A DNA stretch of 64,000 bases. Source: Verrucomicrobiota bacterium (GTDB lineage: Bacteria > Verrucomicrobiota > Verrucomicrobiia > Chthoniobacterales > JAFAMB01). A program made the position numbers and the translations under genes. Where the stretch lies: the NCBI GenBank assembly GCA_019239825.1, contig JAFAZK010000053.1, forward strand, positions 1 through 64,000. The letters are read 5' to 3'. Below, piece after piece: positions 1 to 64,000 of the stretch. Each line of letters opens with the position of its first letter. The stretch's first letter is position 1. The notes beneath the pieces are model-generated. The model saw only the letters and a list, made by a program, of their open reading frames with translations, ran no database searches and was not told the origin of the DNA.

Positions 1-283
1 CTGCTTCATGTCCGATAACTCTTTACATGGCTAATTCCTTTCAATCAGCGAGTCTCACTAGGCTTTGCTTGGCGCTCCAGAAGCCAACGAAGCAAACGAA
101 GGTTTTGCTCGCCTACAAAATACTTAGCCCTAGCCGGTTAGCGTGAATAATCTTGGTCCCCTTCGTTGCCTTGGTTTCCTTCTGTAAAATTGCTCTTTTT
201 CTTCCGTCTTTGTGTCCGTGGCAATTTCCCCCGGCTGTCTATGTTTCCATTGACAACATTGTTACCAGTGGATACATGATTCC

Positions 284-1039
284 ATGCAACTTACGGGTAA
301 TACCATTCTTGTTACCGGCGGTGGTTCCGGTATCGGACGCGGCCTGGCCGAATCCCTACATAAACTGGGTAACCAGATCATTATCTCCGGTCGCCGAACA
401 GACGCCCTGGCTGAAACTACCAAAGCTAATCCCGGAATTGTTCCCCTGCCCCTAGACGTCAATGACCCCGAGGCGATCCGCAATTTCGCGGCTCGGATCA
501 CCACGGAATATCCCAATTTAAACGTACTGATTAACAACGCAGGAATCATGAGACCTGAGAACCTGCGAGAGTTACCCAATGGTTTGGCCAACTCGGAAGC
601 GGTCATCACGACGAACTTATTGGGCCCGATCCGCTTGACCGCGGCACTTCTTCCACACCTGCAGAAGCAGCAGCAGGCCGCTATCATCAATGTGTCCTCC
701 GGCCTGGCTTTCGTGCCGTTGCCGGTGACCCCGACTTACAGCGCAACCAAGGCCGCTCTTCATTCTTATACGGTTTCCCTGCGAGTTCAGCTGGCCGGTA
801 CACCGATCGAAGTAATCGAAATCATCCCTCCCGCGGTCGCTACCGACCTGACACCTGGCCGGATCCCCAATGAACGCATGATGTCGTTAGAAGATTACAT
901 CGAACAGACCATGCAAATCCTCAAGACTCAGCCTACTCCTAGCGAGATCTGCGTTGAACACGTCAAGTTCCTTCGCTTCGCCGAATCGAGCGGAAACTTT
1001 CAAAAGGCCCTCGGAATGTTGAGCGCGGTGACGCTCTAA
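284..1039 (+). CDS. Short-chain dehydrogenase/reductase
   Basis: ORF with TGGGSGIGRGLAE, NNAGIM and YSATKAALHSY motifs. Confidence 0.93.
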   Translation: MQLTGNTILVTGGGSGIGRGLAESLHKLGNQIIISGRRTDALAETTKANPGIVPLPLDVNDPEAIRNFAARITTEYPNLNVLINNAGIMRPENLRELPNGLANSEAVITTNLLGPIRLTAALLPHLQKQQQAAIINVSSGLAFVPLPVTPTYSATKAALHSYTVSLRVQLAGTPIEVIEIIPPAVATDLTPGRIPNERMMSLEDYIEQTMQILKTQPTPSEICVEHVKFLRFAESSGNFQKALGMLSAVTL

Positions 1040-1191
1040 GGAGAGATGGACTAAGTGGACACAGTGGAGTAAGGCAGCGAATAGACTTAGTAGATCAAAT
1101 CGACCGGATGGGTTAAACCAGCCGGCATTTGGCGACGGCTCCCAGGGATTTGGCGAAACCAGTCGTCGGCTACGTCTTACCCACTGGTCCA

Positions 1192-3456
1192 ATGTTACTT
1201 TTACGCGTTACGCTTTTAGCGGTCCTTTGCGGATACTCGGCCTCGTTACGCTCGGAGCCCGCGGTGGACGATCTGGTTCGGAAAGGCGCTAACGCCGACT
1301 GGTTACCGGCAAATAAGGCTGGTTTCGGCACAAGTAACACCGTCGCCAGCAACGTTTGGTTCACGCTCCAGAACGGCCGGTTGAGCGAGGTCTACTATCC
1401 CCGTATCGACACGCCCAGCGTCCGCAATCTCGACTTTATCGTTACAGATGGAAAAACCTTTGCTACCCGAGCTCAAGACGCATCCACGCCTCTGACTCGA
1501 CTGGTGAATCCCGGCCAGTCGAGCGATCACCATGACTCCGGCGTTGATTCCGGTACGGCCAGTCCCGGGAGCTTGACCTACCAAGTTGTTAACTTGGACC
1601 GGGAAAGTCGTTGGCGCCTGACGACTACCTTCGTTACGGATCCGGCTCGTCCGACCCTGCTCATCGATATCGAGTTCACGTCATTGAACGGTAAGCCTTA
1701 CCAGCTCTACGCCGTCTATCAGCCGCAGCTTAACAACCCCTTTGTAGCGGCTCCTCTAGACGAGTTAGGCAAAACTGAAGGCAAAGCGCTGGTCGCTCTT
1801 GATGAAAATCTGCAGGCCGTTAGCGCACTAATGGCGAACCCGGACTTCACGGAAACGGCTAATGGTTACCTCGGAACCACGGACGGCGGGACAGACCTCA
1901 CCCAACATTATCAGCTAACCTCACACGATAATTCCGCCCCCCACGGTACCGTGGTGCAGACGGGTAGATTCCCTGTAACCGGTGCTACTCAACATCTCAC
2001 TGTGGCGCTCGGTTTTGCTTCCACAGAGTCCGAAGCTGTTACCAGGGCCAACGACTCGCTAACGGCTGGGTTCAATCGGGTTGCTCAGGAATACGCTGAC
2101 GGCTGGCATAAGTACTTGCAGTCCTTGCGCCCAGCTCCCCCAAGTCTATCTAGTCGGCAAGAGCGCCAGCTGTATGCAGTTTCCGCGATGGTGCTTGCGG
2201 CTACTGAAGACAAGCTTTACCGAGGCGCCTACATCGCCTCCCCTTCAATCCCGTGGGCGTTTGCAACCGGTCTCATAAATCCTTCCGGGCCTTACCACGG
2301 GGTGTGGGCGCGCGATCTATACGAAATCGCCACCGCCCTCATCGCTGATGGCGACATGGACGGCGCCCGGCGCGCTTTAGATTACATTCTCAATGTCCAA
2401 CAAAGCGCCGACGGCGCTTGCCCGCAAAACACGATGGTCGATGGGACCCCCATCTTCCACAGCTTGCAGCTGGACGAAGTGTCGGATCCAATAATCTTAG
2501 CCTATCAACTCGGCCGCAAGGATGCCGACACCTGGTTGCGTCATATAAAACCGGCAGCTGAGTTTCTCATTGACTTCGCTCCACTATCGGAATACCCGGC
2601 GCCATACACGCTTCAAGAACGATGGGAAGAACAGAGCGGCTATTCTCCGGCCTGCATCGCCAGTGAGGTCGCCGCGTTAGTCTGCGCGGCCGATATCGCG
2701 CGAGCTAACGGTGACACCGATTCCGCGAAGCGCTTCCTGGCGACGGCCGACTCCTGGAGGTCGCAGATCGAAAAATGGACGGTAACTACGAACGGCCCGT
2801 ACAGCTCATCGCCCTACTACTTGAGAGTCACAAAAGACGGCAGACCTGACTCCGGCACCACCTACAACTTGGCCAACGGCGGTCCCGGCGCTATCGATCA
2901 ACGCAAGGTAGTCGACCCCAGTTTTCTCGAGTTAGTGCGTCTTGGAATCAAGCAGGCTAGTGACCATGTGATTACTAACAGCATCAAAGTAGTTGATACC
3001 CAACTGTCGGTCACAACTGCCGCCGGCAAATTTTGGCATCGGTATACCGACGATGGATACGGAGAATGCGCCTCCGGAGCTCCCTGGACCTTAACTCCAC
3101 CCGATTCGGGTGCGACTCATGGCCGAGTGTGGCCTATTTTTGCCGGCGAACGCGGCGAGTACGAGATAGCCGCTCACAACCTTAAAGGTGCTCAGGCGAA
3201 CCTTGTGGCCATGGCGCAAGCCGCCAACGAGGCTGACCTGTTGCCTGAGCAAGTTTGGGATAACGAGGCACCATCAGGCCAACCCGGGTTTGCATCAGGC
3301 ACCGGCACGACATCGGCGACTCCTCTTGCCTGGGCACACGCACAGTTTATCCGCCTCGCGTTCGATTTGGCGGCCGGGCGTCTGGTCGAGCAACCTTCTA
3401 TCGTGGCTGACCGTTACATTGAGCGCAAAGAACAGATCGTCACAGGCGAGAAGTGA
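1192..3456 (+). CDS. Secreted glucoamylase-like glycoside hydrolase (GH15 family)
   Basis: Long ORF (track start 1129); ATG at 1192 opens a signal-like MLLLRVTLLAVLCGYSAS; motifs YHGVWARDLYEIATAL and VWDNEAPSGQPGFASGTGTTSATPLAWAHAQF typical of GH15. Confidence 0.9.
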   Translation: MLLLRVTLLAVLCGYSASLRSEPAVDDLVRKGANADWLPANKAGFGTSNTVASNVWFTLQNGRLSEVYYPRIDTPSVRNLDFIVTDGKTFATRAQDASTPLTRLVNPGQSSDHHDSGVDSGTASPGSLTYQVVNLDRESRWRLTTTFVTDPARPTLLIDIEFTSLNGKPYQLYAVYQPQLNNPFVAAPLDELGKTEGKALVALDENLQAVSALMANPDFTETANGYLGTTDGGTDLTQHYQLTSHDNSAPHGTVVQTGRFPVTGATQHLTVALGFASTESEAVTRANDSLTAGFNRVAQEYADGWHKYLQSLRPAPPSLSSRQERQLYAVSAMVLAATEDKLYRGAYIASPSIPWAFATGLINPSGPYHGVWARDLYEIATALIADGDMDGARRALDYILNVQQSADGACPQNTMVDGTPIFHSLQLDEVSDPIILAYQLGRKDADTWLRHIKPAAEFLIDFAPLSEYPAPYTLQERWEEQSGYSPACIASEVAALVCAADIARANGDTDSAKRFLATADSWRSQIEKWTVTTNGPYSSSPYYLRVTKDGRPDSGTTYNLANGGPGAIDQRKVVDPSFLELVRLGIKQASDHVITNSIKVVDTQLSVTTAAGKFWHRYTDDGYGECASGAPWTLTPPDSGATHGRVWPIFAGERGEYEIAAHNLKGAQANLVAMAQAANEADLLPEQVWDNEAPSGQPGFASGTGTTSATPLAWAHAQFIRLAFDLAAGRLVEQPSIVADRYIERKEQIVTGEK

Positions 3457-3536
3457 CGAATCGCGTTGCGCGAGCAGTAATCTGTACGGGCGAGCCGCCG
3501 ATAGTCTCCAGATTCGAGCGCTTAGCTCAAACCCTC

Positions 3537-3556
3537 GGACGAGCAGGAGCTCGTCC
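3537..3556. repeat. Family F hairpin (ggacgagc agga gctcgtcc)
   Basis: Inverted repeat; related copies at 17455, 27238 and 43929. Confidence 0.7.
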
Positions 3557-3565
3557 CTACCGCCG

Positions 3566-3901
3566 TCATACTTTAAATCGCCATCGACGGAACGGACCGG
3601 TGAAGCCGCCGCATTGGGGGCATTGTCTCAAGGCGACGTTCGCCCCGATCACGCCACCTCCCTCGCAACCACGGCAAAGTTCGCAGGCTTCACCGCGGAG
3701 GACCGTGAAACCCTGGCGCTGATAGAAACTTGTTTCGTGACGAACGACTCCTTCGCATTCCTCGCGATCGTCAGCGCTGCCGACCGTGGCGGCAACCGTC
3801 CCGGTGTCTTCGTCTATATAGTCCATTATATAGAGCCATCTGGTCGGCAGCCGCTTGGTGTCCATAAGGGAACTTCGAGAATAGTACTCCCAGGGCGGCA
3901 A
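3566..3901 (-). CDS. Possible small zinc-ribbon-like protein
   Basis: 111-aa ORF with CELCRGCEGGG...CPQCGG cysteine pairs in an otherwise empty gap; no clear SD. Confidence 0.4.
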   Translation of the reverse strand: MPPWEYYSRSSLMDTKRLPTRWLYIMDYIDEDTGTVAATVGSADDREECEGVVRHETSFYQRQGFTVLRGEACELCRGCEGGGVIGANVALRQCPQCGGFTGPFRRWRFKV

Positions 3902-3962
3902 GGGATCAACCCAATATATTGGGGTCGACTAAGGCGTTGGCCACAATAGGGCGTGCAATCGA

Positions 3963-4050
3963 AGGGACCTACCGGAATAGGACCTACGGGACCAATAGGA
4001 CTTATATGAAATGCGACCCCATAAGTCTCATTGGTCCTATAAGTCCTATC
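3963..4050. repeat. Inverted pair of degenerate 9-nt tandem arrays (AATAGGACC type)
   Basis: Left aataggacc/tacgggacc/aataggact; right agtctcatt/ggtcctata/agtcctatc. Confidence 0.75.
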
Positions 4051-4194
4051 TTGTAGAAGAGCCGAGCCGCAGGTGTCGGGACCAAAAAAAAGAGCTCGCA
4101 ACCTCAACGATTTATGCATCCAATTACTAAGGCGGAAGTTAACTAAGGGAGGGAAAAGATGTCGCTTCCTGGAACTTAGCTTCGTCGCATTAGC

Positions 4195-4974
4195 ATGAAA
4201 TCGATCTGGAAAGGAGCTATCAGCTTCGGCTTGGTCAACATCCCAATCCGTCTTTATTCTGCGACTGAGCGGGAATCGGTCTCCTTCAACATGCTGCACA
4301 AAACGGATCTGTCTCGGATCCATTTTAAGCGTGTTTCGGAGTCTACCGGTAAAGAAGTGCCGTACGATGAGATCGTTAAGGGGTACGAGCTGGAGGACGG
4401 CAATTATGTCGTGGTAACCGAAGACGAGTTGAAAGAGGCGTCGCCGGAGAAATCGTCCACGATCGATATCCACGAATTTGTCTCTGAAGAAGAGATCGCG
4501 AGTTATTATTTTGATACGCCCTATTACCTGGAACCGGAGAAATCGGCCGGAAAACCGTACCTCCTGCTGAGGGACGCCTTGGCAAAATCCAAGAAGGTTG
4601 GCATCTCGCAATTTGTATTGCGGAATCGAGAACATCTCTGTGCGCTGAAAGCGGAGGGCAAGGTTTTACTGCTAAATACCCTTCGGTTTGCCGGGGAGAT
4701 CCGGGCGACGGACGAACTCAACATTCCAGAGAAAGATAAGATCTCTGAGAACGAGGTCGCGCTGGCCAAGCGGTTGATCGAAGAACTGAGTGGAAAATTC
4801 GAGGCGAACAAATATCGCGATACCTACGCCGAAGACGTCAAGAAGCTGATTGACGCCAAAGCGAAAGGCCAGAAACGCAAACCGCCCGCGAAAAAAGCCA
4901 CTTCAGGCAAAGTGGTCGATCTAATGGAAGCCCTGCAGGCGAGTCTAAAGAATTCGAAGAAACGGGCAGCGTAG
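4195..4974 (+). CDS. ku: Ku protein (bacterial NHEJ)
   Basis: MKSIWKGAISFGLVNIPIRLYSAT N-terminus and full Ku-core similarity. Confidence 0.97.
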   Translation: MKSIWKGAISFGLVNIPIRLYSATERESVSFNMLHKTDLSRIHFKRVSESTGKEVPYDEIVKGYELEDGNYVVVTEDELKEASPEKSSTIDIHEFVSEEEIASYYFDTPYYLEPEKSAGKPYLLLRDALAKSKKVGISQFVLRNREHLCALKAEGKVLLLNTLRFAGEIRATDELNIPEKDKISENEVALAKRLIEELSGKFEANKYRDTYAEDVKKLIDAKAKGQKRKPPAKKATSGKVVDLMEALQASLKNSKKRAA

Positions 4975-4982
4975 AGGGGGTG

Positions 4983-5270
4983 AGCAGTAAGCAGTAAGCA
5001 GTAAGCAGTAAGCGGTTTAGCAGTCAGGAGTCAGAATCCGGGAGCCAGGAGGCTTCGCAGCGCCCTCGTCAACCTGGAAATCGGTTGGCTGGGTACGGGT
5101 GCGCGGGTTATCTGCAGGCGCAAGCCCGCGCTGAATCAATGAAGACAGAAGAAGGAGTTCTCTTGAATCACCCGGGCATGCACCCACAAAGGACGCGACC
5201 CCTCCTGATTCCCGAATTCTCGCTCGTGCCGCTAAACTGCTTACTGCTTACTGATCACTGCTTACTCCCC
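4983..5270. repeat. Inverted pair of 7-nt tandem arrays (AGCAGTA)n
   Basis: 4983-5019 four tandem agcagta units; 5233-5270 ctgcttactgcttactgatcactgctta on the opposite strand. Confidence 0.85.
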
Positions 5271-5401
5271 TAGTCCCCTTCTCTCTCGCCGCGAGTGAAA
5301 TTCGGCGGATCGCTGGCGGGAAAAGATTCCTCGAGTGATTCGTCCACTTCTTCTTCCAGATGCCGATCTTTATCTTCCTCGTCAGGTCGATTCGCGCTCA
5401 T
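5270..5401 (-). CDS. Small acidic protein with ESFPASDPP motif (43 aa)
   Basis: Manual translation: MSANRPDEEDKDRHLEEEVDESLEESFPASDPPNFTRGEREGD*; below the ORF-track length cutoff. Confidence 0.75.
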   Translation of the reverse strand: MSANRPDEEDKDRHLEEEVDESLEESFPASDPPNFTRGEREGD

Positions 5402-5624
5402 GGTATTCGATTAACTAATCCTCCACCCAACTAATCCGCATCCTTTCGAGTTGCAAGAATCACGCGCAACAACTGGATGATATGGTGATTTCAGGCTAGA
5501 TGAGTAAGTGCCCATTCCAAGGCCGCCCTTGAAAAATCTTCTGCAAACAAAGTCAAATCCAGGCTCAGCGAAATACTCTGCGGTCACCGAAGTATTCAGC
5601 GCGGATCGCCTGGACCGCTAGCCA

Positions 5625-7223
5625 ATGTCTGAGCATTCGCAAACGGTAGGGGCTCCCCAAGCCCAACGAATCGCTTTTGAGGCGGCATTGAAAGCGATCT
5701 CCGCCGTCGGGCGGCATCCAACACTGTTCTTATCGTTACCTTCGCTCTATCTTTTGCTCGTTTATCCGCCGATCTGGAAAGATGTCGATGCGCTGGGGCA
5801 GCTGATCTGGCAGGCAGGATGGGGCAACATTCTGCATTATCCGCCCCTCTATTGTTTTACGGGCAGAATTCCGTTCTGGCTGGGTGATGCCATTCTGGCG
5901 CTGCTTAACGGGCAACCGCTTCCCGGACTGAACCTTTTCGCAGAACAACGTCCGAATTGGCTCGGGATAGAACTCTTGATCATTGCCCAACATGCAGGGC
6001 TAATCACGGCTTTGACCCTCTTGGTTCGAACGGCGGCACGGAGTGCATTGGGTCGAGGTGCGATCACGATCAGCTTTATCGCTGCCAGTTCTCTATACGC
6101 GCAACAACAGTGCGCCGGCTCCGAAGCACCTAGCGTCAGCGCCATCATTTTGCTGACCGTCGCCGGGTTCTGGGTCTATCGAAGGAGCTCTTCCTACCTG
6201 AGATGGATTGTATTCGCGTTGGCCCTGTTGGCCGCCTTCGGCACCCGGCATATCAACTACTTGTTTGTTCTTTGGTTGCCTCTGGTTATCGCCGTCCATC
6301 TAATTTGGTCTATGCGGCAACGACGGCAGATATTGACTTCGGATCTCGCCAAGCTCGGCATCGCCGTAGCCTGCGGCGGACTTGCCCTGTTGGCGGATAC
6401 TCTGGTCGTCAGAGTCATGATTGCGCAAGCTGGCGAACAATACCGTACGGATCTAGGCTTCGTTCTGACGGACCGCGTCACGGCGTTTCTTTACAAACTG
6501 TCCGATGCCGAGCGCGCCGCGTTAGTCGAGAAATTAGTTGCCGCGGAGCGCGATCCAATCGTCCAAGTGGCGATAAGAGCGGAGTCTAAGCTGGGGTCTT
6601 CCCACGAAGAACTTGCCGACACGATTAAAGCTGCGCTCCGCCAAGTGGGAATTCCGCAAAATGCGATTCAGGCCCAGAGCGATATCGCGGTTTTTGACGG
6701 GGCACTCGCCTATCTCAGGACACTTCACCCGAAGCTGATCGATTTAATTCTCTCTGATTTTCTGCACGGTTATGTTCGCGAAGATAACAGCAAACTTAGC
6801 CTGAACCGATTTTTGGCCAACCGAACCGCCGCGCGCATGCGCCAGGAAGATCCACAACCTTGGCAACCATTGGACCAGCTACATTCGATCGACGATCAGA
6901 GCACCGCATCGATCCTGGTGAACCGCGCAAGCACAGACCCCTACTTGATGTTATGGGGACCAATCCCGATCGTTGTTATTGTGCTAGCTAATCTTGGGCT
7001 AACCGTCTGGTTGGTACGACGCGGCCAAGGGGATATTGCCTGGCTTGCACAAGCATTGCAGATCACCAGCGCGTTACTCTATTTTGCTAACTGTATCTGT
7101 GACTATTTCAACGACCGTTATACCCTGCCGCTGTTGGTCTGTGCAGTGGCGACCTTTGCGTTGCAGATTGGGGCATTGTTAGATGGCGGGAAACTAGTAA
7201 GCAGTAAGCAGTGGTTGGTATAG
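5625..7223 (+). CDS. Multi-pass membrane protein, unknown function
   Basis: 532-aa ORF with multiple hydrophobic segments. Confidence 0.8.
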   Translation: MSEHSQTVGAPQAQRIAFEAALKAISAVGRHPTLFLSLPSLYLLLVYPPIWKDVDALGQLIWQAGWGNILHYPPLYCFTGRIPFWLGDAILALLNGQPLPGLNLFAEQRPNWLGIELLIIAQHAGLITALTLLVRTAARSALGRGAITISFIAASSLYAQQQCAGSEAPSVSAIILLTVAGFWVYRRSSSYLRWIVFALALLAAFGTRHINYLFVLWLPLVIAVHLIWSMRQRRQILTSDLAKLGIAVACGGLALLADTLVVRVMIAQAGEQYRTDLGFVLTDRVTAFLYKLSDAERAALVEKLVAAERDPIVQVAIRAESKLGSSHEELADTIKAALRQVGIPQNAIQAQSDIAVFDGALAYLRTLHPKLIDLILSDFLHGYVREDNSKLSLNRFLANRTAARMRQEDPQPWQPLDQLHSIDDQSTASILVNRASTDPYLMLWGPIPIVVIVLANLGLTVWLVRRGQGDIAWLAQALQITSALLYFANCICDYFNDRYTLPLLVCAVATFALQIGALLDGGKLVSSKQWLV

Positions 7224-7283
7224 CTGATTTCGGGCGCGACCCGTTCGGTCGCGCCACCAATCAGCAATCGCCTCTCACTTCTG
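7196..7283. repeat. Inverted pair of 7-nt arrays around a perfect 9-bp hairpin, between convergent genes
   Basis: agtaagcagtaagcagtggttggt ... ggcgcgacc-cgttc-ggtcgcgcc ... ccaccaatcagcaatcgcctctcacttctg. Confidence 0.65.
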
Positions 7284-9440
7284 CTTCTTCGCCATTTTCT
7301 GGCCTCCTGATTCGGCGCCGAGTTCGTAGGCGAAGAAAGAGAACAGATCAGTTTGGTCAGCGACTTGTTGGTCGAGAGAGCTCCCGATACCATGTCCAAA
7401 TGAGTTAATTCGGAGCAGGATCGGATTCCCTGGCGCGGCAGCCGCTTGTAAACGGGCAGTGAACTTAAAGGAATTCCACGGAGCCACCCGCCCGTCATTC
7501 AGACCCGCGGTCATCAGGATGGCAGGATATTTTGTGCCATCGACTACGCGTTCATAAGGCGAGTAAGCTAAGAGGGCTTTTAGCTGGGCCGGATCTTTCA
7601 CGCTGCCATACTCCGTGGTGTTAAAGACGCCGTTTGGATAAAACTCAGTCCGCAGAGAATCGTAGACCCCAACCTCGGACACGACTGCTCGCATCAAGCT
7701 CGGATGTTGGGTGATCATCGCCCCCATCAAGAGCCCGCCGTTGCTGCCGCCAAGCATCCCGAGTTTAGAAGTCGTTGTATACCTATGATCGAGTAGATAT
7801 TGGGCGCAGGCAGTGAAATCGTCGAAGCAGTTTTGTTTGTTCGTGAGGTTACCACCTTTATGCCATTCCTCCCCATATTCGCCGCCCCCGCGGATATTCG
7901 TATCGACAAAAATCCCGCCAAGATCATACCAAGCTCGAAAAGATAATCGGACCCGGGGAATTTCGCTCAAACCATACCCGCCGTACCCGTAAAGGATCGT
8001 CGGATGAGTTCCGTCCAGATTAATCCCTTTCTTATGAATGATATTGAGAGGAATCTTGGTTCCATCTTTCGAGACCGCGAAATCTCTGGTGACTTCCATA
8101 TCCGCGAAATTCACCGGCGCCTCGGAACTGAGCTTCGTGGATGTTAGTTCATTGGTTCCCGCGTCATATTTAAACCACTTGGCGAGCTCGGTATAACTCC
8201 CGACGTCAGCCAACACCAGATGCTCGCCAGCAGCTAACTGCGAAACACTCGAGATCGGTGGCAGAGCCACCGTCTTCTGATCCGAACCGTCGAGGCTGTA
8301 TGAATAAAGACCGGAAGGTCCACCTTCCAAAGTCTCCACAACCAGGCGATCGGTGGTCACCGCGATGCTTTGGATCACACCTTCACCGGCCGGAACTACC
8401 GCTTCAGGCTTAACGTCGGGAGTATCCAAGCCAAACTTCACCACTTTTCCGTGAGGCGCGTCCTGCAGCGATACTGCATAAAAAACGGGGCCGAAACCGA
8501 GTGCACCGGTTTTAATCTGGTCCTCGAATTTAGTAATCTGGCGCCAGCTTTTGTCCGGCCCATAAACGAAGTGAGCAAAATCCCCACCGTCCCCGTTCGC
8601 TACGGTCGCGACGATGTAGTCAGAAGCACCGTTCGACTGGAGCGCCACCTCCGCGATCTTCGGAAACTCTTTCCCGATAGAGTAGGTGTCTTCAGATTCC
8701 GGTGAACCAAGTTTGTGGAAATAAACCTGCATGTAGAAATTCCGGTCTTCAGCCGGCCGTTCGCCTTCTCTCGGATAGCGGGTATAAAAAACTGCCGCAC
8801 TATCCTTGGTCCAAGCCGCGCTTCCGCCGCCGGTTGGGAATTGGACATGTTTAATTACATCCGGAAGCTGCTTGCCGGATTCGACATCAAAAAAGCAGAG
8901 ATCTCCGTCTTCAGTGCCGTTCTTGGAGAGAGATACTGCGAGAGTTTTGCCGTCCGGTGACGGCACAAACCAGTCGATAGACGTTTTGCCGGAAGGATCG
9001 AGACTGTTGGGATCACAAACGGTTTTCTCGCTGGCCGGATCTTCCGGCGAAGTCGTCACCACCACAAATGCCTGCTGCTTGGCGGGGTCAATTTTCAGCC
9101 CGAAAATCTTATCAGCGCGCACTTCAACGAGCGCCAGCCTCGGCGGCGTAGAACTGATCAGTTTCTTTATTTGATTAGCTAGTTGCGTGCGGCCAGGGAG
9201 CGAGTTCAGGAACTTTTCCGATCGCTCATTTTGCTTTTCCGCCCAGGCCTTGACTTTCGGATCGCTCAACTGCTCCATCCAGCGATAGTCGTCTTTTACA
9301 GTAACACCACCGAAATCATCGGTGACCGGTTGTTTAGTAGTAGCCGGGGCAGCTTCAACGGAAGGCACTCCGGCCTGGCCGGGTGCTGAAAGAAAAAAAG
9401 CTGAGCACACTAGCCCAAGAGGGACCAAAAATTGTCTCAT
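7275..9440 (-). CDS. Prolyl oligopeptidase family serine peptidase (S9), secreted
   Basis: YGYGGYG, IRGGGEYGEEWHKGG and GGSNGGLLMG motifs; signal-like MRQFLVPLGLVCSAFFLSAPGQA starting at 9440 (track ORF extends to 9683). Confidence 0.95.
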   Translation of the reverse strand: MRQFLVPLGLVCSAFFLSAPGQAGVPSVEAAPATTKQPVTDDFGGVTVKDDYRWMEQLSDPKVKAWAEKQNERSEKFLNSLPGRTQLANQIKKLISSTPPRLALVEVRADKIFGLKIDPAKQQAFVVVTTSPEDPASEKTVCDPNSLDPSGKTSIDWFVPSPDGKTLAVSLSKNGTEDGDLCFFDVESGKQLPDVIKHVQFPTGGGSAAWTKDSAAVFYTRYPREGERPAEDRNFYMQVYFHKLGSPESEDTYSIGKEFPKIAEVALQSNGASDYIVATVANGDGGDFAHFVYGPDKSWRQITKFEDQIKTGALGFGPVFYAVSLQDAPHGKVVKFGLDTPDVKPEAVVPAGEGVIQSIAVTTDRLVVETLEGGPSGLYSYSLDGSDQKTVALPPISSVSQLAAGEHLVLADVGSYTELAKWFKYDAGTNELTSTKLSSEAPVNFADMEVTRDFAVSKDGTKIPLNIIHKKGINLDGTHPTILYGYGGYGLSEIPRVRLSFRAWYDLGGIFVDTNIRGGGEYGEEWHKGGNLTNKQNCFDDFTACAQYLLDHRYTTTSKLGMLGGSNGGLLMGAMITQHPSLMRAVVSEVGVYDSLRTEFYPNGVFNTTEYGSVKDPAQLKALLAYSPYERVVDGTKYPAILMTAGLNDGRVAPWNSFKFTARLQAAAAPGNPILLRINSFGHGIGSSLDQQVADQTDLFSFFAYELGAESGGQKMAKKQK

Positions 9441-9500
9441 GGCCACCAAGGATGCACGGGCGGAGACAGAAAGCAATGAGGTCTGGGCCCTTGGGGTCCT

Positions 9501-9717
9501 TTGGTAGGGCGAGGCTCCCGCACAGCACCGTGATTCACCAAGGGTATACAACTCGAGCGCCCAGATACGAATGAGCAGGGCCAAAAGACGCGCCGAGCCA
9601 TGGGCAAAGATACACCAACGGCTCGGCACGATTTGAGGTGTAACCATACGGGTAACCTTAAGATTACCAATCGTTTCGCCCAAAGGAGTGGATCGTTCGG
9701 GAGCCTCGCCCCATCAA
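9501..9717. repeat. Family B nested inverted-repeat element, copy B1
   Basis: Outer ttggtagggcgaggctcccg / cgggagcctcgccccatcaa; inner cgcgccgagcca / cggctcggcacg. Confidence 0.8.
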
Positions 9718-9755
9718 TCGACGACGAGGACGATTTGTTTATCTAAAAATTCTGT

Positions 9756-10646
9756 TTGAAAATGAGGCTTGGTTTGCTTTCACTGCAGGATCACATCGAA
9801 AGCACTCTGAAACCGGAAACCGATCCATCCCTGTTTGCGACCGCCGAAGATAGAAGGCACCAGATCCTTCGCCTCCTCGAGCACGAGGGTAATGTGAAGG
9901 TGGAGAGTCTGGCAGAGCGATTTGCAGTTAGCCAGGTCACAATCCGCAAAGACCTTGCCGAACTGGAAGAGCAAGGCCTGCTCCAACGGACTTATGGAGG
10001 GGCTGTGTTCTCTCATCGAAGCCGATTTAACATCTCTTTTATTGAGCGAGTACAGCTAAAAGCCGGCCAAAAAGAAGGGATCGCTCGCGCCGCCATCGAG
10101 CACATCCACGAAGGAGACACGATTATTCTGGATGGCGGGACTACCACGCTCTCCTTGGCGGCGGCGTTAGTGGGACGTTTCCGATCCTTATATGTTATCA
10201 CCAACTCCGTTCCGGCTTCTTTGGAGCTGGCGCGCGCGGGTTATGAGCTGCTGTTAGTGGGAGGTCAGGTCCGAAATCATAGTTTAACTTTGATCGGTCC
10301 GGTTGCGGTCCGGACCTTAGAGAACTTTCATGCGGACCGGGCCTTTCTCGGAACTTCCGGCACGACACTCACCCACGGGCACAGCACACCGAATCCGCTC
10401 GATGCAGAGGTGAAGCGAGCAATGATCCGTTCCGCGGACGAAAGCTACGTTCTCACAGATTCCTCCAAGTTCGGGCACGCCTGTCTCGCAACCTATGCCG
10501 CGCTGGAAGAGGTTTCGTTGATCATCACCGATTCGAATATCCCGCAGCCTTTTGTCGAAGCCTTTAATAACCGAGGAATAGCGTACGAATTAGTTCAGGA
10601 GGACGCGGGGACTCAGGCTGACGCCACCGTGGCCGAAGCAGTGTGA
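9756..10646 (+). CDS. DeoR-family transcriptional regulator
   Basis: DeoR HTH (RRHQILRLLEHEGNVKVESLAERFAVSQVTIRKDLAELEEQGLLQRTYGGAV) and sugar-sensor domain. Confidence 0.95.
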   Translation: MKMRLGLLSLQDHIESTLKPETDPSLFATAEDRRHQILRLLEHEGNVKVESLAERFAVSQVTIRKDLAELEEQGLLQRTYGGAVFSHRSRFNISFIERVQLKAGQKEGIARAAIEHIHEGDTIILDGGTTTLSLAAALVGRFRSLYVITNSVPASLELARAGYELLLVGGQVRNHSLTLIGPVAVRTLENFHADRAFLGTSGTTLTHGHSTPNPLDAEVKRAMIRSADESYVLTDSSKFGHACLATYAALEEVSLIITDSNIPQPFVEAFNNRGIAYELVQEDAGTQADATVAEAV

Positions 10647-10677
10647 GCTTCGTCGTGGCTCACCCACAGGCAAAGCC

Positions 10678-10777
10678 CTGGTGATTGGTGATTCGTGACT
10701 GGTGATTGATGGAACGCTCTCGGCGCCTTATAACAATCGCTACTTACTAATCACCAATCACATCTCTAACTACTCCT
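10678..10777. repeat. Inverted pair of 7-nt tandem arrays (GGTGATT type)
   Basis: ggtgatt ggtgatt cgtgact ggtgatt ... actaatc accaatc acatctc. Confidence 0.8.
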
Positions 10778-11246
10778 CTTCCCCGCGCGTCTGAAACACT
10801 GCGGTGATATTATCGAGCTGCAACGTCTGACCCGCTGGTGGCGTATAGCTAAACCGATAGACGGTGTTGTTCACCAGGCTATGCTTGGCGGTATCGTAAA
10901 CCATGACATCAGCGATCGTCGTGGATCCTTGGGCCGAATTGACGGGAACGGCGATGAGGCCTTTGCTCGTCGTGGCGCGGGCTATTTTGCCGCCTAGCTT
11001 GGTTGCGGTGTGGATGTCGTCGGAGGTTCCGTCCCGCTTGGACTGGTAAGAAACCGGGTTAGAAAGGACGAAAGTCTTTTCCTTTAATGTTTCAGGTGGG
11101 TAATTGGTTTGCTCGGCGTCGCGTGTACCCTGGTCAACGAGGTGCCCATTTAACGGATCGTGTCCATTCAAGGGATCATGTGCACCCAAAGGATCCATCG
11201 AACAGCCACCCATGGCTATTACCGCCAGAACGCACAGAATCCTCAT
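10770..11246 (-). CDS. Putative lipoprotein with DPLNGH repeats
   Basis: MRILCVLAVIAMGGCS lipobox-like; DPLGAHDPLNGHDPLNGH. Confidence 0.65.
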   Translation of the reverse strand: MRILCVLAVIAMGGCSMDPLGAHDPLNGHDPLNGHLVDQGTRDAEQTNYPPETLKEKTFVLSNPVSYQSKRDGTSDDIHTATKLGGKIARATTSKGLIAVPVNSAQGSTTIADVMVYDTAKHSLVNNTVYRFSYTPPAGQTLQLDNITAVFQTRGEEE

Positions 11247-11309
11247 ATCGGCCGCCATTGTCCCGAGTGGAGCAAATAGAGCAAGCCGATTTCGTGGTCA
11301 GAATGAAAT

Positions 11310-11597
11310 TTGGTAGGGCGAGGCTCCCGAACGGTTCTATGGTTTGACGAAGCTGCTGATCTGTCTAATCCAACGTCTGGCTATACCAATATGCTTGCCG
11401 AGCCGTGGTATATCGTGCGGCATGCTGGATCACGTCGACCGTCCAATGCCGTGCGACTATCCCACGCCAGACGAAGATGCTAGCGATACGGCAGACCCGC
11501 GGCTCGGCGGGCGCCGTGGCCTCAAACGGATATGGATATTCAAACGCGCGCGCCTCTGCGACAGTCTGTAGAACGTCCGGGAGCCTCGCCCCACCAA
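11310..11597. repeat. Family B element, copy B2
   Basis: Outer tttggtagggcgaggctcccgaacg / cgtccgggagcctcgccccaccaa; inner gccgagccgtgg / gcggctcggc. Confidence 0.8.
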
Positions 11598-11609
11598 GTT
11601 TGTGCCCGC

Positions 11610-13850
11610 TCACACTAGCTTGTCCGGCGTAATCGGCAGATCGCGAATCCGCTTGCCGGTTGCGTGATAGACGGCGTTCGCAATGGCTGCCGGCGTACCG
11701 ACAATGCCGATTTCGCCCAATCCTCGCGCGCCATTATCCGCCATATTCGTGTCCGGTATATCTAAAAATTCGATTACAAACTCCGGAGGAACATCGGCAA
11801 AGACGGGAACATGGTACTCTGCCAGATTGGCATTCACCATCCGGCCCGTGGCCATATCCGGGACGGTCGCTTCCATTAAGGCCATCCCGATGCCAAACGT
11901 GATTCCACTGAGCATTTGGCTTCTGGCTAATAGCGGATTCAGAATTTTGCCAACATCGTACACGCCGACTACGCGGGTAACCCTAACCTCCCCTAAATCG
12001 GGGTCGACTCTGACTTCCACGAAAATGGCGCCAAAGGAAAAGAACGCGAGCTTCTGATAGGCATCCCCGGGTTTTGTGCTTCCGTCCGCTTCCAACGTTT
12101 GGTTACCCGTGTTGGCAAGTAAATCGGAAAAAGAGACAGATCGGGAGGTGTCTTTCGCGCTACTAACGCGCCCGTCTGCAATCACAATATCGGTCCGGGA
12201 TTGACCACTCAGCGGCGCGGAAGGCCCCTCGACCGCTAGAGAGATGAGTTTGTCCCGAAGAGCAGTACAGGCCGCAACCACGGCTGGACCCACACTGGCG
12301 GTCAGCCAAGACCCGCCATTGACCGGTGCAGGAGGAAATTGGGTATCACCCAATTCAAAGCGGACGCGTTCCATGGGAACCCCTAGGGTATCGGCGACGA
12401 ACTGGGTCATCATCGTATAAGTACCTGTCCCGGACTCATGGGTCGCGCTCTGCACAACGATCGAGCCGTCATTTGAAAGGGAAACTTTTGCCGACGCCGG
12501 CTGCTGGCTCGCACCGTAAATGGCCGTGGCCATCCCCCAACCTACTAACCTGCCGTCCGGATCTCGGGTCGAAGCCGGTTTGGGATTACGAGACGACCAA
12601 CCGAATTTGCTGGCGCCGCGATCATAACATTCTTTCAGATGTTTGCTGGACCAGGGTCGCTGGTCGAACTCATCCTTGTCCGCATAATTGCGCACCCGAA
12701 ACTCCATCGGGTCGATGTTTAGCTTCACGGCTAGCTCATCCATCGCCGATTCGAGAGCAAAGAACCCAGGCGCTTCTCCCGGGGCCCTCATCGGACATGG
12801 GGTGGTAAAGTCGAGCTGGACCAGACGGTGGTTGATTTGGATGTTCGGACAAGAGTACGCCAACCGAGTCAAGCTGCCGCAAGGCTCCGTGTACTGATAA
12901 ATCATGGACGAATGGGTCAAGGTCGCGTGCTTCAGCGCGGCCAGCTTGCCATTCTCGTCGGCTGCTAAACCGATGGTTTGAACGGTTCGCGCCCGCTGCC
13001 CCATTGAATCGAACATTTGCGGCCTACTTAGCACAAGGCGAACCGGCCGATCGGTAAGTCGAGCGGCCGCAACCGCCACGAGGAAATAACTCCAGTTAAA
13101 GCCTTTTGAACCAAAGTGGCCTCCAAGAAACGGACAGACGACCCTTACGTTCTCAATCGGCAACCCAAAAGCACTTGCAAGAACCTTTTGCGTTAGGTCG
13201 ACTCCACGAGTTGAAAGGTGCAGCGTCAAATGATCGGTTCCTTCCCAAACCGCTAAAGCGGCTCCCGGCTCCATGGGGTTATGATTTTCGATCGGAGTTG
13301 AGTAGGTTTCGTCGACCAATCGGACTTGCGGCATATTGGCCCAGACCCAGTCGACATCTCCGCGTTTGTCTTGCAACTTCACGCGCTCACCCCACATTCG
13401 GGGCTCAATTGCCTCGTCGGCCAGTCCTAACAGGTCCGTGCGCAATTCGCCAGGCTGATACCTGACCCGGACGAGGGAGGCCGCCTCACGCGCTTGCTCA
13501 AACGTCTCTGCAATCACCGCTCCCAAGTGCTGCCCTTGAAAATAGACCTGGTCGTCCTGGAACGGGAGGCGGGTTTCGCCCGGTGCGCCGTTCGCAGTGA
13601 GTTCTTCTGGCAGGGCCTGTAGTTTTGGCGCGTTCTGGCGAGTTAAAATCGCAACTACTCCCGGCGCGCGCTCCGCTTCACTCTGGTCGATCTCAATAAC
13701 CGTTCCACTCGCGATAGTGCTTTGAATCAAGCAGGCGTAAGCCATGCGATCGATCTTGAAGTCAGAAGTGTAAGTCGCGGTACCGGTAACTTTAAACTTG
13801 CCGTCAACCCGTTGATGCGGAGTTCCTAAAACTGAGGGACTCTGTGCCAT
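11610..13850 (-). CDS. Molybdopterin-binding subunit of xanthine dehydrogenase-family hydroxylase (PaoC/YagR-like)
   Basis: Aldehyde oxidase/xanthine dehydrogenase large-subunit motifs (GGHFGSKGFNW, MRAPGEAPGFFALESAMDELA, ARGLGEIGIVGTPAAIANAVYHATG). Confidence 0.93.
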   Translation of the reverse strand: MAQSPSVLGTPHQRVDGKFKVTGTATYTSDFKIDRMAYACLIQSTIASGTVIEIDQSEAERAPGVVAILTRQNAPKLQALPEELTANGAPGETRLPFQDDQVYFQGQHLGAVIAETFEQAREAASLVRVRYQPGELRTDLLGLADEAIEPRMWGERVKLQDKRGDVDWVWANMPQVRLVDETYSTPIENHNPMEPGAALAVWEGTDHLTLHLSTRGVDLTQKVLASAFGLPIENVRVVCPFLGGHFGSKGFNWSYFLVAVAAARLTDRPVRLVLSRPQMFDSMGQRARTVQTIGLAADENGKLAALKHATLTHSSMIYQYTEPCGSLTRLAYSCPNIQINHRLVQLDFTTPCPMRAPGEAPGFFALESAMDELAVKLNIDPMEFRVRNYADKDEFDQRPWSSKHLKECYDRGASKFGWSSRNPKPASTRDPDGRLVGWGMATAIYGASQQPASAKVSLSNDGSIVVQSATHESGTGTYTMMTQFVADTLGVPMERVRFELGDTQFPPAPVNGGSWLTASVGPAVVAACTALRDKLISLAVEGPSAPLSGQSRTDIVIADGRVSSAKDTSRSVSFSDLLANTGNQTLEADGSTKPGDAYQKLAFFSFGAIFVEVRVDPDLGEVRVTRVVGVYDVGKILNPLLARSQMLSGITFGIGMALMEATVPDMATGRMVNANLAEYHVPVFADVPPEFVIEFLDIPDTNMADNGARGLGEIGIVGTPAAIANAVYHATGKRIRDLPITPDKLV

Positions 13851-13854
13851 AAAC

Positions 13855-14846
13855 TTATGTGGAAGCAGAGGCCACCGACAGCGCACGGATCACGCTCTTT
13901 CGGGCCAGAGCAAGCTTGTACTGATTATACCGATAAGCGTGTGCGCCCTGTAGCAGCCGATCCGCCACCATATCAAAAGCCGCGTGATCAGGCCTGACCC
14001 CTTTTATCAAGATCTCCGCCTCCGGTACACGCCAAGGCTTGGCCGCTACCCCACCCAATGCGACTCGCGCAGAGGTAATCGATCCGTTTTCGATCGTTAA
14101 GGCGACCGCAACACTTACCAATGCGAAAGCAAACAGCGACCTGTCTCGCACCTTGAGATAGACTGCGTGTTTGGTATCCGCCATCGGTGGCAAATCCACT
14201 GCGGTAATTAGCTCACTTGGCTGCAGGATGGTGTCCAGTTCCGGCTGGTCACCTGGTAGACGATGAAATTCGCTGATCGGTATTACCCGTTCGCCGCCCG
14301 GGCCGATCACGCGGACCTGAGCGTCGAGAACAGCCAATGCGACACACATATCGCTCGGGTTAGTGGCAATACATTGGTTGCTCTGTCCTAGAATCGCATG
14401 GATACGATTATAACCATTCAGCGCACCGCACCCAGAACCCGGCTTTCGTTTATTGCAGGAAGGAAAAGCCGGATCATAGAAGTAAGGACATCGGGTTCGC
14501 TGCATCAAATTTCCACCCACGGTCGCCGCATTGCGCAGCTGCGGGCTAGCGCCGGCCAAGAGCGCCCGGCTAAGAACCGGGAACTGGTTCAACACTAACG
14601 AATGCTCTGCTAGATCCGAGTTTCGAGCGAGCGCTCCGATTCTTAGTCCAGTGCCGTCCGGCCGGGGAGCAATATCGGTGAGCCCTAATCGACTGATATC
14701 AATTACCGTTTCCGGTTGTTCAACCCCCATCTTCCATAGATCAAGAAGATTAGTGCCGCCGGCCAGAAATCGGGCTTTCGGTCGATTCCGGATCAGAGTT
14801 AGCGCGGAATCGATATCATTTGCGCGGACGTAGACAAAGTTGTTCA
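13855..14846 (-). CDS. FAD-binding subunit of the molybdenum hydroxylase (PaoB/YagS-like)
   Basis: ARFLAGGTNLLDLWK, AGASPQLRNAATVGGNLMQRTRCPYF. Confidence 0.93.
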
Positions 14847-14849
14847 TAC

Positions 14850-15560
14850 TCAGCTTTGGCCGCCTACCGGAGTTTGCTGACCTATCGGAGTTTGTTTGCG
14901 CAGCTCCAGAATGGCCGCAACGATATTTGGATAAGCGCCGCACCGGCAAAGATTGCCACTCATCCATTCTCGAACTTCGCCTTCGTTCGTGGCATGTCCT
15001 TCGTTTAAGCAAGCTACTGCTGAACAGAGTTGCCCGGCGGTACAAAATCCGCATTGCAAGGCATCATGCCGGATAAATGCATCCTGCAAGGCGCTCATCT
15101 GGCCGTCTACAGAGAGCCCTTCGACGGTAGTGACCTGGTCTCCCTCATGCATCACCGCCAGCGTGAGGCACGAATTGATTCTGCGTCCGTTAACTAAAAC
15201 GGTGCATGCCCCGCACTGGCCGTGGTCACATCCCTTCTTGGAACCGGTCAGGCCAAGAGACTCGCGCAGGAAATCAAGCAAGGTAGTCCGAGCTTCAACT
15301 TCGATAGGATAGGATTTGCCGTTTACCTGCAACGTCGCGGGGACATTAGCCGGCGCTGGAGAAGCGGTGGGAGCGGGTGTCGGAAGTTCTGCGGTTTTGT
15401 CGCCCAAAACCGTGGTCGGTAACGCAACCGTAACTCCGGCCGAAGCCAGCCTTCGCAGAAAGGTGCGGCGGCTCGTCGGGGACAAGTGCTTGAGTAAGTC
15501 TTCAAGCACGTGGCCGGAATTTGACTTCGGTTCCTCAGGGGGTTGCGCAGCCATTGCCAA
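14850..15560 (-). CDS. 2Fe-2S subunit with Tat signal (PaoA/YagT-like)
   Basis: [13 protein letters not shown] twin-arginine motif; [13 protein letters not shown] and [10 protein letters not shown]...CRCGAYPNI iron-sulfur motifs. Confidence 0.93.
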
Positions 15561-16034
15561 TTACGTGTTCCAATCTCAAAGGTTCGACGGTTCTATCCTC
15601 ACACCGATATACATCTCGTTTTAGCGTGCCGGCTCGTTTCGGATACCCTGGCTTAGATAATCTCCACCCGGCGCCGATCCGCTCTAATCCTAAACTAATG
15701 GACTTATAAGAAGGCTGCTCCCGGTTGCTTGGGAAATCAAGAGGCGATGACATGTTTGGTATTTTGTCCCGATCAGCGGGGATGAACTCTTGTTCATCCG
15801 GGTTCGAACGGTAGGGATCTCGTTGACCCTGGGTCAGGTGGTCGGTGCAAGGTGCCCTGCCTGTCCGCCGTAGTTTTGGGATCCGGGGGGACGAAGGAGG
15901 AAAAGTGGCACCCGATTTGGGCGCGCTGTCACGCTTCTCGCAAGATTACCCGGCTTATCGACGCCTCTATAACTTCATAACTCCATCACTCCGTTCTTGT
16001 CATACCCGAGCTTCAGGCGAGGGTATAGGAAGTC

Positions 16035-17321
16035 ATGGATCTATCCTCCCTCAAGAACAAAACGTTAGCGATCGTCATGGGCGGTGGAGCTGGAACCCGC
16101 CTTTTTCCATTGACCAAGGATCGGGCCAAACCGGCTGTTCCACTCGGCGGCAAATATCGCTTAGTGGATATTCCCATCAGCAACTGTCTAAACCACGGGC
16201 TTACCCACGTCTATGTATTAACCCAGTTCAATAGTACCTCGTTACACCGGCACATCCATGCGAGCTACAAGTTCGATAACTTCTCCAACAACTTCGTAGA
16301 GATTCTCACCGCCCAACAGACACCGGAAGGTTCGCGTTGGTATCAGGGAACGGCCGACGCTGTGCGGCAGAATCTCCGTTATTTCCTGGAAGGCGAATTC
16401 GAGTACTTCCTGATTTTGAGCGGCGACCAACTCTATCGGATGGATTTTATCGAACTGTTGAAACAGCATATCGATACCGGCGCCGATATCACGTTAGGGA
16501 CAACGCCGGTCGATCGGAAAGCCGCTTCTTCCTTCGGCATCATGCACAGCGATCCCAATCGCCGCATTTTCCGGTTTGAAGAAAAGCCAAAAGAGCCGGC
16601 GTTGCTCGATGAGCTGATGATCCCGCCGCCCCTGTTAAAAGAGCTGGGATTACCGGAGGATGCGGAGCTCTACCAGGGTTCCATGGGTATCTACGTATTC
16701 AATCGGGAAAACCTCATCCAGGCGCTGAATAACGACATGGACGATTTTGGTAAACACATTTTGCCGCAGGCTTTGAAGCTCCGCAAAGTGATGGCTTACA
16801 TCTTCCAAGGTTATTGGGAAGACATTGGAACAATCGGCGCCTTTTTTGAGGCAAACCTGGCCCTCACCGATACCATCCCTCCTTATAACTTTTTCGATCG
16901 ATCAGCTCCGATTTATACGCATCCCCGCTTCTTACCGGCCAGCAAGATCAACGCGGCTACCTTGAAACACGCTTTCATCGCTGACGGCTGCATTATCTCG
17001 GATGCGCATATCGAGCGGGCAGTCATCGGCCTTCGCAGTGTGATTGAGAACGGCGCCACCATTCGAAACTCTGTGATCATGGGAGCCGACTTTTACGAAG
17101 ACGATCATCCGAAGCCCACCCCGGACGCGCCTCCGTTAGGCATCGGCAAGAATACAGTGATCGACCGCGCGATCATCGATAAAAACGCCCGGATCGGGGA
17201 CGGAGTCGTCATTACTCCCGATGGGAAATTGGCCACCGAGGACGGCCCGAACTACTACATTCGTGATGGTGTCGTCGTGATACCGAAGAACGCGGTTATC
17301 CCGAGTGGGACCTGGATCTAG
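16035..17321 (+). CDS. glgC: Glucose-1-phosphate adenylyltransferase
   Basis: VMGGGAGTRLFPLTKDRAKPAVPLGGKYRLVDIPISNCLNHG. Confidence 0.97.
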   Translation: MDLSSLKNKTLAIVMGGGAGTRLFPLTKDRAKPAVPLGGKYRLVDIPISNCLNHGLTHVYVLTQFNSTSLHRHIHASYKFDNFSNNFVEILTAQQTPEGSRWYQGTADAVRQNLRYFLEGEFEYFLILSGDQLYRMDFIELLKQHIDTGADITLGTTPVDRKAASSFGIMHSDPNRRIFRFEEKPKEPALLDELMIPPPLLKELGLPEDAELYQGSMGIYVFNRENLIQALNNDMDDFGKHILPQALKLRKVMAYIFQGYWEDIGTIGAFFEANLALTDTIPPYNFFDRSAPIYTHPRFLPASKINAATLKHAFIADGCIISDAHIERAVIGLRSVIENGATIRNSVIMGADFYEDDHPKPTPDAPPLGIGKNTVIDRAIIDKNARIGDGVVITPDGKLATEDGPNYYIRDGVVVIPKNAVIPSGTWI

Positions 17322-17540
17322 GCAGCCTGATGGCTTTCAAAGGTATATGCCCTGTGGAAGCCATGCAGGCTATGGCAGAATCAGGCTATGGCTGTCAGCG
17401 GAGCCTGCTTCTGCGTAACAAAACGGTAGAGATGTAGCACCTGCTCAGCCCAACGCGGACGAGCAGGTGCTCCGTCCCTCCAGGGAGCAACGTCGAATTC
17501 AATCAGGTCCCAAAAAAATCCCCTACCCCAAAAAAAGCAG

Positions 17541-17571
17541 TAGAATAGTCCGGCCTATACGGACTATTCTA
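17541..17571. promoter_or_regulatory. Perfect 12-bp stem hairpin
   Basis: tagaatagtccg-gcctata-cggactattcta. Confidence 0.85.
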
Positions 17572-17578
17572 GTGCCGC

Positions 17579-17626
17579 AGCTTGCATTGCCGGCAAATGG
17601 CTAACCATTTGCCGGCAATGCAAGCT
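17579..17626. promoter_or_regulatory. Perfect 22-bp stem hairpin with 4-nt loop spanning the TPR gene start
   Basis: agcttgcattgccggcaaatgg-ctaa-ccatttgccggcaatgcaagct; candidate ATGs at 17597 and 17618 lie in opposite arms. Confidence 0.9.
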
Positions 17627-18088
17627 TTCCAGATCCGGCGGAAAGTGACGGCTGCCAGCGGGTTTGCCGAGCTCGGCCTTTATCAGGAGGCCGTCGAAGA
17701 GCTCGAAGACCTTCCCGCCGCCACCAGGGACGATATCCCGGTTTTGGCTACTTGGTTACAGGTCTATCAATCGTGGGGAAAATGGTCGGAGGCAGCGGCG
17801 GTCGCCGAACGATTGATCCAAAAAGATCCAGACGAAGCAGATTGGTACATCGCGTTAGGTTTTGCCATCCGGCGTGCCCAAAGCCTAGCCGCGGCGGAGG
17901 TAATTTTAGCGGCTGCACTCCAGAAATTCCCCGCCAATGCAACCATCTATTTCAATCTAGCTTGTTACTACACCCAACTCAGCGACTTGGGCAAAGCCCG
18001 CGTCTATCTGGAAAGAGCGATTGCGATCGACGAGAACTTCCGAAAAATCGCGTTAACTGACCCAGATCTCCGCCTGCTGCGGGAATAG
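17597..18088 (+). CDS. TPR-repeat protein
   Basis: Tetratricopeptide-like helices (ALGFAIRRAQSLAAAEVILAAALQKFPANATIYFNLACYYTQLSDLGKARVYLERAIAI); start uncertain (TTG 17582, ATG 17597 or ATG 17618). Confidence 0.85.
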   Translation: MANHLPAMQAFQIRRKVTAASGFAELGLYQEAVEELEDLPAATRDDIPVLATWLQVYQSWGKWSEAAAVAERLIQKDPDEADWYIALGFAIRRAQSLAAAEVILAAALQKFPANATIYFNLACYYTQLSDLGKARVYLERAIAIDENFRKIALTDPDLRLLRE

Positions 18089-18173
18089 GGAAAATCTCAC
18101 ACAAACCCGCGAGGGCGGAGAGTGAAAACCGCAACGGACGTCGTCCCGCAGGCGAGAGACTATTCTGCAGAGA

Positions 18174-19037
18174 TTAGCTGAGGCGTGGATTAGACTTCAC
18201 CAATCGCTTCGAGTAGCCTAAGTCGGTTAGCCGGGAATAAAACTCCAGATCGACAATTTCAAAGTCCGCGCTCGGAGGGACAAACATAGAAGTGTCGTAA
18301 TCAATAAATTTCGCAGATTGCGGAATGTCTCGAATAGCTACTGCTCGCTTTACTGGACGGAGGCGAGAATCAAACTTGCTGACCAGAAGCAGACATCGAT
18401 GCTGAGGCGGGTAGTGTCGAAGTAAATAGTCCCTAAGGATTTCAAATCGTCGTGCTCGGTTTGTGCGTCTCTCGGTTATAAAGCCGCTGCCGATTGCTCC
18501 CGGTTGAAGAAGAAAAAGTGGGACGCGAGGATCCGGCGAAATAGAAAAGTAAATAAACCGGTTACACTCGAAAACCTGCAAGCCATGCCGACCAATCTCT
18601 AGCCCTAACTGAATAATCATTGTATCCAATGAGGAGATTCCTGGTAATGCAGTGGCCTTTATCCCCAAAAGGCGAGCCTCATCTAAAATTAGAGTTGACG
18701 CGGTTACGTAGATCAGTGGATGGCCAGGAACCAAGAAACACACGCGGTCGTAGCTCTTCGTCGCATCGATGACAGTTTTGGCGATCTGCGCATAGACATC
18801 TTGATCAAAAGCGCCCTCGGTATAAGCGCTGCTGAGATCAACGAGCTTAGTCCCTAGCGTATGCAGGTAAGCCGTCATTCTAGGGTTGGAATCAAGTAGA
18901 TAAAAGATTATCGCACTTGCCCGCATTGTCCGATCCGCCTCTAGAGTGAGGTGATCTGGACTGAGCACACCTGCGCCAATGATTGTTATCTTGGACAATC
19001 GAATCTCTTTTGTCTGGCCTCGGGGTGACCTAGCCAT
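18174..19037 (-). CDS. Tetrapyrrole-methylase-fold SAM methyltransferase resembling borosin-type peptide backbone N-methyltransferases
   Basis: ITIIGAGVLSPDHLTLEA, VDLSSAYTEGAFDQDVYAQIAKTVI, VPGHPLIYV, ALPGISSLDTMIIQLGLEIGRHGLQVFECNRFI and SMFVPPS segments align by eye with remembered OphMA/SonM sequences. Confidence 0.75.
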   Translation of the reverse strand: MARSPRGQTKEIRLSKITIIGAGVLSPDHLTLEADRTMRASAIIFYLLDSNPRMTAYLHTLGTKLVDLSSAYTEGAFDQDVYAQIAKTVIDATKSYDRVCFLVPGHPLIYVTASTLILDEARLLGIKATALPGISSLDTMIIQLGLEIGRHGLQVFECNRFIYFSISPDPRVPLFLLQPGAIGSGFITERRTNRARRFEILRDYLLRHYPPQHRCLLLVSKFDSRLRPVKRAVAIRDIPQSAKFIDYDTSMFVPPSADFEIVDLEFYSRLTDLGYSKRLVKSNPRLS

Positions 19038-19141
19038 CAGTCGATTGAGGCAAGTGCGAGAGCAAGACGAGCAGACAACTGAGGAAAGTGCTGCTTACTC
19101 ACTTGCATCCAACTTCGAGAAAGATTCCCCGGCTACACCGT

Positions 19142-19312
19142 CTACGTGGTTTTCTTTGCTTTGCTCGTCCGAGGAGAAGGCGTTTTCGGTGCCGGCTCTG
19201 CCAATTTATCCAGCGCGTCCAAGGCTCGGTCAATAGCCTGTTTAGCATTTTCCAGGTGCTTCTTTGCTTCTAGTAAGGGCTCGGTTACATGTTGTAGTCT
19301 CTTTGCTGGCAT
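19142..19312 (-). CDS. Small helical protein with K/P/T-rich tail (56 aa)
   Basis: MPAKRLQHVTEPLLEAKKHLENAKQAIDRALDALDKLAEPAPKTPSPRTSKAKKTT; ggag 7 nt upstream of the ATG; an alternative start at 19534 overlaps the kinase stop (ATGATTGA). Confidence 0.6.
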   Translation of the reverse strand: MPAKRLQHVTEPLLEAKKHLENAKQAIDRALDALDKLAEPAPKTPSPRTSKAKKTT

Positions 19313-19530
19313 CTCGGATCTCCGCGGTAAGACTTCGATGTCGCCAGAAACTCTGTGACTTGGCCTCCAGCCACCGAAGCTGTAACCATCTCCTCTATCG
19401 TTTTCGCCTTTTTCCGGCAACCTATTTTGCAGCAGAATAATGCTGGCTGGAGACGCGGTCGCAATGGCATCCGTCTTGCCGGCTTCGACCTGGCCGTTGA
19501 ACCTGTAACACCACGGGCAAGCGCTGCCGA

Positions 19531-22377
19531 TCAATCATGCGGTGCAAGCTCGGCTAACAACCGTTCAAAGCGCGGGTCGGTCCGGAGAGAGTCTAACGCT
19601 GGATTGAGCTTTAATTCTCCAAAATCAATACCTCCGGGCGTCTTTACGGCAATTTTTAGCTGTCCGAACGCCAAGTCCGGCTCACCGGTCCAAGCATAGG
19701 CCATGGCCAAGTTGAAAACCAGGGCCGGACCGTCCATCGCATCTTCGGAAATAGGCAGCATTTCAACCGCGCGGCGTGTTTCCCTTAAGGCATCTTCTTT
19801 GCGACCCAAAGCGGCGTCGACAACGCCAAGGGCACTTAAGAGGCTAGGATTGTTGAGGTCGGCTTCGACCCTTCGCTCAAGCTGGTCGCGTAAAGCAGAG
19901 AATCGCGGTTCCGTCATCGGTTGATCGCCCCGGACCTTTGCCAGCCAGATCTCCACGGATCCACGCGGAACTACGGTCTCGTGAAGGAACGAAAGATCTT
20001 CATTCTGACCAGTTCGGAGTATGTCCTGGGCTGTGGCCCAGTCGTGCGCCAGAGCCGCATAGAAAATGCGCTGAGAAGCAAAACCAATGTCATTTTTCAT
20101 TGAGGAGGGAAGCGCTTCTAAAGCCGCCCGATAGCCCGGGAGATCCGCGTTTTCCGCGAAAGCGCAGTAAGCCTTTTGTAAGATGAAGATCGGGTTTTCG
20201 GGCTCGAGTTCGAGCAGGGCATTACAAGCCTCCTCAGCTTGTCGATGACGTCGAAGACAGAGATAGTTGAATTCCAAATTATTAATGACGTTCGGGTTTC
20301 GCGGGTCGAGCGTGCGGGCCATTTGCAGAGCCTTGATCGAGTCGTCCCAGCGACCTTGTCGCCGATCGATGTAGGCCCTAAGCGCAAGAGCAGCAGGACT
20401 GTTGGGGAGCGCTCGCTCAGCGATGGCTATCTGGACAGAGGCTCGCTGATAACTTCGGTAACACTCGTACAGATGATAGGCCACCGCCAAATGAACTTCG
20501 GGAAGATCAGGTCGCAGCCGCAAGGCCTCGTTGACCGCAGCATCCCCGAGTCCGCGTCTCTCTGGCGTGTGATCCAGGAGTGAAAAATACAAATCGTCGT
20601 GCGCTCGAGCCACTAAGCAATAGGCCAGAGCAAATTTCGGATCTTTCCGGGTTGCCTCTTCCAGGAGCTTAACCACGTTCAGAAAGCTCTCGCGGTCGTG
20701 ACCGATGAAGAGTTCGGCGCCCACGATCAGCGCCTTAGCCTGCAGATAAAGATCGTAAGCCTCTAAATCGTTAGTCGGCTTGTTGTCGATTTCCTCCTTT
20801 TCCTCAGTAGATAACCGCGCGCTCAACTTCGCTACCACGGTTTTGGCAATGTCGTTTTGGATGTCAAATATGCTGGTCAGGTCTCGGTCATAGCTGTCGG
20901 CCCAAATCGTATTGTCATTGCGAGCATCAATTAACTCAGTGCTAACCCGCACATGATTTGCCTCACGTCGGACCGTTCCTTCCAAGACGTTGGCCACGCC
21001 CAATGCCATGGCGATTTGGCGCAGATCGCGTTTTGTATCCGCGCGATACTGCATTACTGAAGTTCGGCTGATGACTTTCAGTTGTGCGATTTTGGCGAGA
21101 TCATTCAGAATCTCATCCTGTACTCCGTCCGCGAAGTAAGCGTCATCTTTGTTCGGGCTGATGTTGTCAAAAGGAAGGACGGCTATGCTTTTTTCGGTGG
21201 TTACCGCTTCGGCAGGTTGCTGATTGAATAACCAGGCGGCGCGGCCGGATAGGAAAAACCAAGCAACTAATGCTACGGCAAGAGAGGAGCCTACACCAAG
21301 CAACCAGCGAACGATCTTGTTTGCCGGCTTTCCTTCTGAGGAATGTTTTTTCGCTCGGTCGCCGGTAACTTTCAACTCGGCCGTCGTCAATCGTAACTCG
21401 AAAGCGATTGTTTCTCTGACCTTTGCTACGGCCTGCTGCAACTGAGCAGGAGTTTGGAAACGCCGGCTAGGATTCTTCGCGAGCAACTCCTGAAGTAACT
21501 CGATTACCGGTACCGGAACGTTCTTTAATTTTTCAACCGGCGGCTCCGCGTGTTGATGCAGGTATATCAGCTCCGTGACGGAGCCGCTGAAAGGTAACTG
21601 GCCGCTGAGCATTTCCCAAAACGTGACACCGAGTGAATACAGATCAGAACGAATATCGGTTACGAGCCCGGCAAACTGTTCGGGGCTGGCGTAAGCAGGT
21701 GTACCAATAAAGACTCCCACGGTTGAAAGCGCATTTTCCTCCGCGCCCCCCTTGGCCAAGCCCAGGTCGATAATTTTGACGTCCTCCAACTTCCCGTCCA
21801 GCAAGCTGACCATGATGTTCCCCGGCTTTATATCCCGATGGACGAGGTGCTGTTTTTCAATCGCTGCTAATCCCGCCGCCACTTGTCCCAAAATGTCGAG
21901 AGCCAGGTTGAGTTGGAGGCAACCGGAGCGGCGAATAAGCGCTGCCAGGCTTTCACCTTCGACCAACTCCATCGCGTAATAGTGATTGCCGCCGCATTCC
22001 CCGATATGGAAGACCGTAGCCACGTTCTGGTGCCGGACACTGGCTGCAGCTCGAGCCTCTCGTACAAAACGGGCTCGAGCTGACTCATCGCCTAAGAACT
22101 GAGCATTGATGATCTTGAGGGCAGCCGGACGCTGGAGATGGACATCAAACGCTTTGTACGTCACTCCCATGCCACCGTGACCGAGCTCAAACGGTTTACC
22201 CTCTTCATTTTGGAGAACGGTGTAATGCTCAAAACGAAGCTCGGAAAAGCTATTCGAAACCACGTGGGTTTGTGTCTCGAGAGCCTCTTTAAAGGCACAT
22301 AATGGACAGAATACGTCGTAGTCCGCCAATTGCGTACCACACACCGAGCAGACTCGTTTCCCAGGAGGCGTTTCCAC
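19531..22377 (-). CDS. Eukaryotic-like Ser/Thr protein kinase with TolB-like and TPR domains
   Basis: LGHGGMGVTYKAFD, HRDIKPGNIMV, GTPAYASPEQ; SIAVLPFDNISPNKDDAYFADGVQDEILNDLAKIAQLKVISRTSVMQYR; TPR C-terminus. Confidence 0.95.
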   Translation of the reverse strand: METPPGKRVCSVCGTQLADYDVFCPLCAFKEALETQTHVVSNSFSELRFEHYTVLQNEEGKPFELGHGGMGVTYKAFDVHLQRPAALKIINAQFLGDESARARFVREARAAASVRHQNVATVFHIGECGGNHYYAMELVEGESLAALIRRSGCLQLNLALDILGQVAAGLAAIEKQHLVHRDIKPGNIMVSLLDGKLEDVKIIDLGLAKGGAEENALSTVGVFIGTPAYASPEQFAGLVTDIRSDLYSLGVTFWEMLSGQLPFSGSVTELIYLHQHAEPPVEKLKNVPVPVIELLQELLAKNPSRRFQTPAQLQQAVAKVRETIAFELRLTTAELKVTGDRAKKHSSEGKPANKIVRWLLGVGSSLAVALVAWFFLSGRAAWLFNQQPAEAVTTEKSIAVLPFDNISPNKDDAYFADGVQDEILNDLAKIAQLKVISRTSVMQYRADTKRDLRQIAMALGVANVLEGTVRREANHVRVSTELIDARNDNTIWADSYDRDLTSIFDIQNDIAKTVVAKLSARLSTEEKEEIDNKPTNDLEAYDLYLQAKALIVGAELFIGHDRESFLNVVKLLEEATRKDPKFALAYCLVARAHDDLYFSLLDHTPERRGLGDAAVNEALRLRPDLPEVHLAVAYHLYECYRSYQRASVQIAIAERALPNSPAALALRAYIDRRQGRWDDSIKALQMARTLDPRNPNVINNLEFNYLCLRRHRQAEEACNALLELEPENPIFILQKAYCAFAENADLPGYRAALEALPSSMKNDIGFASQRIFYAALAHDWATAQDILRTGQNEDLSFLHETVVPRGSVEIWLAKVRGDQPMTEPRFSALRDQLERRVEADLNNPSLLSALGVVDAALGRKEDALRETRRAVEMLPISEDAMDGPALVFNLAMAYAWTGEPDLAFGQLKIAVKTPGGIDFGELKLNPALDSLRTDPRFERLLAELAPHD

Positions 22378-22543
22378 CGTATGCCGTTTGCTGCGGGAAT
22401 TTTACTCGGTTTGGCCTATGCCTCACGAAAAATCGTCGGCGCTGGCCTCAGCCCCGTCCCCAAATGAAACGCGATCTAGGGCGGAAGAAAAGACATATCC
22501 CGGGTGAACGCGTAAAGATACAGAGAAGGTCGCACCGCGGTAC

Positions 22544-22640
22544 ACGGATAGGACCTATTGGATCCCTAGGACGTTCTTGAGGACGCATCTGCAGCATACG
22601 CGCCGACCTACGGGTCCTAGCGGCCCTTAGGTCCCATCCG
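22544..22640. repeat. Inverted pair of 9-nt arrays (GGATAGGAC type)
   Basis: ggataggac/ctattggat/ccctaggac ... acctacggg/tcctagcgg/cccttaggt/cccatccg. Confidence 0.7.
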
Positions 22641-22720
22641 TCTGCTGCGCTATGGTTCTCTTCTCTTTGCTTGCTTCGCTTTGGTGCGACTTGAGGCCCT
22701 CCGGTGAGACTATTCTTCCC

Positions 22721-23827
22721 TCACGCCAGGCGTCGCCGGAAGAGCCACGTGGCCAAGGCTAACGTAAACACCGCGATAATGGCCATTTGCCAGGTGTTAT
22801 TCAGAATCTCCATGGGCGGCATGTCCTTCAGAAAGACGCCTTTCATGACGACCATGATATAACGCAACGGATTTGCGTAGGTGAGTGGCTGTAACCAAGC
22901 CGGCATATTTTCGATGGGCGCAGCGTACCCCGAGAGAAGCGTTGCCGGCAACAACGTTGTCATTATGCCTAACATGGCTTGCTGCTGGGTCACGGCGATG
23001 GACGAGATACTTAATCCGATGCCGATCATCGCAATGATGAACACGGTAAGACTGAGGTACAAGAACGGCACCGAGCCGTGAAACGGGATCCGGAAAACGA
23101 AAACCGTGATCAAAATAAAGATCGTCACCTCAATCAACGCTAAAATCAGGGCCGGGATACTTTTGCCAGCCATGATCTCCAAGGGTCGAATCGGCGACAC
23201 CAGCAGTTGTTCGAACGTTCCCATCTCACGCTCCCGCGCGACCGACATCGCGGTGACATTCAAGCAGATTTGCAACGTAATCATCACCGCCAGCGACGGT
23301 AGGGTGAACCAAATATAATCCAGATTCGGGTTGAACCACGTTCGTTCCACTACCTGCACGTTGGGCGCGCTGTTGTCAGTGGTCGCTTGTTCGCTGACAA
23401 ATTGGTTCACGATCTGGCTGACATAACCCTGGGCGATTTGCGCCGAGTTGGATTTGCGGCCGTCGGCGATCATCTGTAAAGGCGCTGCGTGATCCTCAGA
23501 AAACTTCCGGGAGAAATCCGGAAGAAAGGTAATCGCCAGCATTACCCGCTGATCGTCGATCATCTGCTGCAACTCCTGGCGCGAGTGCGCAAATTCCACG
23601 TGTCCAAAATTCGGCGAAGCGCAAAGTCGCTCAATCAGTTCATTAGCGACCTGCCCATAGTCCTGGTTCCAAACGCCCAGGGCCACGTGCTTAACCTCAA
23701 GCGTGCCGGTAAAAGAAAACAGGAAAAGCTGCAAAATCGGCGGAATAACTAGCGCCATCCGATTCCGCGGATCACGCAAAACCGCTAATACTTCCTTCTG
23801 AATCAGGGTTAGAATTCTGAGCCACAT
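22721..23827 (-). CDS. ABC-2 type transporter permease (YbhR-like)
   Basis: ABC2 membrane protein; LVSPIRPLEIMAGKSIPALILALIEV. Confidence 0.92.
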   Translation of the reverse strand: MWLRILTLIQKEVLAVLRDPRNRMALVIPPILQLFLFSFTGTLEVKHVALGVWNQDYGQVANELIERLCASPNFGHVEFAHSRQELQQMIDDQRVMLAITFLPDFSRKFSEDHAAPLQMIADGRKSNSAQIAQGYVSQIVNQFVSEQATTDNSAPNVQVVERTWFNPNLDYIWFTLPSLAVMITLQICLNVTAMSVAREREMGTFEQLLVSPIRPLEIMAGKSIPALILALIEVTIFILITVFVFRIPFHGSVPFLYLSLTVFIIAMIGIGLSISSIAVTQQQAMLGIMTTLLPATLLSGYAAPIENMPAWLQPLTYANPLRYIMVVMKGVFLKDMPPMEILNNTWQMAIIAVFTLALATWLFRRRLA

Positions 23828-23854
23828 ATCGACCTCCTTCCAAACATCAAAACT

Positions 23855-24062
23855 AGTTCAACCGCAGATGGACGCAGATAACAGGACAAGAACCGCGAAT
23901 GGACACGAATGAACGCGAATAGATTCGGACCGACCACAGAGACACAGAGAACCAAGAGACTTCTGGAACCATCCCTGTAAGTCTCACTCCGTGGTATCTC
24001 TGTGTCTTTGTGGTGAATCTTTTCATTATTCGCGTCCATTCGCGTCTATTCGCGGTTAGGTT
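23855..24062. repeat. Inverted pair of 10-nt (and 9-nt) arrays (AACGCGAATG / CCACAGAGA types)
   Basis: accgcgaatg gacacgaatg aacgcgaata ... ttcgcgtcca ttcgcgtcta ttcgcggtta. Confidence 0.8.
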
Positions 24063-24071
24063 CTGTGGTTT

Positions 24072-25262
24072 TCAGGCTAAACGTTTACGGGTAACTCGAG
24101 CAGTTAATATGAAAAAGAGGGTCGCGAAGCCGGCTAGAACCACGGAGTTAAACGCGACAATTCGCCAGACATCGCCGGCTAGAAAGATCGTTTGCAGGGC
24201 CTGGACAAAGTAGCGGGCCGGAAAAAGAAAAGTCAGGAACTGCAGAATCTTCGGCATGCTGGAAATCTCGAACAAAAAGCCGGACAGTTGAAAACCGGGC
24301 AAGAAACCCAAGATGATCGCAAACTGGCCGGCTACGAACTGGCTCTTAGAAAGTGTCGACACCCAAAGACCGATACCTAACCCGCAGGCCAGGAACAGAG
24401 ATGTGACCAAGAACAACGACAAAATCGACCCACGTAACGGTGTATGGAACACGAAGACCGCAACGATCGTGCAGAAGAGCATCGAGCCTACGCCCAGTAA
24501 GAAATAGGGAATCAATTTTCCCAGGACTAATTCTTGAATCGCCACCGGCGTCGCCATCATCGCTTCCATGGTCCCCCTCTCCCATTCTCGGGCTACCACC
24601 AGTGCCGTTAACAAAGTGCCGATCATGGTCATAATGATCGCGATCGAGCCCGGCACCAGGTAGTTCTTGCTTTCGAGAGAAGGGTTGAACCAATTCCGTG
24701 TCTCCACATTGACCATACTGTTAACCGGCGCCCCCGTTTCCATGCCGCGTTCTTGTAGCCAAAGCGTAACCACCGCTTCCAGGTAGGACTCGGCAAAAGC
24801 CGCCGTATTTGGTTCACTGCCATCCCCAATTATCTGCAACGGCGCCGAATTAGTGGTCGATTGAAGCCGGCGCGAAAAATCGATTGGAACCACTAAGAGC
24901 GCCCTTATCCGTCCCGCCACCATTTCCCGTTCGAGGAAACGCCGGTCGAAACTCGCGGTAACATCAAGATATTTCGAGTTGCGCAGACTAATCAGGAGAT
25001 TTTCCGAATCGGGTGTTCGTCCTTCCAGCGCCACGCCCACTCGGACTCGCGTCGAATCCAACGAAACCGCATACCCAAAAAGAAACAGTAACATGATCGG
25101 CAGAATGAAGGCGATCAGGATACTGCTCGGGTCATTGACAATCTGGATCAGTTCCTTACGTACCAAGGCCCCCAACCGTCTCCAACTGAACCGCCGATTC
25201 TTGTTAGTCATGGCCATACCTCCGAACAACCGCCAGCAAATCAACTCCCGAAGATCAACCAC
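24072..25262 (-). CDS. ABC-2 type transporter permease (YbhS-like)
   Basis: Paralogous ABC2 membrane protein; likely start about 25211-25217 (MAMTNKNRRF). Confidence 0.92.
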   Translation of the reverse strand: MVDLRELICWRLFGGMAMTNKNRRFSWRRLGALVRKELIQIVNDPSSILIAFILPIMLLFLFGYAVSLDSTRVRVGVALEGRTPDSENLLISLRNSKYLDVTASFDRRFLEREMVAGRIRALLVVPIDFSRRLQSTTNSAPLQIIGDGSEPNTAAFAESYLEAVVTLWLQERGMETGAPVNSMVNVETRNWFNPSLESKNYLVPGSIAIIMTMIGTLLTALVVAREWERGTMEAMMATPVAIQELVLGKLIPYFLLGVGSMLFCTIVAVFVFHTPLRGSILSLFLVTSLFLACGLGIGLWVSTLSKSQFVAGQFAIILGFLPGFQLSGFLFEISSMPKILQFLTFLFPARYFVQALQTIFLAGDVWRIVAFNSVVLAGFATLFFILTARVTRKRLA

Positions 25263-25545
25263 AGATCGACGCGGATTGATGCAGATAAATGATTAACCGC
25301 GAATGGACGCGAATAAGGATTGAATCCAATTCAGGAGTAGGACACGCACAGAGGCTATTCAACTCTTCTCGAACGAGTTTCGTTCTGTGCACTCTGTGTC
25401 TCTGTGGTGGAATTTTGGTCTTCATCCGCGTTAGTTCGTGTCCATTCGCGGTTAATCTTTTATCAGCGTTAATCTGCGTCCATCTGCGATTCGTCTTTAT
25501 GCCTTTCGTGTTCATTCGCGGTTACTTTTTGTTTTCATTCGCGGT
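25255..25545. repeat. Nested inverted 10-nt arrays between exporter genes, overlapping the ATPase stop codon
   Basis: accgcgaatg gacgcgaata ... ttcgcggttaatcttttatcagcgttaatctgcgtccatctgcg ... ttcattcgcggtta. Confidence 0.8.
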
Positions 25546-27330
25546 ATCGAAACGTTGAATGATTCGGATGAAGGTCTCCTCCATGGTGGGATCCGATAGG
25601 TCAGCGGACTTAACACTGCGCTTCAGGGCGTCTGGTGTATCGAGCGCAATGAGTTTGCCGCGATAGACTAACCCAATGCGGTCGCAATACTCCGCCTCAT
25701 CCATGAAGTGGGTTGTCACCATCACAGTTACGCCTTTCTCGACCAGGCCGTTGATATGCAACCAAAACTGGCGCCGGGTAATGGGGTCAACACCGGAAGT
25801 CGGTTCGTCCAGGAACAATACATCCGGTTCGTGCATCAAAGCGCAGGCCATGGCCAGCCGTTGTTTGAAACCTAGCGGTAATTGTCCCGAGGCGTTGCCT
25901 AAATGATTCTCCAAACCGAACGCATGGATCATGCGATCGATGGCCGAGCTTCTCCGTTTACCTTGCAATCCATAGACTCCGGAAAAGAAATCGAGGTTCT
26001 GTTGGACCGTTAGATCACCGTAGAGCGAGAATTTCTGCGCCATATAGCCGATCCGGTTCCGAGCCGCGCTTCCTGACTTCCGAAAGTCAATTCCCACTAT
26101 CCGAGCCGTTCCGGAAGAAGGCTTTAACAGACCACATAACATTTTGAAGGTAGTCGACTTCCCCGCGCCGTTGGGTCCAAGCAGGCCAAAGATCTCGCTT
26201 CGGTTGACAGAAAAGGTCACGCGATCCGTCGCTACAAAGTGGCCAAAGCGCTTGGTTAAATCGTGGGCATCGATAACCGTCCCGCCATCGTGCTCAAGAT
26301 GTGGCATCGTACTGGCCACCAGCGATTCTTCCTTAGGCAATCCACCAAGGGTATCGACAAACGCATCCTCGAACCGCGGCGCTACCGCACGTAGATGCCG
26401 ATCATCCGCGAATTGTTCGATCCCTTCCTGAGAGCTACCCTCCTTCAGCACCAGGCGGATGTGATCTCCCTGGACGACACCATCCACCACTGCCGGTGAG
26501 CGCAACGCGTCGGCCAAGATCTTCCGTCGATTATTAGCGACTAGTAATTGGAAGGTTCGCGAGCGTACCCGGTCGGTAAGTTCTTTCGGTGGTCCATCAA
26601 AGATTTTTTTGCCTTCATGCAGAAGGATTACCGCATCACAGAGCTCAACCTCATCCAGGTAAGCGGTACTCCAAATAACTCCGATCCCCTCTCCCACTAA
26701 GTCTTGTACCATTTTCCATAGATCTCGCCTGGATATCGGATCGACACCGACACTCGGTTCGTCGAGTAACAACAGATCCGGTTTGCTGACGAGCGCGCAG
26801 GCTAAACCCAATTTTTGCTTCATCCCTCCTGATAAGGCGCCGGCTTTCCGTTCCTGGAAACGTTTTAAATCAGTAAAAGTGAGCAACCGATCAAAGCTTG
26901 CTTGTCTCTCCTCGCCAATGATCCCGCGCAGTTCCGCGTAGAGTTGAAGGTTCTGCATCACGCTTAGATCTTCGTAGAGACCAAACCGTTGAGGCATATA
27001 TCCGATCCGAGACCTGATTTCCTCCGGCTGGGTTGTGGGATCAAAACCAAGAACCCGGATACTTCCGGCCGTCGGGAGCAGCAAACCTGCTAATAGCCGC
27101 ATCAGCGTCGTCTTTCCTGCGCCGTCGGGTCCTGCTAGCCCCGTGATAGCGCCACCGACCACCCGGGTATCAAGATGATCCAAAGCCGGAGCCGCCCCTT
27201 CCCTGAAGGATTTAACTAATCCGGTAGTTTCGACGAGCGGTAGGGACGAGCGGGAGCTCGTTCCTACCGATTGCGACAACGCACCGTTCCCGGCGTTAAC
27301 TCTTGGGCTGCTCTGGTTCATGGTGTTCAT
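25522..27330 (-). CDS. Tandem-domain ABC transporter ATPase (YbhF-like)
   Basis: Two Walker A motifs (GPDGAGKTTLMR, GPNGAGKSTTFK) and two signature/Walker B regions. Confidence 0.96.
   Translation of the reverse strand: MNTMNQSSPRVNAGNGALSQSVGTSSRSSLPLVETTGLVKSFREGAAPALDHLDTRVVGGAITGLAGPDGAGKTTLMRLLAGLLLPTAGSIRVLGFDPTTQPEEIRSRIGYMPQRFGLYEDLSVMQNLQLYAELRGIIGEERQASFDRLLTFTDLKRFQERKAGALSGGMKQKLGLACALVSKPDLLLLDEPSVGVDPISRRDLWKMVQDLVGEGIGVIWSTAYLDEVELCDAVILLHEGKKIFDGPPKELTDRVRSRTFQLLVANNRRKILADALRSPAVVDGVVQGDHIRLVLKEGSSQEGIEQFADDRHLRAVAPRFEDAFVDTLGGLPKEESLVASTMPHLEHDGGTVIDAHDLTKRFGHFVATDRVTFSVNRSEIFGLLGPNGAGKSTTFKMLCGLLKPSSGTARIVGIDFRKSGSAARNRIGYMAQKFSLYGDLTVQQNLDFFSGVYGLQGKRRSSAIDRMIHAFGLENHLGNASGQLPLGFKQRLAMACALMHEPDVLFLDEPTSGVDPITRRQFWLHINGLVEKGVTVMVTTHFMDEAEYCDRIGLVYRGKLIALDTPDALKRSVKSADLSDPTMEETFIRIIQRFDTANENKK
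27238..27269. repeat. Family F hairpin inside the ATPase 5' coding region
   Basis: cggtagggacgagc-ggga-gctcgttcctaccg, one mismatch. Confidence 0.75.
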
Positions 27331-28309
27331 CCACCATTCGCAGGGTTACCGGCATTCCTTGCCGGAGATAACGATCGGGTTTCGCGATGATAACTCGGAG
27401 CCGATAAACCAAGTCTGTCCGCAGTTCGCGAGTCTCGACATTTTTCGGCGTAAACTCCGCTATCGGAGAAATAAATCCGATTTGTCCAACGTAGGGATGA
27501 TTCGGATCGGTGTCGTTGTGTACCAGCGCCTTCATTCCGGGGTAAATGCGGCCAAGATCGCGTTCGTCGACATAAGTGCGGACCCAGACCGGCTCGTTTT
27601 GGCAAATGGCATAGATAACGGAGCTAGTGGAGACGATCGTTCCGGGTTCGACAGCCCGGGTTATAATCACGCCGTCAACCGGCGCAAAAAGCTTGCAATC
27701 ATCTACGTTCTGCCGAGCGGTGGCCAGATTCGCTTTTGAGTTCTCGAGTTGCGCTTTAGCGCTATCGATGTCCTCAAAACGATTACCCGCTAATTCCAGA
27801 TTGAGGTTAGCTTGAGAGAGATCGACCTGTCCCTTTAGTGAATCGCGCGACGCCAGGGCATTATCATAGTCCGACTTTGAGATGACGTGGCTTTGCTGCA
27901 AAGCGTCTTGCCGTTCAAAATATCTGAGAGCATTTTGATAGTTGGCTTTCGCTTGAGCGAGTTGCGCCTTGGCCTGCTCGATTTCCTCCGGGCGATATCC
28001 ATTCACCATTTTGCTGTAGTTAGCCTGCGCTTGGGCGACCTGAGCTTCGGCTAAATGCACCTGGTCCTGATAAGGAACGTCATCCAGCGTCGCGATCAGA
28101 TCTCCGGCGTGTACGACATCACCTTCCTCCAGTTTCATTTCTTTCACTCGTCCCGTAACCCGAAAGCCGACATTCACCTGACGAATATCGATGTTTCCTT
28201 GGAGCGTCAGGATGCGTTGAGGGGTCGCCGTGAACTGCTGGTAGAGAAACCACCCAGCAATAGAAAGCACAGCGACAATTCCTAGAATAATCACTAGTCG
28301 TTTCCTCAT
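27296..28309 (-). CDS. HlyD-family membrane fusion protein (YbhG-like)
   Basis: N-terminal TM, biotinyl-lipoyl-like halves, long coiled coil. Confidence 0.94.
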   Translation of the reverse strand: MRKRLVIILGIVAVLSIAGWFLYQQFTATPQRILTLQGNIDIRQVNVGFRVTGRVKEMKLEEGDVVHAGDLIATLDDVPYQDQVHLAEAQVAQAQANYSKMVNGYRPEEIEQAKAQLAQAKANYQNALRYFERQDALQQSHVISKSDYDNALASRDSLKGQVDLSQANLNLELAGNRFEDIDSAKAQLENSKANLATARQNVDDCKLFAPVDGVIITRAVEPGTIVSTSSVIYAICQNEPVWVRTYVDERDLGRIYPGMKALVHNDTDPNHPYVGQIGFISPIAEFTPKNVETRELRTDLVYRLRVIIAKPDRYLRQGMPVTLRMVDEHHEPEQPKS

Positions 28310-28313
28310 TTTT

Positions 28314-29021
28314 CTACCTCCCGTTTCGTGGAGAGCGCCTTCCCGCAGCCGCGGGACGAGGCGGTTTCGGTTGTAGCAGGTCTAATTGTTCGTGGAGTGC
28401 TGCTTGGATTTCCGCGAACTCCTCTTCCGTGTACCCGGTTAAATTAAGGCGGCGCTTGATCGTCTCGCGGCCGGCAAGGAAAACCAGAATCTGACCGACG
28501 ATCATCTGAGCGCGAAAAATCACGCTGCGATCATCCGGTTCCCGCTCCAGAAGGATGGCTAACAGGGCCGAGATTGTCCGGTGAACATGCCGGATCACTC
28601 TTTCGTAGATCAGATCGAAAGCCTTGGTCGGCTGCATTTGTTCTCGGATGATAATCCGGCCAAAGGAACGGTTGGTCTGCTGGCGTAGTAGTACCTCCAG
28701 CATGGTTCCTAACAGCGTTTTCAGGAGATCGAGCGCCTCTGCTTTATCGATGTTTTTTGCTGTCAGCCGGGATTCGATCTCCGCCACGACGGATCCTATT
28801 TTTGGCGCGTGAACCGAAAAGAAGTGTTCGATGGTTGCGAGGTAAAGTCCTTCCTTACCCCCGAAATAGTACGGGATAGCGGCCTGGTTAACTTCAGCGC
28901 GCTCAGCCAATTGACGGGTGGTAGCGCCTTCCAGGTTATAGGTGCCAAAGATCTCAGCGGCAGCGTCGAGGAGACGAGCGCGAGCGCCGAGATCAGGGGT
29001 GATGGGGAGAGACTCACTCAC
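28314..29021 (-). CDS. TetR-family regulator (CecR-like)
   Basis: TetR HTH ARARLLDAAAEIFGTYNLEGATTRQLAERAEVNQAAIPYYFGGKEGLY; adjacent to the YbhGFSR-like set. Confidence 0.92.
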   Translation of the reverse strand: MSESLPITPDLGARARLLDAAAEIFGTYNLEGATTRQLAERAEVNQAAIPYYFGGKEGLYLATIEHFFSVHAPKIGSVVAEIESRLTAKNIDKAEALDLLKTLLGTMLEVLLRQQTNRSFGRIIIREQMQPTKAFDLIYERVIRHVHRTISALLAILLEREPDDRSVIFRAQMIVGQILVFLAGRETIKRRLNLTGYTEEEFAEIQAALHEQLDLLQPKPPRPAAAGRRSPRNGR

Positions 29022-29032
29022 AAGCTAAGATA

Positions 29033-29064
29033 TTTAATCAAATGATTTAATCAAATGAATCATT
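29033..29064. promoter_or_regulatory. Candidate TetR-type operator
   Basis: Perfect 13-bp direct repeat tttaatcaaatga x2 and aatgatt-N10-aatcatt inverted repeat. Confidence 0.55.
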
Positions 29065-29127
29065 CAGTTGATTGGGAACTACCTTCCGGGCAGCCTATAG
29101 CTGGAAATTCTTTTAACTTTTCCATAG

Positions 29128-29152
29128 TTGACCAATTTAGAAACTTGGTCAA
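29128..29152. promoter_or_regulatory. Candidate operator for the second TetR regulator
   Basis: Perfect palindrome TTGACCAA-tttagaaac-TTGGTCAA, 18 bp before the start at 29171. Confidence 0.65.
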
Positions 29153-29170
29153 ATTACTAAATTAGATACT

Positions 29171-29893
29171 TTGATCCCTAATCCTCCTTCCAAACTCAAT
29201 AAACGATTCCTTCGCGCCCAACGTATTCTCGATTCCGCGGCTCAGCTCCTCGAACGCTGGGGTTATAGCCGCGTCACCATCGATGACATCGCTAAGCATT
29301 CCGGTGTCGGCAAAGGGACGGTTTACTTGCACTGGCCAAACCGGGAGACCCTTTTTATGGCCGTATTACAACGAGAATTAGTGCAGGCGATTGAGAACCT
29401 GGCGCCAACTCTGCGTGAACATCCCGAGGAATTGTTGCTGCATCGTCTAGTTCGCCATTTCTGGTTAGCAGCCAATCGACGTCCTCTAATCCGAGCCGTC
29501 TTCGTCCAGGACTTCGAAACGCTCGGCCGCCTGACCACAGCCGGAGACCCGAAGCTTGTAGCGGAGCAGTACGAAGCTTTCGAGGCCTACGTCGAGGTCC
29601 TGAAAAAGGCCCGGCTTCTTCGCGCGGATCTGACCGGAATGGAGGTTATGTACATCTACCGAGCCACCATCACTGGTTTCTTTATGGCAGAGAGCCTGGT
29701 TCCAGGTCAGTTTCAGCCCGATGTAGAACGCAAAGCCGATCTTCTGGCTTCTGTCTTTCAACGCACATTCGAGATCCCCGACCCTCCCCCACCCGCTGCA
29801 CTTAAAGCCATCGCGCCGCAGATAGCCACGTTAATCCGGAAGATTGCTGAAGCTAAACAGGCGATGGTCTATGGAAGCGGAAGCAATCAGTGA
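29171..29893 (+). CDS. TetR-family regulator
   Basis: RILDSAAQLLERWGYSRVTIDDIAKHSGVGKGTVYLHWPNRETLF. Confidence 0.92.
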   Translation: MIPNPPSKLNKRFLRAQRILDSAAQLLERWGYSRVTIDDIAKHSGVGKGTVYLHWPNRETLFMAVLQRELVQAIENLAPTLREHPEELLLHRLVRHFWLAANRRPLIRAVFVQDFETLGRLTTAGDPKLVAEQYEAFEAYVEVLKKARLLRADLTGMEVMYIYRATITGFFMAESLVPGQFQPDVERKADLLASVFQRTFEIPDPPPPAALKAIAPQIATLIRKIAEAKQAMVYGSGSNQ

Positions 29894-29922
29894 TCAGTCG
29901 GGAGGGCGCCCTGTTAGCGGAA

Positions 29923-30200
29923 TGGAGGGGAGCCGCTTTGGATCGCGATCGACGAACCCGCGCTATTTCTCTCGGCGCGTGTGTGGCGACAAATCATGTT
30001 AAACAGGCGGCTCCCGCTAATGACCCCAGGGCCTGGTTTGTCTCTTGGTGCGTGAAATAGCTCATTTAAACCAAACGCTGGACGAAACATCGCGCTGGGT
30101 AGTTTCCGGGAGCCGCCTGTTTAACTCAGTTTGTGGCCTTTCGCGCGCTGGAAACAAATACGCGGGGTCGTTGGTCACATGCTAAAGCGGCTCCCCTCCA
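29923..30200. repeat. Family A nested inverted-repeat element, copy A1
   Basis: Outer tggaggggagccgctttg / aaagcggctcccctcca; inner perfect 19-bp gttaaacaggcggctcccg / cgggagccgcctgtttaac. Confidence 0.9.
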
Positions 30201-30229
30201 GTGCGCCGCTCCTAGCTGCACCACACTGC

Positions 30230-30880
30230 TTACTTTCCCGCCCTCCCGGCCTGCAAAATGTCCTTCCATCCTTGTACGACACCCTCTGCGCTCATTATCC
30301 TCTCGAAGACATCGGGTGCGACTCCGCGATAGGCAGCTTGATTTACTAAGCTAACAGAGATTGGATCGTTAAATCGGTTTTCTAATGCCCAGTTATCGCG
30401 GGTATTCACAATCCCTGGTTGTAAGACCTGTAGATAAAAGCCAGTCCGCATTGAGTCGATCGTCCCCTTCAAAAAGCCGTTCAGACCGAGCTTCCGTTCC
30501 TGTTTCCAACAGGGCCCTCGTGGACCGGAGACCTGGACAATGGCGGTTCCCACTCTGTAAACGTCGCCACAGAAAACGGTCTCTTCGTCCCCTCCGCTAA
30601 TCGTCCAATTCTCACCTACGCTACCTGGACCGAGACTGCGTTCGCCGTCTAGATCGTAGGCGGCGTTCCAGAAATCGTAGTGTACGATCGGGTGGACGCA
30701 GACGGCTTGGCCGGGCCGACCGTGATTTTTTGGGTCCGCGACCTGGTCCCCGGCTAAACTTCGCTCCCGTAGCTCAATCGGTCCTTCGACCCGGGTCCGA
30801 TAGATGGCAGACAACCAGGTCCCCTTTTCATCCGTGATGCTCTTTGGCTCGCCTATAAAGATTGCTTCAATGCGAATCAT
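30230..30880 (-). CDS. MOSC domain-containing protein
   Basis: MIRIEAIFIGEPKSI, LAGDQVADPKNHGRPGQAVCVHPIVHYDFW. Confidence 0.92.
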   Translation of the reverse strand: MIRIEAIFIGEPKSITDEKGTWLSAIYRTRVEGPIELRERSLAGDQVADPKNHGRPGQAVCVHPIVHYDFWNAAYDLDGERSLGPGSVGENWTISGGDEETVFCGDVYRVGTAIVQVSGPRGPCWKQERKLGLNGFLKGTIDSMRTGFYLQVLQPGIVNTRDNWALENRFNDPISVSLVNQAAYRGVAPDVFERIMSAEGVVQGWKDILQAGRAGK

Positions 30881-30965
30881 ACCTTCCGATCGATATCTTG
30901 AAATAAAGATCCGCCAAATCGCATCTTAACTCCAGACAACTCCGCGCTGGTGAACCATCCTCGTT

Positions 30966-32756
30966 ATGTCTAGTCAAGCCTCGATGAGCCGAACTGTAAA
31001 TAGGCGCGGTTGGCTAAAATTATCCGCTCTATTTCTAGCGCTGTTTTTCTGCTTCAAACTGGAAGGCGCCAATGAGATCCCCTGGCGGCCATGGTCCGAC
31101 TCGATTTTTAACGAGGCCAGACAGCAAGGCCGGTTTGTGTTGCTCGATCTTGGAACCGGGTGGTGTCACTGGTGCCACGTAATGGAAGAAGTCACTTACG
31201 CAGACCCGGCTGTGGTCGATCTAATCCGCTCACACTACCTTGCGATCCGGGTTGATGCAGATTCTCGGCCTGACCTTGCCAATCGATATGAGGACTATGG
31301 CTGGCCGGCTACTATCGTGTTTAACTCGGATGGCAGCGAGATCGTTAAACGCCAAGGCTATATCCCTCCAAAGCCGATGGCTTCAATGCTACAAGCGATC
31401 ATTGATGATCCATCGCCCGGCCCTTCGATACTTCCCGAACCGAAACTATCCAGTTCTGATCAGCCCTTTCTATCCGACTTAGCCATTGATCGCCTGCGGC
31501 AACGGTTGATCGACTCTTACGATTCAAAGAATAAAGGTTGGGGCACGGTCCAGAAGTTCCTAAACTGGGACACTATCGAATATTGCCTCTTTTACAGCAT
31601 GTCAGGCGACACCGATTTCGCCCGCATGGGTCGCGAAACGCTCACAGCCCAACTCAACTTGATCGACCCGATTTGGGGAGGCGTTTGTCAATATTCTACA
31701 GATGGAGATTGGGAACATCCGCATTTCGAAAAGATCATGCAGATGCAGGCGGAAAATATCCGGGCTTATGCAGAGGCCTATGCGGTATGGGGTGATCCTG
31801 TTTACCTTAATACCGCGGCGAAGATCTATGGCTATTTAAAGAGTTTTCTGATGTCATCGGACGGGACCTTCTATGCGAGTCAAGACGCCGACCTTACTCC
31901 GAGTGAACATTCCGCTGATTACTTTAGACTAGGGAACTCCGAACGCCGAAAGCTCGGCATCCCGCGGGTGGACAAACACGTCTACTCTCGAGAAAACGGT
32001 TGGGCGATCAATGCTCTGGCTGTGCTCGGCGCGATATCCGGCGAGCGCCAACCTTTGCAGGATGCGATCCGGGCCGCGAATTGGGTTGTCGAACATCGAA
32101 GAATGCCGGCAGGCGGCTTTCAACATGACGACATCGATAAAGCCGGACCTTATCTCGCTGATACTTTATACATGGGCCGCGCTTTCCTGACTCTTTACAT
32201 GGCAACGGCAGACCGCAGTTGGCTTCGACAGGCCGAGGACGCCGGCAATTATGTTGATCAACAATTCAAAGGAGAGCTCGGTTATTTAACTTCTGCTTCT
32301 ATCGGTACTTTGAAAGCTAAGCCTCAAATTGACGAGAACGTTGACGTCGCTCGGTTCGCTAATTTGCTCGAGAAGTACAGCGGGATTGCGACGTACGGGA
32401 CGATGGCCAAGCACGCGATGCGGTTTCTGAGCATCCCTGCTGTGGTCGACGAACGCGGCTTTCTCGTCGCAGGAATTCTTCTAGCTAATCACGAATTAAC
32501 GACTTCGCCGCTCCACGTAACCGTAGTAGGCCCTAAAACCGACACCATCGCTTCCTCATTGTTCCAAGCCGCCCTAAAACTCCCTGCCTTTTATAAACGA
32601 GTGGAATGGTGGGACAGCCAAGACGGTGCCTTACCGAATGCCGACGTTGAATACCCGGTGCTAGACAATGCAGCAGCCTTTATTTGCGGCGAGCACAGCT
32701 GTTCTCCGCCAGTCTTTTCGGCGGAGAAGTTAGCAATGGTGGCCGGCAAAAGGTAG
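30966..32756 (+). CDS. Thioredoxin-fold DUF255/YyaL-like protein
   Basis: LLDLGTGWCHWCHVMEEVTYADPAVVDLI; long (alpha/alpha)-barrel-like C-terminus. Confidence 0.9.
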   Translation: MSSQASMSRTVNRRGWLKLSALFLALFFCFKLEGANEIPWRPWSDSIFNEARQQGRFVLLDLGTGWCHWCHVMEEVTYADPAVVDLIRSHYLAIRVDADSRPDLANRYEDYGWPATIVFNSDGSEIVKRQGYIPPKPMASMLQAIIDDPSPGPSILPEPKLSSSDQPFLSDLAIDRLRQRLIDSYDSKNKGWGTVQKFLNWDTIEYCLFYSMSGDTDFARMGRETLTAQLNLIDPIWGGVCQYSTDGDWEHPHFEKIMQMQAENIRAYAEAYAVWGDPVYLNTAAKIYGYLKSFLMSSDGTFYASQDADLTPSEHSADYFRLGNSERRKLGIPRVDKHVYSRENGWAINALAVLGAISGERQPLQDAIRAANWVVEHRRMPAGGFQHDDIDKAGPYLADTLYMGRAFLTLYMATADRSWLRQAEDAGNYVDQQFKGELGYLTSASIGTLKAKPQIDENVDVARFANLLEKYSGIATYGTMAKHAMRFLSIPAVVDERGFLVAGILLANHELTTSPLHVTVVGPKTDTIASSLFQAALKLPAFYKRVEWWDSQDGALPNADVEYPVLDNAAAFICGEHSCSPPVFSAEKLAMVAGKR

Positions 32757-32772
32757 GAGCAGCAGGCACACA

Positions 32773-32896
32773 TTTGGTGGGGCGGGGCTCCCGAATGGCT
32801 AAATCGGTATAGCGAAGCCTTCAGTGGTCCTCGTTGACTTGCGCAATTAGGCCGTTCAACGCGCCGAGCCGTTGATCTATCGTGGGCCACGCGCAA
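32773..32896. repeat. Truncated family B element, copy B5
   Basis: tttggtggggcggggctcccgaatgg ... aacgcgccgagccgttgatctatcgtggg matches the left half of B3; stops at the A2 boundary. Confidence 0.75.
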
Positions 32897-33173
32897 TGGA
32901 GGGGAGCCGCTTTGGCATGTGCCCCAAGGGACCTCGCCCTATTCTTCTAGGCGCGTGTAGGACCACAAATGCCATCAAACAAGCGGCTCCCGGAAACGAC
33001 CCTAACGCGTGGTTTGTCTCTTGGTGTGAAATAGGACAACCGGGGCAAACGGTGGACAAAACATCACGCTGGGTAAAACGCGGGAGCCGCTTGTTTAACC
33101 CGATGTTTGGCCTTCCCCGCCGTGGAAAGAATATGCGAGGTCCTTGGTCACGCACAAAAGCGGCTCCCCTCCA
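32897..33173. repeat. Family A element, copy A2
   Basis: tggaggggagccgctttg ... aaacaagcggctcccgg ... cgggagccgcttgttta ... caaaagcggctcccctcca. Confidence 0.9.
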
Positions 33174-33191
33174 GGGCCGCACCCGGCTGCC

Positions 33192-33986
33192 TCACGCCAC
33201 CACTTTCAACATCCCACCATCCACAAAATAGGCAGACCCCACCGAATAACTGGCCCTCGGTGAACACATAAAAACGAAGAAATGCGCAACCTCTTCCGGG
33301 GTAGCAAAGCGGTCAATGGGCGCCCACTCGCGAGCGACGCCGTCCAGATGCGCTTGCCAGTCGCCGCCTTTGTCAGCGGTTAACTGTTTGGCGGTCTTGA
33401 TCCAGTCGGGAGTCAGCACCAAGCCAGGATTGATCGTGTTGACGCGAATATTGTCTTTGATGAGTTCGGTCGCGAGTGTCTTCGAGAACATCAGCAAGGC
33501 GGCCTTGGTGGTGTTATAGATCGGCTCGTACCAGAGCGGTTGTACGGTACAGACAGAGCCATTGTGCAAAATCACGCCACCGCCACGTTTCCGCATCGAG
33601 GGAACCAGACCACGAGCCAGCCTGACCGCCGCCATTACATGCAGGTTCCAATAGTATTCCCACTTTTCGTCCGGGGCTTCCATGATGGTCTCATTGCTGC
33701 CGGTTCCGGCATTGTTTATCAGAATGTCCGCGCCCCCGAATTCGGTTTCCGCCGCCTTCACCAAGGCATCAACCCCGGCGGTATTGGCGACATCTGCTTC
33801 GACGCCGACCGCTCGCACCTTGAACTTATCGGCCACTCGCGCTGCTTCCGCTTTGACGCGATCCGCCCCGCGCGCTGCCAAAACCAGGTTCACTCCTTCC
33901 GCCGCCAGCCCTTCGGCAACTGCTAAACCGATGCCAACACTGCCGCCGGTAATGACGGCCACTTTGTTTTTCAGTTCTAGATCCAT
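33192..33986 (-). CDS. Short-chain dehydrogenase/reductase
   Basis: TGGSVGIGLAVAEGLA, NNAGTGSNE, YNTTKAALLMFSK. Confidence 0.94.
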   Translation of the reverse strand: MDLELKNKVAVITGGSVGIGLAVAEGLAAEGVNLVLAARGADRVKAEAARVADKFKVRAVGVEADVANTAGVDALVKAAETEFGGADILINNAGTGSNETIMEAPDEKWEYYWNLHVMAAVRLARGLVPSMRKRGGGVILHNGSVCTVQPLWYEPIYNTTKAALLMFSKTLATELIKDNIRVNTINPGLVLTPDWIKTAKQLTADKGGDWQAHLDGVAREWAPIDRFATPEEVAHFFVFMCSPRASYSVGSAYFVDGGMLKVVA

Positions 33987-34022
33987 AGTAGTTTTACGAA
34001 AACGCGATAGCCGAAAACATAG

Positions 34023-34113
34023 AAGTAATCAGTGATCAGTAAGTCAGTAATCAGTGATTTTCGAGTTCCAACGATTTCCACTGATTACTGATTCACTGGT
34101 TACTGATTACTTT
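34023..34113. repeat. Inverted pair of 7-nt arrays (AGTAATC type)
   Basis: agtaatcagtgatcagtaagtcagtaatcagtgatt ... ctgattactgattcactggttactgattactt. Confidence 0.8.
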
Positions 34114-34131
34114 TGTGTTCTCGAGGCAGAT

Positions 34132-35082
34132 TCACTTCACAATAACAATCTTGGTTCGATCAATAGTAAGGGCGACCGCCACAATCAGTACTAGCCCAAA
34201 AACAATCTGTTGGGCGAAAATGTTAACGCCGATAAAGGTCATACCGACTCGGACGATCGTGATGATCAGTGCGCCAACGGCGGTCCGCCCTACTCCCCCG
34301 GCTCCGCCCGTGATAGCGGTGCCGCCCACAATGACTGCAGCGATCGCAGGCAACAACAACTGGTCAGCCAGAGTCGGCGATCCGCTGCCTTGCCGTCCGG
34401 CCATCAATACGCCAGCCAAAGCCGCTAGGGTACCGGAAACGGCAAACGCGATGATTTTATACCGGTTCACCTGGACACCGGATGCCCAAGTCGCAGGCTC
34501 ACCGGCGCCGATGGCGATACTGTACCGGCCGAAAGGCGTATATTTCTGAGACCAGATCCCCAGGATCGCGATGAAGGCAGCCACCCAAATTACGTTGGGT
34601 AAACCGAGGAATTCGCCGTTAACCCAGGCAAGATGAGCACGCCCAGCCTCATCGATGCTAATGGCGCGTTCATGCGAGAACAGCAGAGCGGCTGAGACCA
34701 ATAGACCGCTGGTCGCAAGCGTCACGATAAAGGAAGGAATCTTGAGCCAGACGTGTAGTAGTCCGTTGATTATGCCAATCAAAAGCCCCATCCCGACCGC
34801 AATCGGAAACGCCGCGTATCCGTACGCTGGCAACATGATCGCGACGATCACGCTAGCAAAAGAACAGATCGCTTGAATTGAGAGATCGATGCTTCCCAAC
34901 ATCACCACGAAGGTCGTGCCAGCACCAAGCATGAACAAAATAGCGGTATCAGCGACGGTTACAATAAGGCTGCCCACGTTGAAGAAGCCCGGCCGTAACG
35001 TCCCGATCACCAGTACCAGACCGACCAGCACCAATATCGGAGCGAGAGCGCGTAGCCTTTCTGCGTAGTTGCGTTTCGCCAT
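34132..35082 (-). CDS. Sugar ABC transporter permease (RbsC-like)
   Basis: BPD_transp_2-type sequence; VMLGSIDLSIQAI, GGTAITGGAGGVGRTAVG. Confidence 0.95.
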   Translation of the reverse strand: MAKRNYAERLRALAPILVLVGLVLVIGTLRPGFFNVGSLIVTVADTAILFMLGAGTTFVVMLGSIDLSIQAICSFASVIVAIMLPAYGYAAFPIAVGMGLLIGIINGLLHVWLKIPSFIVTLATSGLLVSAALLFSHERAISIDEAGRAHLAWVNGEFLGLPNVIWVAAFIAILGIWSQKYTPFGRYSIAIGAGEPATWASGVQVNRYKIIAFAVSGTLAALAGVLMAGRQGSGSPTLADQLLLPAIAAVIVGGTAITGGAGGVGRTAVGALIITIVRVGMTFIGVNIFAQQIVFGLVLIVAVALTIDRTKIVIVK

Positions 35083-35084
35083 TG

Positions 35085-36602
35085 TTACACCATGTGCTGG
35101 ATCAGATCGACTTGAGCCGGTTTGCTACCGGGCATCGCATCGAATCGTGCCGTTACTTCTCCATCGCGCATTACTAAAATCGAGTGAGACAAACCAATGG
35201 TTTCTTCCAACGTATCCGCCGTCAGGATAATTGCGATCCCCTGCTCTGATAGAGTCCGCATCAGATCGTACACCTCTTCCTTAGCGCCCACATCGAGTCC
35301 GCGAGTCGGATGATCGAAAATCAAGATCCGGGAGCGTGCATTCATCCATTTTGAAAGCACTACCTTTTGTTGGTTACCGCCGCTCAAGTTTAAGCAAAGA
35401 GCGTCGACGCCGGGCGTGCGAACTCGCAGTCTCTCCACCCAGGTCTCAGCCAGTTTCCGCTCTTTACCGCTTTGGATGGCGCCTCCTTTCATGACTGTCC
35501 GGAGACTGGCCAAGGTGATGTTTGGGACGATCGACAACGTCAATACCAGCCCTTCGACTCGCCGTTCCCGCGGTATATACCCGATCCCTATAGCTGCGGC
35601 TTGGTCTGGCGAAGTCAACCGAGCCGCTCTCCCAGCGACCATCAACTTCCCGGACGACTGCGGAAGAAAACCAAAGAGCGTTCGCGTCAATTCTTCCCTG
35701 CCCGAACCAATGACCCCGGCAATCCCCAGAATCTCACCTTCTCGTAAAGTAAAATTGACGTTGCGGTACCCGCCCTGCACGGTCAGGCTTTCGGCCTGCA
35801 TCGCCACTTTGGTGGTGGGCGGCTTTTGCCGGGCCTCCCGGTAATACTCAGCATGCAGTTCCCGCCCGACCATTAGCCGATGTAGATTCGGTACACTCGT
35901 TTGCGCCGCCGGCATCTGAGCGACTACTTTTCCGTCTTTCATTACATAGACGCGATCCGAGATCTGCAACACTTCGTCGAGCCGATGGGACACAAAGACG
36001 AAGCTGGCCCGAGTCCTCAGCGCGCGGACGCGTTCGAAGAGAATGTCTATTTCCCGTTGTTCTAATACCGAGGTCGGTTCATCCAACAAAATCACCAGAT
36101 GGCGTTCTGTCCGTTCCTCCAAGGCCAACGCTTTGGCCAGTTCAACCATTTGGCGTTCGGCGAAGCTGAGATGGGCGGTGCGAGTTGCCGGATCAATATC
36201 GAGTTGGACCTTGTCTAGCTGCCGCTTAGCGGCTGCGTGCACTGCCGGCCACATGACAACACCCCACCGACTAAATTCCTTTTCCTGACCAAGATAGATA
36301 TTCTCCGCCACCGTCAGGTTCGGTAATAACGACTGTTCCTGGAATACAATTCCAATGCCGTGCAGATTCGCGTCCCGCGGGCTGGTTAAAGTCAAGGGCT
36401 TACCGTCTAGTGCCAGATTGCCGCTATCCGGTCGATACACTCCGGCCAGAATCCGGATCAACGTTGATTTACCAGCGCCATTCTCGCCAACTAAGCCAAC
36501 GACTTCCCCAGGCCTGATCTCGATGGACACTCGGTCCAAAGCCTGGACGCCGGCGAATGCCTTGCTGACATCAGTTAAATTGAGTAGAGCTGCTTCGGGC
36601 AT
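35085..36602 (-). CDS. Sugar ABC transporter ATPase (RbsA-like, tandem domains)
   Basis: GENGAGKSTLIRILAGVYRPDSG; LSGGNQQKVVLSKWM. Confidence 0.97.
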   Translation of the reverse strand: MPEAALLNLTDVSKAFAGVQALDRVSIEIRPGEVVGLVGENGAGKSTLIRILAGVYRPDSGNLALDGKPLTLTSPRDANLHGIGIVFQEQSLLPNLTVAENIYLGQEKEFSRWGVVMWPAVHAAAKRQLDKVQLDIDPATRTAHLSFAERQMVELAKALALEERTERHLVILLDEPTSVLEQREIDILFERVRALRTRASFVFVSHRLDEVLQISDRVYVMKDGKVVAQMPAAQTSVPNLHRLMVGRELHAEYYREARQKPPTTKVAMQAESLTVQGGYRNVNFTLREGEILGIAGVIGSGREELTRTLFGFLPQSSGKLMVAGRAARLTSPDQAAAIGIGYIPRERRVEGLVLTLSIVPNITLASLRTVMKGGAIQSGKERKLAETWVERLRVRTPGVDALCLNLSGGNQQKVVLSKWMNARSRILIFDHPTRGLDVGAKEEVYDLMRTLSEQGIAIILTADTLEETIGLSHSILVMRDGEVTARFDAMPGSKPAQVDLIQHMV

Positions 36603-36606
36603 CAGT

Positions 36607-37644
36607 TTATTTCACAAATTTCATCCGCTGGCGATCAATCGAGACAGCGACTGCGATGATGATGATCACCCCTTGAACTGCCTGCTGCAGATCGGGAGAG
36701 ATGCCGAGCAAAACCATCCCGTTGCCAAGCACCGCGATAATCAAGACGCCAACCAGGGTGTTAAGCACACCACCGGAACCTCCGCTTAGAGATGTACCCC
36801 CAACGACCACAGCCGTAATTGTGGAGAACAAGCGGCCGTCACCAATAGTCGCATTCCCTTGGCCCAACTGAGCGGCCGCTAACACACCTCCAATTCCGTA
36901 AAAGGCGCCGGCCAGGGTGAATACTAAAATCTTGACTCTCTCGATGTGGATCCCGGAAAGGGCGGCCAGATCTTCTCCGCCTCCAATGGCAAACACGTGC
37001 CGGCCGAAAACGGTGAACCGTTCAATCAGCCAGCCCAGAACCAGAATCCCGACGGCAACCCAGACGGCTAACGGGAAATTGAGGAATCGAGTTAAGGCTA
37101 GACCACGAATCTGTGGATCGAGAACTCTGGCATTGGTCCCACCCAAAATCAGGGTGGCTAGACCGATCCCGACAAACCAACTCCCGAGGGTCACCATGAA
37201 CGATGGGATACGCGCCTTGACATGAATCACTCCATTCAAAAAGCCGATTGATGCGCCCGCGGCGATCGAGAACAGCGGCGCAAACCAGCCAAATGAATTT
37301 TGGTTCATATCGTTATGAACCAGGATGGCAACCACCACCGCCCCGAACGCCAGTACTCCTTCGACCGACAGGTCGACGCTGCCGAGAATGATCACAAACG
37401 TTGCCCCCATGGCGAGGACCAGCGGAATCGCCGCGGAGTTCGCGATGCGGACAAAATTAAAGAAGTCGAAGAAACGAGGGTTGCGGAAACCGATCAGCAG
37501 CGACAATGCGACCAGCGCAATCAAGGGCGCTAAAGACTTGATGCGTTCAAGCGACTTCCGCGAAAGCATTTTCCTTTTCGTCGGAGGACGTTGAATCGAT
37601 GCAGCTTCGGGAGTTGTCTTGGGGGGGCCTTGGTTTACTGCCAT
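36607..37644 (-). CDS. Sugar ABC transporter permease (RbsC-like)
   Basis: VIILGSVDLSVEGVLAFG, GGTSLSGGSGGVLNTLVG. Confidence 0.95.
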   Translation of the reverse strand: MAVNQGPPKTTPEAASIQRPPTKRKMLSRKSLERIKSLAPLIALVALSLLIGFRNPRFFDFFNFVRIANSAAIPLVLAMGATFVIILGSVDLSVEGVLAFGAVVVAILVHNDMNQNSFGWFAPLFSIAAGASIGFLNGVIHVKARIPSFMVTLGSWFVGIGLATLILGGTNARVLDPQIRGLALTRFLNFPLAVWVAVGILVLGWLIERFTVFGRHVFAIGGGEDLAALSGIHIERVKILVFTLAGAFYGIGGVLAAAQLGQGNATIGDGRLFSTITAVVVGGTSLSGGSGGVLNTLVGVLIIAVLGNGMVLLGISPDLQQAVQGVIIIIAVAVSIDRQRMKFVK

Positions 37645-37704
37645 GGGAACTTCTTAGAAATCTTTCGCGCGCTCGTAACCGCGCGTCGAATGGTCACCGA
37701 CACC

Positions 37705-37950
37705 TGGAGGGGAGCCGCTTTGTAGCGTCGCAGCTCTGTCATTGCGCAGCAAGCGGCTCCCGGAAACCACCCACGATGTGCTTTGTCTCTCTACGCCCGA
37801 TCATGTTTCCCGGTGCATCGAGAACACAGGCGTAGATCTCACACGCTGGGTTACTAGCGGTAGCCGCCTGTTGTCACGTTTTCAGGCCTGGATCACGATA
37901 GAACAAACATCGAGAGTTTCTAAGGCGCGTTCCAAAGCGGCTCCCCTCCA
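37705..37950. repeat. Family A element, copy A3 (diverged core)
   Basis: ctggaggggagccgctttg ... caaagcggctcccctccag; inner aagcggctcccggaaa / tagccgcctgtt. Confidence 0.85.
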
Positions 37951-37960
37951 GTTAATTCAC

Positions 37961-39094
37961 TCAACTGGCAACGTTCCCCCAGTAGTCGTTCCAATCGACC
38001 TTCGGGGTAGACAGCACGTAGTCCTTTAAAAATTGGTCCACGGTATCTTTCGTCACCAAGATTCCCTTGGCGTTGTAGTCGCGATGGTTCTGCGGTTCCT
38101 TGGCCACATCAAATTTTCCGAGGCGTGCTGCCAATCCGATCGAGAGCCCCATCCCGCCTTGCCAATAGGGATTCCACGAGGCGGTCGCCGCCATATCCCC
38201 ACTCTTCACCGCTTCCACGGCAAGCTTGATACCATCCGTGCCGCAAACCGGGATTTTTCCGGCCAGACCTTCCGCTCTCAGAGCTTCCAAAGCACCACTC
38301 GCCATATCGTCGTTCGCACACCAGATACCTTTGATGTCATTGCCGAAACGAGTCAGCCAAGTCCCGGTGATGGTGAACGCTTCTGACGCTTTCCAGTTGG
38401 CGACCTGGAAATCGAGAAGCTTGATGTTCGGATTCGCGGCCAAGGCTTTCTCTAACCCTTGTTTGCGTTGAATAGCCGGCGTGTTCGAAAGGATCCCACC
38501 CAGTCCAACAATTCCGCCCGATCCTCCAAACGCCTTGAATAAAGCCTCGGCGGTCTGCTGACCGTAGGTCACCCCGTTGAAGAGGATGTGACATACGTAG
38601 TAAGGATTAAAATCTTGCGGATGCAGATCGTCAGGCTTGTTCCATTGGGTTACCACATGCGCCTTTGCGTTAACGCAGGCTTCAACGATGGCGCGAGCAT
38701 CCGGAGAATCGTTTGGATCGACGTTCAGCACCAAATTGCCGCCGGTCTTGGCAACGATCGCTCGCACATCGGCGATTCCTTTTTCGCTGTTACCTTCTGT
38801 AACCAGGGTGACGTACTCGCAGCCCACCGATTTAGCAAAGTCCGCGCCGCCTTGGTTCCAGGTCGCATGATAAGGATTAGCGAGCGACCGAATGGAATTG
38901 ACCAGCACCGGCTTATTGTCAGCGGCAAATAGGTTACGCGGAATTGCGCCCCAAACCGCGGTTGCACCGGTTAACGCCGCAGCGCGGCGGATAAATGTCC
39001 TACGAGGGATACGCAGGACCGAAGAATCATCATTCTGTGAGTTCATAGTGGCGATCTTTCCGACCCGGAACCGATTGAATGGTTGCTGACGCAC
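37961..39094 (-). CDS. Sugar-binding protein (RbsB-like periplasmic binding protein)
   Basis: Type-I periplasmic-binding fold pattern with Tat-like IPRRTFIRRAAALTG leader. Confidence 0.9.
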   Translation of the reverse strand: MRQQPFNRFRVGKIATMNSQNDDSSVLRIPRRTFIRRAAALTGATAVWGAIPRNLFAADNKPVLVNSIRSLANPYHATWNQGGADFAKSVGCEYVTLVTEGNSEKGIADVRAIVAKTGGNLVLNVDPNDSPDARAIVEACVNAKAHVVTQWNKPDDLHPQDFNPYYVCHILFNGVTYGQQTAEALFKAFGGSGGIVGLGGILSNTPAIQRKQGLEKALAANPNIKLLDFQVANWKASEAFTITGTWLTRFGNDIKGIWCANDDMASGALEALRAEGLAGKIPVCGTDGIKLAVEAVKSGDMAATASWNPYWQGGMGLSIGLAARLGKFDVAKEPQNHRDYNAKGILVTKDTVDQFLKDYVLSTPKVDWNDYWGNVAS

Positions 39095-39172
39095 GTCAGC
39101 GACGGGGGAACAAAGCCGAGGCTATGCTCTGAGAACGAAAAATCAACAAGGAAATAACACTACTGGAATAAA

Positions 39173-39362
39173 GTGAGAGGTGAGAAGTGAGACGTGAGAG
39201 GTGAGAAGCTCAAGCCGTTCGGCGGTTCCCACTTCAGGCGCTGGCGGCAGGTTCTTTCGACGCACCACATGATGCATAATGCGTGACAAAGACGTAGTGT
39301 TGCTCCGACATACCAGCGAGCAGCCCGTTGCTGCCTCTCACCTCTCACGTCTGACGTCTCAC
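39173..39362. repeat. Inverted pair of 7-nt arrays (GTGAGAG type)
   Basis: gtgagag gtgagaa gtgagac gtgagag gtgagaa ... cctctca cctctca cgtctga cgtctca. Confidence 0.85.
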
Positions 39363-40375
39363 CAAAGAAGCTCGCCGGGCAGGCGTTCAATCAACTGAGG
39401 CAGATTGGACACTACGTCTACGGTGTCCGACCGTAGTAACACTTCGGCGGCAAGTGATTCTGCGTGAGGGTCGCCTGCGGGAAGGCAGACAAGATAGTCT
39501 TCGACCGCTGAATTCTGGTTACGCAGGTCCACGATATCGACGGGAAAACTACGCATCTCACCGCTCGGCTCGAGCGGGATGGTCATATAAAAGTAAGGCA
39601 CCTCCAATGTTCGCGCGACGTGATTGATCGCTCCCCACACCGCTTTGGTGCAAAGAACTACCTTCCAATGGTTGGACAGCCGAGTCAGCGCGGCTGCGTT
39701 TAGATCCACGATCACCAATTGTGCCCGAAAATGCAGATCAATATTTCGATGGAGACAGAGCCGGAGCAGAGAACCCAGGGCCGGCCAATGGATTGAGTCT
39801 GACCACCAATAGGTCTCATCCCAACTACGACGGGTTACCTTCGGTAGCAGGTTTCCGCTAAACAGCTCTTGGCTGGCGCCTAGCATCGCTCGCTCAAAAA
39901 GGTCGGGAATATCGCGCCCGGAACTCGCCTGCAGAAAAGACTTCTGAGCGGTCGTATCGGCAGCATAGGCGCGCAAAGAAGGGTATCTCTCGCTGCCCCG
40001 CCACAACTTGGATCCCTCAACTTGGAAAATTGAGAGATCATGCAACTCGTCGGTAACCGTCTCCATGACAAGTTCCTGCAGATCGCGGCGGAGTCCCTCC
40101 CCATTTTGGCGGAAAAGCTTTTGCTGTGAAGAAATCGCCCATTTGTCCGAGTCGGGGCTTCTAGCAGCGCCCACTACGCTCCCGAGGAAGTGATCCGATA
40201 ACAGGTGGGTCTGTAACCGCCGAAGAGCCAAGCGGCTGATGAATGCTTCGTCGGTCGGAGGAGCAACTTGTCGGAACCGAAGCGAAGCAAAACCACGGCC
40301 TCGTCGCTGCGATACACTTTCCTCTACAAATTCCGCCTCTCCGCGGAGAAGTCGGGGTTCCAGGAGCTTTATCAT
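39359..40375 (-). CDS. Hypothetical protein
   Basis: 338-aa ORF with coding-like composition; no family recognised. Confidence 0.7.
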   Translation of the reverse strand: MIKLLEPRLLRGEAEFVEESVSQRRGRGFASLRFRQVAPPTDEAFISRLALRRLQTHLLSDHFLGSVVGAARSPDSDKWAISSQQKLFRQNGEGLRRDLQELVMETVTDELHDLSIFQVEGSKLWRGSERYPSLRAYAADTTAQKSFLQASSGRDIPDLFERAMLGASQELFSGNLLPKVTRRSWDETYWWSDSIHWPALGSLLRLCLHRNIDLHFRAQLVIVDLNAAALTRLSNHWKVVLCTKAVWGAINHVARTLEVPYFYMTIPLEPSGEMRSFPVDIVDLRNQNSAVEDYLVCLPAGDPHAESLAAEVLLRSDTVDVVSNLPQLIERLPGELLW

Positions 40376-40506
40376 TAAAAGGCCTGCGTATTAGCAGATC
40401 GAAGCAAATGAAAGCAAGCAAGAACCACGCTTCGCGCACATTTCTCCTTGACAAGTTGGCCCTATGAAGGGGGAAGTAATCACTAACCAAGTGGGTACTA
40501 AATAGT

Positions 40507-40823
40507 TAGGAACGAGGAGCGAGAATCTAGGAGCTAGGAGGGAGGGCCTATCTTTGGTGGGGCGAGGCTCCCGAACGTCGAGGTGGTGTAGCGAAGTGCA
40601 TAGTGCTCCTCGTTGAGTTGCATTACTAGGCCATTAAACGCGCCGAGCCGTGGGTATGTCGTGGCCGACGGCTCGGCGCGTCTTGGAGGCCTCGCCCATC
40701 GATTTTTCGGCGTTCTTGCCTTTTAGCCCTGCTCGAATCATTTGGCTCTTTGGGAGCCTCGCCCCACCAAATATGCGCTAGCCTCTCCCAGCTCCCAAAC
40801 TGATTACTGCACCACTGATTACT
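40507..40823. repeat. Inverted pair of 7-nt arrays enclosing element B3
   Basis: taggaac gaggagc gagaatc taggagc taggagg ... ctagcct ctcccag ctcccaa actgattactgcaccactgattac. Confidence 0.65.
40553..40771. repeat. Family B element, copy B3
   Basis: Outer tttggtggggcgaggctccc / gggagcctcgccccaccaaa; inner acgcgccgagccgt / acggctcggcgcgt perfect. Confidence 0.9.
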
Positions 40824-41517
40824 TCTCCGCCTTATGCGCCGCAATAACCGCCATTGGACCCCGGCGCCAAACGACTTCCACGTTAGTAAACCCGGCGTCG
40901 TGTAGGAGATGTAGCTCGGTTTGGATTTCGAAGTATCGGTCTTCGGCTGACCATTGCTGAAAATGTGAGTCCGCTTCAGCCCTGGTGAAGCCGCAAGCAA
41001 TAAGATGCTTTGCCCAACCCGACCGCATCCATCGCTCTAACGGGCTGTTCTCAGCGAACATCGCGTCAGCGTTAATGAAGATCCCGTGAGGCGCCAACGC
41101 GCCGAGGATCTTGCGGTACAGACGCCGTTTCTCCGCTGGTTCGCGAACATGGTGCAACGCCAACGAGGCCATACAGGCGTTGGAAGGATGAGGCAACGGG
41201 CCAAAAAAGTCTCCGAGAACATGCGTAACTCTGGGTAACAAATCCGCTAACCGTTCCCGCGCCTCGACGATCATCGCCGGATCGGTATCGATTCCGGTAA
41301 CATTGGAGTTTGGGATGCGCTTCAGCACCAAGGCTGCTAGCGAGCCGGTCCCAGTGCCGAGATCCAATACCTGAGGCCGCTCTTGATCGACCAGGTAAAA
41401 CGCCAAATAGTCCGCCAGCTCGCGCAGCATTTCGTCGTAACCAGGAATAAATCGACGGATCAACTGGTCATATTCAGCGATGTCGAGCCGTAGATGGGAT
41501 TCCACCGAGTGAGACAT
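40819..41517 (-). CDS. Class I SAM-dependent methyltransferase
   Basis: VLDLGTGTGSLAALVLKRIPNSNVTGIDTDPAMI. Confidence 0.94.
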   Translation of the reverse strand: MSHSVESHLRLDIAEYDQLIRRFIPGYDEMLRELADYLAFYLVDQERPQVLDLGTGTGSLAALVLKRIPNSNVTGIDTDPAMIVEARERLADLLPRVTHVLGDFFGPLPHPSNACMASLALHHVREPAEKRRLYRKILGALAPHGIFINADAMFAENSPLERWMRSGWAKHLIACGFTRAEADSHFQQWSAEDRYFEIQTELHLLHDAGFTNVEVVWRRGPMAVIAAHKAEK

Positions 41518-41642
41518 AGGAATGGAATTTAAACAGGTTACCAGCCGGCCGAGCCAATGGTTAGCGGCCCAGTCTGGATATAGTAGTCCTTTTCTGTTGG
41601 GATTGAATCAGTTTTATCAGCCGGCGCTCATCGCCGCCTGGA

Positions 41643-41751
41643 AATGAGCGATGACAAATGACAGATGACAAATTGGGGCTGATGACCCAGACGGTGCCGC
41701 TGCCTGAAGGCACAATCTGTCATTTGTCATTTGTAATCTGTCATCCGTAAT
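41643..41751. repeat. Inverted pair of 7-nt arrays (ATGACAA type)
   Basis: atgagcg atgacaa atgacag atgacaa ... ctgtcat ttgtcat ttgtaat ctgtcat. Confidence 0.85.
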
Positions 41752-41757
41752 TACCTC

Positions 41758-42228
41758 ATGCCCTCCCATCATTATTCGTTGACGACCGTCTGGACTGGCA
41801 ACGCCGGCAAAGGAACCTCCGGTTACCGCGACTACGAACGTTCGTACGAGGTCCGTATTCCCCAAAAGCCGGTTCTGCTCGGTTCGTCTGATCCAAAATT
41901 TCGAGGAGATCCGGCGCGTTATAACCCTGAAGATCTGCTACTGGCGTCGTTATCCGCGTGCCATATGCTTTGGTACCTCCATCTTTGCTCGGACCAAAAG
42001 ATCATCTGCAGTCATTACTCCGACACCGCCGAGGGAGAAATGGAAATCGCAGCCAATGGCGCCGGGCGATTTACCAAGGTGATACTGCATCCGGAGATTG
42101 TGATTAATTCGGAGGCAGGGTTGAAGGCCGCTCACGAGCTTCACGAACGTGCTCATGCGCTGTGCTTTATCGCAAATTCAGTAAATTTCCCAGTTGAGGT
42201 TAGCCCGACGATTCGCGTGGAAAGCTAG
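41758..42228 (+). CDS. OsmC-family protein
   Basis: NPEDLLLASLSACHMLWYLHLC. Confidence 0.93.
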   Translation: MPSHHYSLTTVWTGNAGKGTSGYRDYERSYEVRIPQKPVLLGSSDPKFRGDPARYNPEDLLLASLSACHMLWYLHLCSDQKIICSHYSDTAEGEMEIAANGAGRFTKVILHPEIVINSEAGLKAAHELHERAHALCFIANSVNFPVEVSPTIRVES

Positions 42229-42387
42229 ACTCAGAGATAGCCGCGAAAAGGCGCAGAAAACACAAAAAACAAACCGCAGATGAACGCAGATTTACGCAGA
42301 TAGATTCTGCGAACCGTGGGAGCGCAGCGTGATAACGCTGCGAAGGGCCGAAAATCGCGCCCGTTGGGAGGCGCGGTAGCAGCGGAC

Positions 42388-42663
42388 TGGAGGGGAGCCG
42401 CTTTAGCACGCGGCCAATGACCTCACGTATTCTTTCCAACGCGAGGAATGTCAAAACATCGGGTTAAACAAGCGGCTCCCGGAAATTACCGAGCGCGATG
42501 TTTGGTCCAGCGTGCGGTTCGAACGATCTATTTACATACCGAGACACAAACCACGCGTTGAGCCGTTCGCGGGAGCCGCCTGTTTAACGGAATTCGGGGC
42601 CTTACACGGTCCGGGAGAAATCGGGCCGGTCCTTTGGGTACGATCCAAAGCGGCTCCCCGCCA
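42388..42663. repeat. Family A element, copy A4 (core in reverse orientation)
   Basis: tggaggggagccgcttt ... gttaaacaagcggctcccgg ... cgggagccgcctgtttaac ... aaagcggctccccgcca. Confidence 0.88.
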
Positions 42664-42671
42664 GTCGCGCC

Positions 42672-43442
42672 TCAAATCAGATTGGATGACGCACCACCGT
42701 CGGCCACGAAGATTTGGCCAGTGACGTAGCTCGAGGCTGGCATCGCTAAAAAGGCAATCATCCTCGCTATTTCTTCGGGCTGACCAGGCCGCTCCATGGG
42801 AATCCGAGTTAGGACGTAGGCCATGAGTTCTTGATTCGCCAACAGATTCTCGGTGAGCGGGGTAACAATAAACCCCGGGGCAACCAGGTTCACCCTGATC
42901 TTATGCTTGGCCCATTCTACGGCGAGTCCACGAGCCACCTGATTTAATGCGGCTTTCGAGGCGCCGTAAGGAATGCCGGTACGAACGGTGCTCAGGCCGG
43001 CAATCGATCCAACCAGAATGACGGAGCTATCGGTGCCCGCTTTCAGAAGTGGGAGTGCCTCTCGGACCAGTTCAATCGAAGAGATCAAATTAGTGTTTAA
43101 GATGTGCAGAATCTCCTCCGGCGTGTAGGCCTCAATTCCTTTGCGGATGTTAGTGCCGACGTTGGCTACGAGAACATCGATGCGCTTGGCTTGTTCCGCG
43201 GCCGCCAAGAGTTGGGATCGCCCCTGCTGAGTGCTGACATCGGCTGCGACAGTCGTTACCGGTAGCCCGTCTTTCTGCCAACCTTGAACCGAAGCCGCCA
43301 ACGTTCCGCTGTCGCGCGCTACGGAAAGCACAGAGGCGCCACGTCCCAGCAACTCTGAGACTGTGGCTAAGCCAATGCCTTTCGACCCGCCTGTTACCAC
43401 AGCGAATTTACCTGCAAGACTCCAAGAATGATCTGTGCTCAT
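42672..43442 (-). CDS. Short-chain dehydrogenase/reductase
   Basis: [33 protein letters not shown]; start MSTDHSW at 43442. Confidence 0.94.
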
Positions 43443-43504
43443 GAATAAAATCTTTGAAAAACTGCCGTAAAGAGACGACTGCAAACCCCTAGGCGTCAAC
43501 CCCA

Positions 43505-43933
43505 ATGCGCGTAACGCAGATCGATCATGTGGAACTCGAGGTACCAGACCGCTACGCCGCGGCCCGTTGGTATCAAACGGTCTTGGGTTTCGAGATTTGT
43601 CCGGAATATGAGCCCTGGGCCGGGGCCAGGCGCGGCCCACTAATGGTCTCAACCGATGGCGGCGAAACCAAACTCGCTCTATTTGAAGGCCAGCCCCAAG
43701 GGCTTGAGCGCCCAATCGGTATCCGCCGAATTGCGTTTAGGATTGGAGGGAATGATTTTATAAGATTGATCGAAGAATTAGATGACCTCAAAGGAGAAAA
43801 TGCCGTCAATCGCTCCGAAATCACCGATCACGGAAAGTCGTTCTCGGTCTACTTCAGCGATCCCTATGGTAACCAGTTAGAGGTCACCACGTACGATTAC
43901 GAAACGGTGCGGGCTAAGCTCGCAAAGCGGTAG
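43505..43933 (+). CDS. VOC/glyoxalase-family protein
   Basis: [44 protein letters not shown]. Confidence 0.92.
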
Positions 43934-43958
43934 GGACGAGCTCCTGCTCGTCCCTACC
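43929..43958. terminator. Family F perfect hairpin containing both convergent stop codons
   Basis: ggtagggacgagc-tcct-gctcgtccctacc; VOC stop 43931-43933, GH42 stop 43954-43956. Confidence 0.8.
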
Positions 43959-46020
43959 ACCTAACAAACCGCACGCCATACGGCGGAATGTTGACCGGAC
44001 CGTTCAGCTTCTGCTCCTCAAGCAGGTCAAACGCTGGCTCTCTGAATCTGACTCCTTGGTTCTTGTTCGTGAAATTCAGAAAGAAGCAGAACTCCTCTCT
44101 CCCATTCGACCGGTGGGTGACCTGAATCGCTGGCGGAACTTCGGCCTTCTCGATTAGTGGATCCTGAATTCCTAGTGCATCCAACAGAGAGACGACATTC
44201 TCGGCTGTAAAGAACGTCCCGAAGTGAACGATCCGGCCCGCGCCTTTCTGGTTCAACGTAACTCCAGGTTGTCCGGCATAGTAGTCCGACTGGTAAGTTG
44301 CTAGCGTCGTGACGCTTTCACCGGTCGCGGCTAGTATTTCGTTAAAAACGGGTGCAGGAACCGTCGTACCGGATTTCTCAAAGCGCAGCGTGGAAGTCTC
44401 TCCCGGAGTGGCCACCGTAAAGTCAGCGACTCGAACACCGGCTAAGCTTTCATAAAAGGCTTTGTCATTGCCGTCGTAACACCAATGAAGGCGGTTGCGA
44501 TAACCGCTCCAGCAACCGAATACTAGGGTTCCGCCGTTCTCGACGTATTCCCTTAGAGGCTTCACATCGGTAGCCGTCAGAATATGAGCATGCGGAAAGA
44601 AAACGATCTTGTATCCAGCCAAATCCGCTCCGGTCTCAACGGTGGATAGCGCGCGCACATCAATCGAGAGATGTCGTTCCGAAAGGGCTCTATAGACCGC
44701 CAGCTCGTTGTTCTCTCGATACTTCCCAGTCATTCGTTCGATGCGCGCATGCGATTCGTTATCGAAATCGTAAAGGATCGCAGCTTGGGGAACACAGCGG
44801 GTACTGATGAGGGTAGCGCCCAATCGTTTGATCTCGTCACCCAGCCGTTTCGCTTCCTCCAAGCGCCAGGTATTCCGTTCGTCGTGATAGAGCAAGCCGT
44901 TCCAATGCGCTTCCGACCCATACGGTAATGAGCGCCAACGAAAGTACAGCAGGCCATCTGCTCCATTCGCAATCGAGTTCCAGCACCAAAGACGCATTTG
45001 GCCGGGCTTAGGCGTCGGATGTAAATAGTCCGGATTCCCGTTCAAGACCCCGCCGATTTGACCGCTCGGACCTGATTGCTGCTCTAACACCATGAATTTG
45101 CCTGAGACGCCTCGCATCCGGGATAGCAGTCTCGATTCGGCTCGGTCACGAAACTCGACCGGTAGACCGAGGTCGCACACTTTGAATTCGGGGTACGAAT
45201 CATAAGAGACAAAATCCACTGCTTCCCGCACAAACGCGGACAGGTCGACGTTCGTCATGCTCTGGAACGCATTGTGAGTAACGAACTGATGCGGAGCTAT
45301 CGCCTTGATGATTTGATATTGTCTGGCGCCAAAACGGATCGTCATCTCAGACGTGAATCGATAGAAATCGAGCAGCAGACTCGGATTCTGATACGTAACC
45401 GTTGGCCGCGGCAACCAAATCTGTTCCCAATCCGTGTAAGTTTGCGACCAGAAGGCGGTCCCCCAAGCGTTATTCACACTGTCGAGAGTTTGATACCGTT
45501 CTCTGCACCAAGTTCGAAAAGCTTCGTGATCGCTCTCAGCAAAACTGGTGTCGAGGTGACAATTGAGCTCGTTGTCGATTTGCCACCCGATCACAGCGGG
45601 ATGCGCCCGATAGTGACGCGCCAACGCCTCAGTAATGGCTTCTGACTTCGCCTGATAAAGCGGCGACGTGTAATTATAGTGCCGCCGCGAACCGTGCACT
45701 AGACGGGTGCCGTCAAAACTTGCTCGTAAAACTTCCGGGTAACGTTCGGTCAACCACGCCGGCGGGGTATAGGTCGGCGTCCCCATGACTGCTTTCAGTG
45801 AATGCTTTTGGCACAGAGCAAGTGCGCGATCGAACATTCCGAACTGGTAATTTCCTTCCTCTGGTTCCCATGCGCTCCAGGCGCCCTCGCCCATCCTCAC
45901 TACATTCATGCCAGTCTCCGCGATCCGCGACAGATCCGAGTCCCAACGTTCTTCCGGCCATTGTTCCGGATAATAAACCACGCCGTAGAGGAAGGTGTTG
46001 TAGGAATATGTCTTGTTCAT
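43954..46020 (-). CDS. GH42 beta-galactosidase
   Basis: YGVVYYPEQWPEERWDSDLSRIAETGMNVVRMGEGAWS; GWQIDNELNCH. Confidence 0.96.
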   Translation of the reverse strand: MNKTYSYNTFLYGVVYYPEQWPEERWDSDLSRIAETGMNVVRMGEGAWSAWEPEEGNYQFGMFDRALALCQKHSLKAVMGTPTYTPPAWLTERYPEVLRASFDGTRLVHGSRRHYNYTSPLYQAKSEAITEALARHYRAHPAVIGWQIDNELNCHLDTSFAESDHEAFRTWCRERYQTLDSVNNAWGTAFWSQTYTDWEQIWLPRPTVTYQNPSLLLDFYRFTSEMTIRFGARQYQIIKAIAPHQFVTHNAFQSMTNVDLSAFVREAVDFVSYDSYPEFKVCDLGLPVEFRDRAESRLLSRMRGVSGKFMVLEQQSGPSGQIGGVLNGNPDYLHPTPKPGQMRLWCWNSIANGADGLLYFRWRSLPYGSEAHWNGLLYHDERNTWRLEEAKRLGDEIKRLGATLISTRCVPQAAILYDFDNESHARIERMTGKYRENNELAVYRALSERHLSIDVRALSTVETGADLAGYKIVFFPHAHILTATDVKPLREYVENGGTLVFGCWSGYRNRLHWCYDGNDKAFYESLAGVRVADFTVATPGETSTLRFEKSGTTVPAPVFNEILAATGESVTTLATYQSDYYAGQPGVTLNQKGAGRIVHFGTFFTAENVVSLLDALGIQDPLIEKAEVPPAIQVTHRSNGREEFCFFLNFTNKNQGVRFREPAFDLLEEQKLNGPVNIPPYGVRFVRW

Positions 46021-46042
46021 AGTTCAGCATTCAGTAGAAAAC

Positions 46043-46180
46043 GGAGCGGAGTGTTCGAGTAATGGAGTGTTGCGTTGGGGTTGTTGCTTGCTGGCAGCAC
46101 CCGCCACCCAGTTCCAGCTCAACCCGGAGATGCAACACTCCACAACTCCAGCACTCCATTACTCCAACACTCCATTTCTC
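46043..46180. repeat. Inverted pair of 8-nt arrays
   Basis: gagtgttc gagtaatg gagtgttg ... caacactc cacaactc cagcactc cattactc caacactc. Confidence 0.8.
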
Positions 46181-46195
46181 TACTTCGGTTCCCCG

Positions 46196-47140
46196 CTACC
46201 CTTTCGTTGCGCCAGCGGTCAATCCTCCGCGCCAATACTTACCCAACACCACAAAAGCGATTAACAGAGGCAGGACACTAACCAGGGAACCCATAGCGAT
46301 TATACTGTAAATTGGTTTGCCGCCGGCCCCGAAGGTCACACTATTCCAAACGTTGAGACCGAGGGTTAGCGGGAAAAGGTGTTGCTCACTCAAGACGATC
46401 AAGGGAAGAAAAAAGTTATTCCACGCCCCCACGAACGCTAAGAGGGCAACCGTCACCAACCCGGTTTGCATGAGAGGTATCCCGATCCGCCAAAAAATCT
46501 GGAGTTCACCTGCTCCCTCTAGTCGTGAGGCTTCGATGAGTTCGTTCGGCAACGACGAATCCCAAAACACTTTCATCAAGTAAAGCCCAAACGGGTTAAC
46601 TAAACTGGGCAGGATCACACCCAACATATTATTGACCAGACCGATCTTGTTCAGCATCAGGAACAGCGGCAGAACCAAGGCGGTAGAAGGAACCATGATG
46701 GTTCCAAGGATAAAATTAAAAATGAACTGTTTTCCGGGAAACTCGTACTTGGAAAACGCGTAACCGCCTAAAGCGCAGATCATCGTGCTGCCGAAAGAGA
46801 TCGAGCTCGCGTAAATCAGCGAGTTTCCAAACCAGCGTACATAAATTCCGTCCTGATAGGTAACCAAGCCCGTTAAGTTCTCTAAAACATGAAATGGATA
46901 GGAGAACCACAATCCAAAAGTAGAAAAGATTTGGCCGTTATCCTTGGTCATCCCGGCGATGATCCACATAGCGGGTAAAACGCAGTAGATCAGAAAGACC
47001 GCGAGAATGAGGTTACGCACAAGTGATCCGGCGGTGACGGTCGGCTTTTTTGTCGGCCCAGAAGGTCGAGCAAGGCCCGTTGATCCGATCACTGAAACCG
47101 GTGCCTTGGCCGCTTGATGTCTTGCTGGTATCGTGCTCAT
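46196..47140 (-). CDS. Carbohydrate ABC transporter permease (MalG-like)
   Basis: EASRLEGAGELQIFWRIGIPLMQTGLVTVALLAFVGAWNNFFLPLIVL (EAA loop). Confidence 0.95.
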   Translation of the reverse strand: MSTIPARHQAAKAPVSVIGSTGLARPSGPTKKPTVTAGSLVRNLILAVFLIYCVLPAMWIIAGMTKDNGQIFSTFGLWFSYPFHVLENLTGLVTYQDGIYVRWFGNSLIYASSISFGSTMICALGGYAFSKYEFPGKQFIFNFILGTIMVPSTALVLPLFLMLNKIGLVNNMLGVILPSLVNPFGLYLMKVFWDSSLPNELIEASRLEGAGELQIFWRIGIPLMQTGLVTVALLAFVGAWNNFFLPLIVLSEQHLFPLTLGLNVWNSVTFGAGGKPIYSIIAMGSLVSVLPLLIAFVVLGKYWRGGLTAGATKG

Positions 47141-47145
47141 ACGCG

Positions 47146-48012
47146 TTACCGAGAAGCGATCCGCCGGAGGAACGGACCACTAATGACGAAGATTAACAGC
47201 GCTAACAAAATGGCGAGCGCACCCGCATAAGAATAGTTAGCGTCACGGGCGGCGGTTAGATAAAGGTAAAGGTTAGGAGTAATGTTATCGGCCAGATAAC
47301 CGAGCGGTCGCAGCACGAAAGCTTCAGTGAATAGTTGTGAGGTGCCGATTACCGAAAAGATGAAGAGCAACCTGAGCGTCGGCCACAACAGCGGGATCTG
47401 GATCCGCCGCACGATGTCCCAGGTTTTGGCTCCGTCAACCCGGGCAGCTTCGTAAAGATCTTGTGGGATATTCTGTAAAGCCGCGAACAGCGTGATCATG
47501 TTGTAGCCGGTCCAAGTCCAGGTCACGATGTTGGCAATCGAAAAGAGTACAATGGCCGGCGAAAGGAAATCGATCGTGCCCTGGTGGAATGCTCGCAAGA
47601 TCTGGTTGAAAGGCGACAGATTCGGCGCGTACAGGTAACCCCAGACCATGGCCCCGATGGCGGTCGGGATCCCGTACGGCATAAAGTAGGCCGTTCGGCA
47701 TACTTTCATAAAAAAGCCCCGCGACTGATGCAAAAGCAGGGCCAGCAGGATGGCCAAACCTAACATGATGGGGACCTGCACGACGCCGAAGACGAACATG
47801 TTCTTCAAGCCGACCAGAAAGTCGGTGTCCTGAACGGCCCGAATATAATTGGCGAGCCCACCGAACACCTCTTTCGGTGGGCCGACGCCGATTCGTTTGC
47901 GGACAAAAAAGCTCAGATAGAACGCATAACCCACTGGCGCCAGATAGAAGGCGATAAACGCCACCAGAAAAGGCGTCAGAAAAAGATAGGCGGTTTTGCG
48001 ATACCGGCGCAT
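47146..48012 (-). CDS. Carbohydrate ABC transporter permease (MalF-like)
   Basis: [37 protein letters not shown]. Confidence 0.95.
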
Positions 48013-48065
48013 GTCACACAAACGGGAAGGCGCACGCACTTGTGCGCCTTGAAGATATGATCCCT

Positions 48066-49463
48066 CTACTTCCCTTTGACGTCGTAGCCGTCACCGGTGG
48101 CGTTCTTAAGACTATCGGCCTGCCAAGCGTCGAGCGCTTGTTTCGCCGTCAAGGTTCCGTCAATCAGTCCCGCAATCTGTTTGTTGTAATCATCGTTCAC
48201 AAAGGCAAACCATGGCGACCACTCAAAGTCCACATTCACTGCCTTAGAGGCATCCACATAGACCTGAGCCACATTCTGGCCACCGCAAAACTTGCTTGGG
48301 TTTTTGTCTGCCTGATTGAGATCCGGTGAAGCGAGCCCAGACAGCGCGGCGGGAAAGATCCCGTAGCTGTTCCAGTTGCTGAGCACTGGGCTTTTGGCCG
48401 CGTTTAACCAAACGCAAAACAGGGTCGCCGCCTTCGGATATTTCGACTGTTTCAGGACGGCATCACAACTTCCACCCCAATTGCCGCAGACAAACGGCTG
48501 CCCTTTGCTCCATTGCGGCAACGGCGCTACCTGCCATTCCCCTGAGGTCTTGTCATTGAGGGATTGTGCCAATACCCCCGGTCCCCATGCCGCTTCAATG
48601 GACGCCGCAATCTGGCCGGAACCCACCGCTGTGTAGAACTCGGGCGTGAAATCCGGGATCGTGGCAACGTATTTTTTCTTGATTAGATCAGCCCAAAAAT
48701 CGAGCACCTTTTGGCACTCCGGGCTGTTTAGGGATTGAGTCCAGCTATCGCCATTCGCTTTGAAAAGCCGCGCGCCATTAGCCCAGGCCAGGCTAATAAA
48801 CCAAGGAGCCTGGGTAGGGACAAAATCGACCAACTTTACTTTCCCATCGCTGGCCTTCGCCAGTTTCTCGGCCTGCTGCGCAAACTCATCCCAGGTCGAG
48901 GGAACCGTGAGTCCATATTTATCGAAGATCTTCTTGTTGTAGAGGAATGCCATCGGTCCGGTGTCTTGAGGGATGCCGTAAACCGCTTTTCCATCCGGTG
49001 AGACTTGACCCCAGGTCCAAGGTACAAAGAAGGACTTCACATCGTGGGCGCCGTATTTCGAAACATCGGATATCCCGTCGGTCACGACAAATGAGGGCAG
49101 AAAGTCGTATTCGATCTGAGCAACATCCGGTCCGCCTGAACCGGCTTTGATGGCGGTTTGCAACTTTTGATATTCGGCTGGACCGCCCCCGACGTTGTTA
49201 ACATGGACCTTGATGTCAGGATATGCCTGCTCGAAAAGGCGGGCCGCCTTATCTAGCCCAACGACCCAGGTCCAGACTTCGAGCGTGATCGGCCCGCTCT
49301 CGGGTTTTATTTTGCTGTAGTCCGGCTCTTGATAGCTGGATTGAGCGTTAAGAGAGGGAAGCAATAGGCTAAGGTACCCCGCGACCGCCCAAAGCAGGAA
49401 AGGAAGGGCGGTTCGACGACCGGGGGAGGGCAGAAAGGAACGCCAAACAATGGAGTTGTTCAT
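48066..49463 (-). CDS. Extracellular solute-binding protein (sugar)
   Basis: SBP family 1-like: [36 protein letters not shown]. Confidence 0.93.
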
Positions 49464-49592
49464 AGGGGAATGCCACGGGAGTACGGCGCCCACAATCCAA
49501 TGCAAAAGAGGGCGAGACGCAAGTTTTTTTGTGAACGCCCACATTTTTACTGGCGTCGCCCGGCTCTCGCTTTAAGTAAATAGTCTTATCCA

Positions 49593-50723
49593 ATGAAACC
49601 ACGGTTCGGACCGAGTCGATCACGTCCCGCTTCGCCGGATCTCGCCGTAGCTCGGCGACGGCGAGAGCGAGACGGGCTCCCCAAGCACGTCCGGGCTCAA
49701 TCTCAAAATGCAACTCTCGACGATGTAGCCGCTCGCTGCGGTGTCTCTTACCAAACCGTCTCCCGCGTCGTTAACGGTAGTCCTCTCGTGGCTGAGAAAA
49801 CCCGGGTCACGGTTCTTAAAGCGATCGCGGATTTGAACTATCGGCCAAACCTGGCAGCTCGGCGCTTGGCCACCCGGCGCTCGAACCTCATCGGAATGAT
49901 CGGCAGCCATATGACCTACTATGGCCCGGCCCAGGTCATGGTTAGCATCGAAGAAACCGCAAAGCGCCAGGGCTACAACCTGATCTTCTCAGGAGTTGAG
50001 AACCCTGGCGAAACTGAATTATTGGCGGCGATCGACGACCTCTGCGAGCAGCAGATCGACGGGCTCGTGATCGGCGTTCGTTTTGAGGGTTGGATTGCCG
50101 CCGTCCGTAAACATTGCCGGGAAGTGCCTTTCGTGACGGTCGGAAACCGCATTGATGACGACATACCAGGAGTGGTGGTCGACGAATTCCAAGGGGTTCG
50201 CCTTGCCACTCGACATTTACTCGAATTGGGACACCAAAACATCGCTTGTATTAGCGGCCCACCAGACTGGCCGGCTACCCAAGCAAGATATCGAGCCTGG
50301 CACACCACCATAAAAAAGGCGGGGCGGCAGCCCGGCCCTTATGTTCAAGGGAATTGGAGTACGCAGAGCGGATATGACGCGGCCATACGGTTGCTCAGGT
50401 CCGGTCAACCAGCGTTTACGGCAATCGTGGCCTGCAATGACCACATGGCGTTGGGCGCATTACGCGCCTTGCACGCCAATAAAATCCGCGTACCTCGTCA
50501 GATCTCGATTGTCGGGTACGATGACGTGCCTGAGTCCCGCTTTTTCGAGCCGCCTCTCACGACGGTTCATCACGATTTCGTCGCGGAAGGCGAACGCTGC
50601 GTGGAAACCCTGCTTCGCATGATTAACCGAGAGTCGGTCGATACTACTCTTCAGGTTTTGAGTCCGGAACTGGTTGTCCGCGAAAGCACCGCGAAGGTGA
50701 ACCGCAGACAGAAGTTAACGTGA
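49593..50723 (+). CDS. LacI-family transcriptional regulator
   Basis: ATLDDVAARCGVSYQTVSRVVNGSPLVAEKTRVTVLKAIADLNYRPN. Confidence 0.97.
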   Translation: MKPRFGPSRSRPASPDLAVARRRRERDGLPKHVRAQSQNATLDDVAARCGVSYQTVSRVVNGSPLVAEKTRVTVLKAIADLNYRPNLAARRLATRRSNLIGMIGSHMTYYGPAQVMVSIEETAKRQGYNLIFSGVENPGETELLAAIDDLCEQQIDGLVIGVRFEGWIAAVRKHCREVPFVTVGNRIDDDIPGVVVDEFQGVRLATRHLLELGHQNIACISGPPDWPATQARYRAWHTTIKKAGRQPGPYVQGNWSTQSGYDAAIRLLRSGQPAFTAIVACNDHMALGALRALHANKIRVPRQISIVGYDDVPESRFFEPPLTTVHHDFVAEGERCVETLLRMINRESVDTTLQVLSPELVVRESTAKVNRRQKLT

Positions 50724-50787
50724 AGCGTAGCGGCGTGTTAGGCTGAGCACACGCTTCAGGCCAGAACTCTTGCCACCGCATCGCACC

Positions 50788-52050
50788 TCAGGAACCGCTA
50801 ACCGGAAACCGTGCCAAAACTGGCAGGACTGCCGACGGATCCTCCCAATGCGGCATGTGGCCGGTATCGAAAAGGTGCAGGCCAACTTTTCCTGGTAACG
50901 AAAGAGCGTCTTGCCAATTTAAGATCTGGTCTTGGCGACCGAATAAGGCTCTTACCGGAGCCGTGATCTTCTCTAGCTGGGGTACCAGGAAAAGTTGCTG
51001 CACGCTATCGAGCGCGATCATTTGACTAATTGCTTTCAGGTCGGCCGCCCGCCGGGATTCTAGCATCGCAACCAGTGCTGACTTGGCGTAGGAAAGCGGA
51101 CGACCAGTGGTCTTTCGCAGCTCGCGCTCCAACGCTTCGATGGTGCCCGCTGAAACAATTCCGTCCAGAAACGATTGGTTAATATAGGTTCCAATTCCAA
51201 TCGGCGCTAGCAAGGTCAATGAGGCCACGCGTTCGGGGTCTCGAGCCGCAATCAGAATCGCAAATGCTCCACCAAGCGAATGCCCTATTAAATGAAACTT
51301 CCCATTTGGAGGACTAGGCAACCTAGAGATTACGTTCGCAACGAGTTCGTCTAAGCTCGGTCGTATCACCGGCAGAAATCCATGCCCCGGCAGCTCGCAA
51401 GCAATCGCTTCGAAACCTTGTTCCGCCAGAAATTCACCGGTTCGGCGCCACGTGGTTGGATCACCAGCAAAGCCATGAAGGAGAATACACGTACCGTGTT
51501 GGGGCGTACCCCAGCGTAGAGATCGCTCGCTGGATTCAGTGGCTGTCGAGTCGGCCGGGTTTGCCGTTAAGGTGGCATGTCGCCGCACATCCGTTCCGGT
51601 GACACGTCCTCTGGGGCCTGTGCCCTTGATCTCGGGCAGATTGACTTCCATATCTCTCGCCGTACGACGGGCGGCCGGTGAAGCCCGAATCTTAGGCCCG
51701 GCCGCCGGCTGTGGTCGATCTTCATTAACTTGTATTTTCGGTTCTGGCGCCAAATTCGTTCGGAGAGCCGGTTGTAATGGTGCCCCCTTGGACGACGGTG
51801 AGCTCAAATCGAACGTCTGCACTACTGCGATTGGATGATCGACTGCGACTTTTTCTCCAGCGTAAGCGAGATGCAGTACCATCTCGCCATCTTCCAAGGC
51901 TGGGATCTCTACATTTGTCTTGTCGCTCTCGACTTCGAGTAAAGTTTCGCCTCTTCGGAAATGTTCGCCCGGCTGTTTCAACCAAGCGACGATCGTCCCC
52001 TCATCCATTGTCTCTCCCATGCGCGGCAGTCTCAGTTCTTTCTCAGGCAT
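50788..52050 (-). CDS. Lipoyl/PSBD domain fused to alpha/beta hydrolase (AcoC-like)
   Basis: LPRMGETMDEGTIVAWLKQPGEHFRRGETLLEVESDKTNVEIPA; RASPAARRTARDMEVNLPEIKGTGPRGRVTGTDV; LIGHSLGGAFAIL. Confidence 0.92.
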   Translation of the reverse strand: MPEKELRLPRMGETMDEGTIVAWLKQPGEHFRRGETLLEVESDKTNVEIPALEDGEMVLHLAYAGEKVAVDHPIAVVQTFDLSSPSSKGAPLQPALRTNLAPEPKIQVNEDRPQPAAGPKIRASPAARRTARDMEVNLPEIKGTGPRGRVTGTDVRRHATLTANPADSTATESSERSLRWGTPQHGTCILLHGFAGDPTTWRRTGEFLAEQGFEAIACELPGHGFLPVIRPSLDELVANVISRLPSPPNGKFHLIGHSLGGAFAILIAARDPERVASLTLLAPIGIGTYINQSFLDGIVSAGTIEALERELRKTTGRPLSYAKSALVAMLESRRAADLKAISQMIALDSVQQLFLVPQLEKITAPVRALFGRQDQILNWQDALSLPGKVGLHLFDTGHMPHWEDPSAVLPVLARFPVSGS

Positions 52051-52067
52051 CGAATGAAAAATGCTAT

Positions 52068-53042
52068 TCACCGGACTAATTTCTTAATCACTTCCGTGAT
52101 CAGTTCTACCGTCGGAACCGAGTTTACCTCCAAAGCGGGCGCCACTGGAATCGGCACGTCTTCTCCGGCGATGCGGACAATGGGTTCCTCCAGGAAATCG
52201 AAACACTCTTCTTGGATACGAGCGCTGATTTCGGCCGCAGGCCCGCCGGTCAGGCAAGCCTCAGTAACGACAATCGCTTTGCCGGTCTTCGTCACGCTGC
52301 CGCCGACGGTCTCTAAGTCCAGAGGATTTAGTGTTCGGAGATCAATAACTTCGGCTTCCACTCCATGAGCGGCAGCATTCTCCGCAGCGGCTAGCGCGTA
52401 GTTCAACATCCGAGAATAGGTCACCACCGTTACCTGCTGCCCGGGACGCCTGACGACCGCACGTCCCCAACTCGCATCTGCCTGTGTGGGATCCAGTTTA
52501 CCTTTTTGCACATAGAGCGCTTTATGCTCGATGAACACGACCGGGTCCGGTTGCCGCAGAGACGCCCGCAAAAGATGGTAGGCATCTGACACCGTGCCAG
52601 GCAGAGCGACGCGTAATCCGGGCACTTGAAGAAACCAGCCTTCTAAACTTTGGGAATGTTGAGCAGCAGCGGACCTGCCAGTTCCTCCCTGAGTTCTAAG
52701 GACCATAGGAATCCCCATCTGTCCCCCAAACATATAGCGAATCTTGGCCGCCTGATTCGCGATCTGATCCATGGCGATTCCAGAAAAGTCGACATACATC
52801 AGCTCGGCCACAGGTCGCAGCCCACTCATCGCGGCGCCCACGGCTGCTCCAACGAATCCCGCTTCCGAAATCGGCGAGTCGATGACCCTCTCTTTCCCGA
52901 ACTCTTGTAATAACCCTTTAGTAACTCCATACGCTCCGCCGTAAACACCCACCTCTTCACCAATGATAACAATGGTTGGGTCCTCCATCATGGCATGCCG
53001 CAGAGCCAGTCCCAATGCTTCCCGATAAGTAGTTTCAATCAC
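52068..53042 (-). CDS. 2-oxoacid/acetoin dehydrogenase E1 beta
   Basis: MIETTYREALGLALRHAMMEDPTIVIIGEEVGVYGGAYGVTKGLL. Confidence 0.95.
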   Translation of the reverse strand: MIETTYREALGLALRHAMMEDPTIVIIGEEVGVYGGAYGVTKGLLQEFGKERVIDSPISEAGFVGAAVGAAMSGLRPVAELMYVDFSGIAMDQIANQAAKIRYMFGGQMGIPMVLRTQGGTGRSAAAQHSQSLEGWFLQVPGLRVALPGTVSDAYHLLRASLRQPDPVVFIEHKALYVQKGKLDPTQADASWGRAVVRRPGQQVTVVTYSRMLNYALAAAENAAAHGVEAEVIDLRTLNPLDLETVGGSVTKTGKAIVVTEACLTGGPAAEISARIQEECFDFLEEPIVRIAGEDVPIPVAPALEVNSVPTVELITEVIKKLVR

Positions 53043-53050
53043 GGTAAGAA

Positions 53051-53220
53051 AGAATTAACCGCGAATCGACGCGAATGGACGCGCATCAAGGCAGAAACGA
53101 AGGCCAACCGCAGATGCACGCAGATTGACGCAGATTTCGATTCGCGCGGTAAGTTGCTGTTCATCTGTGGTTGCGGGGTTTTCGATGTTATTCGCGTTTA
53201 TTCGTGTCCATTCGCGGCTA
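53051..53220. repeat. Inverted pair of 10-nt arrays, reaching the E1 alpha stop codon
   Basis: accgcgaatc gacgcgaatg gacgcgcatc ... ttattcgcgtttattcgtgtccattcgcggcta. Confidence 0.8.
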
Positions 53221-54252
53221 GTTATTTGTGGTCAGGTTCGTAGCTAGAATTCTCTCCAGGCGTTTTCTTAGCGGTTCAGGTCCGGGCTCGCGGTCATCAT
53301 AAACGTCGCGGAAAAGATCGGTCACCGGTGGCGGTGGAGCGTTGATAGCGAACTCCACAGCTTCATCCATTTCGTGGGCGATCGCGGCATCAATCGCTTC
53401 GAGCTCTCTGGAGGTAACCCCTTCCCTCTCCTGTAAGCGAGTAATCGCGCGTTGAATCGGATCCTGTTTACGTCCTTCGGTTTCTTCTTCCGAAGTTCGG
53501 TATGGACTCTTATCCATCCGGGCGTGGCCATAGTACCGATAACATTCCACCGAGAGAAAAGCCGGCTGTCCTTCTCTCGCTCCCTGTACCAATCGCTCTG
53601 CGATGTCGATAACCGCGAAAACATCGGAGCCATCCACCACGTGACCATCTAACCCAAAAGTGCGCGCTCGTTCTTGAAATTGGATATTGGCGGCGGCGCG
53701 ATCAATCCGGGTTCCCATCCCCCATTGATTGTTCACACAGACAAAGAGGACCGGTAGTCGCCACAAGGCCGCCAGGTTCATGCTTTCATAGAGGATGCCC
53801 TGCTGCATGGCGCCGTCCCCAAAGAACGCGATCGATACATTCGTTTTAGTCAGGACCTTGTACGAAAGCCCGGCTCCAACCACTGCAGGGATTCCCCCTC
53901 CCACAATAGCGTTTGCTCCCAAATGACCTAAGGCTCGATCGGCAATATGCATAGAGCCGCCTTTGCCCCGACAATAACCGTCGGCTTTGCCTGCGATTTC
54001 CGCCATCATCCGTTTCGGATCAGCTCCCCGTGCCAGGAAAATCCCGTGACCGCGATGATGGGTCGTGAAACTGTCTCCGTCTCGCATCGAATACGTGACA
54101 CCAACCGCCGCGGCCTCTTCGGCAATAGAAAGATGCAGCATACTGCCCGCAGTTTGCTGTCGGACAAACAGTTCTCCCACTCGTTCCTCAAACGTTCGGA
54201 TTCGCCTCATCCGGCGGTAAACCTCAAGACTCGTTTCCTTCGTGGGTGTCAT
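53218..54252 (-). CDS. 2-oxoacid/acetoin dehydrogenase E1 alpha
   Basis: GKGGSMHIAD, FFGDGAMQQGILYESMNLAALWRLPVLFVCVNNQWGMGT (TPP motif). Confidence 0.95.
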   Translation of the reverse strand: MTPTKETSLEVYRRMRRIRTFEERVGELFVRQQTAGSMLHLSIAEEAAAVGVTYSMRDGDSFTTHHRGHGIFLARGADPKRMMAEIAGKADGYCRGKGGSMHIADRALGHLGANAIVGGGIPAVVGAGLSYKVLTKTNVSIAFFGDGAMQQGILYESMNLAALWRLPVLFVCVNNQWGMGTRIDRAAANIQFQERARTFGLDGHVVDGSDVFAVIDIAERLVQGAREGQPAFLSVECYRYYGHARMDKSPYRTSEEETEGRKQDPIQRAITRLQEREGVTSRELEAIDAAIAHEMDEAVEFAINAPPPPVTDLFRDVYDDREPGPEPLRKRLERILATNLTTNN

Positions 54253-54414
54253 GGGCGTCTCCTATCGTCCTCGTGCTCGGGCTCGTCCTCGTGCTCGAAA
54301 GTTTGGGTGTTGAATTGCCCGATGGGTCAGTTCCGTCTCCAAAATTAGCCTCTGGTCATTCATGGGCGTTGTAGAAACACGTCTTTCGAGCACGAGCACG
54401 ATTGGAGATTCGCA

Positions 54415-55923
54415 TCATCGCGCTTTGGCTCCGGCAATCGCCATACGGACATCGGCGGTTGCGCGGTAGAGTTTCTCGTAACCGGCAAAGAGCTCGGCAT
54501 AGATGGCATGATTTTTCTCGTTGGGCTCGATAACGGAAGAACGGTGAACCATCGCGCGGCAGGCCTCGGGAATTGATTTGTAATGACCAGCGCCAAAGGC
54601 CGCCAGAATGCCCGATCCCAGGGCCGTTGCGTCGGCCAGCTCGTTGATGGTTAAAGGTATACCCGATACATCCGCGTGGATTTGTAACCATAACGGTGAC
54701 CGGACCGCACCCCCGCAAACAACGGCTTCACTGATACGAAAATCTTCGCCTTGGAAAACTCGCAAGATGGCTTCCGTACCAAAACAGATACCTTCGATGA
54801 TCGCCCGGAAAATATGCGGCGGCCGATGCGCCAAGCTTAGTCCAACCAAGGCGCCACGGGATTTGGGATCAATGTAGGGCGTCCGGTTTCCTTGAAAATG
54901 ATCTAACACAAGCAACCCATCCGCACCGGGTGGAATGTCGGCCGCTGCCCGATCCAATTCGTTATAGTCAGTCCCGGCGGCAAAGTTGTTGGTAAACCAT
55001 TTGATCACTGAACCGGTCGATGTTTGTCCCCCTTCCAAAACGGCAGAGCCTTTGTACACGCAATCTGCATAAGCTCCCCAGAGGCCTGGGCGATGAAATA
55101 CCCGATCGGTAACCGCTAGTTGCAGATGGGACGAACCCGTGATTAAGCCGAGTTGCCCCGGTTCTGTGACTCCGAGTCCGATGATAGCGATAAACCCGTC
55201 AGCGCCGCCTTGAATCACCGGTGTACCCGGCTTTAGGCCCAGATGCGTTGCGGCCTCGCTGGTTAAGCCGGCAATGGGATCGCCGGGAGCCACCACTTCG
55301 TCCGGCCATTTTTCAGCCAGATCCTCCAGACCAAGACGCCCGAGTAATGAGAAGGGTTTTTCGCCATTGATCCAGTGCCAACGGATGCTGACGTTGTTCA
55401 AACATCCGACGTACCGTCCAGTAAGACGATAGTTTAGATAGTCTTGATACTCGCAGATGGCATGGGCCTTTTCGTAGATCGCCGGCTGATGTCGCTTTAT
55501 CCAAAGGGCCTTGGGAATCATCCATTCGGCGGAGACCGGCCCTTTGCCGGCCGAGTTCAAGCGTAGGGCCGGGTCACCGGTTGCGGCAACATCGGCGGCT
55601 TCATCCGCAGCCCTGACGTCCATCCAGATCAAAGTCGGGCGCAGCGGTTTCATCTGCCGATCGAACGTAGCGACGCTACAAGAAGTGGTATCAACACTTA
55701 TCGCGTCAATTTCGTCAGCGCGAACCGCAGCCGCTTGCAGGGCACGCCGGCTCGCCTCGCCTACGGCCTGCCACCAATCCTCAGGGTTCTGCTCCGCCTG
55801 TGCAGGCTCAGGAAACGCAGTCGAATATGGAACCACGCCGATCCCTTTCGCGCGTCCTTCCAGATCAAAAACAAAAGCGCGCACACTTTCGGTGCCGCCA
55901 TCAATACCGATCACATAAGCCAT
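54415..55923 (-). CDS. FGGY-family carbohydrate kinase
   Basis: MAYVIGIDGGTESVRAFVFDLEG; FGGY domains. Confidence 0.95.
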   Translation of the reverse strand: MAYVIGIDGGTESVRAFVFDLEGRAKGIGVVPYSTAFPEPAQAEQNPEDWWQAVGEASRRALQAAAVRADEIDAISVDTTSCSVATFDRQMKPLRPTLIWMDVRAADEAADVAATGDPALRLNSAGKGPVSAEWMIPKALWIKRHQPAIYEKAHAICEYQDYLNYRLTGRYVGCLNNVSIRWHWINGEKPFSLLGRLGLEDLAEKWPDEVVAPGDPIAGLTSEAATHLGLKPGTPVIQGGADGFIAIIGLGVTEPGQLGLITGSSHLQLAVTDRVFHRPGLWGAYADCVYKGSAVLEGGQTSTGSVIKWFTNNFAAGTDYNELDRAAADIPPGADGLLVLDHFQGNRTPYIDPKSRGALVGLSLAHRPPHIFRAIIEGICFGTEAILRVFQGEDFRISEAVVCGGAVRSPLWLQIHADVSGIPLTINELADATALGSGILAAFGAGHYKSIPEACRAMVHRSSVIEPNEKNHAIYAELFAGYEKLYRATADVRMAIAGAKAR

Positions 55924-55950
55924 TTCACCGGGGGGAGTTCTGAATCTATT

Positions 55951-56197
55951 TCACAGAAGATCACAAAGGACACAAAGAATTAGTTGGGATAAAAATAGCA
56001 TATCATAACTAGAACTATTCTTATATACAACCTATGCAATACATGTTGCGTCTATGGAGACTATTCAAATTGAGGAAACGAGACAACGGGCTCACGATTG
56101 GAGATGGTAATACGCGCATGAGGTTGTGACGATCAGTTAGCTGCTTCGGAAGGGCAATGACTCACCTCTTTGTGACCTTTGTGGGCTTCTGTGGAAT
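55951..56197. repeat. Inverted pair of 10-nt arrays in a divergent promoter region
   Basis: ttcacagaag atcacaaagg acacaaagaa ... cctctttgtg acctttgtgg gcttctgtgg. Confidence 0.65.
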
Positions 56198-56215
56198 CTC
56201 TGAACATATTCACAC

Positions 56216-56235
56216 TTGACGAACAAATGCGTCAA
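56216..56235. promoter_or_regulatory. Candidate operator upstream of the SorC-type regulator
   Basis: TTGACG-aacaaatg-CGTCAA perfect palindrome 32 bp before the start at 56268. Confidence 0.5.
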
Positions 56236-56267
56236 TCGATTTTTCTCCGCTAGCCCGCTTTCTCCGA

Positions 56268-57302
56268 ATGCAGAACTCCGAACCTATCGCCACTGAGTCC
56301 GATCAACTGGTCCGAGCCGCCTGGCTCTATTATATCGGCGGCAATACCCAGGAACAAACGGCGGAAATCCTCGGTGTTTCTAGAGTAAAAGTTGCCAGGC
56401 TGTTGGCCGAAGCCCGCGAAGCCGGTATCGTCAAAATATCGATCGAACATCGATTCGGACCGATGGCTGAAGTCGAAGAAACCATCCGGAGACATTACGG
56501 ATTAGATTTTTGCCGAACCACGCCGCCTCTTTTATCCGACTCGGTGGAACATCCTGCAAAAATGCTCCCTCCGGCAAAACTCGCCGACGAAGGTCCAGTC
56601 GCACGTCGGGCAGTCGCGATGGTGGCTGTCGAGCTACTGCGCGAACGAATGCAGGTCGACGAAGAATGCGTTATCGGCGTTGGCTGGGGGCGGACTACCG
56701 CTGAGATAGCAAGAAGCCTTCCGGCCATGCGCCGGCCACAAGCCAAATTCGTATCCGTCATGGGATCATTGACTCGAAATCTGGCAGCGAACCTGTTCGA
56801 GGTTGTCCATCACCTGGCCGCTAAAACCGGGGGTGAAGGTCATTTTCTCCCGGTGCCATTTATCGCGAACACCGTGGCTGATCGCCAGATTCTGATGTCT
56901 CAAAGAATCGTTCAGGAAACCTTGGCGCTCGCCGAGAAAGCTAATTTCTATCTGATCAGCGTCGGCGAATGCGACGAACGCGCTTTTCTTTTTGAGAACC
57001 GTTACCTATCAGCCCAAGAGCTAAATGAGCTGCGCAAAGCCGGTGCCGTGGGCGACACGATGGGAAAATTCTTCAATGCCGAAGGTGAGGTAGTTTCCTC
57101 TGACCTTAACGATCGCACCTTAGCGATCGACTTGGAAGCGCTGCGAAAACATGAAGTGATCCTGCTTTGCGGCGGGCGCAGCAAACTGAGACCCGCTCAA
57201 GGAATCCTGAAGACCGGGTTCGTGAACGGCCTCCTGATCGACGGCGACTCCGCCTCACAGTTGTTCCACGAGATTACTGCGGAGCTGAGAGGTGAGAAGT
57301 GA
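56268..57302 (+). CDS. SorC/DeoR-type sugar-binding transcriptional regulator
   Basis: AAWLYYIGGNTQEQTAEILGVSRVKVARLLAEAREAGIVKISI. Confidence 0.94.
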   Translation: MQNSEPIATESDQLVRAAWLYYIGGNTQEQTAEILGVSRVKVARLLAEAREAGIVKISIEHRFGPMAEVEETIRRHYGLDFCRTTPPLLSDSVEHPAKMLPPAKLADEGPVARRAVAMVAVELLRERMQVDEECVIGVGWGRTTAEIARSLPAMRRPQAKFVSVMGSLTRNLAANLFEVVHHLAAKTGGEGHFLPVPFIANTVADRQILMSQRIVQETLALAEKANFYLISVGECDERAFLFENRYLSAQELNELRKAGAVGDTMGKFFNAEGEVVSSDLNDRTLAIDLEALRKHEVILLCGGRSKLRPAQGILKTGFVNGLLIDGDSASQLFHEITAELRGEK

Positions 57303-57516
57303 GAGGACAGTTCTGGGAAAGTAGAAAGCTCCTTGAACGGGCCACGCGTAGGCACTAACACGGATGGGTCCTAGAGGACTAATAGGACCTATGGGGCCTG
57401 ACCTATATGTCCCCATTAGTCCTATAGGGACTATCCGTATTCGCCATTGCGCGTACCCTTCCAGACCCAATCTTCGCTCGCCCGACGCCCCGTCTCACCT
57501 CTCACTACTCACAGTC
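57284..57516. repeat. Inverted pair of 7-nt arrays overlapping both convergent gene ends, with a nested 9-nt pair (57358-57440)
   Basis: gctgaga ggtgaga agtgaga ... gtctcac ctctcac tactcac; inside: gatgggtcc tagaggact aataggacc ... ttagtccta tagggacta. Confidence 0.8.
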
Positions 57517-58976
57517 GCAGGCTGTCCCGCGGCTACAGCGGCAGCGAGCGTCACGATAAACTCAGAGCCTTTCCCCGGTTCGCTCCTTAGGGAGATTGTT
57601 CCGGCGTGTGCCTCTACCACAGCTTTTACCAGGCTCAGGCCGAGACCCAGGCCGCGTTGCGAGCGGCTGGTGTCGCCCCGGTAAAGCCGATCCCAAATTC
57701 GATTTTGTTCCGCTGGCGGAATACCCATCCCGTTGTCCCGAATCGTAACCACTACTTCCTCATCCTTGTTGTCGCACTCAATCTCCACCAGGCCGCCGTT
57801 CGGCGTATACTTAACGGCATTATCCAGCAGGTTGCCAAAAGCCTGGCGCATCCGGTTTGGATCCACCTCGACATACCCGGGGCTGATGAAATGGCTCTTG
57901 ATCTCGATCGATTTTTCCTCGGCAATGAGCTGATACAGATCCGTCACTTCTTCTAACAACGAGGTCAGGGAGCAGCGCTCAAGATTCAGGCGCATCATCC
58001 CGTTCTCAGCCTCCGTAACATCCATGAGGGTATTCAGCATGGTTAACACTCGATCGGATTCTTCTACCGAGTCCGCTAAAGCCTCCTGGGAAGATTCCGG
58101 CGTATCGGCTTCCAGGGCCAGTTCGGCGGAGGCGCGTAACCGAGTGAGAGGCGAACGCAGATCGTGAGCAACGTTATCCAGTGCTTCCCGCATGCCGCGG
58201 ATCAACCGCTGATTCTGTTCCAACACCCGGTTAAATTGGCGCGCTAGTTCCGCTAACTCGTCTTGTTCTTGCGTTTCCGGAACGCGCTCAGCCAGGTTCC
58301 CGGTGTTAATAATAGAGCGCGCCGTCTGTAACATCTGCCGCACCGGAGCGGTAGCCCGGTGAGCAAACACGGCGCCGGCAATAATTGCGAGCAGGAGAGT
58401 CGGTACTAACAGGATCAACGCCGCCGTAACAAAAGGGCCGGTCAGAGTTTCGCTGCGATTAATCTTTCGTCCAACCTGCAGAATCGGGCCGTCCAACAAC
58501 TGAGCACTTTCCAGAACATATTCGCTCCGGTCGTCCGCCGGAAGCCGGCTCCAACCCCCATTCTGCGGGCTTCGCTGCAAAATCGATGTCAGGTTCGGCA
58601 GTTTAAACCACTCCGATGGTTCCTTTAGGTAAAGAACCAGGTCCTTTCGAAAAGTGATGCTAACAAAGAAGGGGCCCTCGCGGGGGTCTGCGCCCTGCGT
58701 TTTGACGGCGTTAAACAGCCCCTCGGATCCGTGTTGTTGATAAGCAACTACACATTGTTTCAAAAACTTATCGATGGGATCTCGTTCCCGCCAATCGAAC
58801 AGAGTCGCCTGAAGAAAGTACAGCAACGCGAAGAGCAGTGCAGCGCTGATCACAAAGGCGCTGGCATAGTAAAAACTCAACCGAACCGTAAAGCTGTGCC
58901 AAAGCCGGCGGCCACGGCCTAACCCTGCAGCCGTGGAAGAGGCGGATCTACTCCGCTTTGACCACATAACCGACAC
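57495..58976 (-). CDS. Sensor histidine kinase
   Basis: [22 protein letters not shown] (H-box), [29 protein letters not shown]. Confidence 0.96.
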
Positions 58977-59628
58977 CTCGGATCGTTTGAATCAGTTTAA
59001 GCGGAAAATTTTTATCGATCTTCGCGCGTAACCGGTGAATCAAAACGTCAACTACGTTGGTCTGAGGATCGAAATGAAAATCCCAGATGTTTTCGAGAAT
59101 CATCGTTTTGGTTACGGGACGACCCGCGTGCCGCAGCAAGAACTCGAGCAGCGAGTACTCGCGAGGATGTAACTCGATGCGTTGGCCGCTGCGAGTAACT
59201 TCGCGAGTGATCACATTCAATGAAAGGTCAGCCACGGTTAACTGGGTCTCTTCAACGGCCTGGTTAGCTCGCCGGATCAAGGCCTGCACCCGGGCCAACA
59301 ACTCGGAAAAAGCGAAAGGCTTAGTGAGATAATCGTCGCCGCCCGCTTGCAACCCGCGAACTCGATCGTCAACATTCGCCCGGGCGCTGAGTATCAGGAC
59401 TGGTGTCCGGATCTTTTCCTGACGCAACCGCCGCAATACCGAAAGTCCATCCAGTTTGGGCAACATTAGATCGAGAACCAGCAAGTCGTAATTGATGGCA
59501 GTCGCTAAATCCAGCCCGTGCTCTCCATCGGCGGCATGATCGACCGCGTACCCATTTTGCTTCAGGCCTTTGGTGACAAAAGAAGCGATTTTCTCGTCAT
59601 CTTCGACGACCAGGACTCGCATATCCAT
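58948..59628 (-). CDS. OmpR-family response regulator
   Basis: [22 protein letters not shown] receiver, [12 protein letters not shown]-terminal winged helix. Confidence 0.97.
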
Positions 59629-59684
59629 AACTTGCCCGAGTTCGGGTGCTTGCGCGAGTGTCATGTTACGTTTGGCGTTTGGCG

Positions 59685-59980
59685 TTGGTGGGGCGAGGCT
59701 CCCGAATGTCCGAAACGGGTTAGCAACAGGCCGGGTTTCCCATCGACACGAGATGATTTACCTCGTTGTGCGCGCCGAGCCGCTGCCGACCGCGTGATGA
59801 GTTGCAAAATTAATGGCAGCGCAAGTCCGACCATATTCCCTAAAGCTTTTCCAGCCCTCAGAATATGACACACGCTGGGCCACGGCTCGGCGGGCGCGAC
59901 GAGGTAATGCGTCACATGTGTCCGGAAAGTCATATATGTTTCGGATGGGTTTTGGACGCTAGGGAGCCTCGCCCCACCAA
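59685..59980. repeat. Family B element, copy B4
   Basis: Outer ttggtggggcgaggctcccgaa / gggagcctcgccccaccaa; inner cgcgccgagccg / cggctcggcgggcgcg. Confidence 0.85.
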
Positions 59981-59985
59981 ATGCA

Positions 59986-60021
59986 AGACGCCCGCACGGC
60001 TCTCCTAACCGTACGGGCGTC
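59986..60021 (-). terminator. Stem-loop downstream of the first degP-like gene
   Basis: gacgcccgcacgg ... ccgtacgggcgtc with one wobble; weak T tract. Confidence 0.6.
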
Positions 60022-60047
60022 ACTGCTACCATTACACGCGACTCCTC

Positions 60048-61565
60048 TTAGTCGTTCCCTTCCTGGACGGCAACGTAATGACTGCCGTTTTGATTCCAGA
60101 CTTTGACTAGGGTTTCGCCCTTACCACCCTTGTTCGCCGTTAAGCGATCAGCGTCTTCCGCATTCCTGACAGGCTGATGATTGATCTCTTGGATCACGTC
60201 ACCCTCCTTAAGTCCGGCCTCCGCGCTCGGAGAAGAAGGATCTACTTGCGTAATTATCGCGCCGCGAACGTTGGCTGGAATATTCATTTCCTCCTTCGTT
60301 TGGCGATCCAGGTCTTGCACTCCCACCCCATGCAGCGCGTCGTTTTGTTGCGCGTCATTCCCATTGGAGTTCGGCTCGTTTTTAGCCAGGGTATTCTTTT
60401 GAGAGAGTTCTTCTAACGTCACGTTTAGGTTTAGAGTCTGTCCGTTACGATCGATTTGAATCGGAACCACTTTGCCGGGCGAGGATTCAGCCACCATCAG
60501 TTTCAGGCTGTTCTCGTCCTCGATCGGTTTGTTATCGAATTGAACCACCACATCACCGTCCTTAATTCCAGCCTTATCGGCCGGGCTATTAGGCGTCACG
60601 TCCGCCACCACCGCGCCGGTGGTGCGATGGACATTCATGGCTTTAGCAAGCTCAGGCGACAGCTGTTGGATCGTTACCCCGAGCATACCACGCTCAACCT
60701 TACCGTTTTTGATCAAGCTATCCGCTACCCAGCGGCAAAGGTCGGAAGGGACCGCAAACCCAATCCCCTGGTTACCACCTGATCGGGACAGGATCGCCGT
60801 ATTCATGCCCACGAGACGGCCGTTCGTGTCGACCAAAGCTCCGCCGGAGTTACCCGGATTAATCGCTGCGTCGGTCTGAATGAACGCTTCGTCCGATTGG
60901 CCATCTTCAGATAGCCCTTGCCGGTTCTTCGCGCTGATAATGCCTTCGGTAACCGTTTGGCCGATTCCGAAAGGATCACCGACTGCCAGCACAACGTCAC
61001 CAACCTCGGCCTGATCGCTATCTGCAAACGTGATCGGCTGGAGATTGTCTGCATCAATCTTCACCAAGGCCACATCGGTAGCCGGATCAGTTCCAATTAC
61101 TTTTCCACTGAATGTCCGGTTGTCGGTCAGTTTGACCTGAATGGTACGGGCATTCTGGACCACGTGATTATTGGTCAGGATATAACCATCGGACGAAATA
61201 ATTATGCCGGACCCGAGGGCCTTTTCACCCGGAGTTTGCTGCTCTGGCATTTGTGGGAACTGCCGTCCGAAGAACCGGCGCAATTGGTCCTGCAGATCCT
61301 GGTTCGTCCCCATATTTCCGTTACCGCCCTTGGTGGTGACATAGACCTGCACCACGCTAGGCGTTACCTTCTGAACGATCGGGTTATACGAGTGACCCTG
61401 AGTCGTGTCCCGGTTGATCTGCGTATTGTCATACTTCAGGCTTAGGGGCGGCTTCTGGTTGTTGTCGTTACCGGTTACAGCACTGAAAACGGCTGAACCG
61501 CTAACGACAAGACCAACTCCCGCCACCGCTGCCATCCACCCTAAACTTCGCTTGTTCGCTTTCAT
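60048..61565 (-). CDS. Do/DegP-like trypsin-PDZ serine protease
   Basis: GSGIIISSDGYILTNNHVV, TDAAINPGNSGGALVD; two PDZ domains. Confidence 0.97.
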   Translation of the reverse strand: MKANKRSLGWMAAVAGVGLVVSGSAVFSAVTGNDNNQKPPLSLKYDNTQINRDTTQGHSYNPIVQKVTPSVVQVYVTTKGGNGNMGTNQDLQDQLRRFFGRQFPQMPEQQTPGEKALGSGIIISSDGYILTNNHVVQNARTIQVKLTDNRTFSGKVIGTDPATDVALVKIDADNLQPITFADSDQAEVGDVVLAVGDPFGIGQTVTEGIISAKNRQGLSEDGQSDEAFIQTDAAINPGNSGGALVDTNGRLVGMNTAILSRSGGNQGIGFAVPSDLCRWVADSLIKNGKVERGMLGVTIQQLSPELAKAMNVHRTTGAVVADVTPNSPADKAGIKDGDVVVQFDNKPIEDENSLKLMVAESSPGKVVPIQIDRNGQTLNLNVTLEELSQKNTLAKNEPNSNGNDAQQNDALHGVGVQDLDRQTKEEMNIPANVRGAIITQVDPSSPSAEAGLKEGDVIQEINHQPVRNAEDADRLTANKGGKGETLVKVWNQNGSHYVAVQEGND

Positions 61566-61803
61566 GGTTTAAAAACTCTGCCTATCACTTTTGCTCTGCC
61601 TAGGTTTCAAGTTGCTTGCCTGAACATTACAATCGTGAAAGACAGCGAGGAAATGGGCCGGTAGGGCGAAAATCTCGGCGCGCGCTGGCCGCGCCACCCC
61701 GCGTCGCTAAGTCCGCGCCGGATTTGAGCCGGATTGTGCGCATGGCCATCTCAAATGATCGCCGGGTCGCCCGTTCCCACCTTCGATGCCGCCTTCCCAC
61801 ACC

Positions 61804-61838
61804 AAAAAAAATGCCCGCACGGCTTTCGCCGTACGGGC
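61804..61838 (-). terminator. Rho-independent terminator of the second degP-like gene
   Basis: Minus strand gcccgtacgg-cgaaag-ccgtgcgggc followed by attttttttgg. Confidence 0.9.
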
Positions 61839-61861
61839 GCTCAGCTATACCTAACGCTCTA

Positions 61862-63364
61862 TTAGCCGTTACCCTCCTGGACGGCTACGTAATGAGTCCC
61901 GTTCTGGTTCCAGACCTTCACCAACGTCTCGCCACTACCACCCCTACCGGCGGTCGCCTTGGTAAAATCCTCGGTTGATTGAATCGGCTGTCGATTGACC
62001 TCGAGAATCACGTCGTTTTCACGGAGGCCCGCTTCGTACGAAGCGGACGATGGCTCGACTTGTGTGATCAAGGTTCCTCTAACCGTATTCGGGACCTTAA
62101 GCTCGTCCCGAGCGTCCCGATCAAGGTTAGCCACTTCGACACCAGTCAGCGCGTCGTGCTCTCCTCTGCTCACGTTGGGCTCGTTCTTCGCCAGGGCGTC
62201 CGAGTTCAATTCTTTTAGCGTAACGTTAAGACTCATGACCTGACCATTCCGATCGACTTGGACGGGAATCGCGCTGCCTGGAGGAGTCTCAGCCACCTGG
62301 AGTTTCAACTGATCAGCAGACTCGATCGGCCGGTTGTTAAACTCGACCACCACATCGCCGCTTTTAAAGCCGGCTTGTTCAGCCGCACTGTTGGGACTGA
62401 CGTCAATCACCACGGCGCCTTGCACTCGGTTGCTATTAAACGCCTTGGCCAACTCGGGAGTGAGGGTTTGGATATGTACCCCCAGATACCCGCGCTCAAC
62501 CTTGCCCTTAGTGATCAGGCTATCCGCCACCCAGCGACAGAGATTAGCAGGAACGGCAAAGCCGATACCTTGGTTACCGCCGGAGCGCGACAGAATCGAT
62601 GTGTTAATCCCGACCAACCGCCCTTCAATATCGACTAAAGCGCCCCCTGAGTTACCAGGATTGATTGCCGCGTCGGTCTGAATGAAGTCTTCGTCTGCGT
62701 CACCGCTGGTTACTCGCGTACGATTCTTGGCGCTGATGATGCCTTCGGTCACTGTTGTGCCAATTCCAAACGGGTCACCAATAGCAAGAACGAGATCTCC
62801 CACCTGGGCAGAATCGCTATCGGCCAGCGTAACCGGTTCCAGATTATTAGCGTCGATTTTCAAAAGGGCTACATCCGTCTGAGGATCGGTACCGATCACC
62901 TTAGCGGTCAATTTTCGCCCGTCGCTTAGAGTGACCTGGATCGTTTTGCTGTTCTCGACCACATGATTATTTGTCAGGATATAGCCGTCTGCAGAAATGA
63001 TGACGCCTGAACCGAGAGCCTTCTGATTTGGCATCTCGGGTTGCTCAGGGATTTGAAAGCCTCGGCCGAAGAACCGGCGCAACTGGTCTTGCATATCGGA
63101 GGAGCCCAACGACCTGCCCGTGCCCGATTTGCCCGTGACATCGACCTGGACGACGCTCGGAATTACTTTTTGCACAATTGGGGCAAACGAATTGCCGAGT
63201 TTCGGATCTCGATCGATCGGGGCATTATCTGTCTTAATAGAAAGAGGCGGTTTTTGGCCGTTATCAGTCCCGGAACCAGCACTAAATGCGACGGTAACGC
63301 TGGTTACGAGAGCCGCTCCCGCCATTGCCGCTACCCATACTGAAGTTCTCTGTTTCGCGTTCAT
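61862..63364 (-). CDS. Do/DegP-like trypsin-PDZ serine protease, paralogue
   Basis: GSGVIISADGYILTNNHVV, TDAAINPGNSGGALVD. Confidence 0.97.
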   Translation of the reverse strand: MNAKQRTSVWVAAMAGAALVTSVTVAFSAGSGTDNGQKPPLSIKTDNAPIDRDPKLGNSFAPIVQKVIPSVVQVDVTGKSGTGRSLGSSDMQDQLRRFFGRGFQIPEQPEMPNQKALGSGVIISADGYILTNNHVVENSKTIQVTLSDGRKLTAKVIGTDPQTDVALLKIDANNLEPVTLADSDSAQVGDLVLAIGDPFGIGTTVTEGIISAKNRTRVTSGDADEDFIQTDAAINPGNSGGALVDIEGRLVGINTSILSRSGGNQGIGFAVPANLCRWVADSLITKGKVERGYLGVHIQTLTPELAKAFNSNRVQGAVVIDVSPNSAAEQAGFKSGDVVVEFNNRPIESADQLKLQVAETPPGSAIPVQVDRNGQVMSLNVTLKELNSDALAKNEPNVSRGEHDALTGVEVANLDRDARDELKVPNTVRGTLITQVEPSSASYEAGLRENDVILEVNRQPIQSTEDFTKATAGRGGSGETLVKVWNQNGTHYVAVQEGNG

Positions 63365-63506
63365 GGTTTAAATCTGCGCCACCAGAGTGCTCGATTGCAG
63401 TTTTCATGACCCTTGCTCGAACATTACAAGCGTGAAAGGTATGCGGGCATTTGGTAGATGCCATGGTGTTGTCAGGCTGCCGGATCAACAGCAACCTGAC
63501 AAACTT

Positions 63507-64000
63507 ATGAATTATAAACTAAAGGCGGCACCTACCGCCATCAGCCAGGAACAGAACAGCCAAAAAGAACCCAAGGCAAACCGAATCGACATCGGAGTCG
63601 ACGCCCACCTGAAGAGCTATCAGGCGGCGCGCAAGATCGATAACGGGACGGTGGGAGTAGTGCAGAGCTACGGCAGCAAAGAAGCCTTACTGCTTTACGC
63701 TTTGAAGCAGCGAGAGCAGGCCAAGGAGGTACGGGTGGTCTACGAAGCCGGGCCGCTGGGCTTCCGACTGTATCGGGACTTAGAGGCCGAGGGTATTAAG
63801 TGTCTGGTCTGTGCACCGCGCAGCGACCAGCAGAAGAGGAAGCGGCGCAAGAACAACACCATCGATGCACGGACTTTGACCGGGGAGCTATCCAATTATC
63901 TCAATGGCAATGAGCAAGCGCTCCAATTGGTCAGAGTGCCGACCGAGGCCCAGGAGCAAGCTCGGATAGAAAGCCGCCAACACGATGCGCTGGTTAAAGA
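63507..64000 (+). CDS. IS110-family transposase, N-terminal part (cut by window end)
   Basis: Manual translation: MNYKLKAAPTAISQEQNSQKEPKANRIDIGVDAHLKSYQAARK...VVYEAGPLGFRLYRDLEAEGIKCLVCAPRSDQQKRKRRKNNTIDARTL; open to the last base and absent from the ORF track. Confidence 0.85.
   Translation, partial: MNYKLKAAPTAISQEQNSQKEPKANRIDIGVDAHLKSYQAARKIDNGTVGVVQSYGSKEALLLYALKQREQAKEVRVVYEAGPLGFRLYRDLEAEGIKCLVCAPRSDQQKRKRRKNNTIDARTLTGELSNYLNGNEQALQLVRVPTEAQEQARIESRQHDALVK

Follow-up and report, generated by a model that had tools for sequence, protein, structure and literature searches.

A soil Verrucomicrobium encodes, on contig JAFAZK010000053.1, a 287-residue protein (P0001) which we read, at about an even chance, as a divergent borosin-lineage peptide methyltransferase whose substrate or chemistry has shifted. 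Within the window (the whole 64,000-nucleotide stretch of the contig that was analysed) its gene occupies positions 18174-19037 of the minus strand, where all 287 codons are open, while the plus strand of the same interval is full of stops. An earlier note, made from the sequence alone, had reported a real reading frame with the correct coordinates, but had left its strand unstated. Two start codons are possible, an ATG at 19037 and, 13 codons further in, a TTG. The Pfam TP_methylase family matches the product at 7.5e-20. The gene has a GC content of 48.8% vs 54.1% and atypical codon usage, and it is known in our data from one sequence only. The features on which the argument depends are the following.

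18093 to 22715, no strand assigned: 4.6-kb segment with methyltransferase, 56-residue reading frame and kinase, delimited by synteny with two same-genus genomes.
18174 to 19037, minus strand: borosin-like TP-methylase P0001, 287 residues (reading-frame calling, Pfam, PDB search, alignment).
18726 to 18728, minus strand: P0001 codon P104.
18792 to 18794, minus strand: P0001 codon Y82.
18804 to 18806, minus strand: P0001 codon D78.
18822 to 18824, minus strand: P0001 codon Y72.
19142 to 19312, minus strand: putative coding frame of 56 residues, Lys/Ala-rich, its tail predicted to be basic; it lies between the genes for the kinase and the methyltransferase.
19531 to 22377, minus strand: Ser/Thr kinase with TPR repeats, 948 residues, of a large paralogous family (domain search).

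A place for P0001 in or next to the borosin methyltransferase lineage had been proposed beforehand, and the PDB search, Foldseek and the trees agree on it. A single-sequence phmmer search of the PDB ranked SonM first (1.9e-19), with OphMA-type borosins at 2.7e-19 to 2e-15, OphMA itself at 5e-18, and alignments to SonM and OphMA that cover residues 10-265, nearly the full length; in the same search the uroporphyrin-III methylase match reached only 7.6e-4. Judged by sequence comparison, the relation to borosins is far above chance, and SonM/OphMA are nearer to its TP-methylase domain than are the methylases of the corrin, siroheme or RsmI type. All NCBIfam corrin profiles scored far under their cut-offs, and P0001 has GHP rather than the GDP motif of corrin and siroheme enzymes (CobA, CbiF etc.). 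The best partial match among these profiles was YabN, whose N-terminal methylase domain resembles residues 17-161 (1e-15), with a score of 57.7 of 525 bits that lies far under the family cut-off; P0001 has no MazG domain and does not match YabN over its full length. The same profile matches residues 4-257 of a Serratia relative, described below, at 7.8e-18. YabN was tried as a tree outgroup and set aside, as its matches in this phylum span the MazG half only and yielded no usable N-terminal sequence.

An AlphaFold model of P0001, built from six sequences, was of moderate quality (pLDDT 72.7, pTM 0.62). The top 50 Foldseek matches listed for it were all borosin enzymes, SonM being the best, and superposition of this moderate model gave global TM values of 0.44-0.49 at about 10 A rmsd, which backs resemblance at the level of the family but no finer detail, the groove included. 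In trees of P0001, 18 other borosin-type sequences and the TP-methylases of its own genome, P0001 falls on the borosin side of a branch with 99/97 support, apart from its own genome's TP-methylases. When the signature columns are left out, its placement inside the borosin side is not resolved, and in the AU test a position basal to all sampled borosins is not rejected (p 0.195). The phylogenetic check that the earlier note had called for thus does not place P0001 among precorrin, RsmI or CobA-type enzymes. Its remark that no cobalamin or siroheme genes lie nearby is true of the 27 reading frames tested between window positions 284 and 41517; the corrin/siroheme-type methylases of this genome sit on other contigs.

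Two characterised enzymes provide the frame for the active site: SonM, the split type IV borosin alpha-N-methyltransferase of Shewanella oneidensis (PDB 7LTC), which like P0001 is a two-domain TP-methylase, and OphMA, a fused fungal borosin methyltransferase (PDB 5N0O). Aligned to both, P0001 presents the expected motif blocks in order, namely the GxG loop, two tyrosines with nine residues between them, GHP, PGIS, FEC and FVPP. Both peptide-contacting tyrosines are kept as Y72 and Y82 (SonM Y58 and Y71; OphMA Y66 and Y76), as are GHP, PGIS, E157 and Q178 (SonM E146 and Q167), and the YPP/VPP motifs are intact. The suspicion that the catalytic Arg (SonM R67, OphMA R72) had become Asp is upheld by the alignment, which puts D78 at this site. 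Three further departures had escaped notice: the SAM-contacting Tyr before GHP (SonM Y93, OphMA Y98) is P104, the ‘bottom lock’ Trp (SonM W166) is L177, and a BBD-type precursor is lacking. In addition, N159-R160 follows E157-C158 at a site that is mostly T/S-D in other borosin-type sequences. The changes at D78 and P104 occur together in only two of the 19 borosin-type sequences, P0001 and a Serratia plasmid protein; in the others the Arg is invariant (17/17) and the Tyr nearly so (16/17). The roles of R67, Y71, Y58, Y93 and W166 in SonM have been described, and its R67A mutant has trace activity only and R67K about 1% of kcat/KM, while Y93F keeps more than half of kcat/KM (PMC8429565). In the literature searched, outside the subscription journals that carry much of borosin genome mining, no description of an Asp/Pro variant was found.

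A peptide substrate was sought with a profile of the BBD precursor built from seven relatives. By this profile no BBD-type precursor is present in the window or in the genome, which is 96% complete in 349 contigs. The profile was positive in two related Verrucomicrobia, G126 (1.9e-23) and G477 (3.6e-20), but both contributed to it, so that these hits prove that the search works and do not measure its reach. Such a precursor lies just upstream of the methyltransferase in canonical Verrucomicrobiota relatives (L010/L016, L012) and in relatives from elsewhere (L014, L017, L018, L020, L024). Unlike OphMA, P0001 carries no fused C-terminal core; at 287 residues it has no extension past the methylase domain and ends 20-30 residues past its VPP motif. 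The proposal that P0001 falls in the split-borosin clade was not borne out: the profile found no SonA-like BBD precursor in window or genome, the Arg essential in SonM and the SAM-contacting Tyr are replaced, and the AU test leaves the basal position standing at the p value given above. Filing P0001 as a split borosin is not supported.

On the strand of P0001, the 56-residue reading frame, with its ambiguous codon usage, is the sole candidate for a substrate encoded next door. It matched no family, showed no BBD similarity and had no homologue among 56 relatives. As a core peptide of the Serratia type it was rejected (no similarity to the HPRLQAAAPMNLAKVIGGF repeat, shuffle p 0.42), and so was a tandem-repeat precursor close to P0001, there being no repeat array near the gene. 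Nor was a peptide hydroxylase (TIGR04267) found elsewhere in the genome.

The protein closest to P0001 by identity is a split-borosin-type methyltransferase of an Opitutaceae genome from the same bacterial class (L011/L012, G477; 32% identity, E 6e-35). Unlike P0001, it keeps R...Y and YGHP, and next to its gene lie those for a BBD/NHLP-type precursor, part of which is Thr-rich, and for an aKG-HExxH hydroxylase-like protein. This locus (L012:3588-5558, Opitutaceae MAG IP29b_bin.74) is itself a split-borosin-type cluster, with the NHLP-like precursor bearing the Thr-rich TTTTTTVITTTTTTTTTT, a canonical methyltransferase and the convergent aKG-HExxH peptide hydroxylase-like gene. In the same-order genome G126, L010:1444-2773 (the same record as L016) holds another pair of the split-borosin type, in which repeats of PQPPQIGPS form the end of the precursor.

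The one other protein found with the D/P/N-R signature of P0001 is a methyltransferase on plasmid p2-125 of Serratia liquefaciens (WP_185959442.1; L019/L028, NZ_CP033895), 26% identical to P0001. It likewise has Asp at the R67 site, VPGHP and an N-R that follows the E/D-A/C pair, and it lacks the bottom-lock Trp. Directly upstream lies a precursor-like reading frame of 77 residues with three 19-residue HPRLQAAAPMNLAKVIGGF repeats, which differ pairwise at 13-14 of 57 nucleotides, all synonymously; that the differences are synonymous only indicates selection on the peptide. The match of this frame to the bactofencin A family is weak (2.9e-4, below the cut-off). Downstream are genes for a 308-residue HExxH protein and a 2OG-Fe(II) oxygenase; the MFS transporter gene that comes next is on the opposite strand. 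The stretch L028:7714-10450, with the HPRLQAAAPMNLAKVIGGF peptide, the D/VPGHP methyltransferase, the HExxH protein and the 2OG-Fe(II) oxygenase, constitutes a candidate RiPP cluster. A plasmid of S. marcescens carries the peptide at 96% identity but has a broken methyltransferase. Unlike the Serratia protein, P0001 has no triple-repeat peptide, HExxH or 2OG-Fe(II) oxygenase gene nearby. Shared ancestry of the two proteins receives 93/89 support in trees that include the signature columns and is not resolved in trees that leave them out. The occurrence of the same substitutions in two distant proteins that conserve the tyrosines speaks for a variant that functions rather than for random decay.

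The gene lies in a segment of uncommon distribution. Two same-genus genomes align collinearly with its contig at 83-91% identity but lack positions 18093-22715, and their flanking genes stand 177 and 300 bp apart. The 4.6-kb segment is most simply read as gained by transfer, the alternative being its loss from both congeners. Contamination was considered, the assembly being 8% contaminated, and rejected in view of this collinearity. Searches of 213 genomes of the order, and of samples of 384 genomes from the class and 388 from the phylum, turned up no close homologue of P0001; a contig profile search returned nothing with P0001 alone and canonical relatives only with a three-sequence alignment, and no viral or phage homologues were found. 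Beyond the 3' end of the gene lies a convergent TPR gene, and upstream on the same strand come the 56-residue frame and then the kinase. A kinase-methyltransferase module was rejected: in G126 too a kinase lies upstream of the borosin gene, but it is only 32% identical to that of the window and is not its best match there, and since the family also has tens of copies per genome, the adjacency is judged incidental.

Several other observations concern the surroundings. The Ser/Thr kinase/TPR family is expanded in G000 (the present genome), G002, G003 and G126, each of which has 28-43 matches to the kinase of the window, and kinase domains number 26-39 per congeneric genome. At 17579-17626, at the start of the TPR reading frame, there is a perfect 22-bp inverted repeat with a 4-nucleotide loop, 96% kept in the two congeners. 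About 23859-23925 lies a dispersed repeat, of which stretches of 30-33 nucleotides, many 100% identical, recur at dozens of sites in G002 and G003. A prolyl oligopeptidase-family gene (7275-9683, minus strand) sits 8.5 kb from P0001, outside the inserted segment; on plasmids L018 and L020, genes of that family adjoin borosin-type genes.

As a divergent peptide methyltransferase of the borosin lineage, P0001 was probably acquired horizontally, may still bind SAM and a peptide, and would methylate that peptide using SAM through a changed active site. In the canonical enzymes the Arg positions both the Tyr and the carbonyl of the substrate and contributes to stabilising the deprotonated amide (PMC8429565), and Asp in its place argues against the standard amide reaction in P0001. 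The positive charge might instead be supplied by R160, which the Serratia protein also has, or by the Arg-rich ERRTNRARR (residues 190-198), which aligns with the top clamp of SonM; alternatively, D78 could serve as the general base towards a different nucleophile, for example a side chain. If the Serratia case is a guide, P0001 may act on a short peptide that lacks a BBD leader. A more specific version can be put forward only tentatively: the D78/P104 proteins may form a distinct borosin-derived subclass of RiPP methyltransferases that act on short, BBD-less peptides by chemistry free of the canonical Arg, possibly side-chain methylation, in which case the Serratia substrate would be three tandem cores and the charge would have moved to R160, or the Asp would be the base.

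The main rival, which we think rather unlikely, is that P0001 is an inactive or decaying borosin paralogue, one that arrived without its precursor and is drifting, or that survives as a binding protein only. The near-inactivity of SonM R67A means that loss of the Arg may be loss of function, and here the SAM-contacting Tyr has gone as well. The gene's isolated place in a lineage-specific insertion, its unusual GC content and codon usage, the failure of the profile to find a BBD precursor in window or genome, and the broken S. marcescens copy of the Serratia relative all suit such a history. Against it, the frame is open over 287 codons with GxG, GHP, PGIS, both tyrosines and YPP/VPP intact, and the identical substitutions recur in the intact S. 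liquefaciens protein.

Two other accounts appear improbable to a similar degree. P0001 might be an ordinary split-borosin backbone N-methyltransferase whose precursor was missed because it lies elsewhere, in an assembly gap, or is divergent, as the 56-residue frame could be, an account that also requires another residue in the role of the Arg. The borosin homology seen in the PDB search and by Foldseek would fit, as would a genome in 349 contigs and 96% complete, and the canonical relatives of the same phylum have their precursor exactly where the 56-residue frame sits, with the methyltransferase on one side and an upstream gene on the other. That frame, however, has neither BBD nor core similarity, the BBD profile was negative in window and genome but positive in both control genomes, and the Arg is invariant in the 17 borosin-type sequences other than P0001 and the Serratia protein. 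A non-borosin TP-methylase with a non-peptide substrate, its nearest known profile being the YabN N-terminal domain, would likewise be a surprise: the E-values of that profile on both proteins and the p value of a position outside the borosins speak for it, but YabN reaches just the small fraction of its bits noted above with MazG absent, the SonM and OphMA matches run nearly full length, the top fold matches are borosins, and the Serratia relative adjoins a peptide gene.

There is no settled account of how borosins deprotonate the backbone amide: the behaviour of SonM mutants speaks against the active-site Tyr as the direct base, although the Arg is required (PMC8429565). Natural enzymes without this Arg, one of which has an obvious candidate peptide next to it, would put the borosin mechanism to a direct test, and they could widen the range of peptides methylated by the borosin fold.

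Follow-up and report, generated by a model that had tools for sequence, protein, structure and literature searches.

A high-copy, two-hairpin repeat of a Verrucomicrobiota genus, probably mobile and RAYT-linked in the manner of REPIN/BIME elements

The window analysed here, a stretch of 64,000 nt at the start of contig JAFAZK010000053.1, carries four copies of a repeat, family A, among neighboring genes with ordinary metabolic and transport functions. The preliminary description had reported four copies, each with four arms of alternating orientation, and these are real and lie where they had been placed. Element A1 (29923..30200) is made of two long hairpins, the first on the plus strand (29923..30016; foot TGGAG, arm GGGGAGCCGCTTT and closing arm AAACAGGCGGCTCCCG) and the second inverted on the minus strand (30107..30200). 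A2 (32897..33173) is likewise long-long, with a plus-strand hairpin at 32897..32992 that has a DNA fold z-score of −5.0 and an inverted minus-strand hairpin at 33081..33173. A4 (42388..42663), also long-long, has its plus-strand hairpin at 42388..42481 and its inverted minus-strand hairpin at 42570..42663, the latter with the edge GCCA, not TCCA. A3 (37705..37950) is shorter than the other copies because it is a hybrid of the two hairpin types: its plus-strand hairpin (37705..37762) is of the short type, like those that flank the RAYT gene of the same genome, and its inverted minus-strand hairpin (37858..37950) is of the long type. The window copies are bounded by TGGAGGGGAGCCGCTTT and its complement, and the improved edges of the elements are TGGA...TCCA. 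A2 abuts the symmetry center of a copy of another repeat, family B, of which the right half is missing.

Each element consists of two head-to-head hairpins, one formed by arms 1-2 and the other by arms 3-4. Each half reads TGGAG + GGGAGCCGC ... GCGGCTCCC, with the GGAG tag lying 5' in each hairpin at the foot of the 9-bp GGGAGCCGC stem. The hairpins fall into two size classes of 53-56 nt (30 examples) and about 90 nt (227 examples), with a stem of 9-11 bp and an inner region of about 35 or 70 nt. The loop appears to be largely free, because the 54- and 90-nt versions have one common stem. When the eight window hairpins were folded as single-stranded DNA, the 9-11-bp basal stem formed in seven and was broken by a stem mismatch in the second hairpin of A3. 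Their fold z-scores ranged from −0.65 to −5.

Two pairings of the arms had been offered at the outset, either two hairpins (1-2/3-4) or one cruciform (1-4/2-3). Because RNAalifold yielded no consensus fold for the long hairpin, we used a test of arm types in place of column-wise covariation. Among 82 complete elements with four classified arms, 70 are homodimers of A-stem (GGGAGCCGC) hairpins and 12 are heterodimers that pair one A-stem hairpin with one C-stem (GGGCGTYGC) hairpin. Arms were matched within hairpins in all 82, and in 12 of 12 heterodimers the order was AA-CC or CC-AA, never AC-CA, although the 12 are probably related by descent and do not represent 12 independent events. The hairpin, 1-2 or 3-4, is thus shown to be the unit, and 1-4/2-3 pairing is not required; the two-hairpin pairing is the one retained in heterodimers, whereas the cruciform never is.

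These elements could be taken for MITEs belonging to a DDE-type insertion sequence, with outer arms as terminal inverted repeats and inner arms as subterminal binding sites. A near-perfect 16-17-bp terminal inverted repeat does bound the element, which as a whole forms a palindrome (72% over 110 nt in A1). However, the overall 1-4 and 2-3 palindromy arises because one unit is present as two inverted copies, and the heterodimers lose 1-4 complementarity while keeping 1-2 and 3-4. In addition, no target duplication is visible in the flanks listed for family A copies.

Family A is an old, high-copy family. The terminal arm GGAGGGGAGCCGCTTT, allowing at most one mismatch, has 404 matches in the 6.67-Mb genome from which the window comes (hereafter the own genome, G000, a MAG with an estimated contamination of 8%), and the reversed control has none. 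These counts correspond to about 200 or more copies of a ~275-bp two-hairpin repeat. With A2 as the query, blastn recovered ~40 full copies at 67-77% identity, a divergence that gives no sign of recent bursts. Within 0.83 Mb of this genome, the arms of 34 complete copies share the arrangement outer-75-inner-105-inner-77-outer. A two-arm pattern scan of viral contigs gave no family A element.

Although coding sequence makes up 78.5% of the sequence examined, none of 46 elements lies inside a gene as predicted by our own codon-usage gene calls. Twenty are flanked by tandem genes, 14 by convergent genes and seven by divergent genes, and five are at the edges of contig pieces. The early remark that three of four copies lie between convergent genes holds in the window, but genome-wide there is just a mild excess (14/41 vs ~19% of intergenic space, p = 0.03). 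This placement, in the window and overall, is what might be expected of a structured RNA or a bidirectional transcription terminator under selection at gene 3' ends, and some copies fold well (z to −5). Yet the window has no Rfam match, the long inner region has no consensus fold in RNAalifold, and conservation is centered on the foot and stem, which also flank RAYT genes. The structured RNA that the preliminary description had listed as an alternative is thus unsupported.

Comparison with other genomes bears on the same question. Among 57 genomes of the order, which judging from the 0.9-Mb relatives is probably Chthoniobacterales, at least 200 arms were found in four, all of this genus; G010, another genome of the family, has seven, and the remaining genomes have 0 or 1 each. 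The site of A3 is occupied by an orthologous copy in G003 but not in G002 (the loci of which match the GenBank MAG JAFAHI, Verrucomicrobiota bacterium CP_BE_BS_17, at 100%). Conversely, A4 has an orthologous copy in G002 and is absent in G003, in which an intact terminator-like hairpin with a T-run separates the convergent genes. G002 has neither A1 nor A2 at the orthologous sites. The loss at the A4 site of the T-run that is intact in G003 might speak for a terminator role, but sister species carry unrelated palindromes in orthologous slots, and some slots that hold family A in one of them are occupied by another palindromic family in the next. We therefore regard selection for an RNA or terminator as very unlikely to explain the family.

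These differences indicate insertion/loss polymorphism at the scale of species, which does not by itself prove current movement. No nucleotide-exact empty site was recovered at the orthologous slots, which diverge or refill with other repeats. Insertion into host palindromes was considered as a general rule and rejected, as only 7 of 36 copies exceeded the 99th percentile of shuffled flank pairs; this minority is explained by nesting in other repeats.

Arms lacking a normal partner were traced to two loci in G003. At C45 (L217) a decayed Y1-transposase frame lies between three direct and three inverted hairpin units, and at C298 (L223) one direct unit and a row of inverted units enclose an intact 152-aa frame. 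The C298 protein (L223:951-1409) scores 90.2 bits against the NCBIfam model NF047646, REP_Tyr_transpos (cut-off 80), and has Y1_Tnp as its only Pfam domain (23.2, cut-off 23). It fails the IS200 model NF033573 (22.8 bits vs a cut-off of 55), and its closest solved relative is the TnpAREP 4er8 (E 5e-10). The search for a RAYT/TnpA with matching ends that had been proposed was therefore positive.

A search with this RAYT found relatives in the own genome (C227, C337 and C327) and in three congeners. Those at 65-100% identity, clade 1, occur in G000, G001, G002 and G003, and at an identity of at least 70% clade 1 is confined to the same four of 57 genomes that have at least 200 arms; G010 lacks it at that threshold. 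Clade-1 RAYTs are flanked on both sides by GGAGGGGAGCCGC hairpins, direct on the left and inverted on the right, in 1-5 units each. All six clade-1 loci (G003 C298, G003 C45, G002 C435, the remnant G002 C742, G000 C227 and G001 C194) have A-stem hairpins on both sides, and the four of them that were scanned score 85.9-90.2 bits against NF047646. Intact clade-1 copies carry the motifs EHIH and YVR.NPV (HUH and catalytic Y). More broadly, the Y..NP motif is present in 14 of 14 aligned frames, and HxH is intact in all except the stop-bearing G000 C337.

RAYTs of other clades are associated with other stems. Clade-2 genes (G003 C350, G002 C503 and G000 C337; 56-60% identical to the query) have GGAGGGGCGTYGC (C-stem) hairpins instead, the own-genome RAYT C327 (38% identity) is flanked by arms of the window's family B, and the G002 RAYT C163 (39% identity; 79.2 bits, just below the NF047646 cut-off of 80) is flanked by arms of the window's family D. 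No A arms were found at the three IS200-like Y1 genes of the own genome. The Y1_Tnp genes C143, C207 and C118 were considered as partners of family A and rejected, as they adjoin other palindromes.

If family A were a DDE-dependent MITE, RAYT loci would merely collect its copies. A arms on both sides of every clade-1 locus, as against RAYTs of other clades and IS200-like Y1 genes that have none, argue against this, and the tandem single hairpins at RAYT loci indicate that the unit is the hairpin and not a whole element with terminal inverted repeats. A MITE origin thus appears very unlikely. Still less credible is the proposal that the hairpins at RAYT loci are ordinary insertions in a repeat-rich region and that A spread by slippage or gene conversion, not by RAYT. 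Intergenic slots are indeed crowded with several palindromic families, often nested, but the stem type found on the two sides of a RAYT is specific to its clade, and since A arms average one per ~16 kb, symmetric flanking at six loci is not a matter of chance.

The edges of the hairpin also point to a RAYT. We compared 261 hairpins, in which the stem columns are conserved because the search pattern selected for them, while the foot and flank are free of that bias. Outside the stem, GGAG is conserved and, moving outwards from it, T (83%) and C (74%); conservation then drops towards background within a few bases, with a weak preference for GCGC. CT immediately precedes GGAG in 169 of 261. In those TnpAREP proteins that have been studied, the tag serves as a guide, the A3G4 of which selects a CT cleavage site (PMC8266576). 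GGAG keeps A3G4 and so predicts CT, which is the edge observed. Cleavage might thus be expected between CT and GGAG, where sequence conservation stops.

Given its two-hairpin anatomy, copy number, extragenic placement, RAYT-flanking hairpins, correspondence of stem to RAYT clade and presence or absence at orthologous sites, family A is very probably a non-autonomous, RAYT-linked mobile repeat that acts like a REPIN/BIME. This bears out the earlier suggestion of a non-autonomous mobile or REP/BIME-like element, through the RAYT loci flanked by A hairpins. Its elements consist of two large, REP-like inverted hairpins, in each of which the GGGAGCCGC/GCGGCTCCC stem bears GGAG as a 5' tag at its foot, and the autonomous counterpart of the family would be a REPtron, in which the RAYT (TnpAREP) gene lies between one to several A hairpins per side. 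The RAYT may bind the single-stranded GGAG hairpin, cleave at the CT beside the foot and use HUH/Y1 chemistry on single-stranded DNA to excise or insert the doublet.

Whether family A moves at present in the own genome is doubtful. Judging from the sequences, it may be inactive there, because the own-genome clade-1 RAYT has ATT where its relatives have the start ATG (L258 vs L223; the frame is open) and the own-genome clade-2 copy (G000 C337) carries a stop. In G000, G002 and G003 short hairpins flank the RAYTs, whereas the majority of dispersed copies have long ones; only in G001 is a REPtron with long hairpins known.

The assignment places a high-copy repeat that the preliminary description had not recognised and gives four or more RAYT-stem pairs in one genus. 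Outside Proteobacteria, RAYT specificity and the assembly of REPINs become directly testable through the matched transposase clades, the compensatory changes in the stem (GGGAGCCGC → GGGCGTYGC) and the heterodimers. There is perhaps an even chance that RAYT/REP pairs (A, C, B, D and others) have radiated within this one Verrucomicrobiota genus and that at least one clade is GGAG-tagged, reads only the foot and 9-bp stem and tolerates differences in loop size, with 54- and 90-nt hairpins and heterodimers of two specificities co-circulating. If so, the radiation would be a natural experiment in RAYT-REP co-evolution.

Among known systems, the REPtrons of REPIN/BIME and RAYT are closest. They share with A hundreds of extragenic copies and two head-to-head palindromic units (PMC3116915, PMC2817692, PMC8266576), as well as a tetranucleotide tag 5' of each stem, a RAYT between the same units, RAYT-specific stems and several RAYT/REP pairs per genome. 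They differ in having GTAG/GTGG where A has GGAG at the same place, hairpins of ~20-60 nt rather than 54-90 nt with a large divergent loop, and a doublet of ~100 bp rather than ~275 bp. Natural heterodimers of two stem types and a Verrucomicrobiota host also set A apart. Described REPs are defined by the GTAG/GTGG tag and have hairpins smaller than those of A (PMC6006769, PMC3733652), with a basal stem of 7-20 bp and a loop of 2-5 nt or a short bulged inner stem (PMC6006769). The 9-11-bp stem of A fits this definition, but its inner region of ~35 or 70 nt does not. Because A has neither the GTAG/GTGG tag nor a small loop, we file it as a REP-like variant and not as a canonical REP family. Large-hairpin families of this sort might have been missed by REP searches restricted to GTAG/GTGG and small loops.

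The second-nearest system is that of TIRtrons and TIRYTs. There, long inverted repeats, of which some are 'double palindromic', lie on either side of RAYT-like genes and occur as repeat families as well (Di Nocera et al. 2013, PMC3733652). Their motif GGGGWSAS differs from the A arm GGGGAGCC, in which position 7 is C and not the A of the motif. Most TIRYTs have an HTH domain, which is C-terminal in transposase subclass 2.1 (PMC3733652), in contrast to the ~150-aa transposases of A, which have no extra Pfam domain. The ends of IS200/IS605 elements have subterminal hairpins recognised by a Y1 HUH transposase, as A has, but the putative partner of A fails the IS200 model and passes the RAYT model, and A repeats are dispersed without the gene.

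The preliminary description had set a match to a named MITE or REP family against its own reading; the kind is known, and no named family with GGAG and hairpins of this size was found. In the literature outside subscription journals, we found one paper on Verrucomicrobia REPs and none on family A. That paper describes GTAG-20 of Opitutus terrae (PMC3733652), a high-copy REP family of the same phylum, which its description sets apart from A by its tag, GTAG (mostly GTGG) vs GGAG. Within the window, it is family D (GGTAGGGACGAGC...GCTCGTCCCTACC) that resembles a canonical GTAG REP.

Family B, with TTTGGTGGGGCGAGGCTCCCG as its outer and GCGCCGAGCCG as its inner arms, occurs in the window at 9500-9719, 11309-11599, 40553-40772 and 59684-59982 and as half a copy only at 32773-32891, and both types of arm are also found on the flanks of a REP-associated tyrosine transposase (RAYT) of the same genome (contig C327:14587-15021). 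Family D (GGTAGGGACGAGCTCCTGCTCGTCCCTACC; window 3529-3561, 27236-27268 and 43926-43958) looks like a canonical GTAG-type REP and lies on the flanks of a RAYT from the congener G002 (contig C163). Palindromes of AACCGCGAATGGACGCGAAT / CGCAGATGAACGCAGAT units are located at window positions 23860-24066, 25251-25532 and 53041-53228 and in the flanks of locus L266, and one such palindrome encloses the clade-2 RAYT of the window's own genome.

A third RAYT clade is accompanied by another palindrome, GTGGAGCGCTGCCTCGCTTGCGAGGCCGATGCGG (L171 2462-2744; also loci L271, L269 and L273), the middle of which holds an A element in L171. A fifth RAYT lineage (L267, on contig C405 of the congener G001) is flanked by the arms CGTGGTGGGGCGAAAAGC...GCGCGCCAAGCGGTTCTTTTAT and their approximate inverse, apparently another large-hairpin family.

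Long inverted repeats of AGTAAGCAG / AGTAATCAGT tandem units are present at window positions 4979-5269 and 34012-34123 and at about 18250-18470 of locus L080, and one of them fills a slot that carries an A element in a congener. Near the window's end, two long direct repeats (60633-61221 and 62435-63020; 261 and 300 nt, identity 70-73%, 1.8 kb spacing) are probably tandem paralogous genes.
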